Shown: positions 1 through 64,000 of the stretch, piece after piece | Layout: every line of letters begins with the position of its first letter | Position numbering within the stretch: position 1 is the first letter of the stretch | Assembly: GCA_025526915.1 (NCBI GenBank) | Contig: JAHLKH010000108.1 | Coordinates: forward strand, 1 to 64,000 | From: Entophlyctis helioformis | Lineage: Eukaryota > Chytridiomycota > Chytridiomycetes > Chytridiales > Chytriomycetaceae | Reading direction: 5' to 3' | Length of the DNA: 64,000 bases | Position numbers and translations under genes: made by a program | The notes under the pieces: generated by a model | Seen by the model: only the letters and a program-made list of their open reading frames with translations | What the model was told of the DNA's origin: nothing | Databases searched by the model: none

Positions 1-737
1 TGTCGGGCCATCCAGTCCTTGAGTGTGCTGTACTTGTCGTCGAGATGCTTGAGCAGATCGAGGCATCCAAAGCAGATGGCCAAGCGAGCGAGTACGATCG
101 GGTACGTAAAGTCGAGCAGATCGAACCAGCCGTGCCGCATGGGGATGAGAAGCAGCCGTTGGCTGTCGCTTCTTCCATTATAGAACGATTGGTAATAGTT
201 GTTTTTGTATGCGTCTGAGCTTGAATAGAAGGGCTCGGTGTGCAGAGGAAAGCGCTTGCAGAGCCGGTCGTACATGGAGCGAGAGTGTGCGAGGAGCAGT
301 CCGTTGTCGGCCGTCAGCTTGACGTCAGGCAGCAGAGCCAGATCGCCCTGCCAGTCCATCTTGAACGCTTCGGTCCACAGCTGCAGCCTGGTCGTGTAGT
401 CGATGCGGCGCTTGTCGCCGAGCAGGCCGCACAGGAAGCGAGTGAGCGGGCCAGCTGCCTTGAGGATCAAGGCGTGGATCTCGGCGGGCTTGCCGTCCCA
501 ATGGCTGCTGCCGAACGCAAGGTCGCCGGTGGCTGGCGGCACCACATAGCGAGGCACCCCTGGCTGTGCGGTCGTTGCTGACGTTGCTGCTGGCTGTCCT
601 GGCTCGACGGCTTGGCTGCTACTCGCTCCAACAACCTGCTCGACCACAGCCCGCTGCTCGACTGTGCTCTGCAGACGGCGCACATGCTCGTCACTGGCTG
701 CGTCTGCGTTGTCTGCCGTCGGTCGCTCCGCCAGCAT
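1..737 (-). CDS. Ankyrin-repeat family protein, N-terminal part (cut by window edge)
   Basis: Minus-strand reading frame from an ATG at 737 (MLAERPTADN) to the window edge, about 245 codons. It is the inverted copy of the gene at 19630-21189 and differs by isolated substitutions, for example Gln for Arg in the VE(Q/R)RAVVEQ stretch. It covers the family's conserved N-terminal module: a low-complexity leader, then a domain with WDGKPAEIHALILK, LTRFLCGLL and LLAHSRSMYDRLCKRF, then the start of the linker before the ankyrin repeats. The repeats would lie outside the window. The N-terminal module looks like the non-ankyrin 'head' shared by all family members here; I do not recognise it as a named domain. 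Function unknown, presumably protein-protein interaction. Confidence 0.75.
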   Translation of the reverse strand, partial: MLAERPTADNADAASDEHVRRLQSTVEQRAVVEQVVGASSSQAVEPGQPAATSATTAQPGVPRYVVPPATGDLAFGSSHWDGKPAEIHALILKAAGPLTRFLCGLLGDKRRIDYTTRLQLWTEAFKMDWQGDLALLPDVKLTADNGLLLAHSRSMYDRLCKRFPLHTEPFYSSSDAYKNNYYQSFYNGRSDSQRLLLIPMRHGWFDLLDFTYPIVLARLAICFGCLDLLKHLDDKYSTLKDWMAR

Positions 738-1043
738 CGTCGCAGCCGCTTGCTTGCTTTGTGGTTGTCTGGACAAGATCCACTCGGCGCGATCGTCCAA
801 CAAACGCCATTGCAAAGCACGAGAATGTGGGACAACCACTGACATGGCATGCCATGCCATGGTGCACAGTGTTGCTGGCGTGGTGTGGGGGCTGGTGGGG
901 CGTGCTATGCGATCACTTGGAACAACGCAGCCTGATCCATAGACAAGGGCGGCTGGCTTGTTGGCAGTCAAGCTCACACCAATGACCCTTTGCATCACGT
1001 TCAAGCAGGATGCTGGACCACACGATAAACCAGCTGCATCCTT
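738..1043. other. Spacer between the two ankyrin units in arm A
   Basis: About 300 bp between two same-strand ankyrin units, identical in arm B (19324-19629). I see no gene. The part at roughly 893-940 is a diverged match to the short retroposed insertion at 21169-21347 and contains GCATAGCACGCC. The stretch just upstream of the ATG at 737 is open in the same frame in three family members (for example ILS..QSKQAA). The real start could therefore be further upstream, or the 5' UTR is simply conserved. Confidence 0.5.
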
Positions 1044-1816
1044 TCATTGCCCTGACCACCAACTCACTCTGCCGAGATCGGGGATCTTTGCGGCTGGCTC
1101 GTCAAGGGGCGGCGCAGGCAGGTCGGCGATGGAAGCATAGGCGTCCGTCATTGCCTCCACGCATCTCATCTGGATCTTGGCCCGCTGAGTGACAGGCAGA
1201 CACATCAGTGTGTGGTGAAACGAGTAGTTCAAGCACGCAAGGTCGCGCACCGTGAACTGATCGAGGCAGTTCTTGAGAAGGAACCGCATGGACTTGCCAC
1301 ATCTCGCCTTGAATGCATTGCCGATTGCCTCGTGCGAGCAACCCTCTTTGCGATGCACAAGCAGCCACTCGGCGACCGCCAAACAACGAGTGTCATACAG
1401 ACGACCCAGCGCACCATCCATCGCGTCGGTTGTGCATCCATACGTGCGCTCGTGCAGCCACTGTACCACTGCCGTACGTCCACAACCAGCAGCGCGATCC
1501 ATTGCTTCATCAGTCCCGCGGCGTCTCTTGTCGTGCAGCCAGATGACAACGTCCAGGAACCCGCCCTCTGCCGCCCATGCCATCGCCCACTTGGTGCAGT
1601 CCGCCCGGATATTGTCCCATAGCCACTCCAGCATGTCCAGCCGCCCGCCCATGGCCGCCCAGTCATCGCATCGTCCGAATATGCATCACTGCCCGCCTCG
1701 TGCAGCAGCTTGAGAATATCGAAATGGCCGCAGTACACCGCATAGTCCATCACAAGCACATTGCGGTTATGGTCGCTGTACTGATCGTCAATATGGCCGT
1801 GAATGCTCAGCAGCAC
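1044..1816 (-). pseudogene. 5'-truncated, frameshifted ankyrin-repeat gene (arm A copy)
   Basis: Two overlapping minus-strand frames together match the open frame at 18550-19323 in arm B. The frames switch near 1656, where this copy reads CAGTCATCG and arm B reads CAGTCCATCG (reverse-complement view), a one-base deletion. The encoded repeats have the family pattern (LEWLWDN, VVIWLHDKRRRG, VVQWLHERTYGC) and end in a non-repeat tail with DLPAPPLDEPAAK. The family's N-terminal module is absent, because sequence similarity stops at the arm boundary (1868). This copy is therefore both headless and frame-broken. A one-base assembly error is the main alternative to a real lesion. Confidence 0.75.
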
Positions 1817-1915
1817 TGCTCCCAGCCAGCCATCGGCCGGATCTCAATGCCTGCCTGTTTGCGCTCATCGACATCCTCAACAGCTGCACCGACGCCAACC
1901 CAGACGTCTGTCCAT

Positions 1916-4443
1916 ATGCTTTCTCTTCGGACGTTGCAAAACGTACGCCACCAGATCATGCGCGGCTCAGACGTCGTCGCCGACAAGACCGTTGGGCAGC
2001 TGCCCGATGGCGCCGTCCGCAGCGACACCGACCGGAAGCAGCAGCCGCAGCAGCCGCAGCAGCACAGGGAAGCACAGAAGCTGGCGCTGGTAGCCATGCT
2101 GCGTCTGGCTGTCGACCAGCTCATGTCGGCCGGCTGCCACGACGATGTCGTCCAAGCCCTGGCTCCGCACCGAGCGTCGCTGCTTCCGCTTCTTCAGCCT
2201 CAGACTGAGCCTTGCGGGCCACACCAGCACCAAGAGCAGCAGCAACAGCACCTGCAACAGGGCAGCCTCTGGGACATCCTGCCGTCCAAGCTGCAAACAG
2301 CCATCCTGACCCTGGCCGGCCCGCTCACGCTGTTCCTCTGCAACGAGCTCGCTCCGCCGAAACGCCTGGCCATCCCTGCCAAGATCGCTATCTGGATCGA
2401 CGCCTTTGAGCAGGACTGGCCAGGCGACCTGTGGCTGCTGCCGTACGTCCGACTCGACTACGACGCTCTCTGGTGTGTGCAGTCTCGAGCCATGTTTTCT
2501 CGGCTCTGCGGCCGGTTTGAGCTGGACGGGTCCAAGATGTCGCCAGCGAGACGTGCAAGTGTGCAAGTGGCCGATCTGGTCGCCGCGGTCGCCTCGGCAA
2601 CACCGGACAGCGGCGTGCATTGGGTGGTGGGCCGCCGTCGCGTTCGCTTTCGCCGTTCATGGGGATGAAGCTGCTGGGCAAGGATCCCGAGACTCAGGTC
2701 TTCAGCCTGGTGCATGTGCCGCTGCGTCGCGGATGGCTCGATCTGGTCCCTTTGGCTGATGATCCGATCCGGTACGCCAAGCTGGCCATCGGTTTCAGCT
2801 ATGTGTCATGCCTGCTGCACCTCGTCCACGACCTCAAGATTGTCGATCTGAAGGATGTCGACTGCATCGAAATGTCTGTTCCACAAGCGATTCATGTACT
2901 CGGCAGCATTCCACCTATGGCCGTTGCCATTCTTAACGAGAGCTCAACCGTCATACGCATGCTAGAGAAAGCGGGAAACACCAATTGCACATCGACCAGC
3001 TTCATGTGGGCGGCTGGACACTGCAAGCTCGACACGATCAAGCTTTTTCATCAAAGCAACAGTGGCCAGTTCACGGCCAAGTGCATGGATACTGCGGCAG
3101 CATACGGACGACTGGATGTCATCAAATGGTTGCACGAGCATCGGACGGAGGGGTGCACGACCGCTGCGATGAACTCTGCCGCCAAGCATGGCTACCTGGA
3201 CGTGGTCAAGTATCTGCACGAGCACCGCAAGGAAGGATGCACGACGTACGCGCTTGAATCTGCAGCAGAAGAAAACCATCTCGATGTGGTCGAGTGGCTC
3301 GTCGCCAACCGCAAAGAGGGCTGTACCAGCAACACCGTGTTGCGGATGGCCGTCCGCGGTCGTATCCCGATCTTACGGCTGCTGGTTGGCGCGTTCCCAG
3401 CCACGCTTGATGCGGATGCACTCGAGTATGCCAAATCACAAGAGGTGGCCCGCGCGATGATCGAAGCTGTTGACGCGACGCACTATGATCGGATTGTCAA
3501 GGAAGCGCGGACTGGCAACATGTACCGGGCACTCGGCTTTCTCAAGGAATCCGCTCCTGCTGGTCATGTTGGCGACGGTGCTGCTTTGGTCGTGGAAGAG
3601 CTTGAAGAAGACGAGGGAGAAGAAGCGCAGCTCACCGACGAGGATGTCAGCAATGACGACAGCAGCTGGTACAGCGACGAGTCGGACGACCTTGATGGCT
3701 ATGACGACGAAGATGACGACGAGGACGACAGTTATTATCCAGGCTCTGATTCTGGCAGCGACGGAGACGAGGCAGAAGGAGAAGATGTGGTGGTGGTGGT
3801 GGACAGCCGCATCAGCAACAGCAGCAGCGATGTTGGAACGAGCGGCGAGATGGCGAATCGACCAGGCGAAGGCATTGATGGTTCTGACACACTGGTGTCC
3901 GTGACAAGCGCGTGCTCCGATGCCACTGGCGATACCACGTTCCTGGACCCCATGAGCTCTGCTCCGCAAAGCGTAAAGTCTGACACGAGCGGCATGGAAC
4001 GCCCGAATGATTCCAAGACGGCTCGGATGGTATTGGCAGACAAGGCTGCAGAGGATGGCGAGGATGGCGAGGATGCTGTGACGGCCATTGACAGCAGCGA
4101 CGAGTTTGACGAGTTTGTGGATGCGGTCGCGACCCAGACGCTCACTGCTGCTAGCCATCGAGACGAGGTGCGCAAAACAACGGACGGCTCTGCCTGGCTG
4201 GCCGGGTCTGGGTACGCAGCAGCGGATGTGTGGAAGACGATTGCGATTTCGCTGTTTGTGCACTCGCTCCTGGCGTCAAGCGTCGTGCAGGACATGATTG
4301 TGTCGATAACGGCGTATGTGCCCTTTGTTGTGCTTGTGGTGCAGATGGTCGGCCGACGAAGCGATGCGACGGGCACGCGACTGGCTGTGTTGCAAGTGCA
4401 TGATGAGCTTGGCAAGCAGGGCATGCACCTCGCGCTGGATTAG
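1916..4443 (+). CDS. Ankyrin-repeat protein with acidic C-terminal region and hydrophobic tail
   Basis: Two plus-strand frames belong to one gene: 1916-~2630 (ATG at 1916) and ~2600-4443. The first carries a Gln-rich leader (about 2035-2075) and the family head module (LWDILPSKLQ, GPLTLFLCNEL, WIDAFEQDWPGDLWLLP, SRAMFSRLCGRF). The second continues with VPLRRGWLDLVPL and four or five ankyrin-like repeats (VIKWLHEHRTEGC, VVKYLHEHRKEGC, VVEWLVANRKEGC). Then comes a long Asp/Glu-rich segment (about 3590-4120) and, near the C-terminus, a 35-40 residue hydrophobic stretch (about 4225-4350) that could be one or two membrane segments. Both frames are open over about 2520-2660 and I see no strong donor/acceptor pair, so a one-base frameshift or a weak intron joins them. 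The start lies just beyond the inverted-repeat boundary. Function unknown. Confidence 0.7.
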
Positions 4444-4519
4444 TTGGTTGGGGCTGAATGAATGGTCTAGGGCAGAGTATTTTATACAAGAAAGTCAAAG
4501 TGGGGCGGGATATGCTCCA

Positions 4520-6819
4520 TCACCGGATGGGTGAAGTGGTGTACGTCATTTGCGAGGCATGCATTGACAAGAGAGGATCTGTCTCTTCGGCTGCATGCGT
4601 TTGGCTGCCGCCCCTGCTACCTGCCGTGCCGCTTCTCACGCTTTCTGCGTCCGAGACATGGCTGTAGACCGCCACTTCTTCCTCGTCGCCATTGGGCGAG
4701 TCGGGATCGACACCGGACAGGTCGCAGTCCTCCAGAGTCACGATGCGCGTGTTGTATGCCCATTTGTACCCATAGTACATGGCCAAGAAGAACGGAATGC
4801 CAGCTGCGATCGTGAGGATGGCGTCAGCAAAAGGAGTGGAACAAAAGCAAGGCATCCAGTTGAGAGAGGTGAAAACGTACTGTAGACAACGAGAATGTTC
4901 CAAATACGGAACGGCACGACACACGATGCTGCGTATCCCTGGCCAATGATGATGCCAAAGCCAAGAAGGATGGCAATGTATGGGCCATAGGGCTGGAAAG
5001 GTGCCTTGTACGGCAGAATATCTGTGGACACGCCTTGCACCTTGAGCGCTCTGCGGAAGCGAATATGGATGACGGCAATCGACAGCCATGTAAGGATGCC
5101 TGAGAGTGTGTGTGCGTGTCCGGACAAGAGTCAGAGACGCGGATTGCAGGACTTGTGGTGGGGGTGGTGGAGATGGGAGCTTACCAGACACGCCTGTGAC
5201 GCTCAAGAGGGCCGTGAAGATGATGCCTTCGCCCCAGATGATGCTCAGAAAGGAGAGGCATCCGATGAGGGTTGTGAGCGCCAGGCTGTAGACTGGAACG
5301 CCACGACCATTGACGCGGCCCAGGAACTCTGGTGCTTTGCCTTCCTTTGCCATTGCCATGAGCGTGCGCGACGCCGCGTACATGGCCGAGCTGGATGCAC
5401 TCAGGACAGCGACGAGAATAACGGCGTTCATGAGGTGAGCGCCAAACGAGAGACCGGCACGCTCAAAGACGAGCGTGAACGGTGCAGTGGTGACGTCGTT
5501 GTTGATAGCAGAGTTGAGCAGCGAAGGATCGTCGTTGCGGATGACAAGTCCAATGACAAAGATGGAGATGACATAGAAGAGCCTGTTGTGCATGGTCATG
5601 TCAGTGGCAGCGTGGACTGGAAGGCCAGTTGATGATGGACGTACAAGATGCGCCAGAATGTCTGGCGGATGGCTTTTGGGACTGTGACGCGCGGGTTGAC
5701 AGCCTCGCCCGCCGTGACGCCGACCAGCTCGGTGCCTGTGCGATGGCAACAAGAGACGCGTCAGCACGGGAGCTATATGTGCAGGCAGAGACGCTATTCA
5801 CGGCACGCACCTCCAAAGCCATAGAATGCAATGACAAAGACGTTGAAGATGCCGACGATGCCGTTCTTGAAGGGTGCACCAGGGATAGACCAGTTGTCGA
5901 ACCCGATGGCGGGCTGGGAGCCGACAGCGCCGAGATCGACGGCAACGCCGAGCGCAATAAACACTGTGTACCCAGAAGCGGATCCGGCGCCCGGCAGACT
6001 GTGTCAGCAAGGCCAGCATGGCCAGCATGGCGTGATCTGGGTTGTGCTGGCAACGTACCAACAATGGCGGCGACCTTTATGGCCGAGAGCCAGTACTCTG
6101 ACTCGCCAAAGCCGTCGACGCCATGCAGGTGCACAAGAACGAGGAGCAGCAGGATGGCGGCGGACCAGACCCAAGCGGGGATGTTCGGAGCCCAGAACGA
6201 CATGATGATGCCAGCGGCCGCGAGCTCAGAGGCTGTTGAGTTGCTTTGTCAGCTTGGACGGCAAGGCATGGATGGCAAGGTATCAAGGCAAGGTATCATG
6301 GCAAGGATGGCATGCAGCGCAGCAGGCCGACTCACGCAGCGAGATGGACCACTGCAGCCAGTAGTTCCAGCCGAGGGCAAACGACAGGGCGGGATCGACG
6401 AAGCGGCCGGCATAGGAGCTGAACGAGCCGGACACGGGGATGTGGGCCGCGAGCTCGCCCAGGCTAGTGGTGATGAAGTAGACGAGGACGCCGACGATGA
6501 GGTAGGCGACGAGCGCACCGAGGGGCCCGGCAGCGGCAATGGTCGCACCGGAGCCGACGTACAGGCCGGTGCCGATGGTGCCGCCGATGGCAATCATCTG
6601 CAGGTGGCGGGCCTGCAGCCTGCGCTTTGTTGTTGTCGATGGTGGTGGTGGTGCTTGTATTGCCAGTGGTGCCAGTGGTGGTCCTGTTGCTTGTGGTGGT
6701 TGTGGTGCAGCACCGTCTGCGACCGGAATGGCAGTGTCGCCGGGCGTGGCTGCCGGCCGTGCTGCCCTGGCACCCGCCGCACTCGCACCCGCCGCATTCG
6801 CATTCAAACCGCCGGCCAT
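4520..6819 (-). CDS. Amino-acid permease (APC superfamily, fungal YAT type)
   Basis: Seven exons assemble in frame at about 6336-6819, 6059-6232, 5811-5963, 5645-5735, 5185-5582, 4882-5099 and 4520-4803, giving roughly 610 residues, the usual fungal size. Diagnostic stretches are the Ala/Pro-rich N-tail followed by [17 protein letters not shown] (TM1 signature), [24 protein letters not shown], the [22 protein letters not shown] consensus, and [22 protein letters not shown]. About twelve hydrophobic segments are spread over the exons. The C-terminal cytosolic tail is acidic and ends near TSPIR. Family role: plasma-membrane proton-coupled uptake of amino acids; substrate range cannot be read from sequence. 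An in-frame upstream ATG at 6885 would add 22 residues. The acceptor of exon 3 was chosen by frame. The tRNA-Ala gene lies 360 bp upstream. Confidence 0.92.
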
Positions 6820-7179
6820 GTCGCAGTCGTTGTGTGGCAAGAGTCGTCGTCGGGCTTGACGTGGATCGTCTGATCGCGGCCGCATGGCGCCATCGGCTGC
6901 TTGATGGCGTGCTTGCGCCGAGCACGATCAACGCAAGGACAGTGGTCGTGTGCATGGCTTGCGCTGCTCTCCCGCTGCGAATGGCGGATCGATGGAGACC
7001 GGGCGAGGGCGGCGTGTTGCGCATATGCACGAGTGAGACGGGAAGCACGAGTAGAACGGGCAGACCGGGCAGTACGAGTAGAGTGGCTCAGACTGATGCT
7101 GACGCTACATGCTTTGCTGGTTTGCACTTGAGCAGTGTGCAATGTATATATTGTCTCTGGGCGAAAAATGAAACAAGAA

Positions 7180-7252
7180 GGGGGTCTAGCTCAAATGGTA
7201 GAGCGCTCGCTTAGCATGCGAGAGGCACTGGGATCAATGCCCAGGTCCTCCA
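7180..7252 (+). tRNA. tRNA-Ala (AGC)
   Basis: A 73-nt cloverleaf can be folded by eye: acceptor GGGGGTC with GTCCTCC, D-stem GCTC/GAGC, anticodon stem CTCGC/GCGAG around loop TTAGCAT, T-stem CTGGG/CCCAG, discriminator A. The anticodon is AGC at 7213-7215. There is no intron. A TTTT at 7256-7259 can serve as Pol III terminator. One U-U mismatch in the acceptor stem is the only irregularity. Confidence 0.95.
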
Positions 7253-7435
7253 CTCTTTTGCCCGCTGGCTGTCCCACCAGACATCCTCTCTCTTTTGGCT
7301 CGTCTGGACACCCAGAAAAGCTTCTTTTTGCCTCTTCTTCTGCATCCCACTCAATCTGCCCTCTTTCCGGACATCCCAGCTGCTCTTCCAATCCGGCATT
7401 TGCGACCATCTGCTCCTCAACAAAGCCAATCCGCA

Positions 7436-9674
7436 ATGACACGACCGCGGCGCCGTGTGTCTGCCCCAAACGCATCCAGTGCCGCACAGCAGTCGCACAC
7501 AGCCATCGCACAGCCAGTCTCCCTGCCCACGCAGTCTGTTTCTGCCACACCGACAACGCCCTCTGGGACCATGCAAGGTGTGTTGGAGCATGCGTGCTGT
7601 GACGCGCTCTGTCCAGACCAGTCGCGTCGCTGTCTGGTCTGCCGGCTGTCGTGCCTGGCGCGCATCAGGCACTGACCTGCCCTCTGGTCTGCCACTAAAA
7701 CGCAACGGCCCAGTAGCATCCACAGCACAACAGCCGCCAACTCTCGCTCATGCAAAGGCTGCCCGACGCTCCAAGCACAACAAACACCGAATGCAGCCGC
7801 TTCCTCTCAACGACAGCAACGCGGAGAGCACCAAACCCGACACGCCTGCATCTGCAACCGCGGACAATCTCGGACAGGAGAGCCTTGCGCTGACCAGCCT
7901 GGCACTTCCGCATGTTCCGCAGTCTGCCGATGGCCACCACAATCAGCTGCCCGCTGCAGCACAGCAACAGCACTCTCGGTCTCCATCGACAACTGCTGCC
8001 ATCTCAAAGACTACTTCTGGAGCTGCCCATATCCCACAACTTGCTGGCAGGGCCGCGACCATCCCGTCAATAGCACCGGCGTCCCGTGTCTGTGTGGATG
8101 TGCCAGACATTGACGCCGATGAAGCTGTGAGTCCATGCATGGCGGATGCGTCTACCGCATGATCGCATCCCGCAGAGTGCTGCGATCCATGCAGCAGACT
8201 GACTGGCCACTGACTGGACTGGCACCGCTGCATCCAACTGCAGGGCGCGACAGATGACTGCCAGCCCGTGTTCCGCAATGACGAGTCGTGGCGTCGCTCG
8301 TCTGCGCAGTCCTTTGCTGGCACATCCAGGCAGCTTCTCTCGCCATTGCCTTCATGCTCTGCCTCGACCTCTCATCCAGCTCTCAGCCATCCTCAAAATC
8401 CCGAGCCACAACAGCAGCCACTTGGATCGTTTGACGAGGAGCTGCGGCTGGCTGCCCAACGGCTGGAGGACGAGCTGGCACTGAGCAGCAAGGCGTCGTG
8501 GCAGTCGATCCAGCACCAAGCGTACTTTGAGGCATCAACATCGTCATCGTCGGTTGCTGCCTCGCTGCCTGCTGGCCCATCCAGTACCGCGACTTTATCC
8601 CGACAGCTGTGCCAACGCTCAATGTGGACGATGCCACGATCTGTCTGCTGGACACTCTGATCAAGCAGCTGTCGCAGCCCGAGACGACACGGATGCCGGC
8701 CAGACACCCTCGCCTGCATCAGCATCCATGGCAGCAGCAAGCACATCGACAGCCACAGCCACACCGACAGAGCCAAAGGCAGCAGATCAGAATGGCTGCA
8801 AGAAACGCAAGAAGAACAAGAAGCGTCCAAAGAAGAAGCCATCCAAAGTCGAGCTGCACAGTCGCAGCAGCAACAGCAGCAACAACACACAGAAGCAGCA
8901 GGAGGAGGAGACTGCCATTCCAGACCTGCTGCCGCCGGTTTCGGCTGCCGTTCCAGACTTAACGACTGGGCAACCGTGTGGTGGCAGACACGCAACTCGG
9001 TGCCGCCAACCGCAGCTGACAACCACACGCACATTGCCATTGTGGATGCTTCGGTCGGAGGGTCCATCTTGCAGCATCTCCAGCGTCGCAGCAATGCAGA
9101 TGCACCTGGCAGCCTTGATCCAGGGACACGCATCGATCGCACTGGACGCTTGTGGACAGCACACGCATCGACCAGATGAGCCAGCCACTGGCCGAGTATG
9201 TGTGTGCATACGACATTGGCACGGCAGAGTGGGACAGCGAGGCGGACGTCTGGCAAACAAACGCGACTGGCTTGTGCTCAAAATCCGCATGGACCCGCAA
9301 CTGGTCTCGCACGACCTTGTGACGCTGATCAGTAAGCTGCCGCCTTTCTCTCTATCTGTTGAGTGCCTTTGTTGAGCGGCTGCACCTGACGCCGTCTGCC
9401 TGCCTGCCATCTGCTACAGACACTATTGTGCACGCATCGTCCACACGACCGCGAGCATCCGTACGATGTGCTCGTGTCCCACGATGCACGCTCGTCGCTC
9501 GTCTGGGAGGCCGCCTTCTTTGTGTCCAGCACCACGGATGCCCAGACGCTGCGCCAACACGATCCGCTGCCATCGCACATCACAGCGGAGTCAACCCTCT
9601 TTCGTGATGCAGGCATCCCACTCCTCGCACGCCGTGATGCACCTCTCTTCCAAGTTGCTCTTGTTTGTTCATAA
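7436..9674 (+). CDS. Multi-exon protein of unknown function
   Basis: A chain of plus-strand exons starts at an ATG at 7436 (MTRPRRRVSAPN) and ends at the stop at 9674. Visible pieces are: an Ala/Ser/Thr/Gln-rich N-terminal half (to about 8126, donor GTGAGT); an exon from about 8243 with EELRLAAQRLEDELAL; a segment reading YRDFIPTAVPTLNVDDATICLLDTLIKQL (about 8582-8680); a strongly basic stretch KKRKKNKKRPKKKPSK (about 8797-8850) that could be a nuclear or nucleolar signal; an exon with DWATVWWQTRNSVPP and HIAIVDASVGG (about 8962-9060); and a C-terminal exon with HPYDVLVSHDARSSLVWEAAFF (about 9430-9674). I do not recognise the family. The coding frame is supported by these non-repetitive, compositionally normal stretches. 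Exact introns are uncertain. Confidence 0.6.
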
Positions 9675-10089
9675 AGCTGCCCGTACAACACCAGCGTGCC
9701 CCTTGAATCTCGACAGGCACTGCGGAAGAACCCACCCCAGCAGCGCAAAACAGCGATGCATCATCTGAAACAGACGCGCAGAGGCGCCCTGGCCACGAGA
9801 TCCGGTCGCCTGACCATTGTGCCAGTAGCCCAAATACGAGTCACTTTCCTCAAGACTCAAACGCAACAGCCCTCTGCGCAAGCTCACGCCCACGCTCACG
9901 CCCACGCCGCAGCGTATATCCCGCCACACGCAACTCTAACCTATTTCGTAAGTGGCCCGTCGTCGCACAAGCCGAGACCGCCGTCGGTGCAACTGTCTGT
10001 GCAACAGTCGGTGCACAATGGCCTCCAGCGGGGGGATTTTGGTTTTCGCCAGCGGTGCTGATTGCCCTGCTTCTCAACAACACCTGCCG

Positions 10090-12600
10090 ATGGCTGCACG
10101 GATCCTGATGCGCAAGGCCTCCTCTCCGTCGTCCCCCCTGCTGCTCAACGCCAAGGCCCAGGCCCGCACCGCCCACATCGTCCGCGCCATGTCCTCGCCG
10201 TCGTCGTCCTCGCCCGTCGGCCCGCTCTACAAGCACCAGGCGTCGCTGCCCAAGCTGCCCGTGCCGTCGCTCGACGAAACGCTCGCGCGCTACGTGCGCT
10301 CCGTGCGTCCGCTGCTGTCCGACGCCGACTTTGACAAGACGGTTGCTGCCGTCGAGGACTTTAAGCGCCCCGGCGGCCCCGGCGAGACGCTGCAGCAGCG
10401 CCTCATTGCCCGTGATCAGGCCACCGACAAGTCCTGGCTCATCGACTGGTGGAACGACTACGCATACATGGCCTACCGTGACCCCGTCGTCATCAATGTC
10501 AACTACTTTTTCGGTGCGTGCGGTGTGTGTGTGTGTGCGTGTGTTGGTTGCCTGCTGGCTGCGATGGCTGTAGTGGCTGCGATGGCCTGCTGGGTCCTGC
10601 CTGGCCCGCCGCTGGCATGCCTTGCGCTGCTGGCTGCCTGCATGCCGAGCCGAGCTGTTCGCCCGCACAAACGCTGCGCAATCTGCTGCACATGCCAGAT
10701 CGCCCTCATCACCGCCGCCGGCAATCTGATCTTCGCCCAGCTGACTGATCCACAACCGCCCTGCTCTGCCCTGCTCTGTGCACACACACTCGCCTGCTCA
10801 CGCACTCGCCTGCCCATCCGCTGGCCTGCCCACTCGCTCGCCTGCGACCTGCAGCCTTCAAGGACGACAAGCTGCGCAAGAACCCCGCCGCTCGTGCTGC
10901 GTCGCTCATCACCGGCGCTCTCGCCTTCCGCAAGCTGGTGGTCAGGTGCGCTCCCTTTGCACCGCTCCGGCGGCACATTGGCCTCGCCAATGGTTTCTCC
11001 CGCCTCTCCTCCTGCCTCGATCGCTCGTGACTGACCCTCGACTGACCTCGCCCTCCAGCGAGCAGCTCGAGCCCGAAACGGCACGTGGCGGCCCTCTGTG
11101 CTCGCACCAGTACAGATACCTGTTCAACTCCACTCGCATTCCCGAGATCCCGTCGGACGTGACCCGCAACGCTGACCCTGCCAAGCACAACCACGTCGTT
11201 GTGCTGCGCAACAACCAGTTCTACACCATCGAGACCCTGCACCCCAATGGAACCCAGCTGTCCAACGCCGGAGCTCCAGGCGTACGTATATCGTGCACTG
11301 ACGCCTGCATGCTTGAGCAAGCCTGCTGACACCTGCTGTCGCCGCTGTGTGCGATCAACAGCCAGATCCAAAAGGTCTACGATGCCGCTGGCACGACCAA
11401 GGACGTCCCTGTCGGCCTCCTCACTACCGAGAACCGCGATGTCTGGACCAACGTGCGCAAGGAGCTGCTTGCTGTTTCTCCCAAGAACCGCGCGTCGCTG
11501 GATGCCATCGAGACGGCTGCGTTTGCCGTCTGCCTCGACGACACCAGACCCGTCACGCACAACGAGACCAGCCGCGCATGCTGGCACGGCGACGGCCGCA
11601 ACCGCTTCTTTGACAAGTCTCTGCAGTTTATTGTCTTTGAGAACGGCAAGGCCGGCTTCAATGGCGAGCACTCGATGATGGACGCCACGCCCACCCACCG
11701 CTGCTGCGAGTTCATTCTCGAGGGTCTGGCCAAGGGATCGATCGACCTTGGCTCTGCCGAGGTCTCGTCTGCACTGCCTGCCCCCAAGAAGCTGGCCTTT
11801 GACCTCACGCCCTCGCTGGTCGAGTCGATCGACAAGGCCGGCAAGCAGTTTGACGCTGTTGTTGCCAAGCACGACCTGCGCGTCGTGGTGTTTGAGGGAT
11901 ACGGCAAGAACCTCATCAAGAAGCTCCAGATCTCGCCCGACGCGTACGCGCAGATGGCCATCCAGCTTGCCTACTACAAGCTGTACGGCGTGTGCAAGCC
12001 AACGTACGAGTCTGCCCAGACGAGAAAGTACGGCTATGGCCGCACGGAGACGTGCCGCACCGTCTCGACCGAGACTGTTGCGTGGGTCAAGGCCATGGAG
12101 GACCCGACTCTTTCGGTGCGTGTTGCCTGTTCACTCGTAGTGGTCTCCTGGATTAGTACCTTGCGCCAGCTAACGCTTGCCCGATGCAGCTCAAGACCAA
12201 GGGCGAGCTCGGCCGCCAGGCGGTTGCCTCGCAGACGTCGTACATGGCCGCGGCTGTTGACGGCCGCGGTGTCGACCGCCACCTCCTCGGCCTCCGCCTG
12301 CTCATCAAGCCCGACGAGCCCAAGCCTGCGCTCTTTGCCGACCCGGCGTACTCCATGTCGTGCCACTGGAACCTGTCCACGTCGCAGATCACGTCCGAGT
12401 ACTACGACGGCTACGGCTGGGGCGAGGTTGTCCCCGACGGCTACGGCATCGCGTACCAGGTCAAGGAGAACGCGCTCCACTTTAACCTCGTGAGCCTGTT
12501 CCTCAAGAACGACCACCTCCAGACGTACTTCCACGAGGCGCTGCACGAGATGCGTGCTGTGTTCGAGGCCACCATCCCGGCTCCCAAGCCCAAGCTGTGA
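10090..12600 (+). CDS. CAT2: Carnitine O-acetyltransferase
   Basis: Five exons join cleanly with matching phases: 10090-10513, 10855-10945, 11059-11281, 11366-12115 and 12190-12600, giving 632 residues. The protein is a choline/carnitine acyltransferase. It has the LPKLPVPSLDETLARY N-terminal signature, RDPVVINVNYFF, and the catalytic histidine in NGEHSMMDATP. It also has FEGYGKNLIKK near the CoA-binding region, YESAQTRKYGYGRTE with the conserved T/S-E-T stretch (TVSTETVAW), and QITSEYYDGYGWGEVVPDGYGIAYQVK near the C-terminus. It reversibly transfers acetyl groups between CoA and carnitine, moving acetyl units between peroxisome, cytosol and mitochondrion. The Arg/Ala/Ser-rich N-terminus (MAARILMRKASS) suggests a mitochondrial form. 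An in-frame ATG at 10018 would add 24 residues. A C-terminal PTS1 is not evident (ends PKL). Confidence 0.96.
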
Positions 12601-12815
12601 GGTGCGTACGCTGCCGCGACTCTGCGCTGGTATCTGCCTGGTGGATCCTGTTGCCTGACACGACCGCGCGATGCCTTGCACAGTTGGCCGTCTTCTCAGA
12701 CTTGCAAGCACCGCTCCCCCTTCCCCCCTGAACACGCCCCCATGATACACAGACATACACCACCACCACCACCACCACCATTCCCCCCTCACATTCCCAC
12801 CATTGTTTATGCGGC

Positions 12816-13805
12816 ATGATCGCCCAGCACTCCTCCCCTGTGTCTGTCCTGTCACTGCCGTCGCTCATCGCATCCCATCGCTCATCGCATCCCATCGCTG
12901 TCGTTGCTGCTGTCGCTGTTGCTGGTGTTGCCTGCCCGTGCGACGCGGCCCAGCCCCTCCCGTTCAACGATAAACCCCAAACGGCTGCCCTGTCTGTCGT
13001 ATCTCGAGGATCCGCCGCAGCGTCTCTTTTGGCCATGTTACTAACGCCTGCCTGTTGTCCTTCACTTGCCGTCGCCTCGTTGCCATCGCCTCGCTGTCCG
13101 TGCCGCTGTGCCAGTGAGCCGTCGCTGGTGCCCCAGCCGGCAGCATCGGCATCGTCCACAGCCGCAGCCGCATCTGCATCGGCATCGGCATGCACGTCGG
13201 CCATGTCGACGGCAGTCTCGTCGCCCGCCTTCCCGCGCCAAGCGCTGGCCAGACAGTACCCATCGCCGCCACAGCCCGCCTTCCTGTCCATCTCGCCCAG
13301 CAGCCTCGCCACTCTGGCAGAGGCTGAGCCGGCATGTCCGCCGTGGCGCTCGTCTGCGCCGCACGACTCGGGCCATTCCAGAAGCACCTCGTCGGCCTCG
13401 TCTGCATCGACAGCAACGTCTGCGTCAACACCTTGCTCAGTTCCCTCAACTGCGTCCATCTCGTCTGGACATCCGCAGTCGTTCAGCACCAAGCGCCATG
13501 GCATGAGCGTGGCCACCGCTTGGGCCGACCCCTCGCTGACCTCCAACGCAGCAGCGGCGTGCGGCCCGAGCTCGGCTGGCGGCCGCAGAGAGTTCATCCG
13601 ACACACGCCGACAACGCCGACAACGCCGTCCATCCCGACCCCCTCAGTGGCTGCAAACGCGGCCGCATGGAATGTCGGGCATGTTCTCAAAGTGTTGGCC
13701 GACAGCCAGCGTCTCGACAAGGCTGTGCTCAACGATGCCGACAAGGCGCAACCCGACACCGCAGATCTCCGCGCAGTCGACTCGTTTTCTCTCTTGTTCA
13801 TGTAG
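12816..13805 (+). CDS. Hypothetical Ala/Ser/Pro-rich protein
   Basis: Uninterrupted frame of 329 codons from an ATG at 12816 to a stop at 13805, with no recognisable domain. The first 250 residues are Ala/Ser/Thr/Pro-rich with short runs (SASSTAAAASASASACTSAMS). The last 50 (NVGHVLKVLADSQRLDKAVLNDADKA) are more ordinary and could form a helix. The opposite strand is also open over most of this interval (12503-13837), typical of GC-rich sequence, so openness alone is weak evidence. I prefer the plus strand because its C-terminal 50 residues look like real protein and the other strand reads as Gly/Asp/Ala repeats. It may equally be non-coding. Confidence 0.35.
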   Translation: MIAQHSSPVSVLSLPSLIASHRSSHPIAVVAAVAVAGVACPCDAAQPLPFNDKPQTAALSVVSRGSAAASLLAMLLTPACCPSLAVASLPSPRCPCRCASEPSLVPQPAASASSTAAAASASASACTSAMSTAVSSPAFPRQALARQYPSPPQPAFLSISPSSLATLAEAEPACPPWRSSAPHDSGHSRSTSSASSASTATSASTPCSVPSTASISSGHPQSFSTKRHGMSVATAWADPSLTSNAAAACGPSSAGGRREFIRHTPTTPTTPSIPTPSVAANAAAWNVGHVLKVLADSQRLDKAVLNDADKAQPDTADLRAVDSFSLLFM

Positions 13806-13891
13806 CTGCTTTCGTCCATGCTCCTCTCCTTCAACACCTCGCTTTGGAATGATAAGATATTTATGTCGACGGGGTGGTGGTTGTGTTGTTG

Positions 13892-16800
13892 CTAGCTGGG
13901 CATGCGTCGCGCTTGGATGGCTTGCGGCGGCGGCGGTGGCGGCTGCTGTCGCCGAAGCGGTACAACGTGCTGCATCTGTACATGGGGATCCTTTTCAGAA
14001 AAGAGCATTTGCGGTGGTAGTTGCTGCTGCTGCTGCTGCCGTTGTGGCTCTTGGTATCCAGTGACTATCACAGGGTGTCGTGTCGGTCCATAGTCAAGCG
14101 CAGTCATTCCGCCTGCTGCTGTGCCAACAGAGGACGCGTGCACGTTGGGATCAGAGGTTGCTGCGGAGCTACTGCCCTGTAAATGCTGTCGCGCCTGCTC
14201 GGCAATCTGCCGCACAACCGACACGTCTGTGATGTGGCGCCGCTCGTTGAGCACGTTGAGCGTGCGCCGTGCTTCTTCAATCATGCGCTCGTTTTCGTTG
14301 CGTTGCTGCCTCAGCCGCTTTTCAGACGCCATCAACTTGCTGCACTGTCTGGGAGGTCAGTCTCGCAGGCCATACACACAGGATCCGCTCGGCGCCGGAT
14401 CCACTCACTTCCATCTGCAATTTGCGGTACTCCTCTGTCGTGACAGTTCCATCCTGGCGCGGCCGATCCGCCTGCTTGAGGAGCTGCTGCTTGATCCGAT
14501 CCGGGCTGCCTGGCACTGCGAATCTCTTCTTGGCGGCCGGATCGCTGCCTCCTTGTCCATTTGCGTGCTCCTGGGCATGCGTCTGACCCCCATGTGCAAG
14601 CAGGTGCTGCAACTGCGCGTCCTTTTGCTGGATAATCCGAAGACACTTTTGGTGCCTCTCGTCCGCCATCGTCAGCTGCTTCGAGCACAACAGAAAGTCC
14701 TTTTCCAGTTGGCTGGCATCGACAAATCGCATGTCAGTCTGCAGCCCAGCTGATCGCGACTCAAACACCCTCACTTTTTAGCATCAAGCAGCTCTTGGAC
14801 ACGTTGCTGTGCTCCTTGGTTGTCTGCCTGGTGGTTTTGCCGCTCAACCTCGAGCCGTCCCTGGTAGTCCTTAATCATGGCATGCAGCTTCTCGTAGTCG
14901 CTCTTGGGAAGCGGCTATCCAATGGGCCATGTTGTGTCAGTAATGTGTGGCTGCACACATGGCGGCCGTCCGTGTCCACTCACTCCGTCAGGGATGGTGA
15001 TGATGGTCCGTTCAGGCGATGAGGCACGTCCTTGTGCTCCAGTCGCGACGGGGCCACTTGCGCCACTGCCGGGCCGTCCAGGGATGCCTGCCGATGCTGC
15101 GCGTCTGTCGGGCTGCAGCGCTCGAGACAGCTTGCTCTCCAAAACAGACATCTTGGTCTCCCATAATCTGTCCACAGCAGCATCAGAATACGAACAATGG
15201 AGCACACACGCAAGATGATCCGCCCGTCTCACTTCTTCTCGGTTAAGATTGCCTGATGAATCTCGCTGTATGTCACAAGCTTCTCTAGTTTGGTTTGAAT
15301 GGCAATCTCGAGCTCGTTAAAGTCGCCAATGGGCTGGACCACCGTGTCAGACGATCCGTGTTTGCCCCTATGCGCACAGCCAAAGCAAGAGCCAGCCTAC
15401 CATGCGCTTCAGCTCTTCGTCTTCCAGGATATGGCCCAGTACATTATTGGCACGGATCAGTAACTTGTTGCGTTTCTTGAGCCCCTCGACATATCGCCTG
15501 TGGTTCTCATCTCTTGTGTTTGGTTCTGCCGCGACGCCAAGAAGCTGATTGATAAACTGGGTCAGAAGCGCTGTCTCGAGACCAGCCCTTTGTGCCACCT
15601 GTCGCATCTGATGGCATGCACACAGGCTCAGTCAACAACGACTCTTCAAGCATAAACGCACCATTCTATGCCAGCAACCACTGACCTGGTGCATCCAGTC
15701 AACGAACTGGCGAAACTCTGAATCTGTCATGCTTTGCGAGCTGTTTGTTGAATGGATCTGCTCACCACATTCCATGAGCGCCAGTTAGCACTCCAATCAG
15801 CATTGCACGTGCATAAGCACCACTCACTGTTGGCATGAGCATTGATGCATGCTGTGCAGTTTGCCTTGATTGGCGCTGTGACATGCGCATCGTTGGTCAG
15901 TGGCACAGACGGACAGGCTAGACGGCAGCCGTGCGGCATACCTTTTCCTTGCTACTCTTGCTGACCTGCGCGGTGCTTTCCATTGGCTGCTTGCCAGCGT
16001 GGGCCGTTCGCGGGGATCCGTTGTTGGGACTGTTGCTCGCAGATCGCCGCCGCTCATTGTCAGTCCGCAGCCGTTCATGTGCAATGCGGAGTTCTTCCGT
16101 CTGCCGATGAATCTCGCGCTCGAGCTTTGCCATTATCTGCGCAGACTCTTTCGAGTTGGCATCATTGATTTCCAGTCTCTTCTTGTAGTACTCAATCTGC
16201 TTCTTGAGATCCTTGACCACTTCCGGGCTGTCCTCTGTGCTTGCTGGCGTCTCCATAATAATATCCTTGACCGGCGACGTGCATGCGTCTCTGTGAGCTT
16301 GCTTTGCCTCGAGCACCTCCTCGAGTTTCTGTACCAATTGCACATGTGCATGGTGTCAGCGCAAGAATAGGCAACATCGAGATCAACTGCAGTCACAAAC
16401 CTGCTCCAGTCCCATTGTTCGCTGCTCCCAAAGTTGCAGTGCTGCAGCGTGACCCTCTTCGGCAGCCATCATGACGCGATGCGCTTCTTGCAGCTCCATG
16501 GCGATATTGTCTGCCTCGGCCGTCTTACCTAGCACCTGTCCCTCCAGCTCACGAATGCGCTGCTCGAGTCTCTCGATGGTTTCTTGGGCAGGCTGGCGAT
16601 TGGCCCAGTTTCAAGCCGAATCCACTCGTCAGGTCGCTGCAATGGCTTGTCAAACCACTATCCACATACCACGATTTTGCTGGCAATGTCGCCTTCGAGC
16701 TCGTCACGCAGCCGCGACTCGAGCCGCATGTCCTCGACAATCGCCTTGAGTTCTGCGTGCTAGATGCGTGGATCAAGCAAAGCGTCAGATCGGCCCGCCT

Positions 16801-17536
16801 GTTCAGAGCCCCAATGACCAAGATCCAACCTCGTTGACAATGTCTGCAACACCCTCTGGAGACATCTTTTGCAGGTTCTCGGTCAGAAAGTACACTCGCA
16901 TCTTGAGGCCAAAGTTTTCCTTCTTGAGGTCGTCGATGAGCTGGTTGAGCATGCGTGTGTCAGCAACGTGTCGGTGTGCAGCAAGTGTGAGATGGACGGG
17001 ACCTTTTCGCGATGCTTCAGACCCATGGAGTAGTGGTCGTCGTCGTCGTCGTTGTCTTCATCGTCATGGCTGTCGGTTGGTGGTGCTGGCGTTGCTTGGC
17101 TGTCTGGGCGACCAGCACCAGCAACCGAACCTGCAGCAGCGCCAGCAGTGGCCGGAACAGCGTCCAAGTGGGGCTGCGACCGAGACACAGCGGCCGTCTG
17201 GGCAGCAGCACCGACGACTGCATTGTCCTGGGTTGGTTGCTGTTTGTGCTGTTTGTGCTGCAGCGACCCGAGGCCCAGGTCGAAGCGGACATAGTCCTTG
17301 GGCGACGGCAGCGCCGACTGCTCTTCGGGAATGGTGCAAGCGAGAGCATCAGGCGGGCTGTGTTCATGTCTTGTCTTGGCGTGTGGTGTGTGTGTGTGGT
17401 GTGTGTGTGTGTGTGGTGTGTGTCTGCCAACTCGTCCGACTGCAGCTGCCCTGTGTTGTGCGTCCAACACAGCAAATCGTGAAACGCGTCCTGTTGCTGC
17501 CAGCGGCAACTCGAGTTCTCTCGACAAGACCTTCAT
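13892..17536 (-). CDS. Centrosomin CM1-motif coiled-coil protein (Mto1/Pcp1-like, gamma-tubulin complex recruiter)
   Basis: Many short minus-strand exons run from an ATG at 17536 to the stop at 13892. An acidic, low-complexity N-terminal region (SHDDEDNDDDDDHY, about 17020-17060) is followed by a CM1/Cnn_1N motif read at about 16830-16960: LINQLIDDLKKENFGLKMRV, then FLTENLQKMSPEGVADIVNE. This is the family's hallmark and binds the gamma-tubulin complex. The rest is coiled coil, for example LEREIHRQTEELRIAHERL (about 16080-16140), and ends in a Gln/Pro-rich tail. Fungal relatives sit at spindle pole bodies and microtubule-organising centres and recruit gamma-tubulin. A (GT)n tract at about 17385-17425 falls in the first 200 bases; read through, it encodes His-Thr repeats and it may instead be part of an intron. 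Intron positions between coiled-coil exons were not all resolved. Confidence 0.8.
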
Positions 17537-17611
17537 TTAACAGGATGGAGTCCATACAGCCCATACGGCGCATACGGCCCATACGACCCATACAGCCAGA
17601 ATAGCCTGGCA

Positions 17612-18440
17612 TTACGAGTTCCAGCTCTCCTCGACAATCTCACGCACCCGCTTGTTGTAGTCCTTGCGCGAGTCTGAGAATAACCGCGCTGCCTCTGCGT
17701 TGGCCGGGCTGTTGGGGTTCGGATCGTGCAGCAGCGACTGGATCGACGTCAGAATGGCGGCCACGTCGTATGTAGGCGACCTGTGAGAGCATGTGTGTAT
17801 TGTTGTCCGTCAGCACTTGTATGCATTCATGCATCAGGATATGCCGTCAACACAAAGGGGGCAATCGCACCATCTGTTTTGCAGAATGTCCAGACACAGG
17901 TCGCCGTTGGCGTATACGTTGGGGTGGAACATGCGGCTGACAAACTTGACATGCGGCGGCTTGGTCGGATAGCTCTCGTCGAACGTCAGCACCAGCTTGA
18001 ATGTCTGTCGCCATCAGCAAGAGTCAGTCTTGTTGTCATAAGCATGTGGCGAGTTTCAGGCTCGTATGGCCAGGGTTGCATGAACTGCCTGAGTGTGGAT
18101 GTTTTGGCTGGGCAGTAGCAGGCTGCACCTGTGGATGGCTGCGCCTGTAGCTGCGCCTGAACCTTTAGCTGCACCCACACATATGCTCATGCTGGACGTC
18201 TTTGCCAGCAACAGCTGCGACACCGCCAGCGACGGCCAGCCACAACCGTGCAGAGACATCCGCCTGCGAGTGCACTTGCACACTTACGCCGTCCTCGAAG
18301 GGAGTGTCCTCGGGTCCAAAGATGACTGCGTTCCAGATGAGGACATTGTCTGGGCACGGCGCTCCGCTGACTCCCTCGGGCGGGTCGGTCTGCAGCCGTT
18401 TAAAGTCTCGCATCAACCGACGCTTCGCTGGTGTCGACAT
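17612..18440 (-). CDS. RAD6: Ubiquitin-conjugating enzyme E2, RAD6/UBC2 type
   Basis: Three exons with consistent phases (18288-18440, 17871-18004, 17612-17780) encode 151 residues, the core length of RAD6 orthologues without the yeast acidic tail. The N-terminus [17 protein letters not shown] is nearly diagnostic of RAD6. The catalytic cysteine sits in [13 protein letters not shown], preceded by the HPN motif (FHPNVYANG). [17 protein letters not shown] and [13 protein letters not shown] follow. Family role: with Rad18 it monoubiquitinates PCNA in lesion bypass, with Bre1 it monoubiquitinates histone H2B, and with Ubr1 it serves N-end-rule degradation. The start codon lies only 58 bp from the inverted-repeat boundary at 18498, so most of its upstream region is repeat sequence. 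Confidence 0.96.
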
Positions 18441-18497
18441 GCCTCGCAATGTTCGTAACGAGGGAACGTTGAATTGAATCGGTTTACTGATGGGACC

Positions 18498-20366
18498 ATG
18501 AGCGCAAACAGGCAGGCATTGAGATCCGGCCGATGGCTGGCTGGGAGCAGTGCTGCTGAGCATTCACGGCCATATTGACGATCAGTACAGCGACCATAAC
18601 CGCAATGTGCTTGTGATGGACTATGCGGTGTACTGCGGCCATTTCGATATTCTCAAGCTGCTGCACGAGGCGGGCAGTGACGCATGCTCAGACGATGCGA
18701 TGGACTGGGCGGCCATGGGCGGGCGGCTGGACATGCTGGAGTGGCTATGGGACAATATCCGGGCGGACTGCACCAAGTGGGCGATGGCATGGGCGGCAGA
18801 GGGCGGGTTCCTGGACGTTGTCATCTGGCTGCACGACAAGAGACGCCGCGGGACTGATGAAGCAATGGATCGCGCTGCTGGTTGTGGACGTACGGCAGTG
18901 GTACAGTGGCTGCACGAGCGCACGTATGGATGCACAACCGACGCGATGGATGGTGCGCTGGGTCGTCTGTATGACACTCGTTGTTTGGCGGTCGCCGAGT
19001 GGCTGCTTGTGCATCGCAAAGAGGGTTGCTCGCACGAGGCAATCGGCAATGCATTCAAGGCGAGATGTGGCAAGTCCATGCGGTTCCTTCTCAAGAACTG
19101 CCTCGACCAGTTCACGGTGCGCGACCTTGCGTGCTTGAACTACTCGTTTCACCACACACTGATGTGTCTGCCTGTCACTCAGCGGGCCAAGATCCAGATG
19201 AGATGCGTGGAGGCAATGACGGACGCCTATGCTTCCATCGCCGACCTGCCTGCGCCGCCCCTTGACGAGCCAGCCGCAAAGATCCCCGATCTCGGCAGAG
19301 TGAGTTGGTGGTCAGGGCAATGAAAGGATGCAGCTGGTTTATCGTGTGGTCCAGCATCCTGCTTGAACGTGATGCAAAGGGTCATTGGTGTGAGCTTGAC
19401 TGCCAACAAGCCAGCCGCCCTTGTCTATGGATCAGGCTGCGTTGTTCCAAGTGATCGCATAGCACGCCCCACCAGCCCCCACACCACGCCAGCAACACTG
19501 TGCACCATGGCATGGCATGCCATGTCAGTGGTTGTCCCACATTCTCGTGCTTTGCAATGGCGTTTGTTGGACGATCGCGCCGAGTGGATCTTGTCCAGAC
19601 AACCACAAAGCAAGCAAGCGGCTGCGACGATGCTGGCGGAGCGACCGACGGCAGACAACGCAGACGCAGCCAGTGACGAGCATGTGCGCCGTCTGCAGAG
19701 CACAGTCGAGCGGCGGGCTGTGGTCGAGCAGGTTGTTGGAGCGAGTAGCAGCCAAGCCGTCGAGCCAGGACAGCCAGCAGCAACGTCAGCAACGACCGCA
19801 CAGCCAGGGGTGCCTCGCTATGTGGTGCCGCCAGCCACCGGCGACCTTGCGTTCGGCAGCAGCCATTGGGACGGCAAGCCCGCCGAGATCCACGCCTTGA
19901 TCCTCAAGGCAGCTGGCCCGCTCACTCGCTTCCTGTGCGGCCTGCTCGGCGACAAGCGCCGCATCGACTACACGACCAGGCTGCAGCTGTGGACCGAAGC
20001 GTTCAAGATGGACTGGCAGGGCGATCTGGCTCTGCTGCCTGACGTCAAGCTGACGGCCGACAACGGACTGCTCCTCGCACACTCTCGCTCCATGTACGAC
20101 CGGCTCTGCAAGCGCTTTCCTCTGCACACCGAGCCCTTCTATTCAAGCTCAGACGCATACAAAAACAACTATTACCAATCGTTCTATAATGGAAGAAGCG
20201 ACAGCCAACGGCTGCTTCTCATCCCCATGCGGCACGGCTGGTTCGATCTGCTCGACTTTACGTACCCGATCGTACTCGCTCGCTTGGCCATCTGCTTTGG
20301 ATGCCTCGATCTGCTCAAGCATCTCGACGACAAGTACAGCACACTCAAGGACTGGATGGCCCGACA
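18498..20366. repeat. Long inverted repeat, arm B
   Basis: Reverse-complement partner of 1-1868. Identity begins at ATGAGCGC (18498-18505), just upstream of RAD6, and continues to 20366, where the other arm is cut by the window edge; it probably extends further. This arm contains the open version of the frame that is broken in arm A, plus the start of the ankyrin gene at 19630. Confidence 0.95.
18616..19323 (+). CDS. Headless ankyrin-repeat protein (arm B copy)
   Basis: The frame is open from 18523 to the stop at 19323. The first in-frame ATG is 18616 (MDYAVYCGHF), giving about 235 residues. It has at least five ankyrin-like units with the local consensus (D-ILKLLHEAG, DMLEWLWDN, VVIWLHDKRRRG, VVQWLHERTYGC, VAEWLLVHRKEGC) and a non-repeat C-terminus ending GRVSWWSGQ. 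The head module found in other family members is missing because arm B begins only 118 bp upstream. This looks like a 5'-truncated duplicate, but the frame is intact and a product starting at 18616 is possible. The arm A copy has a frameshift. Confidence 0.55.
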   Translation: MDYAVYCGHFDILKLLHEAGSDACSDDAMDWAAMGGRLDMLEWLWDNIRADCTKWAMAWAAEGGFLDVVIWLHDKRRRGTDEAMDRAAGCGRTAVVQWLHERTYGCTTDAMDGALGRLYDTRCLAVAEWLLVHRKEGCSHEAIGNAFKARCGKSMRFLLKNCLDQFTVRDLACLNYSFHHTLMCLPVTQRAKIQMRCVEAMTDAYASIADLPAPPLDEPAAKIPDLGRVSWWSGQ

Positions 20367-21189
20367 CGGTCCGACAACCGATTACTGGCACTCGGCTGTT
20401 GACCAAGCAGCGGAACACGGACATCTCGATGTTGTGCAGTACCTGTTTGCGGCTGGTGTGACGGGATGCACGACGGATGCCATGAACCGGGCAGCTCGAA
20501 ACGGCCACCTGCACATCGTCAAGTGGCTGCATACCAATAGGACAGAGGGATGCACGAAGCAGGCGATGGATGACGCGGCTCAAAACGGCCATCTGCATGT
20601 CATCAAGTGGCTCCACGCCAACCGGACGGAAGGGTGCTCGACGTTCGCTATGGATCGGGCAGCTAGCAACGGACACCTGCCTGTGGTCAAGTGGCTCCAC
20701 AAGAACACGACGGCAGGATGTACGACTCGTGCAATGAATGATGCGGCTCGCAGTGGCGATCTGCATGTCGTCAAGTGGCTCCACGAGAATAGGACGGAAG
20801 GATGCACGGAAGAGGCAATCGTCAATGCGGCACGCAACGGCCGCCTCGATATTGTGCAGTGGCTCCACGAGACACGCCAAGAGGAGCTAACGTCCAAAAC
20901 TCTGAATGCCGCCATCTCTTCAGGACGTCTGGACGTTGCCAAGTACATGCACTCCAAGGGCATCTGCACATCGAACAGCGCACTGTTGTATGCAGCCAGT
21001 TCGGGTAGTGCCGAAATGCTGCAGTATTTACTGGATTGTGGATACGCAGTTGAACTCGGTTCACTCGTCTTTGATGAAAATGACGAAGTCGTCAATGTTC
21101 TGCTTGACAGCCTCACACTCGACCAGGCACAGGCGCTGCTGGCAGAAGCAAGCCAAGGGGAAGGCGATTTTTTTTTTTTTGATGGATAA
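19630..21189 (+). CDS. Ankyrin-repeat family protein with retroposon-altered C-terminus
   Basis: Single open frame from MLAERPTADN (19630) to 21189, 519 residues. In order: a low-complexity leader with VERRAVVEQVV; the family head module (PAEIHALILK, GPLTRFLCGLL, LQLWTEAFKMDWQGDLALLP, SMYDRLCKRF); MRHGWFDLLDF; then about nine ankyrin-like units of roughly 33 residues with consensus VVKWLHENRTEGCTT-AM-DAA--GHL. A closing segment reads LLDSLTLDQAQALLAEASQ. The last residues (GEGDFFFFDG) are read from a poly-T run, because a 179-bp element inserted there. The ancestral C-terminus is still legible after the insertion, at about 21356-21455 (MDIIEKLEFTIEELQ). The frame is open further upstream to 19363, with in-frame ATGs, so the start is a judgement. 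Function unknown; an interaction scaffold is likely. Confidence 0.8.
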   Translation: MLAERPTADNADAASDEHVRRLQSTVERRAVVEQVVGASSSQAVEPGQPAATSATTAQPGVPRYVVPPATGDLAFGSSHWDGKPAEIHALILKAAGPLTRFLCGLLGDKRRIDYTTRLQLWTEAFKMDWQGDLALLPDVKLTADNGLLLAHSRSMYDRLCKRFPLHTEPFYSSSDAYKNNYYQSFYNGRSDSQRLLLIPMRHGWFDLLDFTYPIVLARLAICFGCLDLLKHLDDKYSTLKDWMARHGPTTDYWHSAVDQAAEHGHLDVVQYLFAAGVTGCTTDAMNRAARNGHLHIVKWLHTNRTEGCTKQAMDDAAQNGHLHVIKWLHANRTEGCSTFAMDRAASNGHLPVVKWLHKNTTAGCTTRAMNDAARSGDLHVVKWLHENRTEGCTEEAIVNAARNGRLDIVQWLHETRQEELTSKTLNAAISSGRLDVAKYMHSKGICTSNSALLYAASSGSAEMLQYLLDCGYAVELGSLVFDENDEVVNVLLDSLTLDQAQALLAEASQGEGDFFFFDG

Positions 21190-21347
21190 GAAAGCTTCAT
21201 TCCAAATGCTCGCATAGCATGCCCCACCAGTGATGGCATAGGCTCGTTGGCAAATCCCACAGGTACCCTTACCCTACAGCGCGCCGTTTGTGTGCCCAGA
21301 GCTCAGACCGGTACACCCAAATAGACGCTTGCAGGAAGTCCGCTAAA
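21169..21347 (-). mobile_element. Short retroposed insertion (SINE-like), with 16-bp target-site duplication
   Basis: The sequence CCAAGGGGAAGGCGAT occurs at 21153-21168 and again at 21348-21363 and flanks 179 bp. The insert begins with a T run on the plus strand (21168-21180), meaning a 3' poly-A tail on the minus strand, as expected for target-primed reverse transcription. Read on the minus strand, it ends ...TTGGAATGAA, 15 bases, then the A tail. I see no open frame and no clear Pol III A/B boxes. A diverged copy of its 3' 50 bp is present in ankyrin 5' flanks (about 19427-19474 and mirrored at 893-940), so it is a dispersed repeat. It could be a SINE or a heavily 5'-truncated LINE. Confidence 0.85.
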
Positions 21348-21509
21348 CCAAGGGGAAGGCGATATGGACATCATTGAGAAGCTCGAGTTCACCATTGAGG
21401 AACTGCAAAGCTGCACAAGTGATCATTTTGATGCTGAGCAGCCTGCCGATGGATAGCCGCGACCAGCAGTTGGAATGAAGACGTGATTGTCATGTCAGTG
21501 ATTGCGTTA
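21348..21509 (+). other. Displaced 3' end of the ankyrin gene and its 3' flank
   Basis: After the second target-site copy, the original ankyrin frame resumes (GEGDMDIIEKLEFTIEELQSC) and runs to a TAG near 21455. This matches in position the C-terminal Lys-rich tail of the paralogue ending at 61588. The following 3' flank (TTGGAATGAAGACGTGATTG) matches the flank of the 61.6-kb paralogue. It is no longer translated with the gene unless the insertion is spliced out. Confidence 0.7.
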
Positions 21510-21718
21510 TAGGTGATGCCAAAGTTCATTCCAAGAAGATTCCCAGTCCCCAAGACACTAGATGCCATACCCTTTCGAGCTTTAGGCCGTGCGTAGATCC
21601 CTCAGTTATGTTTTTTTTAGGTGATGCCAAAGTTCATTCCAAGAAGATTCCCAGTCCCCAAGACACTAGATGCCATACCCTTTCGAGCTTTAGGCCGTGC
21701 GTAGATCCCTCAGTTATG
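21510..21718. repeat. Two direct copies of the LINE 3' UTR
   Basis: The roughly 100-bp sequence starting AGGTGATGCCAAAGTTCATT and ending CCCTCAGTTATG is present at about 21510-21610 and 21618-21718, separated by a T8 run. The copies look identical by eye. They are the 3' UTRs of two tandem LINE insertions read from the opposite strand. Confidence 0.9.
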
Positions 21719-23973
21719 TCATCCCCCTGGTCCGACACGTCCACGGTGATGTATCCATAAAGTACGCTGGAACACACCATGGGCCGCCTGAAGAAATGCG
21801 CACATTCGCGAGGCGAGTGGACGCACGTCTCCAGGTGCATTGACTTGTTGCCGGTCACCACAGAGCCAAGACTCTGTGATGTCCGCAACACCGGATAGAA
21901 CTCCTCCGCCGAGGAGCGTTATGTACACTTGGTCGATTCTTGTAGATACTCGGATGGTCCTAAACGTAGCCAGAAGATCGTCGTCATAGCCGAGAGCGGC
22001 GAGAGCGGCGGGATCGTTGGATTCGGGGAGTTTGTGTTCGATGGCTTCCGAGATCTGGGCAATGAATGGGGCGAGGTTGGCGTTGTCGCGTTGGATGGCG
22101 AGGCCGGTGCAGCTGACGACAAAGTGAGCCCACTCGTGGGTGCCGTTCAGGCTCTGGTTGCAGAGGATGCAGCAGCCGTCGGTGAAGGGGTGGTTGGCGG
22201 CGAGGAGGTTGAGGCGGAGGGCGAACTTGAGCGTCCACAGGCCGTCGATCCGGGCGAGCAGCAGAGTGCGGACGCCATCGGCAAGGTCGTAGCCGAAGCA
22301 AGGGGAGTTGGCGAAGCTGATGTCTGTGAACTGGCGGGCAAAGAAGGCGGTGGCAAGATCGGACTTGGGGGAGAGCAGACTGGTACGGGCAATACGGAGG
22401 TTGGTGCGGTCGAGGATGGAGAAGGTGGGGAGGGGGTCGTTACGGGCAACAGGAGGAGCAAAGTCGGAGAGGTGGAGACGGTTGAACAGGAGGCGAGAAA
22501 CACGAGTCCAGTAATGGCGACGGGCGGTGAATTCGGTGTTGTGGTGCTGGGAGAGGAGGGCGAGCGGGGTGCGGAGCGAGCGGGCCTTGCGGGACAGACG
22601 GAGACGAGCATCGACGGCGCGGGCATCGACACTGAAGACGCTTGTTTCGATGAGCAGCGGGGCGACGGGAACCGAGCGAGGAGCCTTGCAGATCAGACGG
22701 ACGCCGTTGTTGATGATGGTTTGCAGCGGGTTGAGGAGCGTGCGCTTGGAGCCGACAGCCTCGAGGCCGTAGCCGGCGACGCCGAGGGCCGATGCCTTGA
22801 AGACACGCAGCCGGACGTGGATGGGCAGCTTGGTGTTGGTGATGACCGGGTGCAGCGAGGCGACCGCGTTGCGGAGCGACTTGGCCTTGGCGTTGATCCA
22901 CGGCTTGAACGTGAGCTTGTCGTCGATGGTGACGCCGAGGTAGACGTACTCGTGCTTGATCGGCACCTGGATGCCGTCAATGGTGAAGAGCGGGGCTGGA
23001 GGGGCAGGATGGGCAGGGAGGGGACGGCCACGGCCACGGGCACGGGGAGGGCGAGGGCGAGGGGCATCGGGGTCGGGAGGGTCATCGGGGTCAAGAGGGT
23101 CATCAGGGCGATCATCATCAAAGGCAAAGCGGAGGATGGCGCACTTGGACACGCCAAAGGACATCTCCCATCTCTTGGCCCAGTCGACGACCAAGGTGAG
23201 GGCAGCGGTGAGAGCAGCGGGCGACTCGCACAGCAGGACAAGGTCGTCTGCAAAGAGCAAGCCGCGGATCATCTTGTTTCGGCCGTTGCCAGCTTGGTCG
23301 ACGCCTGGGATGTGGATCTCGGGGACGCCGTCGAGGATGTCGTTGATGAAGAGGTTGAACAGGATCGGGCTGAGAGGGCAGCCTTGGCGGACGCCGCGCT
23401 CGACCGGGAAGGACTCTGAGAGCGACGCGCCCGCGCGAGCACGGGCTGTGGGGTTGGTGTAGAGAGCACGCAGGTAAGCAAGCATGCGCGGAGGGATCTG
23501 CAGCCGTTCCAGCTTCCAGAGCAGGGCCTCGAAGGGCACAGTGTCAAACGCCTTGCGCAGGTCAACAAAGGCAGCATAGGTGGGCAGGCCCACTGCACGG
23601 CGACGCTGGATGATGTCGATGAGCGCACAGATCTGAGCGGGGCACTCCTCGCGGCGGCGGAAACCTGCTTGTTCGTGCACCAGCAGGTCGTTGGCTTCGA
23701 CGAGATCGTTGAGGCGAGCAGCGACGATCTTGGACACGATCTTGAGGCCGGTGTTGATCAGCGAGATGCCGCGGTGGTCATTGGGGTCGAGTGGGTCGCC
23801 CTTCTTGGGAATGGAGACGATGGTGGACGAGGTCCAGCGGTCGGGGATCTTTGCCTGCAGGAAGATGGCATTGCACACACGGAGCAAGGCGGCGGCAGCA
23901 GGATTGGGGGGAGGGTCAGCTGGTGGTGGTGGCTGCTGCAGGTACTCTTGGAGAGTCGGGAGAGGCTGGGGCG

Positions 23974-24004
<31 letters not shown>

Positions 24005-24403
24005 CCGAGGCGGCTCGTACAGCATGGTCTTGAAGAACGCTGCTGGCAGGCTGTCGTCGCCTGGCGCCTTGCGGGCCTGCATCTTGCGCAGAGTCGCGCT
24101 GATCTCGTCCCAGTCGAGCGGGGCATCAGCCTCCTCGACGTGGCGTCTGACCACGCGGGACGGAGGCTGCAGGGTCGCACCCAGCCGCTCCCAGTGGTCG
24201 CGGTTGAGGCTGTTGGATTGGGCAGCGCTGGCAAGGTCTCTGTAGTGGTCATGCCACACAGCGCAGATGTCGTCAGGCTCGTAGCTGATCAGATCGGTGC
24301 CTGACCGGCGGATGGGCGACGTGATGGCAGACGAGCGAGCGCCGCCCTTGGCCATGAAGCGGATCCTGGCCCAGGCCGCCCCCACGCGAGAGTCGGCAAA
24401 CAT
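21719..24403 (-). CDS. LINE reverse transcriptase ORF (5'-truncated)
   Basis: An 894-residue frame from ATG 24403; the frame is open upstream to about 24513, so the true N-terminus, including any APE-type endonuclease, is lost by truncation. The N-part has RKAPGDDSLPAAFF, and a poly-Gln run at about 23975-24005. The RT domain shows the classic order: IVSIPKKGDP and HRGISLINTGLKIVSKI, then AFVDLRKAFDTVPFEAL (first Asp motif), RGVRQGCPLSPILFNLFIND, and LLFADDLVLLC (catalytic FADD near residue 382). The C-terminal domain has a CCHC-like CCILCN...H....C zinc knuckle (about 22150-22180). The catalytic Asp motifs are intact, but loss of the endonuclease makes autonomous mobility unlikely. The last 26 residues lie in the direct repeat shared with 24513-24598. 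Confidence 0.9.
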
Positions 24404-24512
24404 CTCGGAGAGGTTAGCCGTGTGCTTGCGCCAGGCAGCAGTGTCGTCCTGCCTGGAGAGCGTCCTGGCTGCCCGCTTGGCATCGCGAAAGGCGTCGAGT
24501 GCCGTGGCGACC

Positions 24513-24600
24513 CCTCAGTTATGTCATCCCCCTGGTCCGACACGTCCACGGTGATGTATCCATAAAGTTCGCTGGAACACACCATGGGCAGCCTGAAGAT
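24513..24600 (-). repeat. Direct repeat: 3' coding end of an upstream LINE copy
   Basis: 84 of about 86 bases match 21711-21796 by eye (A/T and C/A differences). It encodes the same C-terminal residues (AAHGVFQRTLWIHHRGRVGPGG, split here only by the coding end). Homology stops at 24600, leaving a short 5'-truncated LINE tail next to the tRNA genes. Confidence 0.88.
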
Positions 24601-24694
24601 GACATGGCACACCGCCTGGCTGCGGCAAAAAGACAAAAGAGGAGGGAGAGGCTGGTTCGCTTGTGCGTCCTTCCACCAGACCCGCCTGCTGTGT

Positions 24695-24776
24695 TGAGCG
24701 AAGTGGGATTCGAACCCACGTCTCTTGCGAGACCGCGACCTGAACACGGCGCCTTAGACCACTCGGCCATCCGCCC
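24695..24776 (-). tRNA. tRNA-Leu (CAG)
   Basis: The minus strand reads GGGCGGATGGCCGAGTGG at its 5' end and ends ...TTCGCTCA. Acceptor stem GGGCGGA pairs with TTCGCTC, allowing G-U. The anticodon stem CCGTG/CGCGG encloses loop TTCAGGT, anticodon CAG (24740-24742). The long variable arm (TCTCGCAAGAGA) and T-arm GTGGG-TTCGAAT-CCCAC are typical of tRNA-Leu. No intron. Confidence 0.95.
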
Positions 24777-24832
24777 ACATCCAACAAGCCACATCTCGCT
24801 TCCGTCCGCCCACTCGCCGCATGCCTCTACAT

Positions 24833-24906
24833 TGGTTTCATCCGGGATCGAACCGGAGACCTCCTGTGTGTTAAACAGGTGTGATAACCGACTACACCAT
24901 GAAACC
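24833..24906 (-). tRNA. tRNA-Val (AAC)
   Basis: The minus strand folds as a 74-nt cloverleaf: acceptor GGTTTCA/TGAAACC, D-stem GTGT/ATCAC region, anticodon stem CCTGT/ACAGG with loop TTAACAC (anticodon AAC at 24870-24872), T-stem TCCGG/CCGGA, discriminator A. It lies 56 bp from tRNA-Leu in the same orientation. Confidence 0.95.
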
Positions 24907-25181
24907 ATTCCCTCTTGTCGTCGTTTCCGCGCATGTGCACCAGCTATGTGATACACACAAACTGACTGATCTGGCAAACTGACTGATCTGGCGAACTGGC
25001 TGGCTGCCGGCTGGCTGCCGGCTGCCTTCCCTGGCCCAGACGATCGGCCCGTCCTGCAGCCTCGGCGCCACCTCCCCTCGCTTGTCTGGCTGCCACCTTG
25101 GACATCCCACGCCCTCTGCCTCTCCTGCCGGCCCAGTTGGCGTGGACTGAGTGTGTCGGCTTGCCGCCATGTTCACCATTG

Positions 25182-28100
25182 ATGAACAGCAGCCGGCGCC
25201 AGCAACAGCAGCACGATGCAGACGACAACAGAGGCAACAGAAGCAGCAGCAGCCGGCAGTCGGACAGAAGCCAGAAGGAGCATCTGCGCACTCTGTATGC
25301 CCATGTGTGTGCCTATGAGCAGCAGCAGCAGCAGCAGCAGGCGACTGTGGCCTGCTTGAACGAGTCTGCAAGGCAAGTGCCGGCCCATCTGTCTGGCTGG
25401 CTGGCTGTCTGTCTGTCTGTCTGGCTGTCTGTCTGTCTGTCTGGCTGGCTCGGCTGACCCACTGCTGCCTGCAACGGCCGTGCCTGGGCCATCAGTGTGG
25501 CTGCCAAGTACAGAGACCTCATCTGCTTCGACGCCGCCCTGTCCCGCAAGTACGACCTGCCCAGCCGCCTGTGGAAGCGTGCCGTCTATCCCTTTGTGGA
25601 GCTGCTGCGTGGCTCGGTGCGGAGCAGCAGCAGTAGCAGCAGCAGCAGCAGGCCATCCACATCCACATCCACACCGCCGCTGCCTGCCTGGTCTTCCTGG
25701 ATGTCGTCCATCGACAGCGTGCTGCTCGATGTGCATGCCGCCGCTGCTGCCTCGGCGTCGGCATCCGCAGTGGCCGCTGCCCTCAACTGGCTGGGCGATC
25801 TCAAGCGGTATCGTGCCCAGCTGCTGCTTCCGTCTGGCCCTGAGCGCCGTGCGGCCCTGTTGCAGGCATCGTCGTTCTACTCTCGGGCCTCGCTGGCCTC
25901 GCCCACCAACGGTGAGCATGTCTGCCTGCCTGCCTGCTCCTCTCGACCGGACTGACTGGACTGGACTGGAGCGTGTGGATCTGACGGCTTCACAGGATTC
26001 TTCACGAGCCAGCTGGCAGGAGTCGAGGCGCTGCTTGGCCATCCCCTCGAGGCAGCCGCCCACTACATGCGATCGCTGTGTGTCAAGGTGCCGTTCATGT
26101 CGGCAAGAGACGCTCTCAAGAGCCTGCTGGGCCGTGCACGATCGGAGCATGCGACTCAGTCTGCATCTGCGTCTGCTGTGGCATTCGACGCGAGCAGGAC
26201 CGAGCTGGTGCAGTCCAAAGGCAGCAAGGGCAGCCTGAGGAGCAAGGGCAGCAAGCCGCGAAGCAGCCAGACAGACGACAATGCCATCGATCGGCAGTTC
26301 ATGGGACTGATTGAGATCCTTGTGACTCGCATCAGGTGCGGTGTTGTGTGTGCTGATGTCATCTGCCAGTGCGACGCCATGCGATGCCGCCTCTTCTGCC
26401 CGTGCTCACAGCCCTCTTGCCGTGCCTGACAGCGTCGAGCGGTTCCCAGAGGATCTGGCGCAGTTCAAGCGTGCATGCAGAGACAAGCGCCACAATCGCA
26501 GCCAGCCACAGTCACAGCCACAGTCACAGTCAGAGATCAACAGCAGTAGCAGCAGCACCGCTGATCGTCCAACAGCAGAGAACGCAGATGCACACGCCAC
26601 ACCAAGCAGCATGCCAGACACCAACATGCGCGCTGTGTGGTTTGGCATTTTGGCCATTGGAGCAGCACATTGCATCATGCAGTCCAAAGTGGATGCTCTG
26701 CTGATGGATGAGCTGCTGCGGCTGTCGTGCTCGCTTGTTGCTGCCACGCTTGATGAATGCACGCATGCCACGGGAGTGCTGTTTGGCACAACGGCAACAG
26801 CAGCAACAGCAACAACAACAATGGCAGCAGGCAGCTATATGGAGAGTGATGGCAGTCTGAGCAGCCTGCATGGACAACTGGTGATGGCCGAGATGACAAT
26901 GGCATGGATGGCGTGCGGTGCCGGCAGCACACTGGCCGCACATCTGGACTGGCAGGTGAGCCGCCGTGCCTTGTCTGACTGTCTGCTTGTCTGTGCCTGT
27001 CCGTGACTGTTCAATCCACGTGTGATGGACTGACACAGACTTGCGTGCATCCAAATGCGATGCATCCAAATGCCATCCATGATAGACCTGCACCAGTGCT
27101 TGGTATCGACTGAGCCAGACCCTCGACACTCTGATTACTCTGCGCGGCCTGCATCCACAGCCACTGCAGTGCGCCATTGGCGATGTGGTATCCTTGACTC
27201 CAATGGCTGATGATGCGCTTCTCCAAGGATTCATCCCACTGGGCGACGTCTACAGCAAGCCAGCCACCGCCACACAGTCAACCGCAAGCGAGATTCCTGC
27301 CATGGAAACATCGGCTGTGTCTGAGGATGCGATGCTGTGTTGCCATCGCCAGCGTCTGTGGGTTCTGCAAGACGCGCTTGCATCAACGCGGCCGGCAACA
27401 GCAGCAGCAGCGAGTGACAATGCAGCCAGCCTGGACGGCAGCGTTGGAATGGGTGGTGAGTGTGCAGTGTCTGTGGGACTGTGTGCTGCCATCTAGCCAT
27501 TGGCCAACTGACATTGTGCTTGCCACATTGTGCCATGGCAGACTCTGATGAGATCCGCATCGTGTCGTTTGAAGAGCTTGACGGCAGCAGCGATGGGCTT
27601 GACGGACAGGGCATGCAGCCACTGGACGCTCCATACACAGACACGGCGTATGCTGCAGGTGTGGCAAAGCCAGCCGTGGCTGTTGGTGGTCTCGACACTC
27701 TGGCAATGCTCGCAAACGATCTGGACGATCCAGATGCCGATGGCCACGATTCCGAACTGCAGGCACTCAAGGTGATCCCACATGCACATGCACAGACACA
27801 TGCACAGACACAGACACGCAACGACCTGTGCGTATTGCCCGCTTGCTGACACGCTCGGCTGCCTGCTGCCACAGACCATGCGCGACGGACTGGCAGGACA
27901 GATTGGCAGTCGCAAGTTTGGCTCTGCACGAGGCCGCGACACATCACGCAAGTCGCGGTCGCAGTCGCAGCCATCGGCCATGCAGCCATCTGCCTTGCCC
28001 AGACTGGACCCCGAGACAACGTGGCTGGTGCTGGACACCAACTGCTTCTGCCACACGCTGCCGAGTGTCAGGCAGCTGCTTGAGATGCGCCAGTGGAAGG

Positions 28101-28814
28101 TTATCATTCCACTCGCAGGTGAGACACGCCGCGCTTGTTCGTCTGTATGCCTGTCTGCCTGCCTGTTTGCCTGCCTGCCAGCCATGGCATCTGATGCGCA
28201 TTCAACTGACGCGCATGCAATACAATGCCATGCGACAGTGCTCTCTGAGCTGGACGGTCTGCAACACGGCGGAGGGCGGGCAAGCGAGCAGGCTGCACTG
28301 GCGCTCGAGTATGTGACGAGCATCTTTGATACGCCGGACAGTCCGCTGGCTGATCTCAAGGGCCGCTTTGTGACCATCGAGACACGGCGAGGCACGCTGC
28401 TTGCCACGGCCAGGTTCCGCAATGAGGATTGGCTGCCTGACTCTCTGGGCTCTCTCGGCTCTCTCGGATCTCTCGGCTCTCTGGGCTCTCGTGGAGACAC
28501 GGCTGGTTGTGGCGGCCAAGACGATGATAGCGGCCAAGACGGCGAAGCAGATGTGGCAGAGTATGCGATCCGTGGCGTGGATGATGTGGTGATGCAGTGT
28601 TGTCTGCGACGCATGCCACCGACTGCTGCTCCGTCTGCAATGGCCGGTCGTGGCCCACAGCAGCAAGGCGGTCACACGGCAGCAGCAGCAGCAGCAGCAG
28701 CAGCAACACCTGTTGTGCTTGTCACACGCGATGTGAACATGCGGCTCAAGGCACGCGCTGTTGGTGTTCCTGTTGTGCACTCTGTGTCTGCAGTCATTGC
28801 ACAGCATGCTTGAG
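25182..28814 (+). CDS. SMG6: SMG6/EST1A-like nonsense-mediated decay endonuclease
   Basis: Multi-exon gene from an ATG at 25182 (MNSSRRQQQQ) to the stop at 28814. The N-terminal half matches the EST1/SMG 14-3-3-like and helical DNA/RNA-binding region: LWKRAVYPFVELL, LGDLKRYRAQLLL, then FFTSQLAGVEALLGHPLEAA with HYMRSLCVKVPF, and later ALLQGFIPLGDVY. The C-terminal part (from about 28005) is a PIN domain: TWLVLDTNCFCH with the first catalytic Asp, VLSELDGLQ with the acidic Glu, GVDDVVMQCC, and VLVTRDVNMRLKARAVGVP with a further Asp. Keeping these acids implies an active endonuclease, as in metazoan SMG6, which cleaves mRNA near premature stop codons. An unusual SLGSLGSLGS repeat (about 28441-28490) and poly-Ala sit inside the PIN region. 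The first and last exons are clear; several middle junctions are approximate. Confidence 0.88.
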
Positions 28815-28901
28815 TCGCAACCGTCTGCATCCAGCCATCCTGTGCCATCGCATCCCAACCAATGAATGTAAAGCGAGCAAACACTGTGCAGACAAACGGC
28901 T

Positions 28902-29147
28902 CTATTCCACTGGCTGTAAACGTCGTACTGCATCGCCCAGATCCATGCAGACGGCGTCGCTCACAAAGTCCCGTCGTTGCCGCGGCGTGAGCCAGCCAAC
29001 AAGGATGCGCGCCAGGTCGTCTGTGGGAGCATCCTGCACGGCATCGACCGTGTATCCCTCTGCACAGTTCTCGTGCAGCCACACCACAATCTGCTTCTCG
29101 CTGGAGTCGGCTGTCTTGGAAACGACCATGTTTATGTACATCAACAT
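28902..29147 (-). pseudogene. Ankyrin-family remnant
   Basis: An 81-codon minus frame with one recognisable family unit (VVWLHENCAEGYTVDAVQDAP) followed by unrelated sequence. It has no head module and no further repeats. It overlaps the end of the LURP-one gene by a few bases. Best read as a decayed fragment of the ankyrin family or as chance extension of one repeat. Confidence 0.45.
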
Positions 29148-29831
29148 CTAAGAAAGGAGCTTTTGCGAGACCGCTCTCGATCGAGAACGATACACAGCAC
29201 GATCATCAACGCCGCATCGGCGCCTGGCACGATGGTCAGGTCGTACTTGGACGTGCGCGGACTGCGGCCAATGAACCCGATCGGCACACCGCCGTACGTG
29301 TGCTTGCCGGCATAGATGCAGCCCCGCTTATCAGCGGCCGACATGGTGAGATACAACGTAATGGTCGTGCCGTCCGTTTGGTTGACAAACGAGCATTTGA
29401 GCTGCGTCGAGATGAGGCTGAACCGGCTGATAATCGTGCAGAGCATCGTTGCTTGTTCACAGCGGTCGCCGTCGTACACGGCGTACTGCATATGCGGGAA
29501 GCTGAACGGCGTTCTCTTCACGGTGTACAGCGGCGTATCCTCGAGGTCGTAGACGGTGACGCAGTCAAGCGGCTTGCCGACAGGCGAGTTCTTTCTGAGC
29601 TTGAAGAACGGATACCCTTCGAGGTCTCTGACGACGAACGGGCGGTCAGGAATGTGGAGGCGGCAGAGCGTTGACGTGCAGCGTGACTGGCCGTGTGGTG
29701 GTGTGCCGTTGGTCGCCGAGAAACACCGGCGTTGCGAGGCTCTCGAGCTCGGATGCAGCCAGCTTGTGTTCCGACGGGTGCGTCTGGAGCGGCGGTTGCG
29801 CCTTCAAGTGCCGTGAGTGTTGCTGGCCCAT
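29141..29831 (-). CDS. LURP-one/tubby-like (phospholipid-scramblase fold) protein
   Basis: The C-terminal exon, about 29141-29690, is clear: IPDRPFVVRDLEGYPFFKLR, CVTVYDLEDTPLYTVKR, FVNQTDGTTITLYLTM, and YDLTIVPGADAALMIVLCIV. This succession of short beta strands and a final hydrophobic helix is the LURP-one-related/tubby-like beta-barrel pattern. The likely N-terminus is an ATG at 29831 (MGQQHSRHLKAQ). It is in a different frame from the C-terminal part and reads LPPPHS just where the conserved PDRPF starts. A small intron or a frameshift is needed near 29655-29670. MGQQ could be an N-myristoylation signal (Gly2). Family members are membrane- or lipid-associated; molecular role unknown. Confidence 0.65.
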
Positions 29832-30179
29832 GTTGCGTTGGCGGGATGAGTTGGCGGGGCGGTGCACTCTGCTTTCGACGCCATCTGCGCAGACACAAGC
29901 GTGGCTTCGAGAAGCCGAAAAATTGCATTGCGTGTGCCCACAAGGGCATCTTCGTGCGTCGGGAATCAGAGATGCATACGCTCTGCGGCCAGGTAGCCAG
30001 CCACAGAGCCTCGCATGCCCGTGGGGCAACTGGCAATGTGCGTGATGCCTCGTGTGTGGCGTGGCATTGACTGGCCGTGGCGAATGACGTCACTGGACCA
30101 AACTCTGCGCGAATGTGTTTGGGCCGATGCGCTCGTTTTCGATCCAGCTTGCCCCATCAAAGCACGTAAACTCGACAAG

Positions 30180-31856
30180 ATGGCTATTGAGCACGACGAC
30201 CTGACGGATCCCGAGGTGCCTATGCGCATCACCATCCTCATCATCACGGGCAGCGCAGTCCTTATCAATCTGTTCGTCATGGCGGCCATCCTCAATACGC
30301 CCAAAATGCTCACCATCAACGAAGTAGCTCTCAATATGAACCTGACGCTGGCTGATTTCAGGTGAGTATCTCATATCGAGAGCCTGGACCCTGCCATGTT
30401 CGCTTTTGCTGTGTTGTTATTGCTGCTGCTCTTGGCCATGCATGGGCGGCTTCTGGACCATTGCCGAAGGATATTGCTTGGAACGGCACGATGGTCGAGT
30501 CGTGCCCTTCAGCAGTCATACACCTCTCGTACAATGCCATGCTGTATGCAGACGTGGACGCGTGTGCTGCTGGCGTTACCCGTCAAGCAGTGGCACGCGT
30601 CTCTTCGCGATGCTGACTGTGGCTAATATCTGTGGTACTGCCCGCGAATGTCGCCTGCAATACCATGCTCCATAACCGCCAACACGCAGCCTCGCACTCG
30701 TCGGCTTCCTCTTCGTCGTCTCTGGATATGGCAACCGCGCCGCTTACCTGGACAACTTTGTCATCTGCCAGCTGGTCGGCATGGCCCACCAGATCATAGC
30801 GATTGTGTCCATGCTCACGCTACTGGCCATATCGGTCAATAATTTCTGGCTGATTGTGCTCGAGCGGTCGCATCTGAGCGGCTTTCAGATCCGCATGATC
30901 ATCCTTGGCATCTGGCTAGTGACAATCCTGTACACGTGCTTCCCGCTCTCTGTCCCGGGCGGCGGTTTTGTCAAGCAGCCGTCGACGTTCCATTGCGCTG
31001 TTGACGCTGTCAGCACCCATCCGGCGGCCGTAACCGCTCGTCTGCTGTAAGTCCATACTGGCATGCATGCATTCCGTCATCTTTTCTCCGCACGGGCTTT
31101 GGTTCTAGATCCAATGTCGCGTTTGCCAAACCTCTCGACCAAAACCAAACTCCTGTGACAAGGATCCACGCTGAACCGGGGCTGACATAACGAGCTTGTC
31201 TTGTGCCACTTTTTGCCTTTCAACGATGCGATCCGCCATGGCGCAATTTGGCATGCAGCAACATCATCGTCCTGTCCATGACACCGTCTTGCATTGGCAT
31301 CATCTACATCCTCATTGCGCGCAAGCTGATCATGTCTCAGCGACAGCTCGCTGTCGGCTCGGCGCCTGGCTCACACCCAACAGGCGGAAAGGGCGTAAGT
31401 GGATCGGACAACCAGTCGAGCGCCAGTGCCAGCAACACCAACAACACCGCCAGCAGCATGATTAAAACCGGCGGCGACGACAGCGGCTCGGTTGCGACCA
31501 CCGGAGGCGCCTCGACAACCGGCGGAGGAAAACCCCTCAGTCGGAAGCAGCAGTCCAAGGCGGTGGCGCTGCAGGTTGCCATTGTGACGCGTGCCGTCAT
31601 TCTCGTTTGCGCGTTTGTGTTCTCGTGGGGATTCTACCTCCTTGTCATCATCCTCCAGGTCATCCAAAACAAGAAAGCGACTCCACTTGTCGAGGCCATT
31701 GCGTTCTTCCTCTGCACCTGCAACGGCCTGCTCAACCCCGTCATCCTGCTCACAAGAGACAAGCGGTACAAGGAGGCTGCCATGGCTTTCGTTGGCATCA
31801 AGCCGCGCGTTGCTGTTGGCGCAGCACCCCAAGGAAAGTCCAAAGTCGATCTCTGA
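30180..31856 (+). CDS. Seven-transmembrane receptor, rhodopsin-like (class A-type) GPCR
   Basis: Three exons: 30180-30361, 30690-~31046 and 31259-31856. Hydrophobic segments are ITILIITGSAVLINLFVMAA (TM1), SLALVGFLFVVSG (TM2), QLVGMAHQIIAIVSMLTLLA (TM3), MIILGIWLVTILYTCF (TM4), NIIVLSMTPSCIGIIYILIA (TM5), then a Gly/Ser/Thr-rich third intracellular loop (about 31370-31545), TRAVILVCAFVFSWGFYLLV (TM6) and VEAIAFFLCTCNGLLNPVIL (TM7). The TM7 NPVILL resembles class A NPxxY with Leu for Tyr. The TM3 end lacks a canonical DRY (reads VLERSHL). Class A-type receptors are rare in fungi outside early-diverging lineages. Ligand unknown; a G-protein coupled sensory role is inferred. Confidence 0.82.
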
Positions 31857-32185
31857 GAAGTAGACGAGATACACTGTCCCACACATTACTATCCGTGGCC
31901 GTGGCCGTGTCTGTAGCCGTGTCCCTATTGATCTATCCCTTTCGTAATATGGCAGCCAGTTGTTGGCATACTGCCCTAATTGCTTGTGCCCTTTTTTGTC
32001 CCGCAAAATGAACCCCCCTTACATGGTATGCCTGCTGTGCAACCAGACGAAGCTCAGAGATGGAAAGACGGCTTGAACGCCACGTCTCACACGAACAGAC
32101 CACTTTGAGAATCCTTCATTCAGCCTCAACTCTCCGCACGGCTGCGACGAGTGTCCACAGTGAAAGCACGGAGCTTGCCACGCGC

Positions 32186-33409
32186 TCAGAGCGTTTCCTC
32201 GCGGATGCCGTCCTTGTCAACCACCTTGATGATAAAGTTGAGGTTGCCGATGAAGCGCACCTTGAGCTCGGCAATGCACTTGCGCATCAACGACTTGACT
32301 TCTTCGAGTGAGAGACCCTCCTTCCAGTACCGGTCCATGGTCGACATGACAAAGTACGATGCGTAGCCGTGTGCCGCAAAGTTGAGCTTGGCCATGTTGG
32401 AGATGTAGTCGAGCCAGTACACTTCGGGCACGCCCGTCTTGGGATGTGTGCCTGCGATGAGCATGTTGACGTGGTACGGGCTCTGCAGCGCGAGAGACAC
32501 CCCAGCCAGCCGATCGTGCACACGTCAGTTAGCCATAACGGCCCAGAAAAGGCGGTGCATGCATGCGTGTGTACCACAGCAAGGAATGCACAGACGGACA
32601 GCACAGCCGACACTCACTCTGCTGCGAAGCGACTCGGCCATCTCGCGACGCGTATAGCTCGCGACGGCGTTTGGCGACAGCTCGATGCCAGTGCGGATAC
32701 CGTACAGCCGGATGTTGCGCTCAACGTACTCTGCAAACTGGACCGTGTCGCCGGCCTCGCCCGAGAAGAGCATGAGCGTGTGATCGTTGAGAGCGCGGGA
32801 CTTGTCCTCGCCCTTTTTCATAATCACAATGGACCGTGCAGACGTGTCGTCGGCGGCCGTGAGCACAAAGTCCTTTCCTGTAATGGCGAGCAGCACCTGC
32901 CCGTCCCCAAGATCGCCAGCATCCCCATCGCCGATTCATTGCACCGGTTGCATGCATCCGTGTGTGCCAGGGTTGTTGCCGGTTGTTGTTGAGAGCCAGA
33001 TGGCCAGGGTTGGAGCGAAGCGTGTCGGCCGGGAAGCAGAGCATGAGCCAGTCAGTTTTGTGGAAAGATACAGCGCCAGGCGGCAAGGGGTGGAGGTGGA
33101 CAGGGTGTGGCAGACGTGCAGCGAATGGCAGGCAGGCGATAGCGGCTGGCCTGCTGCTGCTGCAACTGCGGTAGCTTGAAAGCGCCAACCCTGGCTTGGA
33201 CTCGACTGCTGCTGCTGCTGTTGCCGACAGACACAAGCGGCTGCCGTGCCATGCCATGCCAAGCCAAGCCGTGTGGCTCCCGTTTGCCGTGCTGCTGTTT
33301 CCCGCGGGTTGCTGCGTCCGACTGCCGTCTCTTGCGCCACTGTCCGCCGTCTGCCCGCCCGCACGCCCGCACACTCGCCTGTCCAGCCAAGCGACCTGCT
33401 CACCTCCAT
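32186..33409 (-). CDS. PRE1: Proteasome 20S core subunit beta-type 2 (PSMB2/Pre1)
   Basis: Exons 32186-32482 and 32618-32896 encode VLLAITGKDFVLTAADDT, GEAGDTVQFAEYVERNI, ELSPNAVASYTRREMAESL, SPYHVNMLIAGTHPKTG and FAAHGYASYFVMSTMDRYW: a PSMB2/beta4-type subunit, normally inactive and without a processed Thr1. Exon 2 opens with an acceptor (GGGCAG) and has no usable ATG. An ATGGAG followed by GTGAGC at 33404-33409 supplies Met-Glu in the right phase, as in the animal MEYL.. start. The total is then 193 residues, the expected size. The proposed first exon is therefore only 6 nt long with an intron of about 507 nt. It is part of the 20S catalytic core and works in cytosol and nucleus. Confidence 0.93.
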
Positions 33410-33528
33410 CTTGGTTGTGGTGCGATTCGGCGGAAACCAGAGCGCGTCAGGTCGTTTCTCGCACAGGCCGTGCTCAACAGCTTCCAACTTTATGTTGCCA
33501 CTGAGATGTTGCCATACCGTGTGATGGG

Positions 33529-35342
33529 CTATACCAGCAGCTCAAGGGAAATGCGATCTGCATATCCAAGACCTCGCTGTGTGGGTCGCACGCTCACAAG
33601 ATAGCCGTCGCCATCATATGCCACATCAAGCAGCCCGTGGCTCTGGAGCATGGCCAGCTTGTCGAGTTTGCCTTCCAGCATAGAGTGCAGCGACCTATTG
33701 CCGGCGTACTGCGCAAACCCGGATGCGTGGATCCCGCTGCGCGACCTTAGCCCAAGCACAATCAGCTCTTCCTGCACTTGCGATGTGGTCATGGGTGTGA
33801 TGCGGCGCGATCTAAGCACATGGCCCCCGGTTCATGTCACCGTTGAGTTGATCGCTCAGATGAGCAAGCAACCACATATGGCGGTGCAGCTTACCCATGT
33901 CCAAGGGTCTCGCACTGTTCGGTCCATGCAGCTGGTTCAAGGATCCTGAAGGCCCTGTACCGCTGTGATCTATCTGCAGACGTCAATCGCCCATGAGCAC
34001 CAGGGCCAACACCTTGACCGACAAACACTCCGCAAGTCAGCCACCCTGTGCACCCATGGCAGATCCCAGCATCCATGCGCACCAATATAGTCTGAGCCTG
34101 TCCAGTACGACTGGTTGTGTCTGCCGCGTCCAGCATCCGACTGGACTGCCGCATCCGAGCCCACACTGCTTCGCTTTGCAAATGATGACACCTCGTACTG
34201 GTAGTATCCGTGCTGCCCAGTCACCTACTCGACACGAAACAAAATGAGCGCCACTATACAATATGCCAGTACTTGGGCCCACCAACCAGCCAACAAAGAC
34301 ACCATACCTCTTGCGTAGCCAGAAACAGATCGGCCATGGTGTCGTCATCAGGCAGCACGGCAGTCTGCGATTCCTTCACCGCCTTGTACAGCGGCGTGCC
34401 ACGCTCGACAGTGAGCTGGTACAGGCTCAGATGCGACACACCAAGCGCGGCGATGCGCTCCAGCTCTCTTGTCCATGAGCCAACCGTCTGGCGCGGACGA
34501 CCCCAGATAAAGTCGAGGGACACGCGGTCAAACACGCTCATGCCCGCTTCGATGGCGCGGTTGGCATCAGCCGCCGAGTGATCACGGCCCAGGAAGCGCA
34601 GTGCATCGTCATCGTCTAACGCTTGCACGCCCAGCGACAGCCGGTTGATCCCAGCCGCCTTGAATGCCCGCAGCTTATCCGTCTCGAGCGTTGTTGGGTT
34701 GGCTTCGAGCGTGATCTCCATGTCTGGCGCCGTGTCCGCATGCAGCCGTATCGTGTCCAGCACGCTGCTCACCATCTCTGGCTGGCATGTCATGGCATGG
34801 AGTCAAGTCGAGTCGAGTGGCATCCCGCATTGTCAGCCACGATGCCGTGTCCATCTGCCATGCCATGGAGGCAGTGGCATACGCACCCGTCCCAGGCTCG
34901 GTGTGCCGCCTCCAAAGTATACCGAATGCACCAGCGGTCTCGGTAAGGCGGCTGGCCGAGAGCCGGCATCCAGCGGCTGGCCAACAGGCAGCTGTGCCGC
35001 ATGCATGCCGCTCTGCAACGCCTCCACTGGCCGTGTCAGGCTGAACACCAGATCCGACACCAGCGCCTGCTCAAACCGGTCGGTTGGAAGCCCGCTGTCC
35101 AAGACGACGGCTGTCAGCACAGGAGGCGTGAATGCAGATGCACGGCTGCAAGGACCGTGCGATGGCTGTCACCTGGACGGCGGCGTGTACTTGTTGAATG
35201 CGCAGTAGGTGCATTTGGCCAGACACCAGGGGTAGTGCAGGTACACGGCCGCCGATGCCCTCGTGTCCACCGCTGCTGGCCGTGCCGGCGTCGATGTCGA
35301 GAACAGCCTGCGTGCATGTCGCAGCAGCCGCCTGGCAGACAT
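33529..35342 (-). CDS. RSAD1: Radical SAM protein, RSAD1/HemN-like (heme chaperone family)
   Basis: Multi-exon minus gene. The N-terminal exon starts at ATG 35342 with a basic, Ser/Arg-rich presequence (MSARRLLRHARRLFSTST), suggesting mitochondria. The radical SAM triad CLAKCTYC follows in YLHYPWCLAKCTYCAFN, the Cx3Cx2C pattern binding 4Fe-4S and SAM. Middle exons give VYFGGGTPSLGR, MEITLEANPTTLETDKLRAF, GINRLSLGVQAL, SLDFIWGRPRQTVGSW and LSLYQLTVERGTPLY. The last exon (33529-33819) is the HemN C-terminal domain (LEGKLDKLAMLQSHGLLDV). Family knowledge: RSAD1/HemW proteins resemble coproporphyrinogen dehydrogenase but usually act in heme trafficking rather than oxidation. Exact introns are approximate. 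Confidence 0.85.
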
Positions 35343-35463
35343 GTCCAGTGATTCGTTGGAAACCCCGCGATGCGACACCACAGATCCAAGAAGCGTCGGC
35401 CAGTCCAGTAAAAGACACAGCATGCACAACAACGAGTGGTTTAATGGTTTAATAGGGGGGCTG

Positions 35464-36219
35464 CTAGGACCGGAACGCCTTGACCACCAGCTCCCAAGAC
35501 GTTTTGAGGATCGATCCTTGCGAGCCAGGCGCACGCGCCGTCTCCGCCTCGAGCGCCTTCTTCTCGCTCTCGCTCATCTCTCCGGCACTTGCCGCTGTCC
35601 GCCGCGACCGCGCCTGTGCATGGTGCGACGGCATCGAGATGCCAACGACACGCACAGGTCCATCGACAGCACGTGCGGCCGGCATCGCAAACGTTTTCGG
35701 CGGCCGGGTCGACGCGATCTTGCCCTGCGTGGTCTTGGTGTCGTGCGGCATCACGCCGTAGGCTTGGAGGAGATCCAGCATCGCCACGAGCTTGGCGCGC
35801 AGGGCGGTGTCTGTGACGCTGATGGCTTGCGTGGCGACAAAGTCAAGGACGGGCAATGGCTCGGGCAATGGCTCGGGCAATGGCTGATCGGATCCGGATG
35901 GCCGCCGGGATGGCGGCAGCGGTGGCGGGTGTGTGATGAGCGATGCGTGGCCGGCCTGCACAAGGTACGCCTGGATGTCCAAGTAGGCAGCGCGAAGGTC
36001 TGGCACAGACTCGACGACCCGCATGAACGCCGTGGCCGATGCGGCTGCTGCTGCTGCTGTCGCTTGTTGCTGTTGTTGTGACTGTGTCTGTGCTTGCGTC
36101 GACATTCGCTGCTTGCGCAAGCCCATGCTGCTGCAGGTGTGCGATTGGGTCTGCGACGGCACATGCGACGGCACATGCGACTGGGCACAGCCTGCAGCTG
36201 CTCGGCCAGGCAGGAACAT
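35464..36219 (-). CDS. Hypothetical protein (Gln/Ala-rich N-terminus)
   Basis: Open frame of 251 codons from ATG 36219 (MFLPGRAAAG) to 35464. Thr/Gln/Ser repeats (HVPSHVPSQTQSH) and a Gln/Ala run (about 36040-36085) precede a helical stretch with FMRVVESVPDLRAAYLDIQAYLVQAG, then a Pro-rich EPLPEPLPEPLPV repeat, then RAKLVAMLDLLQAYGVMP and a charged C-terminus (ESEKKALEAE). The normal-composition parts support coding. No domain recognised. The frame is also open upstream of 36219, but that part overlaps the end of SPF1 on the same strand. Confidence 0.5.
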   Translation of the reverse strand: MFLPGRAAAGCAQSHVPSHVPSQTQSHTCSSMGLRKQRMSTQAQTQSQQQQQATAAAAAASATAFMRVVESVPDLRAAYLDIQAYLVQAGHASLITHPPPLPPSRRPSGSDQPLPEPLPEPLPVLDFVATQAISVTDTALRAKLVAMLDLLQAYGVMPHDTKTTQGKIASTRPPKTFAMPAARAVDGPVRVVGISMPSHHAQARSRRTAASAGEMSESEKKALEAETARAPGSQGSILKTSWELVVKAFRS

Positions 36220-36331
36220 GGACAGCCTCGCAGCTCTCGCCGCTCTGCTCGCAGAGAACATCCTGCTTGTTGATAACGACAAAAAGGTAACAATTCGAGC
36301 AGATTTTTCATTCATCCAAAACCACCTGCGA

Positions 36332-39300
36332 CTACTGCGTCTTGCGCTTGCCGCGAATGTCGCTGTGCACATGCAGACCCTCCTCGCCAATAACCTCCTC
36401 GACCTCGACATCCGCCTCGGGCGGGAACAACGCCGCCTTGGACATGTTGTCCGAAAACAGCAGCGACGTGACCATCTCGATTGCCCACGCGACGCCATAG
36501 TCGAGCGCCATCGTCACCAGCAGCTTGGTGCGGAACTCGTCTGGGAACGCCACGAGCTGCATCCAGTCGTTGAGGTCCTCGGACACCTCCGATGCCGCCG
36601 CAAAGGCAATGAGACCGACACCCACAAGACTGTTGAACATGGCCTTGTTCTTGAACATGCTCTCGCGGAAAGGCTCGCCCTAGTGTGTGGCCGCATCACA
36701 TGTCGCAAACGTGCCGAGCAACAAGAAGGCCAGGTCAGCAAGCGCGATAGACCCACAAAGCATAGATCAAGATCGTTGGCGTCAGGCTGGCATACCTGGT
36801 AGTTGATGGCAAAGGTCGAGATCTGCATAATGAGCGACACGAGGTACACGGCACTGTTGAGCAGGTTGGGCGAAAACTCGGCATCAATCGGCAGCTCCTC
36901 TTCCCTGGAAAGGATATGCACCACAGCATGTCAGTCGTGTGTGCGATCGCCATCTCAAGCGTCCTTCCTCACGAGCCAGCAGCCACGTACATGTCCTCGG
37001 AAAACTTGAGGGCTTCCATGCGGATGTACACCAGCGCGACAACGTGGACAGCCGCTTGGCCGAGCACAGAAAGCAGGATGTAAAAGTTGAAGATGTTGGG
37101 CTGCGGACGCTTCTTGGACAGCTTCTCGAGAGCCTAGATGGCGGTGGATCGTATCGTTGCATGTAAGCCATACTGCTGCAAGCAAAGACGGCATCGCATG
37201 CGAAGGCTTGCGTACCTCAGACTTGGCAATACCAAAGAAGCAGATCGTGATCATCATGCCTGCAATCGTCGCCTGCCAGTCGCCCTGCTTGATGCCGGCA
37301 AGGTGCAGCACACTCAGCGAGTACGCCATGATGAGCGAGTTGAGTCCAAGAATCTTGTACATTTGCACCATGGCCACCAGCGTTGCACGACCCTGTCGCA
37401 CAATGTTGACGACTGTATGCGTCCCGTGTTAGTGGATCCCAACATGGTAACGACAAGGCGGACTAGGCACAGCAAACTCACCAGACATGACGCTCGAAAT
37501 CTTGGACGTGAACGGCGCAGCAACAGAAGCATCGCCAAACTTGATCTTGGGCACTTCGCCCTCCATGTCGTCCATGCCATCCATGACCTTTTCCATGATT
37601 TCCGCAATCGACGGCTTCTCGGCTGGCTTGGGCGGCACAGCAGCCGCAGCAACAGCGAGAGAGCCCTCTGTCTTGGCCCTGACCTGCTCAATGAGCTCGG
37701 CCTGGCGCTGCTTGACGGCTTCAAGGAGCTGCGGCGTGTACAGACCCTCGGGAGGCTCAAGAGGCGGCATCTTCCACTGGATGCGCATCTCGTTCTGCTT
37801 CTCGTACATCTGGCGCTGACGCATCTTTTGTCCGTGCATGGCAATCTTCTTGATGTCCTCGGGCGACGAGTCCAGGAGGGCGATGCCGACATGCGCCTGC
37901 TTGAGCGCACCAACATCGTTGGTACCATCACCACACATGAGCGTGTAGTAGCCGGCCTGCTTGAGCTTGGTGAGGATGAGCTCCTTCTGGCTGGGCGAGA
38001 CACGCGCATAGATCCACAGACGCGGCAGAAGAGCAGCAAAGCACGGCTGATTGACGAGCTGCGTCAAGCCGCGGCCAGTGCAGCACAGGTCGTACATCTT
38101 GAGACGCGGGTCGAGGGTAGTGGCGTCAAAGTCGATGGTGATCTTGACCTTTTCGTCGACCGTCTGCCACGAGAACTTGCCATCATCCCAGACATCGGCA
38201 ATGAGCACCTGGCGCTTGACAATCTCGACTTCGCGGGCAATGTGCGATGCGGTAAGAGCATTGTCACCCGTGATCATGACCACTCTGTGCGAGGATTCGT
38301 TGAGCATGCGGATGGCCTCGACAGAGTCGGGCTTGAGCGGGCAGTAGAAGATGAGGAAGCCGGCAAAGACGAGGTCCTTTTCAGTCTGCTCGCGCGTCAT
38401 GTCGCGGATCTGGCCGACCGACATGCGCGGCAGCATCTTGTAGCCGAGAGCCAGCACACGCTTGCCTCTACGAGCCCAGTACTTGTAGTGCTCGTCATAG
38501 CCGTCAGGCAGCGTCTTGAACATGTCCTTGAGGGTCTCGGGAGCACCCTTTGCGGCAATGAGCACCTTGCCCTGGCCAGTCGTATCGTCCAGGAACGAGA
38601 TGGTGGACATGCGCTTGAGAACAGACGAGAACGGGAAGCGGCGCACAATCTGGATGGACGATCGGTTGCCGGTGCTCTTGGGGGTCACCACATCGGCATG
38701 GCTGAGCGTCCAGTTGATCGACTCGAGCGTGTTCTTTTCCATGGGGTCACCAATGATGCCGTCTTCGAGACGAACCAGAGCGTGGGCAGCAGCAAGGACA
38801 AGCGTGGTTGCGACGGGGATCTTGGTGGGAGGCTGGAGATCGTCGACGGGGGCCGTGAGGCCGGTGATGCCTTCGACAATCAAGTTTTCGGCAGTCAAAG
38901 TGCCCGTCTTGTCAAAGCAGGCAACGTCGATGCGGCCGGCAAAGGGAATGCGGAACGGTTCGGTGCAGTAGACATAGGCCTTGGCAAGCGAAACAAGCGA
39001 GTTGTTGACAGCCAGCGACAGCTCCATGGGCAGCTCTGGGGGGACGACCGACGTAATGATGAGGATGCAGTGCAGGAGGAGCTTGGACTGGTTGCGGTCC
39101 TCTTCCTGGGAGCCGGTTGTCCAGACATACCACGACGCGATGATGGCGAAGATGAGGAGGAACAGAATAAAGAAGAGCGACTCGGCATTGTTGGCCGAGA
39201 CGCGCTCGGTGGCATAGATGATGGTCCGCACTAGTTTGCCCTGCTGCGTGCCGAATCCGTTGCGGAGGACAACGGCAAGGCAGCCGCCGTCGGGGGTCTG

Positions 39301-41126
39301 GAGTGCCTGCTCGGCAGGAGGCGGCGTGACTTGCAGGATCTTGGTGCCGCCATAGAGAACATTGTTCTTGTCGTTCTTCATGTCGAGCACGTCGGCGTCC
39401 TCGCGGAGAGCGACAGGCTCCTTGAGCTGGGGAGTGGATTCGCCCGAAAGCATGGCCTCGTTCGCAATGCACGAGCCGCCAATGAGGAGCAGATCGGCAG
39501 GCACGGGGCTCTCGTCCTTTTGGCGGGTGATGGAGCACAGATCGCCAGGGATCAGGTCGTCTGTCTGAGCCATCGCCCACTGGCCGTCGCGGTAGACCTG
39601 GATGGGGTACGGCTTGATGGACATGGAACGGAACTCTTGCAGGTTGCGCATGCGCTGTCGATGGCAAAATGTAAGGATGGTCAGCAAGCGCGTCGCGGAG
39701 TGCACCATTCGAGGAGAGAGAGAGAGAGGCGCACCTGGAAGACCACGGTAGACTCAAAGACAAAGAGCATGGCGAGAGTAAAGAGCGAGTAGTACCACAT
39801 GTCGTCCATAAACCACAGCGCGACACAGAACAGCTGGAACACGAAAAAGGGAGCGACGACGTGCTCCTTGAACAGCTCTTGGAACGTCGGGACAGGCACC
39901 TCGAATCTGGCAGCAACAGGCGTCAGGCGAGTGTAGATCGCAAGTCCATCTGGCACTGCACGATACGGCACGACAAACACACCTGTTGTGGCCGTATTTC
40001 TCAATCTTTGCCTCAACCTCATCGTCAGAGCCCAGGCCGCGGTACTGTTTGAAAAAGGCCATGTTGTGGCCATGCGACGTCAGGTAGTCCAGCTTCTCAA
40101 AGCGGCCCGTCTCAGGGTTCCAGATGTACTTTTTCTGCTGGAAGTAGAAGAAGATCTGGGTCTGTATGTGGGGGGATTGTGAGCAGCGAGTGAGTACATG
40201 AACGGCATGCGAGCGACAGACGGAGCGACGCGACGCATACCTTCTGCTCGCCGTTGGGACCACGGATGGGAGTGCGCTGCAGCCTGCACAGGTCGGCCTT
40301 TCCACTGTGGGCTGTAGGCATGATCATGATGGCAGTCGCTGCATAGGGATCGGATTCCTGTCGGCGACGAGCAAAGGAGCAGTTAGCGGATGGATCGAGG
40401 GAGGATCGAGGGAGGATCGCGGGAGGATCCTCGTGAGCGAGCGAGGGTAGAATGCGAGTGGAATGCGAGTGGAATGCGAGGTGGAATGCGAGGTGGAATG
40501 CGCACCTTGCGGCAGGTCAGGGCGACACGCAGCTTGACGCTCCACAGGCCGACGAGGAACGAGAGGGCATGGAGCGAGACGACGAGCAGGAAGGAGAAGA
40601 AGGCGAATTCGGGCGAGCTGCCGAGGATCTCTTCGTAGAGGGCGAAGCGCACGTACAGCCAGGCGATGTAGACGATGGCAAAGGGGAACGAGTAGATGCG
40701 GGTGGCGACGGGCGACGGCGACACGAGCTGCGCGGCTTGCACGACCTTTGCGGCGACAAGATCCCTGCGGTGGTTGCCGTGTGGTGGTGGTTGCCAGGTG
40801 CGCATGAGTGTGCCGTGTGAGTCGGGCGGGCTGCACATGCACGCATGCACGCAGGCGGACAGGTGGTGGTGGCAGGCGGCGGGCTTGGCAGAGGAAAGCG
40901 GCGCCGGCTGCTGCTTGTCGTGAGAGTCGTGCAGCCGCAGCCACACTCGACGGCCAGCGAGCCAGCGAGCCGTAACAGCCAGACGCAACTACCAAGACAG
41001 AATAACAAACAGAGTAACAGACAAAGTAACAAACACGCACTGCAGGTACGTCTTGGGTGCCTTGGACGGCCGCACGACGGCGGCAGACTCGGCAGGCTCG
41101 GCTGCCTTGGCTGCCTTGGCTGTCAT
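36332..41126 (-). CDS. SPF1: P5A-type ATPase Spf1/ATP13A1 (ER transmembrane-helix dislocase)
   Basis: About eight exons from ATG 41126 ([11 protein letters not shown]) to 36332. P5A features in order: N-terminal membrane pair ([31 protein letters not shown]); the [12 protein letters not shown] and [12 protein letters not shown] region; [33 protein letters not shown] with [13 protein letters not shown] (TGES-type actuator loop); [16 protein letters not shown] (the P5A PPELP motif in TM4); [13 protein letters not shown] with the phosphorylated Asp; [11 protein letters not shown] (nucleotide binding); [23 protein letters not shown] (hinge). The last exons hold the C-terminal TM bundle. The main exon covers 37429 to about 39650. 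P5A ATPases extract misinserted helices from the ER membrane and affect sterol, Mn2+ and glycosylation homeostasis. Promoter shared with the divergent LYR gene. Confidence 0.95.
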
Positions 41127-41438
41127 GGCTGCTTGGCGTGTCGGTTGCGTTGGCTTGCGCTGGTTGCGATTCGAGAGGCAACGCCGCGGCCCTGAGAGTG
41201 GCCCTCTGATTGGCCTGTCGTGTATCACGTGCGTACACGTGACCAGAATGGCATCCGCTTTTTTCCAAAATCGCTTGATCGAGACGCTCGCCTGTGTGTT
41301 GACGACTTGGTTGGTTGCGAGTGTGTGCTGTCCACGAGCCGTCCATGCATGCTGCTGACGCTTGCACACGCACACGCACACGCACACGCACACGCACACG
41401 CACACGCCACCACGCACACGCACACGGCAGGCTGCCGC
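41127..41438. promoter_or_regulatory. Short bidirectional promoter region between SPF1 and the LYR gene
   Basis: 312 bp separate two divergent start codons (41126 minus, 41439 plus). It holds a CACACG-type hexamer run (about 41367-41420) and a TATCACGTGCG-like E-box (CACGTG) near 41225. No TATA box was recognised. Bidirectional activity is inferred from geometry only. Confidence 0.45.
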
Positions 41439-41721
41439 ATGATCTCCAAGCCTCAGGTGCTCGCCCTGTACCGGCAGCTGCTGCGCGACACCCGCTCGCT
41501 GTCGCTCTCCAACGTCGTCTATGTGCGCGCACAGCTGCGGGCCGAGTTTGAGCGCTCCCGAGGCGTGCGCGACCCGACGGCGCAGCTGGCCCTGTTCCGG
41601 GTGCGCTTCCCTTGTCCCCTGTGCATTGGCTTGCACACCCCTTTAGGCTGACACTTTTCTTCATTCCTGCCTGCAGAAGGGCATGTATCTGGCAGACACT
41701 CGGCTCGGCGGCCTCATATAG
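41439..41721 (+). CDS. LYR-motif mitochondrial protein
   Basis: Two exons, 41439-41600 and 41677-41721, with donor GTGCGC and acceptor CTGCAG, encode 68 residues. The LYR signature is at residues 9-11 (VLALYRQLLRDTRSL), followed by VRAQLRAEFERSRGVRDP, the helical continuation with conserved Phe seen in LYRM proteins. The C-terminus is short (KGMYLADTRLGGLI). LYR proteins bind acyl carrier protein and the Fe-S cluster machinery and help assemble respiratory complexes or other Fe-S proteins. The exact subfamily (Lyrm1/2/5/9 type) cannot be fixed from this length. Confidence 0.85.
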
Positions 41722-41744
41722 CACCAGCCAGCCAGCCAGCCAGC

Positions 41745-44879
<3,135 letters not shown>

Positions 44880-45219
44880 CCCGTGTGTTGCATGGGATCG
44901 CTCGCCTGTCTCTACCAAACACAGGAATGGGATGGATGCGCTTGTGTATGTGCTCGTGTGTGTTTGGCCTGCATGGGTGGGACGCTCGGTGGTCTACCTT
45001 GGACTGGACGGATCAGTATCATAGGAGGGGTTTGTGGAATAGAATGAAAGCAAACGTGGCGCACTCCTCTCTTCTTGACTGCCTCCCGACTCTTGACTTG
45101 CACGGCGCGTCGCCACCAACAGAACCCCCGCGGGCACGACCAGCACGAGTGCGATGGTTGACAAGGTGTATTGGTGGACAGGACACACGCACAGACACAA
45201 GAGGCAGCCGACGCACAGA

Positions 45220-46447
45220 CTATCTGAACGCCTTGCCAAGCAAGAACGCGCCAATGACGGCCAGGCCGGCAACAAGCACAATCGGCGCAACGACTTCAAG
45301 GTCCTGGAACGGCGAGCCGGCGGGCGGTGCAGGCGCAGGTGCAGCTTCTTGGGTGCCGGCGACTGGTGCCAGCTCTCCCGCGCATGCGCATCTTCCGAGT
45401 CCGGGAGCGCGCCATCGAGCGGCGTGGCCGGCTGAACCGTCGGCGTTGCCAAGCCGGCAGGCTGTGGCGTGAGCGGCCGGGGGCTTCCCGACGCATCGTC
45501 GCCCGCGACGCCCGTGGACACTCTGGACCGCAAGCCGCTGGGACTGCCGGCGGCCGCCCGCTGCTGCTGCTGCAGGAGGACCTGCTGCTGCTTGAGCTGC
45601 TGCTGGGCAAGGAGCTGCGCCTGCTGCTGCGCCATCTGCCGCTCGCTGGCCGCCATGCGCGCGTGGTCCAGCACAATCACCAGACGCTTCCATCCGAGCG
45701 ACCGCGCCATGATGACGGCATCCTCCAGGTCGCGGCTGTTGGCGAGATGGATCGTGTCGCCCTCGTCGTCCACGTACGCCACGTGCACGAGGTCGCGGGT
45801 GTATGCCTTGCCCGACGACGACGAGATCTTGGACGCCACCAGTGCGCGCAGGCCGTCCGTGTCGCGGATGCTGAAGCTGAAGCGGTGCACCTTTTTGGAA
45901 ATGTCGTCCTTGAGCTTGAACACAAACTCGGGATCCTGCTGGCGACGCTCGACCGCAGATGCGCTCGTGGGGATGATGGCCGAAGCCGAGTCGTCGGGAA
46001 GCACCGTCTCTCGGTCATCCTCCCATCCGCCCTGCCTGCCGCCCGCACGCGGCGACAGCGGAGGCTGGTTTGCAGAGGGGTACAGATGAGACGACGTTTC
46101 CGAGCCGCCGCCGTTGTAGGGCGACTGGAAACGCTGCGCGCCGTGGCTGTCGATGGCGCGAGCGCCAGGGCGGCCGCGTGCGTCTGTTTCCCAGAACTTG
46201 CTCCACATTGGACCGCCGCCCTCTGCCACCTCGTCCTCTTGCATGATCGCAATCTGGCATGGTGCCATGCGATGTGTCAAAACACCGCGCAGGAATGAAT
46301 CGCCGGCATGTCAAGTTGCTTACCTCGCCGAGAATGGTATACGTGAGCTTGAGGACATCGGCCATGCCGCAAACATTGCCGTGCGAGTCCATGATGGGCA
46401 AGTGTAAATAGCGGTTTGCTGATGGCGATCCCTTTCGCGTCAGTCAC

Positions 46448-46486
<39 letters not shown>

Positions 46487-47679
46487 TACAGTCATGGCAA
46501 TGGCAATGGCATGTGGTTACCGTGCATTTTCTTGAGCGCGTCAATGATGCTCGTGTCGGGGTGCACGCAGTCGGGGTGCGGTGTCATGACACGCGAGACC
46601 GGCGTCTTTGCGGGGTCCAAGCCAGCAGCAAGCACGCGAAGCACCAGGTCCTTGGTGGTGAAGATGCCGGCCAGATCGCCACTAGGACGCGAGGGATCCG
46701 CCAGCAGCGGCTCAAAGACGAGCACGGCCGTCTCCTTGGCCTGCTTCATGAGCTTGACGGCATCGAGCACGGTGGCCGTGACCGAGATCATGGGGGCGTT
46801 GAGCGAGTCTTTGGCAATGAGCATGGCGAGGCTCGGGCACGCGAGCTGGTCGCGCAGGCCCTGGATAAAGTGCAGGGCGGCAGCGGCGGCCGAGATGGTG
46901 CTGGACGAGCGCATGTGCTGCGGCAGGCTGAGCTGGTCGTGCTGCATGTCGTGCTGGATCTGCTGCTGCGCCAGCTGGAACTGCAGGTCGTTAAAGTCCT
47001 GCTGGGCTCTGAGCGTGGCGTCGGGATCGTAGATGCGCTCGATGCGCTCGAGCGCCTCGTACAGGGCCTTTGTGATGTCGAGCACGGCAAAGACGGTGGC
47101 GGGGGTGGGCGAGGCCGACGCCGACGCCTTGAGGGCGCGCAGCGACTCGAGCGTGGTGGCGGCGTCCTCGAGGCCGCCGGCAAAGTCGAGGTCGAGGTCG
47201 TTGTCGTCGTCGTCCATGTCCTCGACGACGGGCAGGTGGCGGAAGCGGCCGGCGACCATCTTGTTGAGGGCGTCGGCGGCGTTGGACTCTGTTGTGACGG
47301 ACACGGGGTTCATGGTCATGACGGCGGCAATGGGCGTGGCCTTGGGCGACAGCGCCTCGGCGACGACCCTGTAGGCGATGTCCTTGTCGGTCAGGATGCC
47401 CGTGAGCTCGCCCGAGTTGTCGACGACGAGGATGGCGTCTTGGCGCTTCGCGGCCATGTACGCCGCCGCCTGCACCACCGACACGTTCTCGTTGAGCGGC
47501 ACCGTCGGGTGCGGGTGCAGCGACTGCACCGTCGTGGCCGTCGCCGTCGCCGTCGCCGTGGCCGTCGTGGGCGTGGGCGTGGCGGCCTCGTCGTGGCGGG
47601 CCTGCTGGGCCGAGGCGTGCCGCGAGTGCGTGTTGGCCGGCGTCGGCGTGACAGACCGCAGGCTCACGGGCCGGTTCAT
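45220..47679 (-). CDS. Four-CBS plus PB1 domain protein with C-terminal membrane anchor (Mug70-like)
   Basis: Starts at ATG 47679 (MNRPVSLRSVTPTPA). The first large exon (about 46530-47679) has two CBS pairs: SVVQAAAYMAAKRQDAILVV, GILTDKDIAYRVVAEAL, MTMNPVSVTTESN, FRHLPVVED; then VTATVLDAVKLMKQAKETA, GIFTTKDLVLRVLAAGLDP, VMTPHPDCVHPDTSIIDALK. Short exons follow (LHLPIMDSHGNVCGMADVLKLT). A PB1 domain is at about 45680-45940 (FVFKLKDDISKKVHRFSF, DLVHVAYVDDEGDTIHLANSRDLEDAV). After a Gln-rich segment, the frame that contains a membrane anchor (VVAPIVLVAGLAVIGAFLL, stop 45220) differs from the PB1 frame. They can be joined only by a two-base change within GAGAG near 45390. Fungal homologues share the CBS-PB1-anchor order. 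CBS pairs bind adenosyl ligands; PB1 mediates dimerisation. Confidence 0.85.
46449..46486. repeat. (CAG)n microsatellite
   Basis: About 12 uninterrupted CAG units between two exons of the CBS/PB1 gene, apparently intronic. On the gene's strand this is a CTG run close to a splice site. Confidence 0.9.
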
Positions 47680-47873
47680 GGCGGAGATCGCGGTTTGCTG
47701 GGCAGACGCCAAACAACCAGCTGTAACGAGGGGCAGGCAATTCTGTGTTTCCCCATAGAAAACCCTGCGCCGGCACCTGATTGGCCGGCTGGTTTGCCTC
47801 GAATTTTGTTCAATTTGGCATCCAATTTCCAATCTTTTTGAATCCAATTTCATATTCTTGTCCGAATTCCCAG

Positions 47874-48415
47874 TCACTCTGAGCAGCCTGCAGTCGATGC
47901 CTTCTCAAGCCGTGGACGCTTTGACGCTGGCTTGTGGTCTGCTGAGCCTGTCCAAGGGGCAGCAGTTGTCTGCGTGTTGGTAGTGTCACGAAGAACTGTC
48001 CTGCCATTGCCTGTTGTAGTTGTTGGCCTTCTGCATCCAGGTGGCGCACTTGTGTGTGCTGCTGGGGCTGCCTGCTGCAATGTCCGAACGGGCAACGTCA
48101 CAGCCGACACAGACGGACTGGCATCAGCTGCTGCTGCTCTCTTCTGCTTGCTTGACGCTCTTTGGCGGCTGGCTGTTGGCGTGGCAGCTGCAACAACGGT
48201 TGGCTGTCCAGGCTCGTCCGTAAGGTACTTGTCGTCGTCAAGATAGTCAAGGCACACAGTGTCAACAGAGTCGCAACTGTTGACAGCCATTGCACAAGAG
48301 GCAGACGAGCTCACCAACAAGGACATGGATGGATCACTTGGCGGATCGTCGAGCTGCCGCGTATCATCGAGCTGCTGTAAGGCATCACGCTTGGCTTGGT
48401 CTGACTTTGAGAACT
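47874..48415 (-). CDS. Hypothetical protein, last exon (Asp-rich, basic C-terminus)
   Basis: The minus frame is open from an acceptor-like CTTGACAG (exon start about 48415) to the stop at 47874. It begins FSKSDQAKRDALQQLDDTRQLDD, continues through SVDTVCLDYLDDDKYLTDEPG, a Lys/Arg stretch (SSKQKRAAAADA) and HKPASKRPRLEK, a good nuclear-localisation-like motif. An internal ATG at 48326 gives a 150-residue product. Upstream exons on this strand could not be followed with confidence. No domain recognised. Confidence 0.45.
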
Positions 48416-49639
48416 GTCAAGGCGATACACACAGAATGCCTGCGCAATTCTGCCCACTCATGTCAACCTCTGTCCTGGCTGCCTTTGTGTACACAGCAAG
48501 GTCACAGCGACAAGTGTCTTTGCAACAGCCAGCAGCGCAGATGATCAACATGTCTTGCATTCAAGGCACGATGCCGTCGCACCCCGTCATCCACAGCCAA
48601 CAGCCACGCCCACCTGGCTTGTCAGCATGCCCGCGAATGCAATGACGAGCAGCATGCACAGTCTCGGTCAACAACAAAGGGCTGATCGACTGCAGGCTGC
48701 AAAGAACAAGTCGTCCCAGACCTGCTGGCGACTGAAGTCAACAGTATCCAAAGTCGGCAATGAAGACACTGAGCCCAAGGAGAAACTCGCCTTGCACCAT
48801 CATCACAAGAAAGTGCGACACATTTGTGAGATCTGGGATGACTACTCGGTCAAAGATTGGAGGGCTGTCATGGTGTTGGTTGGCAATATCTGTTCCAAGG
48901 AGCCAGATAGCAATATGGCGCATCTCAGTACTGCTCAGAGCACAAAGGAGGGCTGGGCATCAGGCTGGAGGTATTCACACGGACGAGATCTAGCAATTCC
49001 ATGCGAACTTGGTGATTCCAACTGCGGCATGGACCCTATGAACAAGGCTGGATGGGCAACCAGTGCTGTGGCTACCATGCCAACACCCAAACCCTGTTGA
49101 GCATCAAGCAAGTCTTTGGTTGCCCATTCAACCAAGGTGTCCAGGTCTGCTGTGGCGCGGTTGTCTCTGCAGCACGCAAAAGAGTGCCGGCTGGATGCAA
49201 AGAGGCGCCAGTTGAGACTGCCACAGGCAGGAGAGCCCTTGGTGTGCCGCCGAGTGGCCATCAAGCCACCACCTCCAAGACAGGCTGCGTGCCAGCCTCA
49301 AAGTGGAGACGATCTGCATCAACAGCATCGCTGCTCAGAGTGGCATGGCAATCCAGCCAAGAAGAATGAAGTTGAAATGAAACCAGGCGTCAACCTGAGC
49401 AAAAGTCAATGCGAGCCAGCCAGCCAGTCAGCGGCACGTGCACGGTCGTGGACGAGAACACACGCCTCGTGACAGATCCATGCCACCAGACAACAAACAT
49501 GGCTGTACTGGTGGAAGAGGCGGCATTGTTGACCTTTTCATAGACTTCTGATTGGTTGGCTGTTTGGTGGAAAATCAAAGCAAACTTGTGTTGACTGTTC
49601 TGCTCAGGTTACTAAAGGTAGGGAACAAGCACCACCCGA
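48416..49639. other. No confident gene; competing short frames on both strands
   Basis: The plus strand has a frame at 48555-49100 with a plausible stretch (KKVRHICEIWDDYSVKDWRAV). The minus strand has LFASSRHSFACCRDNRATAD and DLDTLVEWATKDLLDA at about 49090-49200. Neither has a start, clear splice sites or recognisable family. It may hold upstream exons of the minus-strand gene ending at 47874, or decayed sequence left of the nuclease block. Confidence 0.4.
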
Positions 49640-49930
49640 TCACTCGACGCACGGACACGCACGGACACGCACGGACACGCACGGACCACGCAGGCAGGAT
49701 TGCAGGCACGCAGGATCGCAGGCACGATTGCAGGCAAGACTGCACGGACACGCAGGATCGCTCGCAGGATCGCAGGCACACAGGCATGAGCGCAAGATTG
49801 TAGGCAAACAGGCACGGCCACGACCGCACACACAGTCGCTCGCAGGCACGATCGCACGAGCACGCACAATCGCACAATCGCACAAACAAACAAACAAACG
49901 GTCACACACGGACGCGAAGGCATGGGCACA
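49640..49930. repeat. GC-rich short tandem repeats
   Basis: Degenerate copies of ACGGACACGC (49648-49685), then irregular GCAGGCACGATCGCAGG-type units to about 49860, then (CAAA)-like units to about 49900. All frames are open because of the composition; no gene. It lies immediately 5' of the nuclease block. Confidence 0.8.
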
Positions 49931-49968
49931 CAGGTGAGACCACACGATCGCAGACACAATTGCACGAC

Positions 49969-52174
49969 ATGGGGCTCCCTATGCTTGTTTCGTGGTTGGG
50001 GAAGCATGGCGGCAGCTGTGTACTCTTGATCGGTATGCTTGTGTCCACGTTCGTGAGGCTTGTGCTAGACAGCGCATGGCCGTCACGAGATCCAAGCGAC
50101 GCCAACACGGCCACACCAAGCAACCCTGGTATTCTTCATGTCGATGTGATGAGCGTGTTCTATCCGCACTTCTCGGGGGCAGCAGGGCCCGATTACCCAG
50201 TATCCACAGCCGGGTGGATACCGATCCTCAAGCCCGTCATCACATCGTTCATTGCCGAGTACGGTGCTGAGCACGCCTATATCTTTCACGTTGACGGCAA
50301 GTACGGCGATACCGGTATCAAGTCCGCTCACAAGGGCCGTGCCCTGCAAGTCCTGCGTTCAGTGGGCACTATTCTGCGCTGCCTTTACAGACGGTGCATA
50401 GGCAAGGGATCTTGGCACTTGAAGCGGTACGTACACTTCTTTGTGCCTCAATGTGGCGATTCTAACATTTGGTTGACGATCCAGGAAAGAGAAGCGTGCA
50501 CTGCGACTTTCGTTCACCATCACACACGATGACAAGAGGCTCATCAAAGAGGCGATCGCGGAGATCCTTGGCTCTGGGTCTCGACACAAGGTCTGTTGGT
50601 GTAATCATGAGGCCGACGTCTGTATTGCCCGCCGCGCAGCCCTCCATGCAAGCGAGCCAAGGTATAGATTGCCATGACATCTGTCTGCTATGATTGACGT
50701 CTAACAGTCTTTGTCTCCATCAGCGACACCCGATGGCCGTCATTTGTAACGACTCGGATCTCATTGCGCACTGCGCTGGACGCTGCCCGGTCATCATGAC
50801 GTCTAAGCGGAAGGGGGAGGCCAAAAGCCTGCTGTCTTTTAACCATCCAGGTATCGCGTCCGTTGCATCGGCCCTTGACGTCTATGTCTTCCCTGATGTT
50901 TGCCAGTTTGTGGCTTCGTTTGGCAAGAGCGACTATCATGATTGTTACGGCCGTGGTGCGTGCGATTCCTGTCCTGATGCTCTGTATTGCCATCCATGCT
51001 ACAATGCCAACTAACTCATGTTGCCATTCACATTGCCTGGAAGGCCATCGCACGGCGTCAACACCACCAACAAGTACGTCGAGGAGGCAGCAAGCAAGCG
51101 GAATATCTCGCCGGAGGAGTTCTGCATTGTAGTACTGGGCCGCCAGACGGGCTTGCCGGCTGGTCTCGGGGCAGTGAGTATGCACGCAGGGGAACGGCGG
51201 GCAGACGACTGCAAGAACGGGGGAAACCAGAGCGGCCGGTGCGGCCCGACAATGTCTGTCCGGTCATGTGGGTCACGTGGATCACGTGGATCACGTGACC
51301 GCGACCGAGCATCCGTTACATGCATCCTACTCCACAAACCAAGGATTGCAAAAAAGTTCAAGGCAGATGTTCGAAATGCTTACGCCGAGGAGATGTGGAC
51401 GATCGGAGGCGAGGACCTTGCAAAGTCGTTCCTTAACGCCTTCTCCGTTTTCGTGTACCACGACGAGTCGGGGGCATTGGCCAATGCGTTCAAACCTCCA
51501 ACTGGCTCCAGCAGCCCATCTGGCAACGCGCCAGTGCATAGGCAAGTTATTGCATGACTGGCTATGGGATGGTGGCATGGACGTGTTTGCATGCATAGCG
51601 CCGTACTGACCATCCATTTCCACATGGCAATGACAACAGCATGGCTGTTGACACGACTGCCACGCCTCAACCAAGGTATGCATGCACGCATGTGATCTCT
51701 TGGTGTGTCTCGCATGACTGATTCATCATTCCTGTCTTTGATGTCATTGTTGGATCACGATGCAGCTGCCAGCTACATGCCGGTTGCCTCCTGATCCACC
51801 CCAAGTCGCAGCAAGGCAACCCCGATCCCAACATTGTGCACCTGACGCAGAAGGATATCGACTGGCACATCAAGAAGATTGTCAAGACAAGGCAAATGGA
51901 TGCTACCTTTCTCAATGTCAAGCGATGTCCGATTGCATTTGACTGCATTGTCAAGCACATGCCAGGTTACCTCGCTCGCAACCCCGATGGAGTCGCAGGC
52001 CGTGACATTCTGGCGACGATCAGCAGGACGGCAAGTTTGCAACTTTTAGAGATTGCCCGCGAGAAGTCTCAAGTAGCGGTAGTGCGCGCAGAGCTTGGTC
52101 GACTTGATCGGTTTGTTTGGGACACACATGTACATTATGGCATGACTTGGATGCATGTGCATTTCTCACCTTGA
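49969..52174 (+). CDS. FEN1/XPG (Rad2)-family nuclease-like protein beside Fanzor
   Basis: Exon chain from ATG 49969. MGLPMLVSWLGKHGG resembles the MGI-x-GLW-x-L start of Rad2 nucleases. Metal-ligand positions appear in family order: LHVDVMSVFY (Asp of the N domain, about 50139), FHVDGKYGD (Asp, about 50288), HEADVCIARRA (Glu and Asp, about 50607), VICNDSDLIAHC (Asp-x-Asp, about 50741) and FGKSDYHD (the GxDY-like Asp, about 50920). NTTNKYVEEAASKR (about 51060) fits the following helix-hairpin region. Introns are short (for example near 50035-50095, 50428-50484 and 50700). Downstream exons at about 51770-52115 (KDIDWHIKKIVKTRQ, FDCIVKHMPGYLARN) continue without a stop-start boundary. Family role: structure-specific cleavage of DNA flaps or bubbles. 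The end is uncertain; it may continue into the next exons or into the Fanzor gene. Confidence 0.65.
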
Positions 52175-52204
52175 AGTGTCTAACTCAATCCACTGCCCGT
52201 TGGA

Positions 52205-53060
52205 CAGGGCGCCGCTCGGAGGATGACGAATCAGTTGGGCAAGATTCTGGATCCTAAAGGTTCATCCTTCCAGAATCTGTCAACACCGCGTACGTTTGGC
52301 TTGCATTGGAATGACTCGACGCCATGTACTGACAGCAGCCATTTTGCCGAATGTGCTATTCCAGAACCAAAACCGCAGCCAGGCATGCAGCAAGTCAAGC
52401 AAAAGCCCAAGCAGCAAGGCAAGGTCATCAACCAAGATGATCTCCATGAATTCTCGGCCAAGAACCGCAAAAAGGCCAGAAAAAAGCTCAAGGCCCTGGG
52501 ACGCATCATGGATGACCAATCAGTGACGCTTGTCAAGCAGCTGAAAGAGGCCACCGAGATGCTATTTTTGATCATCAATCAACCCTCGGTGCGTCTTCAT
52601 CTTGACTGTCTGTGTGTGCATGCAATGACTTGGTGCGATCACTCATTTCTCCAATTGGCAGGCGGCTCCATCTAGAAAGCGGCACAAGCGGCGTAAGCGA
52701 CCACAGCCATCTGTTGACGCTCAGGTGGAAGAAGCACAGCCCGTGGTCTTTTCTCTCAATCGACATTTAGACACCAAGACGACGGTTAGTTCTGATGTAC
52801 CATTGGCACTTGCATATGCATTGTGTGCACTCAGAATGCATTGCTCATGCTGCATCCAACCTCCACAGCCACGACTTCAATTCACAAAGAAGCAGGAGGC
52901 CGCGCTCATGAAGAGAAGCACATTGCAAGCTGCAAAGGCCGCGACACTGAAGGCCATCAAGGCCAACAAGGGAAAGTCGAGCCGGTTTGCCCGTAGTAGT
53001 TTGCCTGCTGGCACGAGACATGGGTAAGTGATGTATGCTGTGCCATTTGCCTTGAGTATG
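52205..53060 (+). CDS. Lysine-rich exons linking the two nucleases (unassigned)
   Basis: Short plus-strand exons with ordinary coding character: ARRMTNQLGKILDPKGSSFQ (52220-52290), EFSAKNRKKARKKLKALG (about 52449-52502) with LVKQLKEATEMLFLIINQPS, SRKRHKRRKRPQPSVDAQ (about 52673-52725), and FTKKQEAALMKRSTLQAAKA (about 52882-52945). Strongly basic, suggesting nucleic-acid binding or nuclear targeting. They could be the C-terminus of the FEN-like protein, the N-terminus of the Fanzor, or a bridge in one long gene. Confidence 0.4.
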
Positions 53061-53089
53061 CTTGCTGACATGCGTGTTTTGGCAGAATC

Positions 53090-56000
53090 GTGCTTCGCTC
53101 ACGATGGGCACTACATCTGCTGATTCGAAAGCTGGGTCGCACTGTTACAGGGCCACTCATGTCGCTCTCTGCGGCCATCGGCAGCAATGATCAACAAACG
53201 GCAGAGCAAGCAACCAATCAACCTGCTGTGGATGCGCCAGATCAGCCTGCCGTGGACGAGCCTGATCATCATGGCGCGAGAGTGGCGCTTAAGGTACGAT
53301 TTAGGATTGCCATTCTGCCTGCATGCATGGCTTTGCATGGACTGACTCAGAGGTTGGCCTGGTGCGCAGAAAATGTTGTCGGGCGATCCAGGAAGCGCCA
53401 AGGTCTATGGCATCGAAGCCAGGAAGACACCAAAGATATGGACGCGGTGTTTGATCATCGAGGACATGTTTGCAAAGGTGTACTCATTCATCGTCGGTCT
53501 TCGGCATGCTGGGTTCGTCGTGATTGGCGCCATCGTCGAAGAGCTACTCGATCTTGTCCCGGATGCACCACTCCCGCCCAAGTACCACGTCTACAAGTGG
53601 ATCGATGGCAAGACGACGCGGTATTGTTTCTTGGACCTGATTTCAAGGGCATCGACAACCTCGGCGACCATGCCAGCATTGACAGCCTCGGCGGCGTGAC
53701 CAAGGCGGAGCTCTTCTCGGGTCGATTCACCCTCGGAAAGGACGTCACTGCCCGCCTCATGTACGGCTCGAGTTTGTACAATCACAAGAGCAAGAAGCCT
53801 CGGTATGGCCATCCGGTGCAACTGGCGACGGGTACAAGACTCGAGCGCATTATGTTTGAGAAGGTCGAGAAGCCCAAGACAGCCGAGGAGTCAAAGGACG
53901 CAGAGCAGCATGAGGATGCCGAGGACGCCGAGGATGCTGAGGACGCCGAGGATGCCGACATTCACGAGCAGCCTGACAATCACGAGCAACCTGACGAGCC
54001 TCAGCAGCCTGATCAGCCTGCAGCAGCAGCACCAACAGTGCCGACATCCAACCAGCTGTTCACGGCACTCATCAACAGCACCTCGGGTGGCGAGACAACT
54101 GTGGCCTGCATCTTTCGCCACCTGTCGTTCATTTTCACCGGCAAGGAGATGGCCAAGCCGCAGCATGACATGGAGACGATCAATGCATGGGTCGTCACTG
54201 TCATGCAGTTGATGATCCACCGCGCATGGACGCGCGGGATGGTGCAGGCCAGTGCGGACAAGATGTACGCGGACAAGAATGGCGCGCAGCAGGCCGACAC
54301 AATCCAGACGGACATGCAGAGGACGTCACGTATCAGGCAGCTCTACCATACCGCCTGGACGACACTCTCTGCGGGAGCGCGACAATGACATCTTCAGCAA
54401 CCTCGCCAGAGAGGTGAGCACCATACTCGCGCGGCACTACATTGGAAGTCAATTGACCTGGTGGTTGGTGCAGCCATCAAGCTTGCTCCCGGAATGTCTC
54501 GCGAGCAGGCGAAAGAGTTGGTTCAATCCCTGTTCGATGAAGCCGATGCCGCCAAGGCTGCTGCTGCCAAAGCCACCAAGGCTGCTGCTGCCAAAGCCCA
54601 AGGCTGCTGCTGCCAAAGCCACCGCGCCAAGACCATCGGCGGCCAAGAGAGGGAGACAAACGAGTGTGGCGTCAAGCACTGAGGACGCCGCGTCAAGCCC
54701 GACGCAACCCAAGAGAGCAAGGCGCAAGAGTACAGCGCCAAACCCATCGTCGGCCGATCTTGACACCACCCTTCCTGCGCCAAGCAACAAGAGAGGCCAG
54801 TCAGGCTCATCGTCGGCCACTGACAAGAGCGGCGCGACCAAGAAGGCACGCGGCAAGAAGCCGGCCGCCAAGGACGCCGCAGGGAAAAAGAGCGCTGTCG
54901 TGACCCCGCCAGCATTGCACAAGCTCGTGGCCATCATACGCAACATGTCGCTGTCGACTGTTGGACGCTTCAAGCAGCTGCGCGATCTCGCTGGAAGAGA
55001 GAGCATCAAGCTCTGTCCTCAAGCGGCAAGTCGTGATCCCTTTGTTCTTATCACCGAGACCGTCCTCTTCTGGGCGGTTATGGGGCTGAAAAGGGATCGC
55101 ACCAGCAAGTCACAAGATCCTGTCTTGCGAGCATTGAGAACGGAGCTTCTTGCTGCCATAAGTCAGTCACACTGCCTGTCTATGCCATCTTTTTATGATT
55201 TGATGCTAACAATCCACTCTTCTCAAAGAGCCTGGCTGGCTTCTCAAAAGCTTAACTGGAAAGACTCGGAGCTTGCATTGCCCAATGACAAGATCGACAA
55301 GGCGTTCAGTTCAAGTGACGAGCTGTGCGTCATGGATCTTCTGCTTCCGGGTCTTGCCTCCGATACACGGCGCTATCAAACGCCAGCACAGGCCAAGTTG
55401 CAGATTGATGCGGCCAACACCGCGGCAGAGACGGCCCTCGCCGCGCCCATTGACAAGGCCACAGCCATCCAAAGAACAACCCCATGACTTTCGATCTGGA
55501 TGACGAGCAGTTGGTGGACATGATCAAGGCTGAGGTTGCTTTTCCTCAAGTGCTACCGACCAAGTCGGTCAGATTTGGCAGCATCAAGACCGACGGGAAG
55601 AGTGTCTTTCAAACTGTTCTGGAGTTTCGCACAAACCGTCCAAAGTCGCCTCGCAGTATGTGGCGTGCTTGGATGCTGTGGTGCACGCATTGATTCTGAC
55701 CACTGCCTTGCTCTGCAGATCCCAACGCGGCGACTTCAAACGAGCAGCCCAGTCACGTTGAGGATGCTGATGACTCTGATTCTGACGATGACTTGGATGA
55801 TGACTTGGATGACGATGACTTGGATGATGGCCTTGATGGCGAATGTGAGTTGCTGTGCCAATCCAGACGCGTTCTTGTTGTCCACACCAACTGACATGCC
55901 ATCCACAGCCGCCAATCCAGCCGACTCATCAGCCGCCAAGCCATACACGCCCAATCCTGTAAGTCACTTGCATGCCAACCTCGCGCATTGGTGCACATGC

Positions 56001-56912
56001 ATTGCACATTCCTCACTCATGCCATGGCATGACAGGTCAAGCGCAACTTTTACGCCTCGCAGCGATTGCCCAACATCATCAAAGCCAACAAGCTGCTCGC
56101 CGACAAGGACTTTGTTCGCGTTGTCAGCTTTGATTGGGGCGAGCGGTACCTGTTTGGCGCGTCCAGCATGCTAGTCAATGTCAAGGAGGAGACATACACG
56201 CTCGAGGCCAACTACGTGCTCTCCTCTGGCGTATTTCATGCTGAGCGTGACCTTCAGCGGTGGTATGCATGCAATGACTCTGCCAGCGCACTCTTGACCA
56301 GATCAACTCACAGTGCCTGCCTCCTGTGCCAGGCTCAACAATCGATATGCCAAGGCGTCCGACGTCCACGAGGCCATTGCATTCAAGACAGCAAAGCATG
56401 CCGATCCAGACGCCAAGCAGGCGAGAGAGCCTTTTGGGATCTGCGCTGCCATGCGTACTGCACGCCATTCCTGAATGCACGGGTACGTTTTCTCTGGTTC
56501 TGGATGCCATTGACATGACCGCCATGCTGCTTGATGCCTGCTGATCACACTGGATGGCATGGCATGGCATGGCATTCCACAGAAAGTCAAGGACAAGCGG
56601 TTTGCCATGCGCTGCAAGCGCATGTCTGATCGCGGACAGGCTCTTGAGGGCATCATGAAGCTGGCAGGATCGACCACTAGATATCGCGCATCTCGTGCAT
56701 CTCAAGGCCTCCCTGTCAGCAACCCAGAGAAGGACATTTCCGTTGTGTGGGCATTTGGCATCGACTTTACAGGCCAAGGTGGCCGGCACGCTGTGTTTGA
56801 GAAGTTTCTCATCAGGCATCTGCGGTCGTCTGGATATGCCTATGTGCGTCTGGATATGCCACGCTGTCCATCCATCCATCCATCCATCCATCCATCCATC
56901 TGTGCACCAACT

Positions 56913-56948
<36 letters not shown>

Positions 56949-57472
56949 TCTACCGCTGCAATGAGAACCTGACCAGCCAGATGTGCCCGCAGTGCAAGCA
57001 GCGGATCCCATACGAGAACCGCACCAACCTGCGACGCTACGAGTGCACAGACTGCGAGACCGTCTACCACCGCGACGTGCTTGGTGCCACCAACATCGGA
57101 ATGGTTGCACTGGAGCATCTGCTCTTTGGACAACGGCCGCTCTACTTGACGCACACGCCAGTCGATCCGCCTGTCGTCCAGCAGCCTCCAGCACCAGATC
57201 CGCCTGTCGTCCAGCAGCGTTCTAGACACACCATCAAGCGACGTCTAGAACCAGATCCGACGGTCGACCAGCAGCGCCCAAGACGTGCCATCAAGCGGCG
57301 TCCAGCACCGGATCCGCCTGTCGTCCAGCTGCCTCTAGCACCGGATCCGCCTGTCGACCAGCAGCGTCCAACACGCAGACAGCGTGCCAGCAAGTCAAGT
57401 GCCACTCCACATGCTCTGACTTCCAGCACAACCACCAACACTTTGAATCGGGGCACCTCCCGATCGACCTAA
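53090..57472 (+). CDS. Fanzor: eukaryotic TnpB-family RNA-guided endonuclease (possibly damaged copy)
   Basis: Multi-exon gene ending at stop 57472. The C-terminal half carries the TnpB/Fanzor RuvC-zinc ribbon: VVSFDWGERYLFGA (RuvC-I, Asp at about 56130); an exon with FGIDFTGQGG (about 56757-56790); CNENLTSQMCPQC (Glu at about 56962, then the first CxxC); CTDC (about 57043); and HRDVLGATNIG (RuvC-III Asp at about 57074). The Glu placed next to the TSxxCxxC ribbon, rather than in a separate RuvC-II strand, is a Fanzor trait. The N-terminal portion (about 53090-55500) has no recognised domain; it includes acidic repeats, an Ala/Lys repeat (KAAAAKAT) and basic nuclear-type stretches. The C-terminus has about six PDPPVVQQ-like repeats. 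Apparent frame changes near 53633, 54315, 54365 and 54598, and a TGA near 56478 unless spliced out, question integrity. Confidence 0.72.
56866..56946. repeat. (ATCC)n and (CA)n microsatellites in a Fanzor intron
   Basis: About eight CATC/ATCC units (56866-56900) and then about 14 CA units (56921-56946) fill the intron between the exon ending SSGYAYV and the zinc-ribbon exon starting at about 56947. Confidence 0.9.
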
Positions 57473-57741
57473 CGGGTCACTTTATCACATCATTGTTCAA
57501 ACAATGGTGCAAGGTGAGCATCTCGTTGGATGTGCCTCGCCCGCCTGTCGTCGCATGCTCGTTGCTGACTCGAACCTTCCATCGTGTGATATGCGGGCTT
57601 GCATTCGACGCCTCTCGCGTCCAATTTAATTCAATGATTCTTGGTAATTGTTTGAATGTCGGGCCATTTGCCGGCGGTTTGCCGGCATTCCCTCGCCCTG
57701 TTGCCCACCCCTCGCCCTGTTGCCCACCCCTCAGCTGTAAC
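57473..57741. other. Fanzor 3' flank and RCC1-gene 5' region, with small hairpin
   Basis: Contains CATTGTT-CA-AACAATG (57489-57504), a 7-bp stem hairpin 17 bp after the Fanzor stop, and two direct copies of TTGCCCACCCCTC (about 57707-57735) just upstream of the next ATG. In known Fanzor/TnpB loci the guide RNA comes from the sequence overlapping and following the 3' end of the ORF, so this is the place to expect it. No RNA structure was computed. Confidence 0.4.
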
Positions 57742-59583
57742 ATGCCTACTGCTGCTGCCACGGCTGCACGGGCCGCATGTGCACTGCGGGCCCTGCCTGC
57801 CCTGCCTGCCATGACCTCCTACACCAACCACGCCCGCCTCGCCCGCCTCGCCTGTGGCCGCAGACACCTGGCGTCCACTGCCGCCGCCCGCTTCCAGCAG
57901 CAGCAGCAGCAGCAGCAGCAGCCCCGCAAGACCGGCCCGGCCGACGAGCCCAGCAACGAGCACCCGTTCCACAGGGGCCAGGCCGCCTCGTCCAGACGCA
58001 GCCGCCTCGTCATCCTCGCCGCCAGCGTCGCCGTCTCCGCCATCACGCTTGCCGCCGCCGTGCGTATCGTCCACGCCGAGCCATCTGCCGCTGCGTCCGA
58101 CGCAGCCGCGTCTGGCAGGCTGCCCAAGTCGCCCCTGCAGACTCTGATCGACGACGCCCGCAGCCATCCCGGCATCTGGATCTGGGGCTCCAACGGATCG
58201 GCCCTTGTCGATCCCTCGTCGTCGTCGTCGTCTGCTGCCGACCCTGCCGTCGAAGCCATCCCCGTTGCCTCCCTCAGCGGCCAGGCCTTCCGCGACCTGG
58301 CTCTTGGCGACAACCATGCCGCTGCCATCAACGAGCGCGGCGACCTGCTGCTGTGGGGAAAGCAGCCCGCAGAGACTGCAGAGACTGCAGCACCAGCCTC
58401 GTCTTCGTTGCCCGCTGTCATCCTGGCAGGGAAGGATCTGACACAGGTCGCTTGCACTTCCAGACGCGTCTACGCCGTCTCTCGCTCGGGCTCGCTCTTC
58501 CAGATTGATCGGAGCAACGCCAACAAGGCGACCCACATCAGACTGCCGTCGGATGCAGCATGGGGCGAAAAGATTGTCCAGGTCTCGTCCGGCTCGGACC
58601 ACGTGGTTGCCGTCTCAAACACCGGCGCAGTGTACACGCTCATGTGCTCAGACAATGGAAACAAATACGGCCAGCTCGGCCTCGGCCACAAGGACTCCAA
58701 GGCTGTCTCGCCCTCTACCTTGTACCGCGTCGCAAAGCTTTCCGGCACCCGCTGCAACAAGGCCGCTGCTGGCCGTGGCCACACCATTGTTGGCTCGACT
58801 GACGGCCGCGTCTTTGCCTTTGGCTTAAACAGTGTCGGCCAGCTGGGCATTGGCTCCAGCAAGACGCAGACGGCCGTTGTGCCCCTGGAGATCAACACGA
58901 TCTGGTCGGCTGCTGGAAACCCCTCGGACCAGGCGCGTCCGTTAGACGCTCACTGCACTCGCATTGCCGCTGGTGGAGACACGACGCTCTTTGTGATTGA
59001 AACGCCGGATGCAACTCAGGTGCTTGCCTGTGGCAACGGCCAGTTTGGCCAGCTGGGCAATGGCGCCTTCCTCCAGGCTATGCACACGCCGACCAAGATC
59101 AAGAGCCTGTCCAACCTGTGCGAATACGACGAGCACCGTCGTCGCGTGGTTCCAATCCGCGTATCCAAGATTGCTGCCAGCGACTCGCACTGCGCCGCCG
59201 TCCTGGAAAACTCGACTGGATCGGGCAGATCGGCCGGAAGCCGCGGATGGTTCTCGTGGCTCTCGCCATCGACTGCGGTCTCATATGGACACGACTTGCT
59301 CATGTGGGGCATGAACACCCATCTGCAGCTGAACCGCGCAGATGGCAAGCGTGGCAACCAGCCCGTTCCCGGATATGTGCTGCCCATCCAGTACACCAGC
59401 CCGTCTGTGCTTCCTGCAGCGCGGTCCGACTCCAGCGAGCCTGACGCAGATCCCAACATGCGTCTGCAGCTTGCATCAGCTGCCCCTACTGCCATTGGCC
59501 CTTTCAAGAAAACGCATGTTACTGAGCAGGGCATTGCCCTTGGTGATGGCGTCTCTGCCGTCTACACTCGCATTGTCACTTGA
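57742..59583 (+). CDS. Mitochondrial RCC1-repeat protein (Fmp25-like)
   Basis: Single exon of 613 codons from ATG 57742 (MPTAAATAARAA). The N-terminus is Arg/Ala-rich (RLARLACGRRHLAS), a good mitochondrial presequence, then poly-Gln, then one hydrophobic helix (LVILAASVAVSAITLAAAVRIV, about 58005-58070) as inner-membrane anchor. RCC1 beta-propeller units follow: GIWIWGSNGSA, FRDLALGDNHAAAINERGDLLLWG, NKYGQLGLGHKDS, AAAGRGHTIVGSTDGRVFAFGLNSVGQLGIG, ACGNGQFGQLGNG, DLLMWGMNTHLQL. The layout matches fungal Fmp25/RCC1-like mitochondrial proteins, linked in yeast to cytochrome bc1 assembly. Its start lies 270 bp after the Fanzor stop. Confidence 0.88.
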   Translation: MPTAAATAARAACALRALPALPAMTSYTNHARLARLACGRRHLASTAAARFQQQQQQQQQPRKTGPADEPSNEHPFHRGQAASSRRSRLVILAASVAVSAITLAAAVRIVHAEPSAAASDAAASGRLPKSPLQTLIDDARSHPGIWIWGSNGSALVDPSSSSSSAADPAVEAIPVASLSGQAFRDLALGDNHAAAINERGDLLLWGKQPAETAETAAPASSSLPAVILAGKDLTQVACTSRRVYAVSRSGSLFQIDRSNANKATHIRLPSDAAWGEKIVQVSSGSDHVVAVSNTGAVYTLMCSDNGNKYGQLGLGHKDSKAVSPSTLYRVAKLSGTRCNKAAAGRGHTIVGSTDGRVFAFGLNSVGQLGIGSSKTQTAVVPLEINTIWSAAGNPSDQARPLDAHCTRIAAGGDTTLFVIETPDATQVLACGNGQFGQLGNGAFLQAMHTPTKIKSLSNLCEYDEHRRRVVPIRVSKIAASDSHCAAVLENSTGSGRSAGSRGWFSWLSPSTAVSYGHDLLMWGMNTHLQLNRADGKRGNQPVPGYVLPIQYTSPSVLPAARSDSSEPDADPNMRLQLASAAPTAIGPFKKTHVTEQGIALGDGVSAVYTRIVT

Positions 59584-59770
59584 TGATCCACATCCATGCG
59601 CCAAAGTAAAGCAAAGTGTTCTTTCCTTGCATAGCACGCCACGCCAGCCATGGCATGGCATGCCGTACCGTGTCAGTGGTTGTCCCACATTCTCATGTGC
59701 TCCAGATGGACGCGGTCGCGTCGAGCGGATCTTGTCCTCGCAACAACAAAGCAAGCAGGCGGCTGTGACG

Positions 59771-61588
59771 ATGCTGGCGGAGCGACAGACGACAGTCAAC
59801 GCAGACGCAGCAGCAGCAGCCAGCGACAAGCTGGTGCGCAGTCTGCAGAGCCAGCTGCAGACCACTGCCGAGCTGCTGGTTGCCCTTGGCCGCACCGACA
59901 TTGTGCTGGCTGTGGTCGAGCAGGTCGTTGGTGCGAGCGGCAGCCAAGCCGTCGAGCCAGGGTTGCCAGCAGCAACAGCAACCGCACAGCCCGGTGTGCC
60001 TCGCTATGTGGTGCCGCCAGCGACTGGCGACCTTGCGTTCGGACACAGCCACTGGGACCGCAAGCCAGCCGAGATCCACGCCTTGATCCTCAAGCACGCC
60101 GGCCTGCTCACGCGCTTCCTGTGCGGCCTGCTCGGCGAAAAGCGCCGTATCGACCAGGCGACCAGGCTACAGCTGTGGATCGATGCGTTCAAGATGGACT
60201 GGCACGGCGATCTGGCTCTGCTGCCTGACGTCGAGCTGACGGCCGACGACGGACTGCTTCTCGCACACTCTCGCTCCATGTACGACCGTCTCTGCAAGCG
60301 CTTTCCGCAGTGCAGCGAGACCGACAGCTTCTATTCAAGATCAGACGCATCCAGCAACAACTACGACGGGCCGTTCGGCTTTGATTGCTGGAGCTTAAGG
60401 CGGCTGCTTCTCATTCCGATGCGGCACTGCTGGTTTGATCTGCTCGACTTTACGTATCCGATCGCACTCGCTCGCTTGTCCATCCGCTTTGGATGCCTCG
60501 ATCTGCTCAAGCATCTCGACGGCAAGTACAATGTACTCCAGCACTGGATGGCCAAGCACGATGCGACAAGCGAGTACTGGCACCGTGTAGTTGATCAAGC
60601 AGCGAAACACGGACATCTCGATGTCGTGCAGTACCTTTTCGATCTGGGTCTGACATGCACGGCTGGTGCCATGGACTGGGCAGCTTGCAACGGTCATCTG
60701 CATGTCGTCAAATGGCTGCACGAGAACAGGACGGAAGGATGTACGACTCGAGCGATGGATTGGGCGGCAGTCCACGGTCACCTTCATGTGGCCATCTTCC
60801 TCCACGAGAATCGGACAGAAGGATGCACGAAACAAGCGATCGACTGGGCGGCTGAAAGGGGCCATCTGCCTATGGTCATCTTCCTTCACGAGAGTGGGAT
60901 GGAAGGATTCACGACTGATACGATGAACGGCGCGGCAGTCCACGGCCATCTGCATGTCATCAAATGGCTCCATGCCAATAGGACCGAAGGATGCACGACT
61001 CGTGCGATGGACGGCGCGGCTGCCAAGGGTCATCTGCACGTCGTCAAGTGGCTCCACGAGAATCGGACGGAAGGATGCACGACGTTGGCAATGGATAATG
61101 CGGCCAACAGTGGCCATCTGCATGTCGTCATCTGGCTCCACGAGAATCGGACAGAAGGATGCACGGAAGAGGCAATGGTCTATGCGGCACGCAACGGCCG
61201 CCTTGATATTGTGCAGTGGCTCCACGAGACGCGCCAAGAGGAGCTAACGTCCCGCGCACTCGATGATGCCGCCGGCTGCAGAAGCTTGGACGTCGTCAAG
61301 TACATGCACTCCAAGGGCGTCCGCGCATCGAGTAATGCTGTTGAGACGGTAGCCAATTTGTGCAACACCGAGATGCTGCAGTACTTGCTGGACTATGGAT
61401 ACTCGGTTGAACTCGGAGCACTCAACCGCGCCGGAATTCCCGCCATCGCCAATATGCTCCTTGAACGCCTCACGCTGGACCGGGCACAGGCGCTGCTTGC
61501 CGAAGCAAAGCAAAGAAAATCCAAAAAGGCCACCATCAATCGACTCGAGTCGACCATCAAGAAACTGCAAAAGCCGCGCAGGCGATGA
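59771..61588 (+). CDS. Ankyrin-repeat family protein (full-length paralogue)
   Basis: Single frame of 605 codons from MLAERQTTVNADA (59771); open further upstream to 59342. It has the same order as the 19630 gene: leader with LVRSLQSQLQTTAELLVALG (possible coiled coil), head module (PAEIHALILK, GLLTRFLCGLLGEKRR, WIDAFKMDWHGDLALLP, SMYDRLCKRF), MRHCWFDLLDF, then about eleven units of 33 residues with consensus VVKWLHENRTEGCTTRAMD-AA--GHLH. It ends with an intact basic tail (KSKKATINRLESTIKKLQKPRRR is split by the stop at 61588), the part that the 21-kb copy lost to an insertion. Function unknown. This is the best complete family member in the window. Confidence 0.88.
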   Translation: MLAERQTTVNADAAAAASDKLVRSLQSQLQTTAELLVALGRTDIVLAVVEQVVGASGSQAVEPGLPAATATAQPGVPRYVVPPATGDLAFGHSHWDRKPAEIHALILKHAGLLTRFLCGLLGEKRRIDQATRLQLWIDAFKMDWHGDLALLPDVELTADDGLLLAHSRSMYDRLCKRFPQCSETDSFYSRSDASSNNYDGPFGFDCWSLRRLLLIPMRHCWFDLLDFTYPIALARLSIRFGCLDLLKHLDGKYNVLQHWMAKHDATSEYWHRVVDQAAKHGHLDVVQYLFDLGLTCTAGAMDWAACNGHLHVVKWLHENRTEGCTTRAMDWAAVHGHLHVAIFLHENRTEGCTKQAIDWAAERGHLPMVIFLHESGMEGFTTDTMNGAAVHGHLHVIKWLHANRTEGCTTRAMDGAAAKGHLHVVKWLHENRTEGCTTLAMDNAANSGHLHVVIWLHENRTEGCTEEAMVYAARNGRLDIVQWLHETRQEELTSRALDDAAGCRSLDVVKYMHSKGVRASSNAVETVANLCNTEMLQYLLDYGYSVELGALNRAGIPAIANMLLERLTLDRAQALLAEAKQRKSKKATINRLESTIKKLQKPRRR

Positions 61589-61639
61589 ATGGAGAGCCAT
61601 GAATCGTTCCTTGGCATTGGAATGAAGATGTGATTGACG

Positions 61640-61880
61640 CACATTTTAGCGCATGGATGCGATGGTCTTTGGATGCTGATCTCAGGGATGCCATAGAGGC
61701 TGTTGTTGAGGAGCAGGATGAACAAGAGGCCAGAGAGAGGGCGGCCTTGGCGGATGCCTCGCTTGACACTGAACGGCTCAGAACGCACATGGCTGATCGT
61801 GCACATGCAGTGAATGACGTGTAGAGCGCCTTGAGGAACTCGTACGTGAGTGGCGGAATTGACGGTCGTTGCACAGACAG
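61640..61880 (-). pseudogene. LINE reverse-transcriptase fragment
   Basis: Minus-strand sequence in two frames matches the middle of the RT domain: PPLTYEFLKALYTSFTACARS (about 61860-61800), then SVKRGIRQGRPLSGLLFILLLNN (about 61770-61700, cf. VERGVRQGCPLSPILFNLFIND in the 22-24 kb element) and LYGIPEISI. The frame break and the missing remainder make it a remnant. It sits just 3' of the ankyrin gene. Confidence 0.75.
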
Positions 61881-62555
61881 GCGTTCAGACGTCTACAAAC
61901 GTGGAGACATACGTGGAGACAAAAGCAAACGCCAGGGACAAAGAGCAGCCGGCATGAGATGAGATGAGATGAAACGAATGGGATGTGATGTAATGAATGC
62001 GTTGTAATGTGACGTGATACAATGTGATAGATGCGACGTCATTTGTTTAAACGGCCATACCCGCCGCGTTTGTACGCCTCGCAGTGTGACGACACGTTTA
62101 TACTGTACCAGACGCGGCAATATGCAACGCACGCCTTGGCGGACGTCCGGGAGAAGACGTCCTGCTGCTGAATACATTGGATCCACGCGAGATCTGTGTC
62201 TTGCCCTGACCCGCCTAACATGATCGCTGTGATCGCCGTGATCGTGCTGGCCGTGCTGGCCGTGGTGGTGGCCTTTTGTGAGTACTGCGTGAACATGCTA
62301 TCGCCCTCCAGTCGACAGGCAGTGATCACCTGCAACACTCTACATCCGGAAATTTCAGCTTCGCCACCATCCAACTCCCTCGAACGCAGGCCATGTCTTG
62401 CAGATGTCGAGCAACGCCTGCGATGCTTACATCCATGCCTGGCTTCTGGCCGGATCTCGAGCACTGCACACAACGGTAAACCAAGATCTGACTCATGATG
62501 TTATTGAGCAAGTGTCCATTGACTTCATCTTGCTATCCAAGGCACGGCGCCGTCT
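61881..62555. other. No gene recognised; GATG-rich low-complexity stretch
   Basis: 61950-62035 is a degenerate GATGAGATGAAACGAATGGGATGTGATG-like purine-rich run. The remainder has short frames on both strands (for example 62039-62473 minus) with no domain or splice support. A hydrophobic frame at 62220-62290 (MIAVIAVIVLAVLAVVVAF) reads like a lone membrane helix but has no wider support. Confidence 0.4.
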
Positions 62556-64000
62556 TCAGTGAGCACGCTCGGTCACTGCGACAAACAGACCGTTCTTGAG
62601 AGACGACGTGATGTACGTGACAAACTCAAACGTCTGGCCCTCGACCAGCTTGAACGAAAAGTTGCGCAGCAGATGGATGGCTGCCACGCGAACCTCGACG
62701 TTGGCCATCTTCTGGCCGATGCAGACGTGACCACCGTCGCCAAACGGATTGTACGTGTTTGGCACTGGAGTAAAGTCGTTCCAGCGCTCGGGAATGAACG
62801 ACTCGGGGTCCTTCCAGAAACGCGGGTCCTTCATGGTGCCGTTGAGGCGGAGTGAAAAGTTGACGCCGGCAGGGAACGTAACACCGTTGAGCGTGACAGG
62901 TTTGACGGACGTGCGGGAAAGGAGAGGGGCAGTCGGGTAGTAGCGCATCGACTCTTTGATGACCCAGTCGAGGTACCTGGATTGGATCATGTCAGTATCC
63001 GCATATCCTTCGTGATGCTTCACAGACAATAGCCGGTGATAAGGCGTGGTCATGGCACGACGCACTTGAACTGGAAGAGATTCTCGATGGTGATCTTGCC
63101 GTCAATGCTTGCGTAGACACGGTCAATGTCAGCAACAAGCTTGGCCATGACGTCGGGATGCTCGCAAAGCACAAGTATCAGGTGCGTGAGCGTATTGGCA
63201 GACGTCCTGCAGTAAAATGTTGGCATGTGTAAGTGCATCGCAAGTTGGTGTGCCATCCTGGTAAGACACTCACTCGTGGCCAGCAACAAAGAAGCCCAGC
63301 GTCTCTCCAATGACTTCGTCCTCGGTCATTCGCTGGGCAAGGCAATGCATGGCAGTCGGTCAGACAGACGGCGCTGCATTGTGCAAGATGAGTGATGCGC
63401 GATGCGCGATGGCGATCACTCACGTTCTCGGGCGACACAGACGGGTCGTCGCAGTTGAGAAGGAGACGGTCGAGCACGTCCATGTCCCACTTGCCCCTTT
63501 CCGCGTGGCCGCCGCTGATCATTGCAGCACGACGCTCTGCAATGACATCTCGGACCAGCTTCTTGGTGTAGCTGCGCACGCTGGCAACCTCTGGAGAGTC
63601 CGAGGCGATTCCGTTCCGCTTCCAAAGGAAATGCGGCGTGTACAGACGCTGCAGTCAAGGCACGCAAGATGCGGGGAGTCAGCCCATCTGCAGATGCAGA
63701 TTCAGATGCAGATTCAGATGCAGATGCATGTACGATGCCAAGTCGCGTACATTCTGGGCAATGGCCATGGTGGCAGACAGGTTCTTTTGAGCCATGGCCT
63801 GGTCGCTGGTGCCGAGCTTGGAGACGGATTCGAGGTTCTTGGAGAAGCCGATCTTGCCAATGACGTCGAGCGTGAGGGCGGCCATGTACTCGTGGAAGTC
63901 GATTGTGATGCCGTTGGGCGAGGTGGACGCCTTGATCAGGACGCGCAGGTCGGCAGCGACCGTGTTCACCACGTCGGCGGTTGCTGTGATGGTTTGGCGC
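62556..64000 (-). CDS. Cytochrome P450 (C-terminal part, cut by window edge)
   Basis: Minus-strand gene ending at 62556; the N-terminus lies beyond 64000. Exons in coding order: about 63750-64000 (FHEYMAALTLDVIGKIGFSKN), about 63425-63650 (VRDVIAERRAAMISGG, WDMDVLDRLLLNCDDPSVSPEN), about 63280-63340 with MTEDEVIGETLGFFVAGHE (I-helix A/G-x-x-T region continuing TSANTLTHLI in the next exon, about 63065-63205), and about 62556-62980. The last has the ExxR motif (WVIKESMRYYP), PERWNDF, and the heme-binding loop FGDGGHVCIGQKMA with the Cys thiolate ligand. These are all key P450 motifs, so the enzyme is probably active. Family and substrate cannot be assigned; CYP3/CYP5-like or fungal fatty-acid-hydroxylase-like candidates are possible. 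Confidence 0.93.

Follow-up and report, generated by a model that had tools for sequence, protein, structure and literature searches.

A decayed, high-copy transposon of Entophlyctis helioformis carrying a Fanzor-type nuclease and a FEN1/EXO1-like region, probably in one gene

The 64,000-nucleotide stretch of Entophlyctis helioformis DNA analyzed here (the window) contains the motifs of a TnpB/Fanzor-type RuvC nuclease spread over several exons, raising the question of what kind of locus carries them and what else is encoded with them. A preliminary description had placed this gene at 55500–57472, in an intron-rich chromosomal setting. The locus belongs instead to a transposon that here has a perfect target duplication; across the E. 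helioformis genome, a profile search listed at least 150 matches to the TNB zinc ribbon. The earlier extent was too small, as the coding unit starts close to 49969 and the element itself begins at 47728. The explanation we favor, and hold to be reasonably probable, is a decayed high-copy transposon with one 19-exon gene that would encode an N-terminal FEN1/EXO1-like and a C-terminal Fanzor-type RNA-guided DNA nuclease.

A repeated element with inverted ends and a 9-bp target duplication

A DNA transposon of ~10 kb, present in many copies in the genome, is represented in the window by a degraded copy (Table 1); its termini are short, imperfect inverted repeats. At the 3' end of copy L080, the sequence in inward reading is GAGGGGTGGGCAATTC, the counterpart of the 5' terminal inverted repeat GAGGGGCAGGCAATTC. 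The window copy carries one additional 19-bp terminal repeat at its 3' end, and most scored copies stop at the equivalent of ~57712–57716 (versus 57732 in the window). The target duplication is perfect (9/9) in the window, C22, and C264 (the last by eye), reaches 8/9 in C235, and is weak in C95 (7/9, where offsets were searched); C169 shares its insertion site with C22. No clear duplication was seen in 5 of the 11 copies with both ends read, C16 and C18 being scored as such because they reached 7/9 only at placements where the comparison ran into the terminus of the element itself. An RCC1-like gene has its ATG at 57742, immediately after the 3' copy of the duplication.

A 9-bp target duplication together with inverted ends is characteristic of the MuDR superfamily. 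LINEs and Helitrons were ruled out because the 3' ends examined had no poly(A), and inverted ends and a target duplication were present. In the single pair examined, window versus L022, codon positions in the 5' 1.5 kb showed no bias, and hence no second gene is proposed there.

Based on its sequence, the element is likely spanned by a single 19-exon gene with a product of ~1,940 residues. A 193-bp insertion, together with frame changes, breaks this gene in the window copy. Of the earlier wording that the locus "encodes, or recently encoded" a nuclease, the second half fits, because this copy is broken. Values of dN/dS were 0.17–0.33 in six of seven comparisons of the FEN part (1.01 over 67 codons in L022) and 0.27–0.87 in the RuvC exons; the TNB exon of L027 reached 1.12, and the L040 linker 0.91.

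Table 1. Features of the window copy; exons are predicted, and those of the two nuclease-like halves are named by resemblance
Feature	Position	Strand	Basis
5' copy of 9-bp target-site duplication, AGCTGTAAC	47719..47727	.	Flank comparison
Whole transposon, GAGGGG...CCCCTC	47728..57732	+	5' ends, 3' ends, and target duplication compared among copies
5' terminal inverted repeat, GAGGGGCAGGCAATTC	47728..47743	+	5' ends of copies compared
5' region	47728..49300	+	92–95% identity across 39 other top-scored matches
Exon 1: start and first part of FEN/EXO1-like nuclease (HVD, FHVDG)	49969..50426	+	
Exon 2: acidic motif EADVCIAR	50485..50661	+	
Exon 3 (start approximate): acidic motifs NDSDL, SDYHD; frame change	50724..50957	+	
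Exon 4 (approximate): nuclease domain end, split by insertion	51037..51545	+	
193-bp dispersed repeat inside exon 4; missing from relative L041	51128..51320	.	
Exons 5–11: stretch linking the two nuclease halves	51637..53293	+	
Exons 5–8 (approximate)	51637-51673, 51766-52138, 52208-52289, 52365-52591	+	
Exons 9–11 (approximate)	52662-52784, 52869-53024, 53086-53293	+	
Exon 12: N-terminal portion of Fanzor-like half; frame changes	53370..55164	+	
Exon 13: WED-like strand IKTDG; frame changes	55229..55655	+	
Exons 14–15: acidic linker	55720-55845, 55908-55959 (span 55720..55959)	+	
Exon 16: RuvC-I, catalytic Asp codon 56132-56134 (DWG)	56036..56262	+	
Exon 17: one frame change	56333..56490	+	
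Exon 18: RuvC-II region	56583..56843	+	
Exon 19: relocated Glu (56963-56965), C4 zinc ribbon (TNB), RuvC-III Asp (57074-57076), repeat-rich C-terminus, stop	56948..57472	+	
Element 3' end, expected place of guide RNA	57473..57732	+	
3' copy of 9-bp target-site duplication, AGCTGTAAC	57733..57741	.	Flank comparison

The C-terminal Fanzor/TnpB-type half

Judged by its RuvC-I Asp, relocated Glu, C4 zinc ribbon, and RuvC-III Asp, the C-terminal half is a predicted Fanzor/TnpB-type nuclease. The motifs first noticed (DWG, CNENLTSQMCPQC...CTDC, and HRDVLGATNI) do occur in that order on the + strand, in separate exons, and the recounted catalytic codons (Table 1) lie at most 2 nt from the positions given before (Asp56130, Glu56962, and Asp57074). 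These motifs cover just the C-terminal third of the larger gene. The zinc-ribbon exon of the window matched Pfam Cas12f1-like_TNB above cut-off (E = 2.4e-10) and NCBIfam guided_TnpB at 8.4e-7 (28.6 bits, below the model cut-off of 100), and its motifs are therefore no chance likeness; both profiles also matched 8/8 copies of set A5, guided_TnpB again under its cut-off. The window read-through, with ~187 residues, TSQM-C4, 5 residues, and RD by manual count, agrees with the TnpB/Fanzor motif D-X(125,275)-[TS][TS]-XX-C4-X(5,50)-RD (PMC3627910).

Fanzors are described as having a near-exclusive DPG in RuvC-I and a catalytic Glu six residues ahead of the zinc ribbon (PMC10711439). The latter arrangement is found in 21/21 loci chosen through their TNB match (L021–L041; CNENLTSQMC), whereas of the 18 loci matching exon 16, 17 read DWG in RuvC-I, and the match in the remaining one, L031, does not include the motif. 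The Fanzor identity proposed initially stands as a eukaryotic RuvC-TNB nuclease of the TnpB/Fanzor family with Glu beside the zinc ribbon, but its RuvC-I motif departs from that of Fanzors. When a profile of the eight A5 copies was searched against the PDB, Guillardia theta Fanzor1 (9cer) ranked first at a non-significant E of 0.36, in an alignment collinear over TDG, RuvC-I, and the zinc ribbon, to which the TDG/RuvC-I stretch contributed ~1 bit. The G. theta protein has DPG where the E. helioformis element has DWG. To our knowledge, it has no FEN-like domain.

The full-length gene product gave no scoring match, and searches with full-length and core proteins together found relatives only within E. 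helioformis. An AF2 model of part of the RuvC region, which does not span all three catalytic residues, was set aside as too poor (pLDDT 45.6). No guide-RNA signal emerged at the 3' end, which had an ordinary RNA fold (z = -1.84) and no Rfam match at E ≤ 1, and hardly any covariation was seen, 1/55 pairs having changed on both sides in an alignment of 12 rows (12 of 18 loci anchored, minus L030, plus the window).

The N-terminal part and its link to the Fanzor-type half

The large N-terminal region pointed out in the preliminary description is present, with the correction that part of it resembles a second, FEN/EXO1-type nuclease. Among 150 listed matches to the N-terminal part, 59 have a TNB match 4.5–9.5 kb downstream on the same strand, none has one upstream, and one has it on the other strand. 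Exon order is the same in diverged copies, and the introns linking the two halves are largely conserved across them; given this continuity of exon order and most intron positions, one polypeptide of ~1,940 residues likely joins both halves. The annotated gene models found are fragments of either half, and none spans both, as would be expected if a FEN/EXO1-like nuclease and a separate downstream Fanzor-type protein were encoded by two genes. Giant-virus Mariner elements offer a precedent, with transposase, endonuclease, and Fanzor as separate proteins (PMC3627910), and in the window, L026, L027, L034, L041, and annotated P0008, reading on past the end of exon 4 soon meets a stop. However, this "stop" lies after a good GC-type donor (AG/GCAAGT) in 4/7 copies (GCAAGA in L034; L029 and L032 differ), and annotated P0009, judged by eye, seems to extend past the nuclease into what corresponds to exons 5–6. 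Moreover, across most of the rows compared, the donor and acceptor sites of introns e6–e7 to e11–e12 fall at identical exon edges. We consider two genes unlikely and retain the single fused polypeptide as the preferred reading.

In its acidic motif order, in XPG_I_2 matches, and in a low-confidence model, the N-terminal fifth resembles a nuclease of the FEN1/EXO1/XPG type. An ordered set of seven acidic residues, the putative metal ligands of a FEN/EXO1/XPG nuclease, is present, with six positions invariant in 7/7 aligned copies and the first Glu of EAD in 6/7. Pfam XPG_I_2 was detected in three of seven copies (L029 over cut-off; L027 and L035 under) and not in the scanned copies L026, L034, and L041. 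All five annotated proteins matched it weakly, under cut-off (best E = 0.0047), and three of the five weakly matched a 5'-3' exonuclease profile (best, 0.027). In a Foldseek comparison of a weak AF2 model (pLDDT 53.0) with the PDB, ranks 1–39 were 5'-nuclease or PIN-type entries by title, three of them at E ≤ 0.001. EXO1, FEN1, and T5 FEN resemble this modeled domain in fold and acidic residue order, but identity across these ranks is 8–18%, and here the domain is joined to a Fanzor-type nuclease inside a transposon.

Other searches were negative: Pfam detected no XPG family either in the exons of the window or in the joined piece of L041, PDB searches by sequence and by profile found no FEN, and a genome search made exon by exon with XPG_I_2 yielded two loci, neither among the 150 N-terminal matches listed. 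Such results would suit an ordinary Fanzor-type transposon with an unrelated, lineage-specific N-terminal extension and a superficial FEN likeness. We regard this as improbable in light of the above-cut-off and weaker XPG_I_2 matches, the exonuclease profile, the fold matches, and the acidic motif order.

Mobility, related systems, and implications

No transposase domain was recognised in the element pieces scanned, and MULE transposase PF10551, the sole transposase family sought in the genome, had no match at E ≤ 0.001 in an exon-by-exon search, in which introns may hide one. Inverted ends with a 9-bp duplication speak for a DDE transposase. Because the scanned pieces yielded no transposase domain, transposition probably requires the enzyme in trans. 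Fungal Fanzor1 elements with 9-bp duplications and without their own transposase are known, namely the MuDR-like ROr-4, PBl-3, and MCi-4 of Rhizopus, Phycomyces, and Mucor, for which no fused nuclease is mentioned, unlike here (PMC3627910); our likening to them rests on the Fanzor-type protein, the 9-bp duplication, and the missing transposase. SPu-1 of Spizellomyces punctatus (SpuFz1) is likewise a fungal Fanzor transposon with a RuvC-Glu-TNB core, but is ~2.1 kb long, with a 633-aa single-ORF protein, 33-bp TIRs, and a TA duplication (PMC3627910, PMC10432273), compared with 10 kb, 19 exons, ~1,940 aa, and DWG in the present element. The giant-virus Mariner PGv-1 also combines two nucleases, a GIY-YIG endonuclease and a Fanzor, although as separate proteins, with a different nuclease type and in a Mariner element (PMC3627910).

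It seems very improbable that the fused protein places the element by itself, as an RNA-guided machine of two nucleases, with the Fanzor half addressing sites immediately upstream of genes and the FEN half shaping ends for insertion, so that the element would need no DDE transposase. Least probable of all is that the fused protein is itself a recombinase and the element autonomous, integrating by its own nucleases: the absence of a transposase domain from the scanned pieces, of PF10551 from the genome at that threshold, and of a coding signal from the 5' region (one pair) would fit, but the ends and duplication suggest a DDE transposase, transposase-free Fanzor1 elements exist, and the search was limited to one family, exon by exon.

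In the favored reading of a transposon with a fused nuclease gene, the RuvC half would cut DNA specified by an element-derived RNA, by analogy with TnpB and other Fanzors, and may thereby aid the keeping or re-copying of the element. The FEN-like half might trim 5' flaps or resect ends arising from excision or insertion repair; maturation of the guide RNA is a less likely role. Fanzor-type transposons themselves are already known, and the surprising feature is the nuclease-nuclease fusion; we found no description of a FEN1/EXO1-type and Fanzor-type fusion in the literature. The co-occurrence of DWG with a relocated Glu bears on the origin of Fanzors. If real, the fusion would show how a eukaryotic mobile element links RNA-guided cutting with end processing and would suggest editors in which one protein both cleaves and resects. 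It would also allow the part that Fanzors play in the life of transposons to be tested in a chytrid harboring numerous diverged copies.

Gene model and its probable unity

Comparing the window with its relative L041, a locus of the same genome (97.3% and 93.9% identity over two aligned stretches), yielded a predicted 19-exon gene, along which splice sites and phases are consistent. Each of the two copies carries frame changes or stops of its own: read through with X at the breaks, the window exons give 1,942 residues, and exons 1–5 and 13–19 of L041 are open and unaltered. The exon order is the same in the diverged copies L026, L027, L029, L032, L034 and L035 (tblastn with window exon peptides), where N-terminal-half identity is ~30%–60% and not all exons were matched in all copies. 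From e6-e7 to e11-e12, the introns that separate the two halves have donors and acceptors at identical exon edges in most rows compared, with exceptions including e7-e8 in L032 and L021 and e11-e12 in L029, L032, L021 and L036. The exon-4 donor is of the GC type (AG/GCAAGT) in four of seven copies, reads GCAAGA in L034 and differs in L029 and L032. Moreover, across the genome, 59 of the 150 listed N-terminal matches have one of 150 listed matches to TNB (Pfam Cas12f1-like_TNB) lying downstream by 4.5–9.5 kb in the same orientation, with a spacing of 6.4–6.85 kb in 43 pairs; none of the listed TNB matches lies upstream and one lies on the other strand. Because of the exon order, the intron edges and this co-occurrence, a single gene covering both predicted nuclease halves is favoured. 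Among the annotated proteins found, none spans both halves.

Features of the window with their coordinates
Feature	Position	Strand	Basis or remark
19-exon gene model	49969 to stop at 57472	+	window/L041 comparison
193-bp dispersed repeat in exon 4	51128-51320		missing from L041
Ankyrin-repeat gene copies, inverted, near-identical	1-1850 and 18523-21189		by eye
Another ankyrin-like frame	59333-61588
931-aa open frame resembling non-LTR reverse transcriptase	21719-24514	-	by eye

The two predicted nuclease halves

In the C-terminal half, the DWG motif, the Glu with zinc ribbon and HRDVLGATNI occur in order on the plus strand, as the preliminary description had reported. The last exon matched Pfam TNB over the cut-off (E 2.4e-10); the NCBIfam guided_TnpB match (8.4e-7) fell under that model's cut-off. 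The relocated Glu, the RuvC-III Asp and the residues around them are identical in 21/21 fetched loci, which were chosen by their TNB match, and DWG is retained in 17 of 18 exon-16 matches. Guillardia theta Fanzor1 came first among PDB sequences ranked by an eight-copy profile, though at a non-significant E of 0.36; TDG is aligned to TDG, DWG to DPG (the TDG/RuvC-I stretch contributing ~1 bit) and zinc ribbon to zinc ribbon. PMC10711439 gives DPG plus the relocated Glu as the Fanzor fingerprint and describes a second clade in which the relocated Glu accompanies a D-hydrophobic-G motif. The E. helioformis family has the relocated Glu but not DPG. It is thus well founded that this half would work like a Fanzor, and the family is a candidate member of Fanzor proper.

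The N-terminal part is more diverged. When seven stitched copies are aligned, six acidic residues never vary (those in HVD, VDG, (E)AD, DSD and (N/T)D), and one further Glu is conserved in six of the seven. Pfam XPG_I_2 matched three of these copies (L029 at 25.7 bits, cut-off 24.2; L027 and L035 below it), with no match in L026 or L034, and no XPG family was found in the window's own exons or the joined L041 piece. The profile was also weak in 5/5 annotated proteins (best E 0.0047), three of which gave weak matches (best 0.027) to a profile of 5'-3' exonucleases. Speaking against a FEN/XPG-type domain, as do the empty Pfam results for the window and L041, XPG_I_2 searched exon by exon across the genome gave two loci, neither among the 150 listed N-terminal matches, and sequence and profile searches of the PDB with the N-terminal part found no FEN. 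For the annotated protein P0008, the AF2 model is weak (pLDDT 53.0); its PDB ranks 1–39 are, by title, plastid exonuclease 1, EXO1, FEN1, T5 FEN, T4 RNase H, ExoIX, GEN1, XRN/Rat1 and a PIN protein, three ranks being at E ≤0.001, with TM-scores of 0.2–0.5 from this low-confidence model.

Copies, ends and mosaic ages

With TNB as the query against the genome from which the window comes (482 contigs, 29.57 Mb), the best 150 of 205 candidates were scored and every one lay over the cut-off; the locus is therefore one member of a large dispersed family. Duplicate contigs inflate the copy counts, as C182 and C98 share flanks, as do C169 and C22. Protein searches gave no match outside E. helioformis, and all matches (7/7 and 5/5) were "hypothetical protein BC831DRAFT_...".

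For window 47600–49300, the best 40 of 91 candidates were scored, the window itself among them; all 39 others are 92%–95% identical, and 37 start at 47725–47758 (two further in). The 3' end is sharp when the window is aligned with 20 fetched copies, and most of the best 40 of 211 candidates for 57480–57740 stop at the equivalent of ~57712–57716. Most of 29 fetched 5' ends open with GAGGGG or an extended run of G, with (C/T)AATT no more than a few bases further on. The longer 3'-end form terminates in CCCCTC (read inward, GAGGGGTGGGCAATTC in L080; the 5' end has GAGGGGCAGGCAATTC), and a second group is ~50 bp shorter, ending in ...TCGGGCC. The window element is flanked on either side by AGCTGTAAC. 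Both ends were read in 11 copies. Of these, the window, C22 and C264 (the last by eye) have perfect 9-bp repeats, C235 agrees at 8/9 positions and C95 at 7/9, a weak result given that offsets were searched; C169 matches imperfectly at a site in common with C22, and C16, C103, C112, C116 and C18 lack a clear duplication. Some fungal Fanzor1 elements likewise have 9-bp target duplications, with MuDR-like TIRs and without their own transposase, according to PMC3627910. An exon-by-exon search of the E. helioformis genome for PF10551, a domain of MULE transposases, gave no match at E ≤0.001.

Between L041 and six diverged copies, dN/dS was 0.17–0.33 in the N-terminal part (pS 0.63–0.74) and 0.57–0.87 in the RuvC exons (pS 0.13–0.20); a deletion derivative, L022, gave 1.01 over 67 N-terminal codons. 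Across all 11 loci compared, values were 0.27–0.87 for the RuvC exons and 0.14–1.12 for the TNB exon. Aligned with 11 copies, the window rises from 45%–70% identity at 55501–55600 to 78%–85% at 55601–55700, drops to 39%–69% across the acidic linker and is mostly 75%–97% over 55901–57100, introns included. From 55600 on, the 3' third is much younger than the N-terminal coding part, across subfamilies. Given the high identity at both ends, younger shared ends thus enclose older, diverged middles, which points to exchange or gene conversion among copies.

State of the window copy and possible roles

The window copy is broken by the 193-bp repeat in exon 4 and by frame changes in several exons. 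Assembly error is unlikely as a general cause, because the adjoining RCC1-like and ankyrin-repeat genes have long open frames. Copies of the 193-bp repeat are 86%–98% identical and also lie in or near L022, L027, L034, L036 and L039; the empty site in L041 shows a 5-bp overlap.

Sense start codons follow the element's 3' end by 9 bp in the window (57732–57742), 14 bp at L022, 12 bp at L025 and 27 bp at L040, the genes matching Pfam RCC1, aminotransferase V, GCP and Mog1, respectively. A neighbour gene was found for eight of 16 copies tested (six sense, two antisense), six of the 16 having been chosen for a nearby sense ORF in a sense-only test; insertion just before sense genes is thus suggestive. 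Sense neighbours include weak COX4 and saccharopine dehydrogenase matches, both under cut-off, and antisense ones are actin and a weak ubiquitin-conjugating match. In 12/12 rows of an alignment of 3' ends, ~40 nt past the gene stop (~57512 in the window), there is a conserved AAGGT(R)AG that resembles a splice donor and points outward from the element; one row lacks the R.

The last 240 nt of the element are a candidate region for a guide RNA. They are conserved across 12 aligned rows, but their fold is ordinary (z -1.84; 7/200 shuffles equally good), both sides are altered in just one of 55 pairs, and Rfam gave no match at E ≤1 within the element. No FEN-like/Fanzor fusion appears among the papers listed by the literature searches (mainly freely accessible main texts) or in the available portions of PMC11423790 and PMC10711439, and no paper in the same literature pairs Entophlyctis with Fanzor. 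By analogy with TnpB and Fanzor work (PMC10432273 and PMC10711439, as far as available), RNA-guided cutting by the RuvC half would favour persistence of the element, and the FEN-like part, judging from its family, may trim flaps or resect ends.
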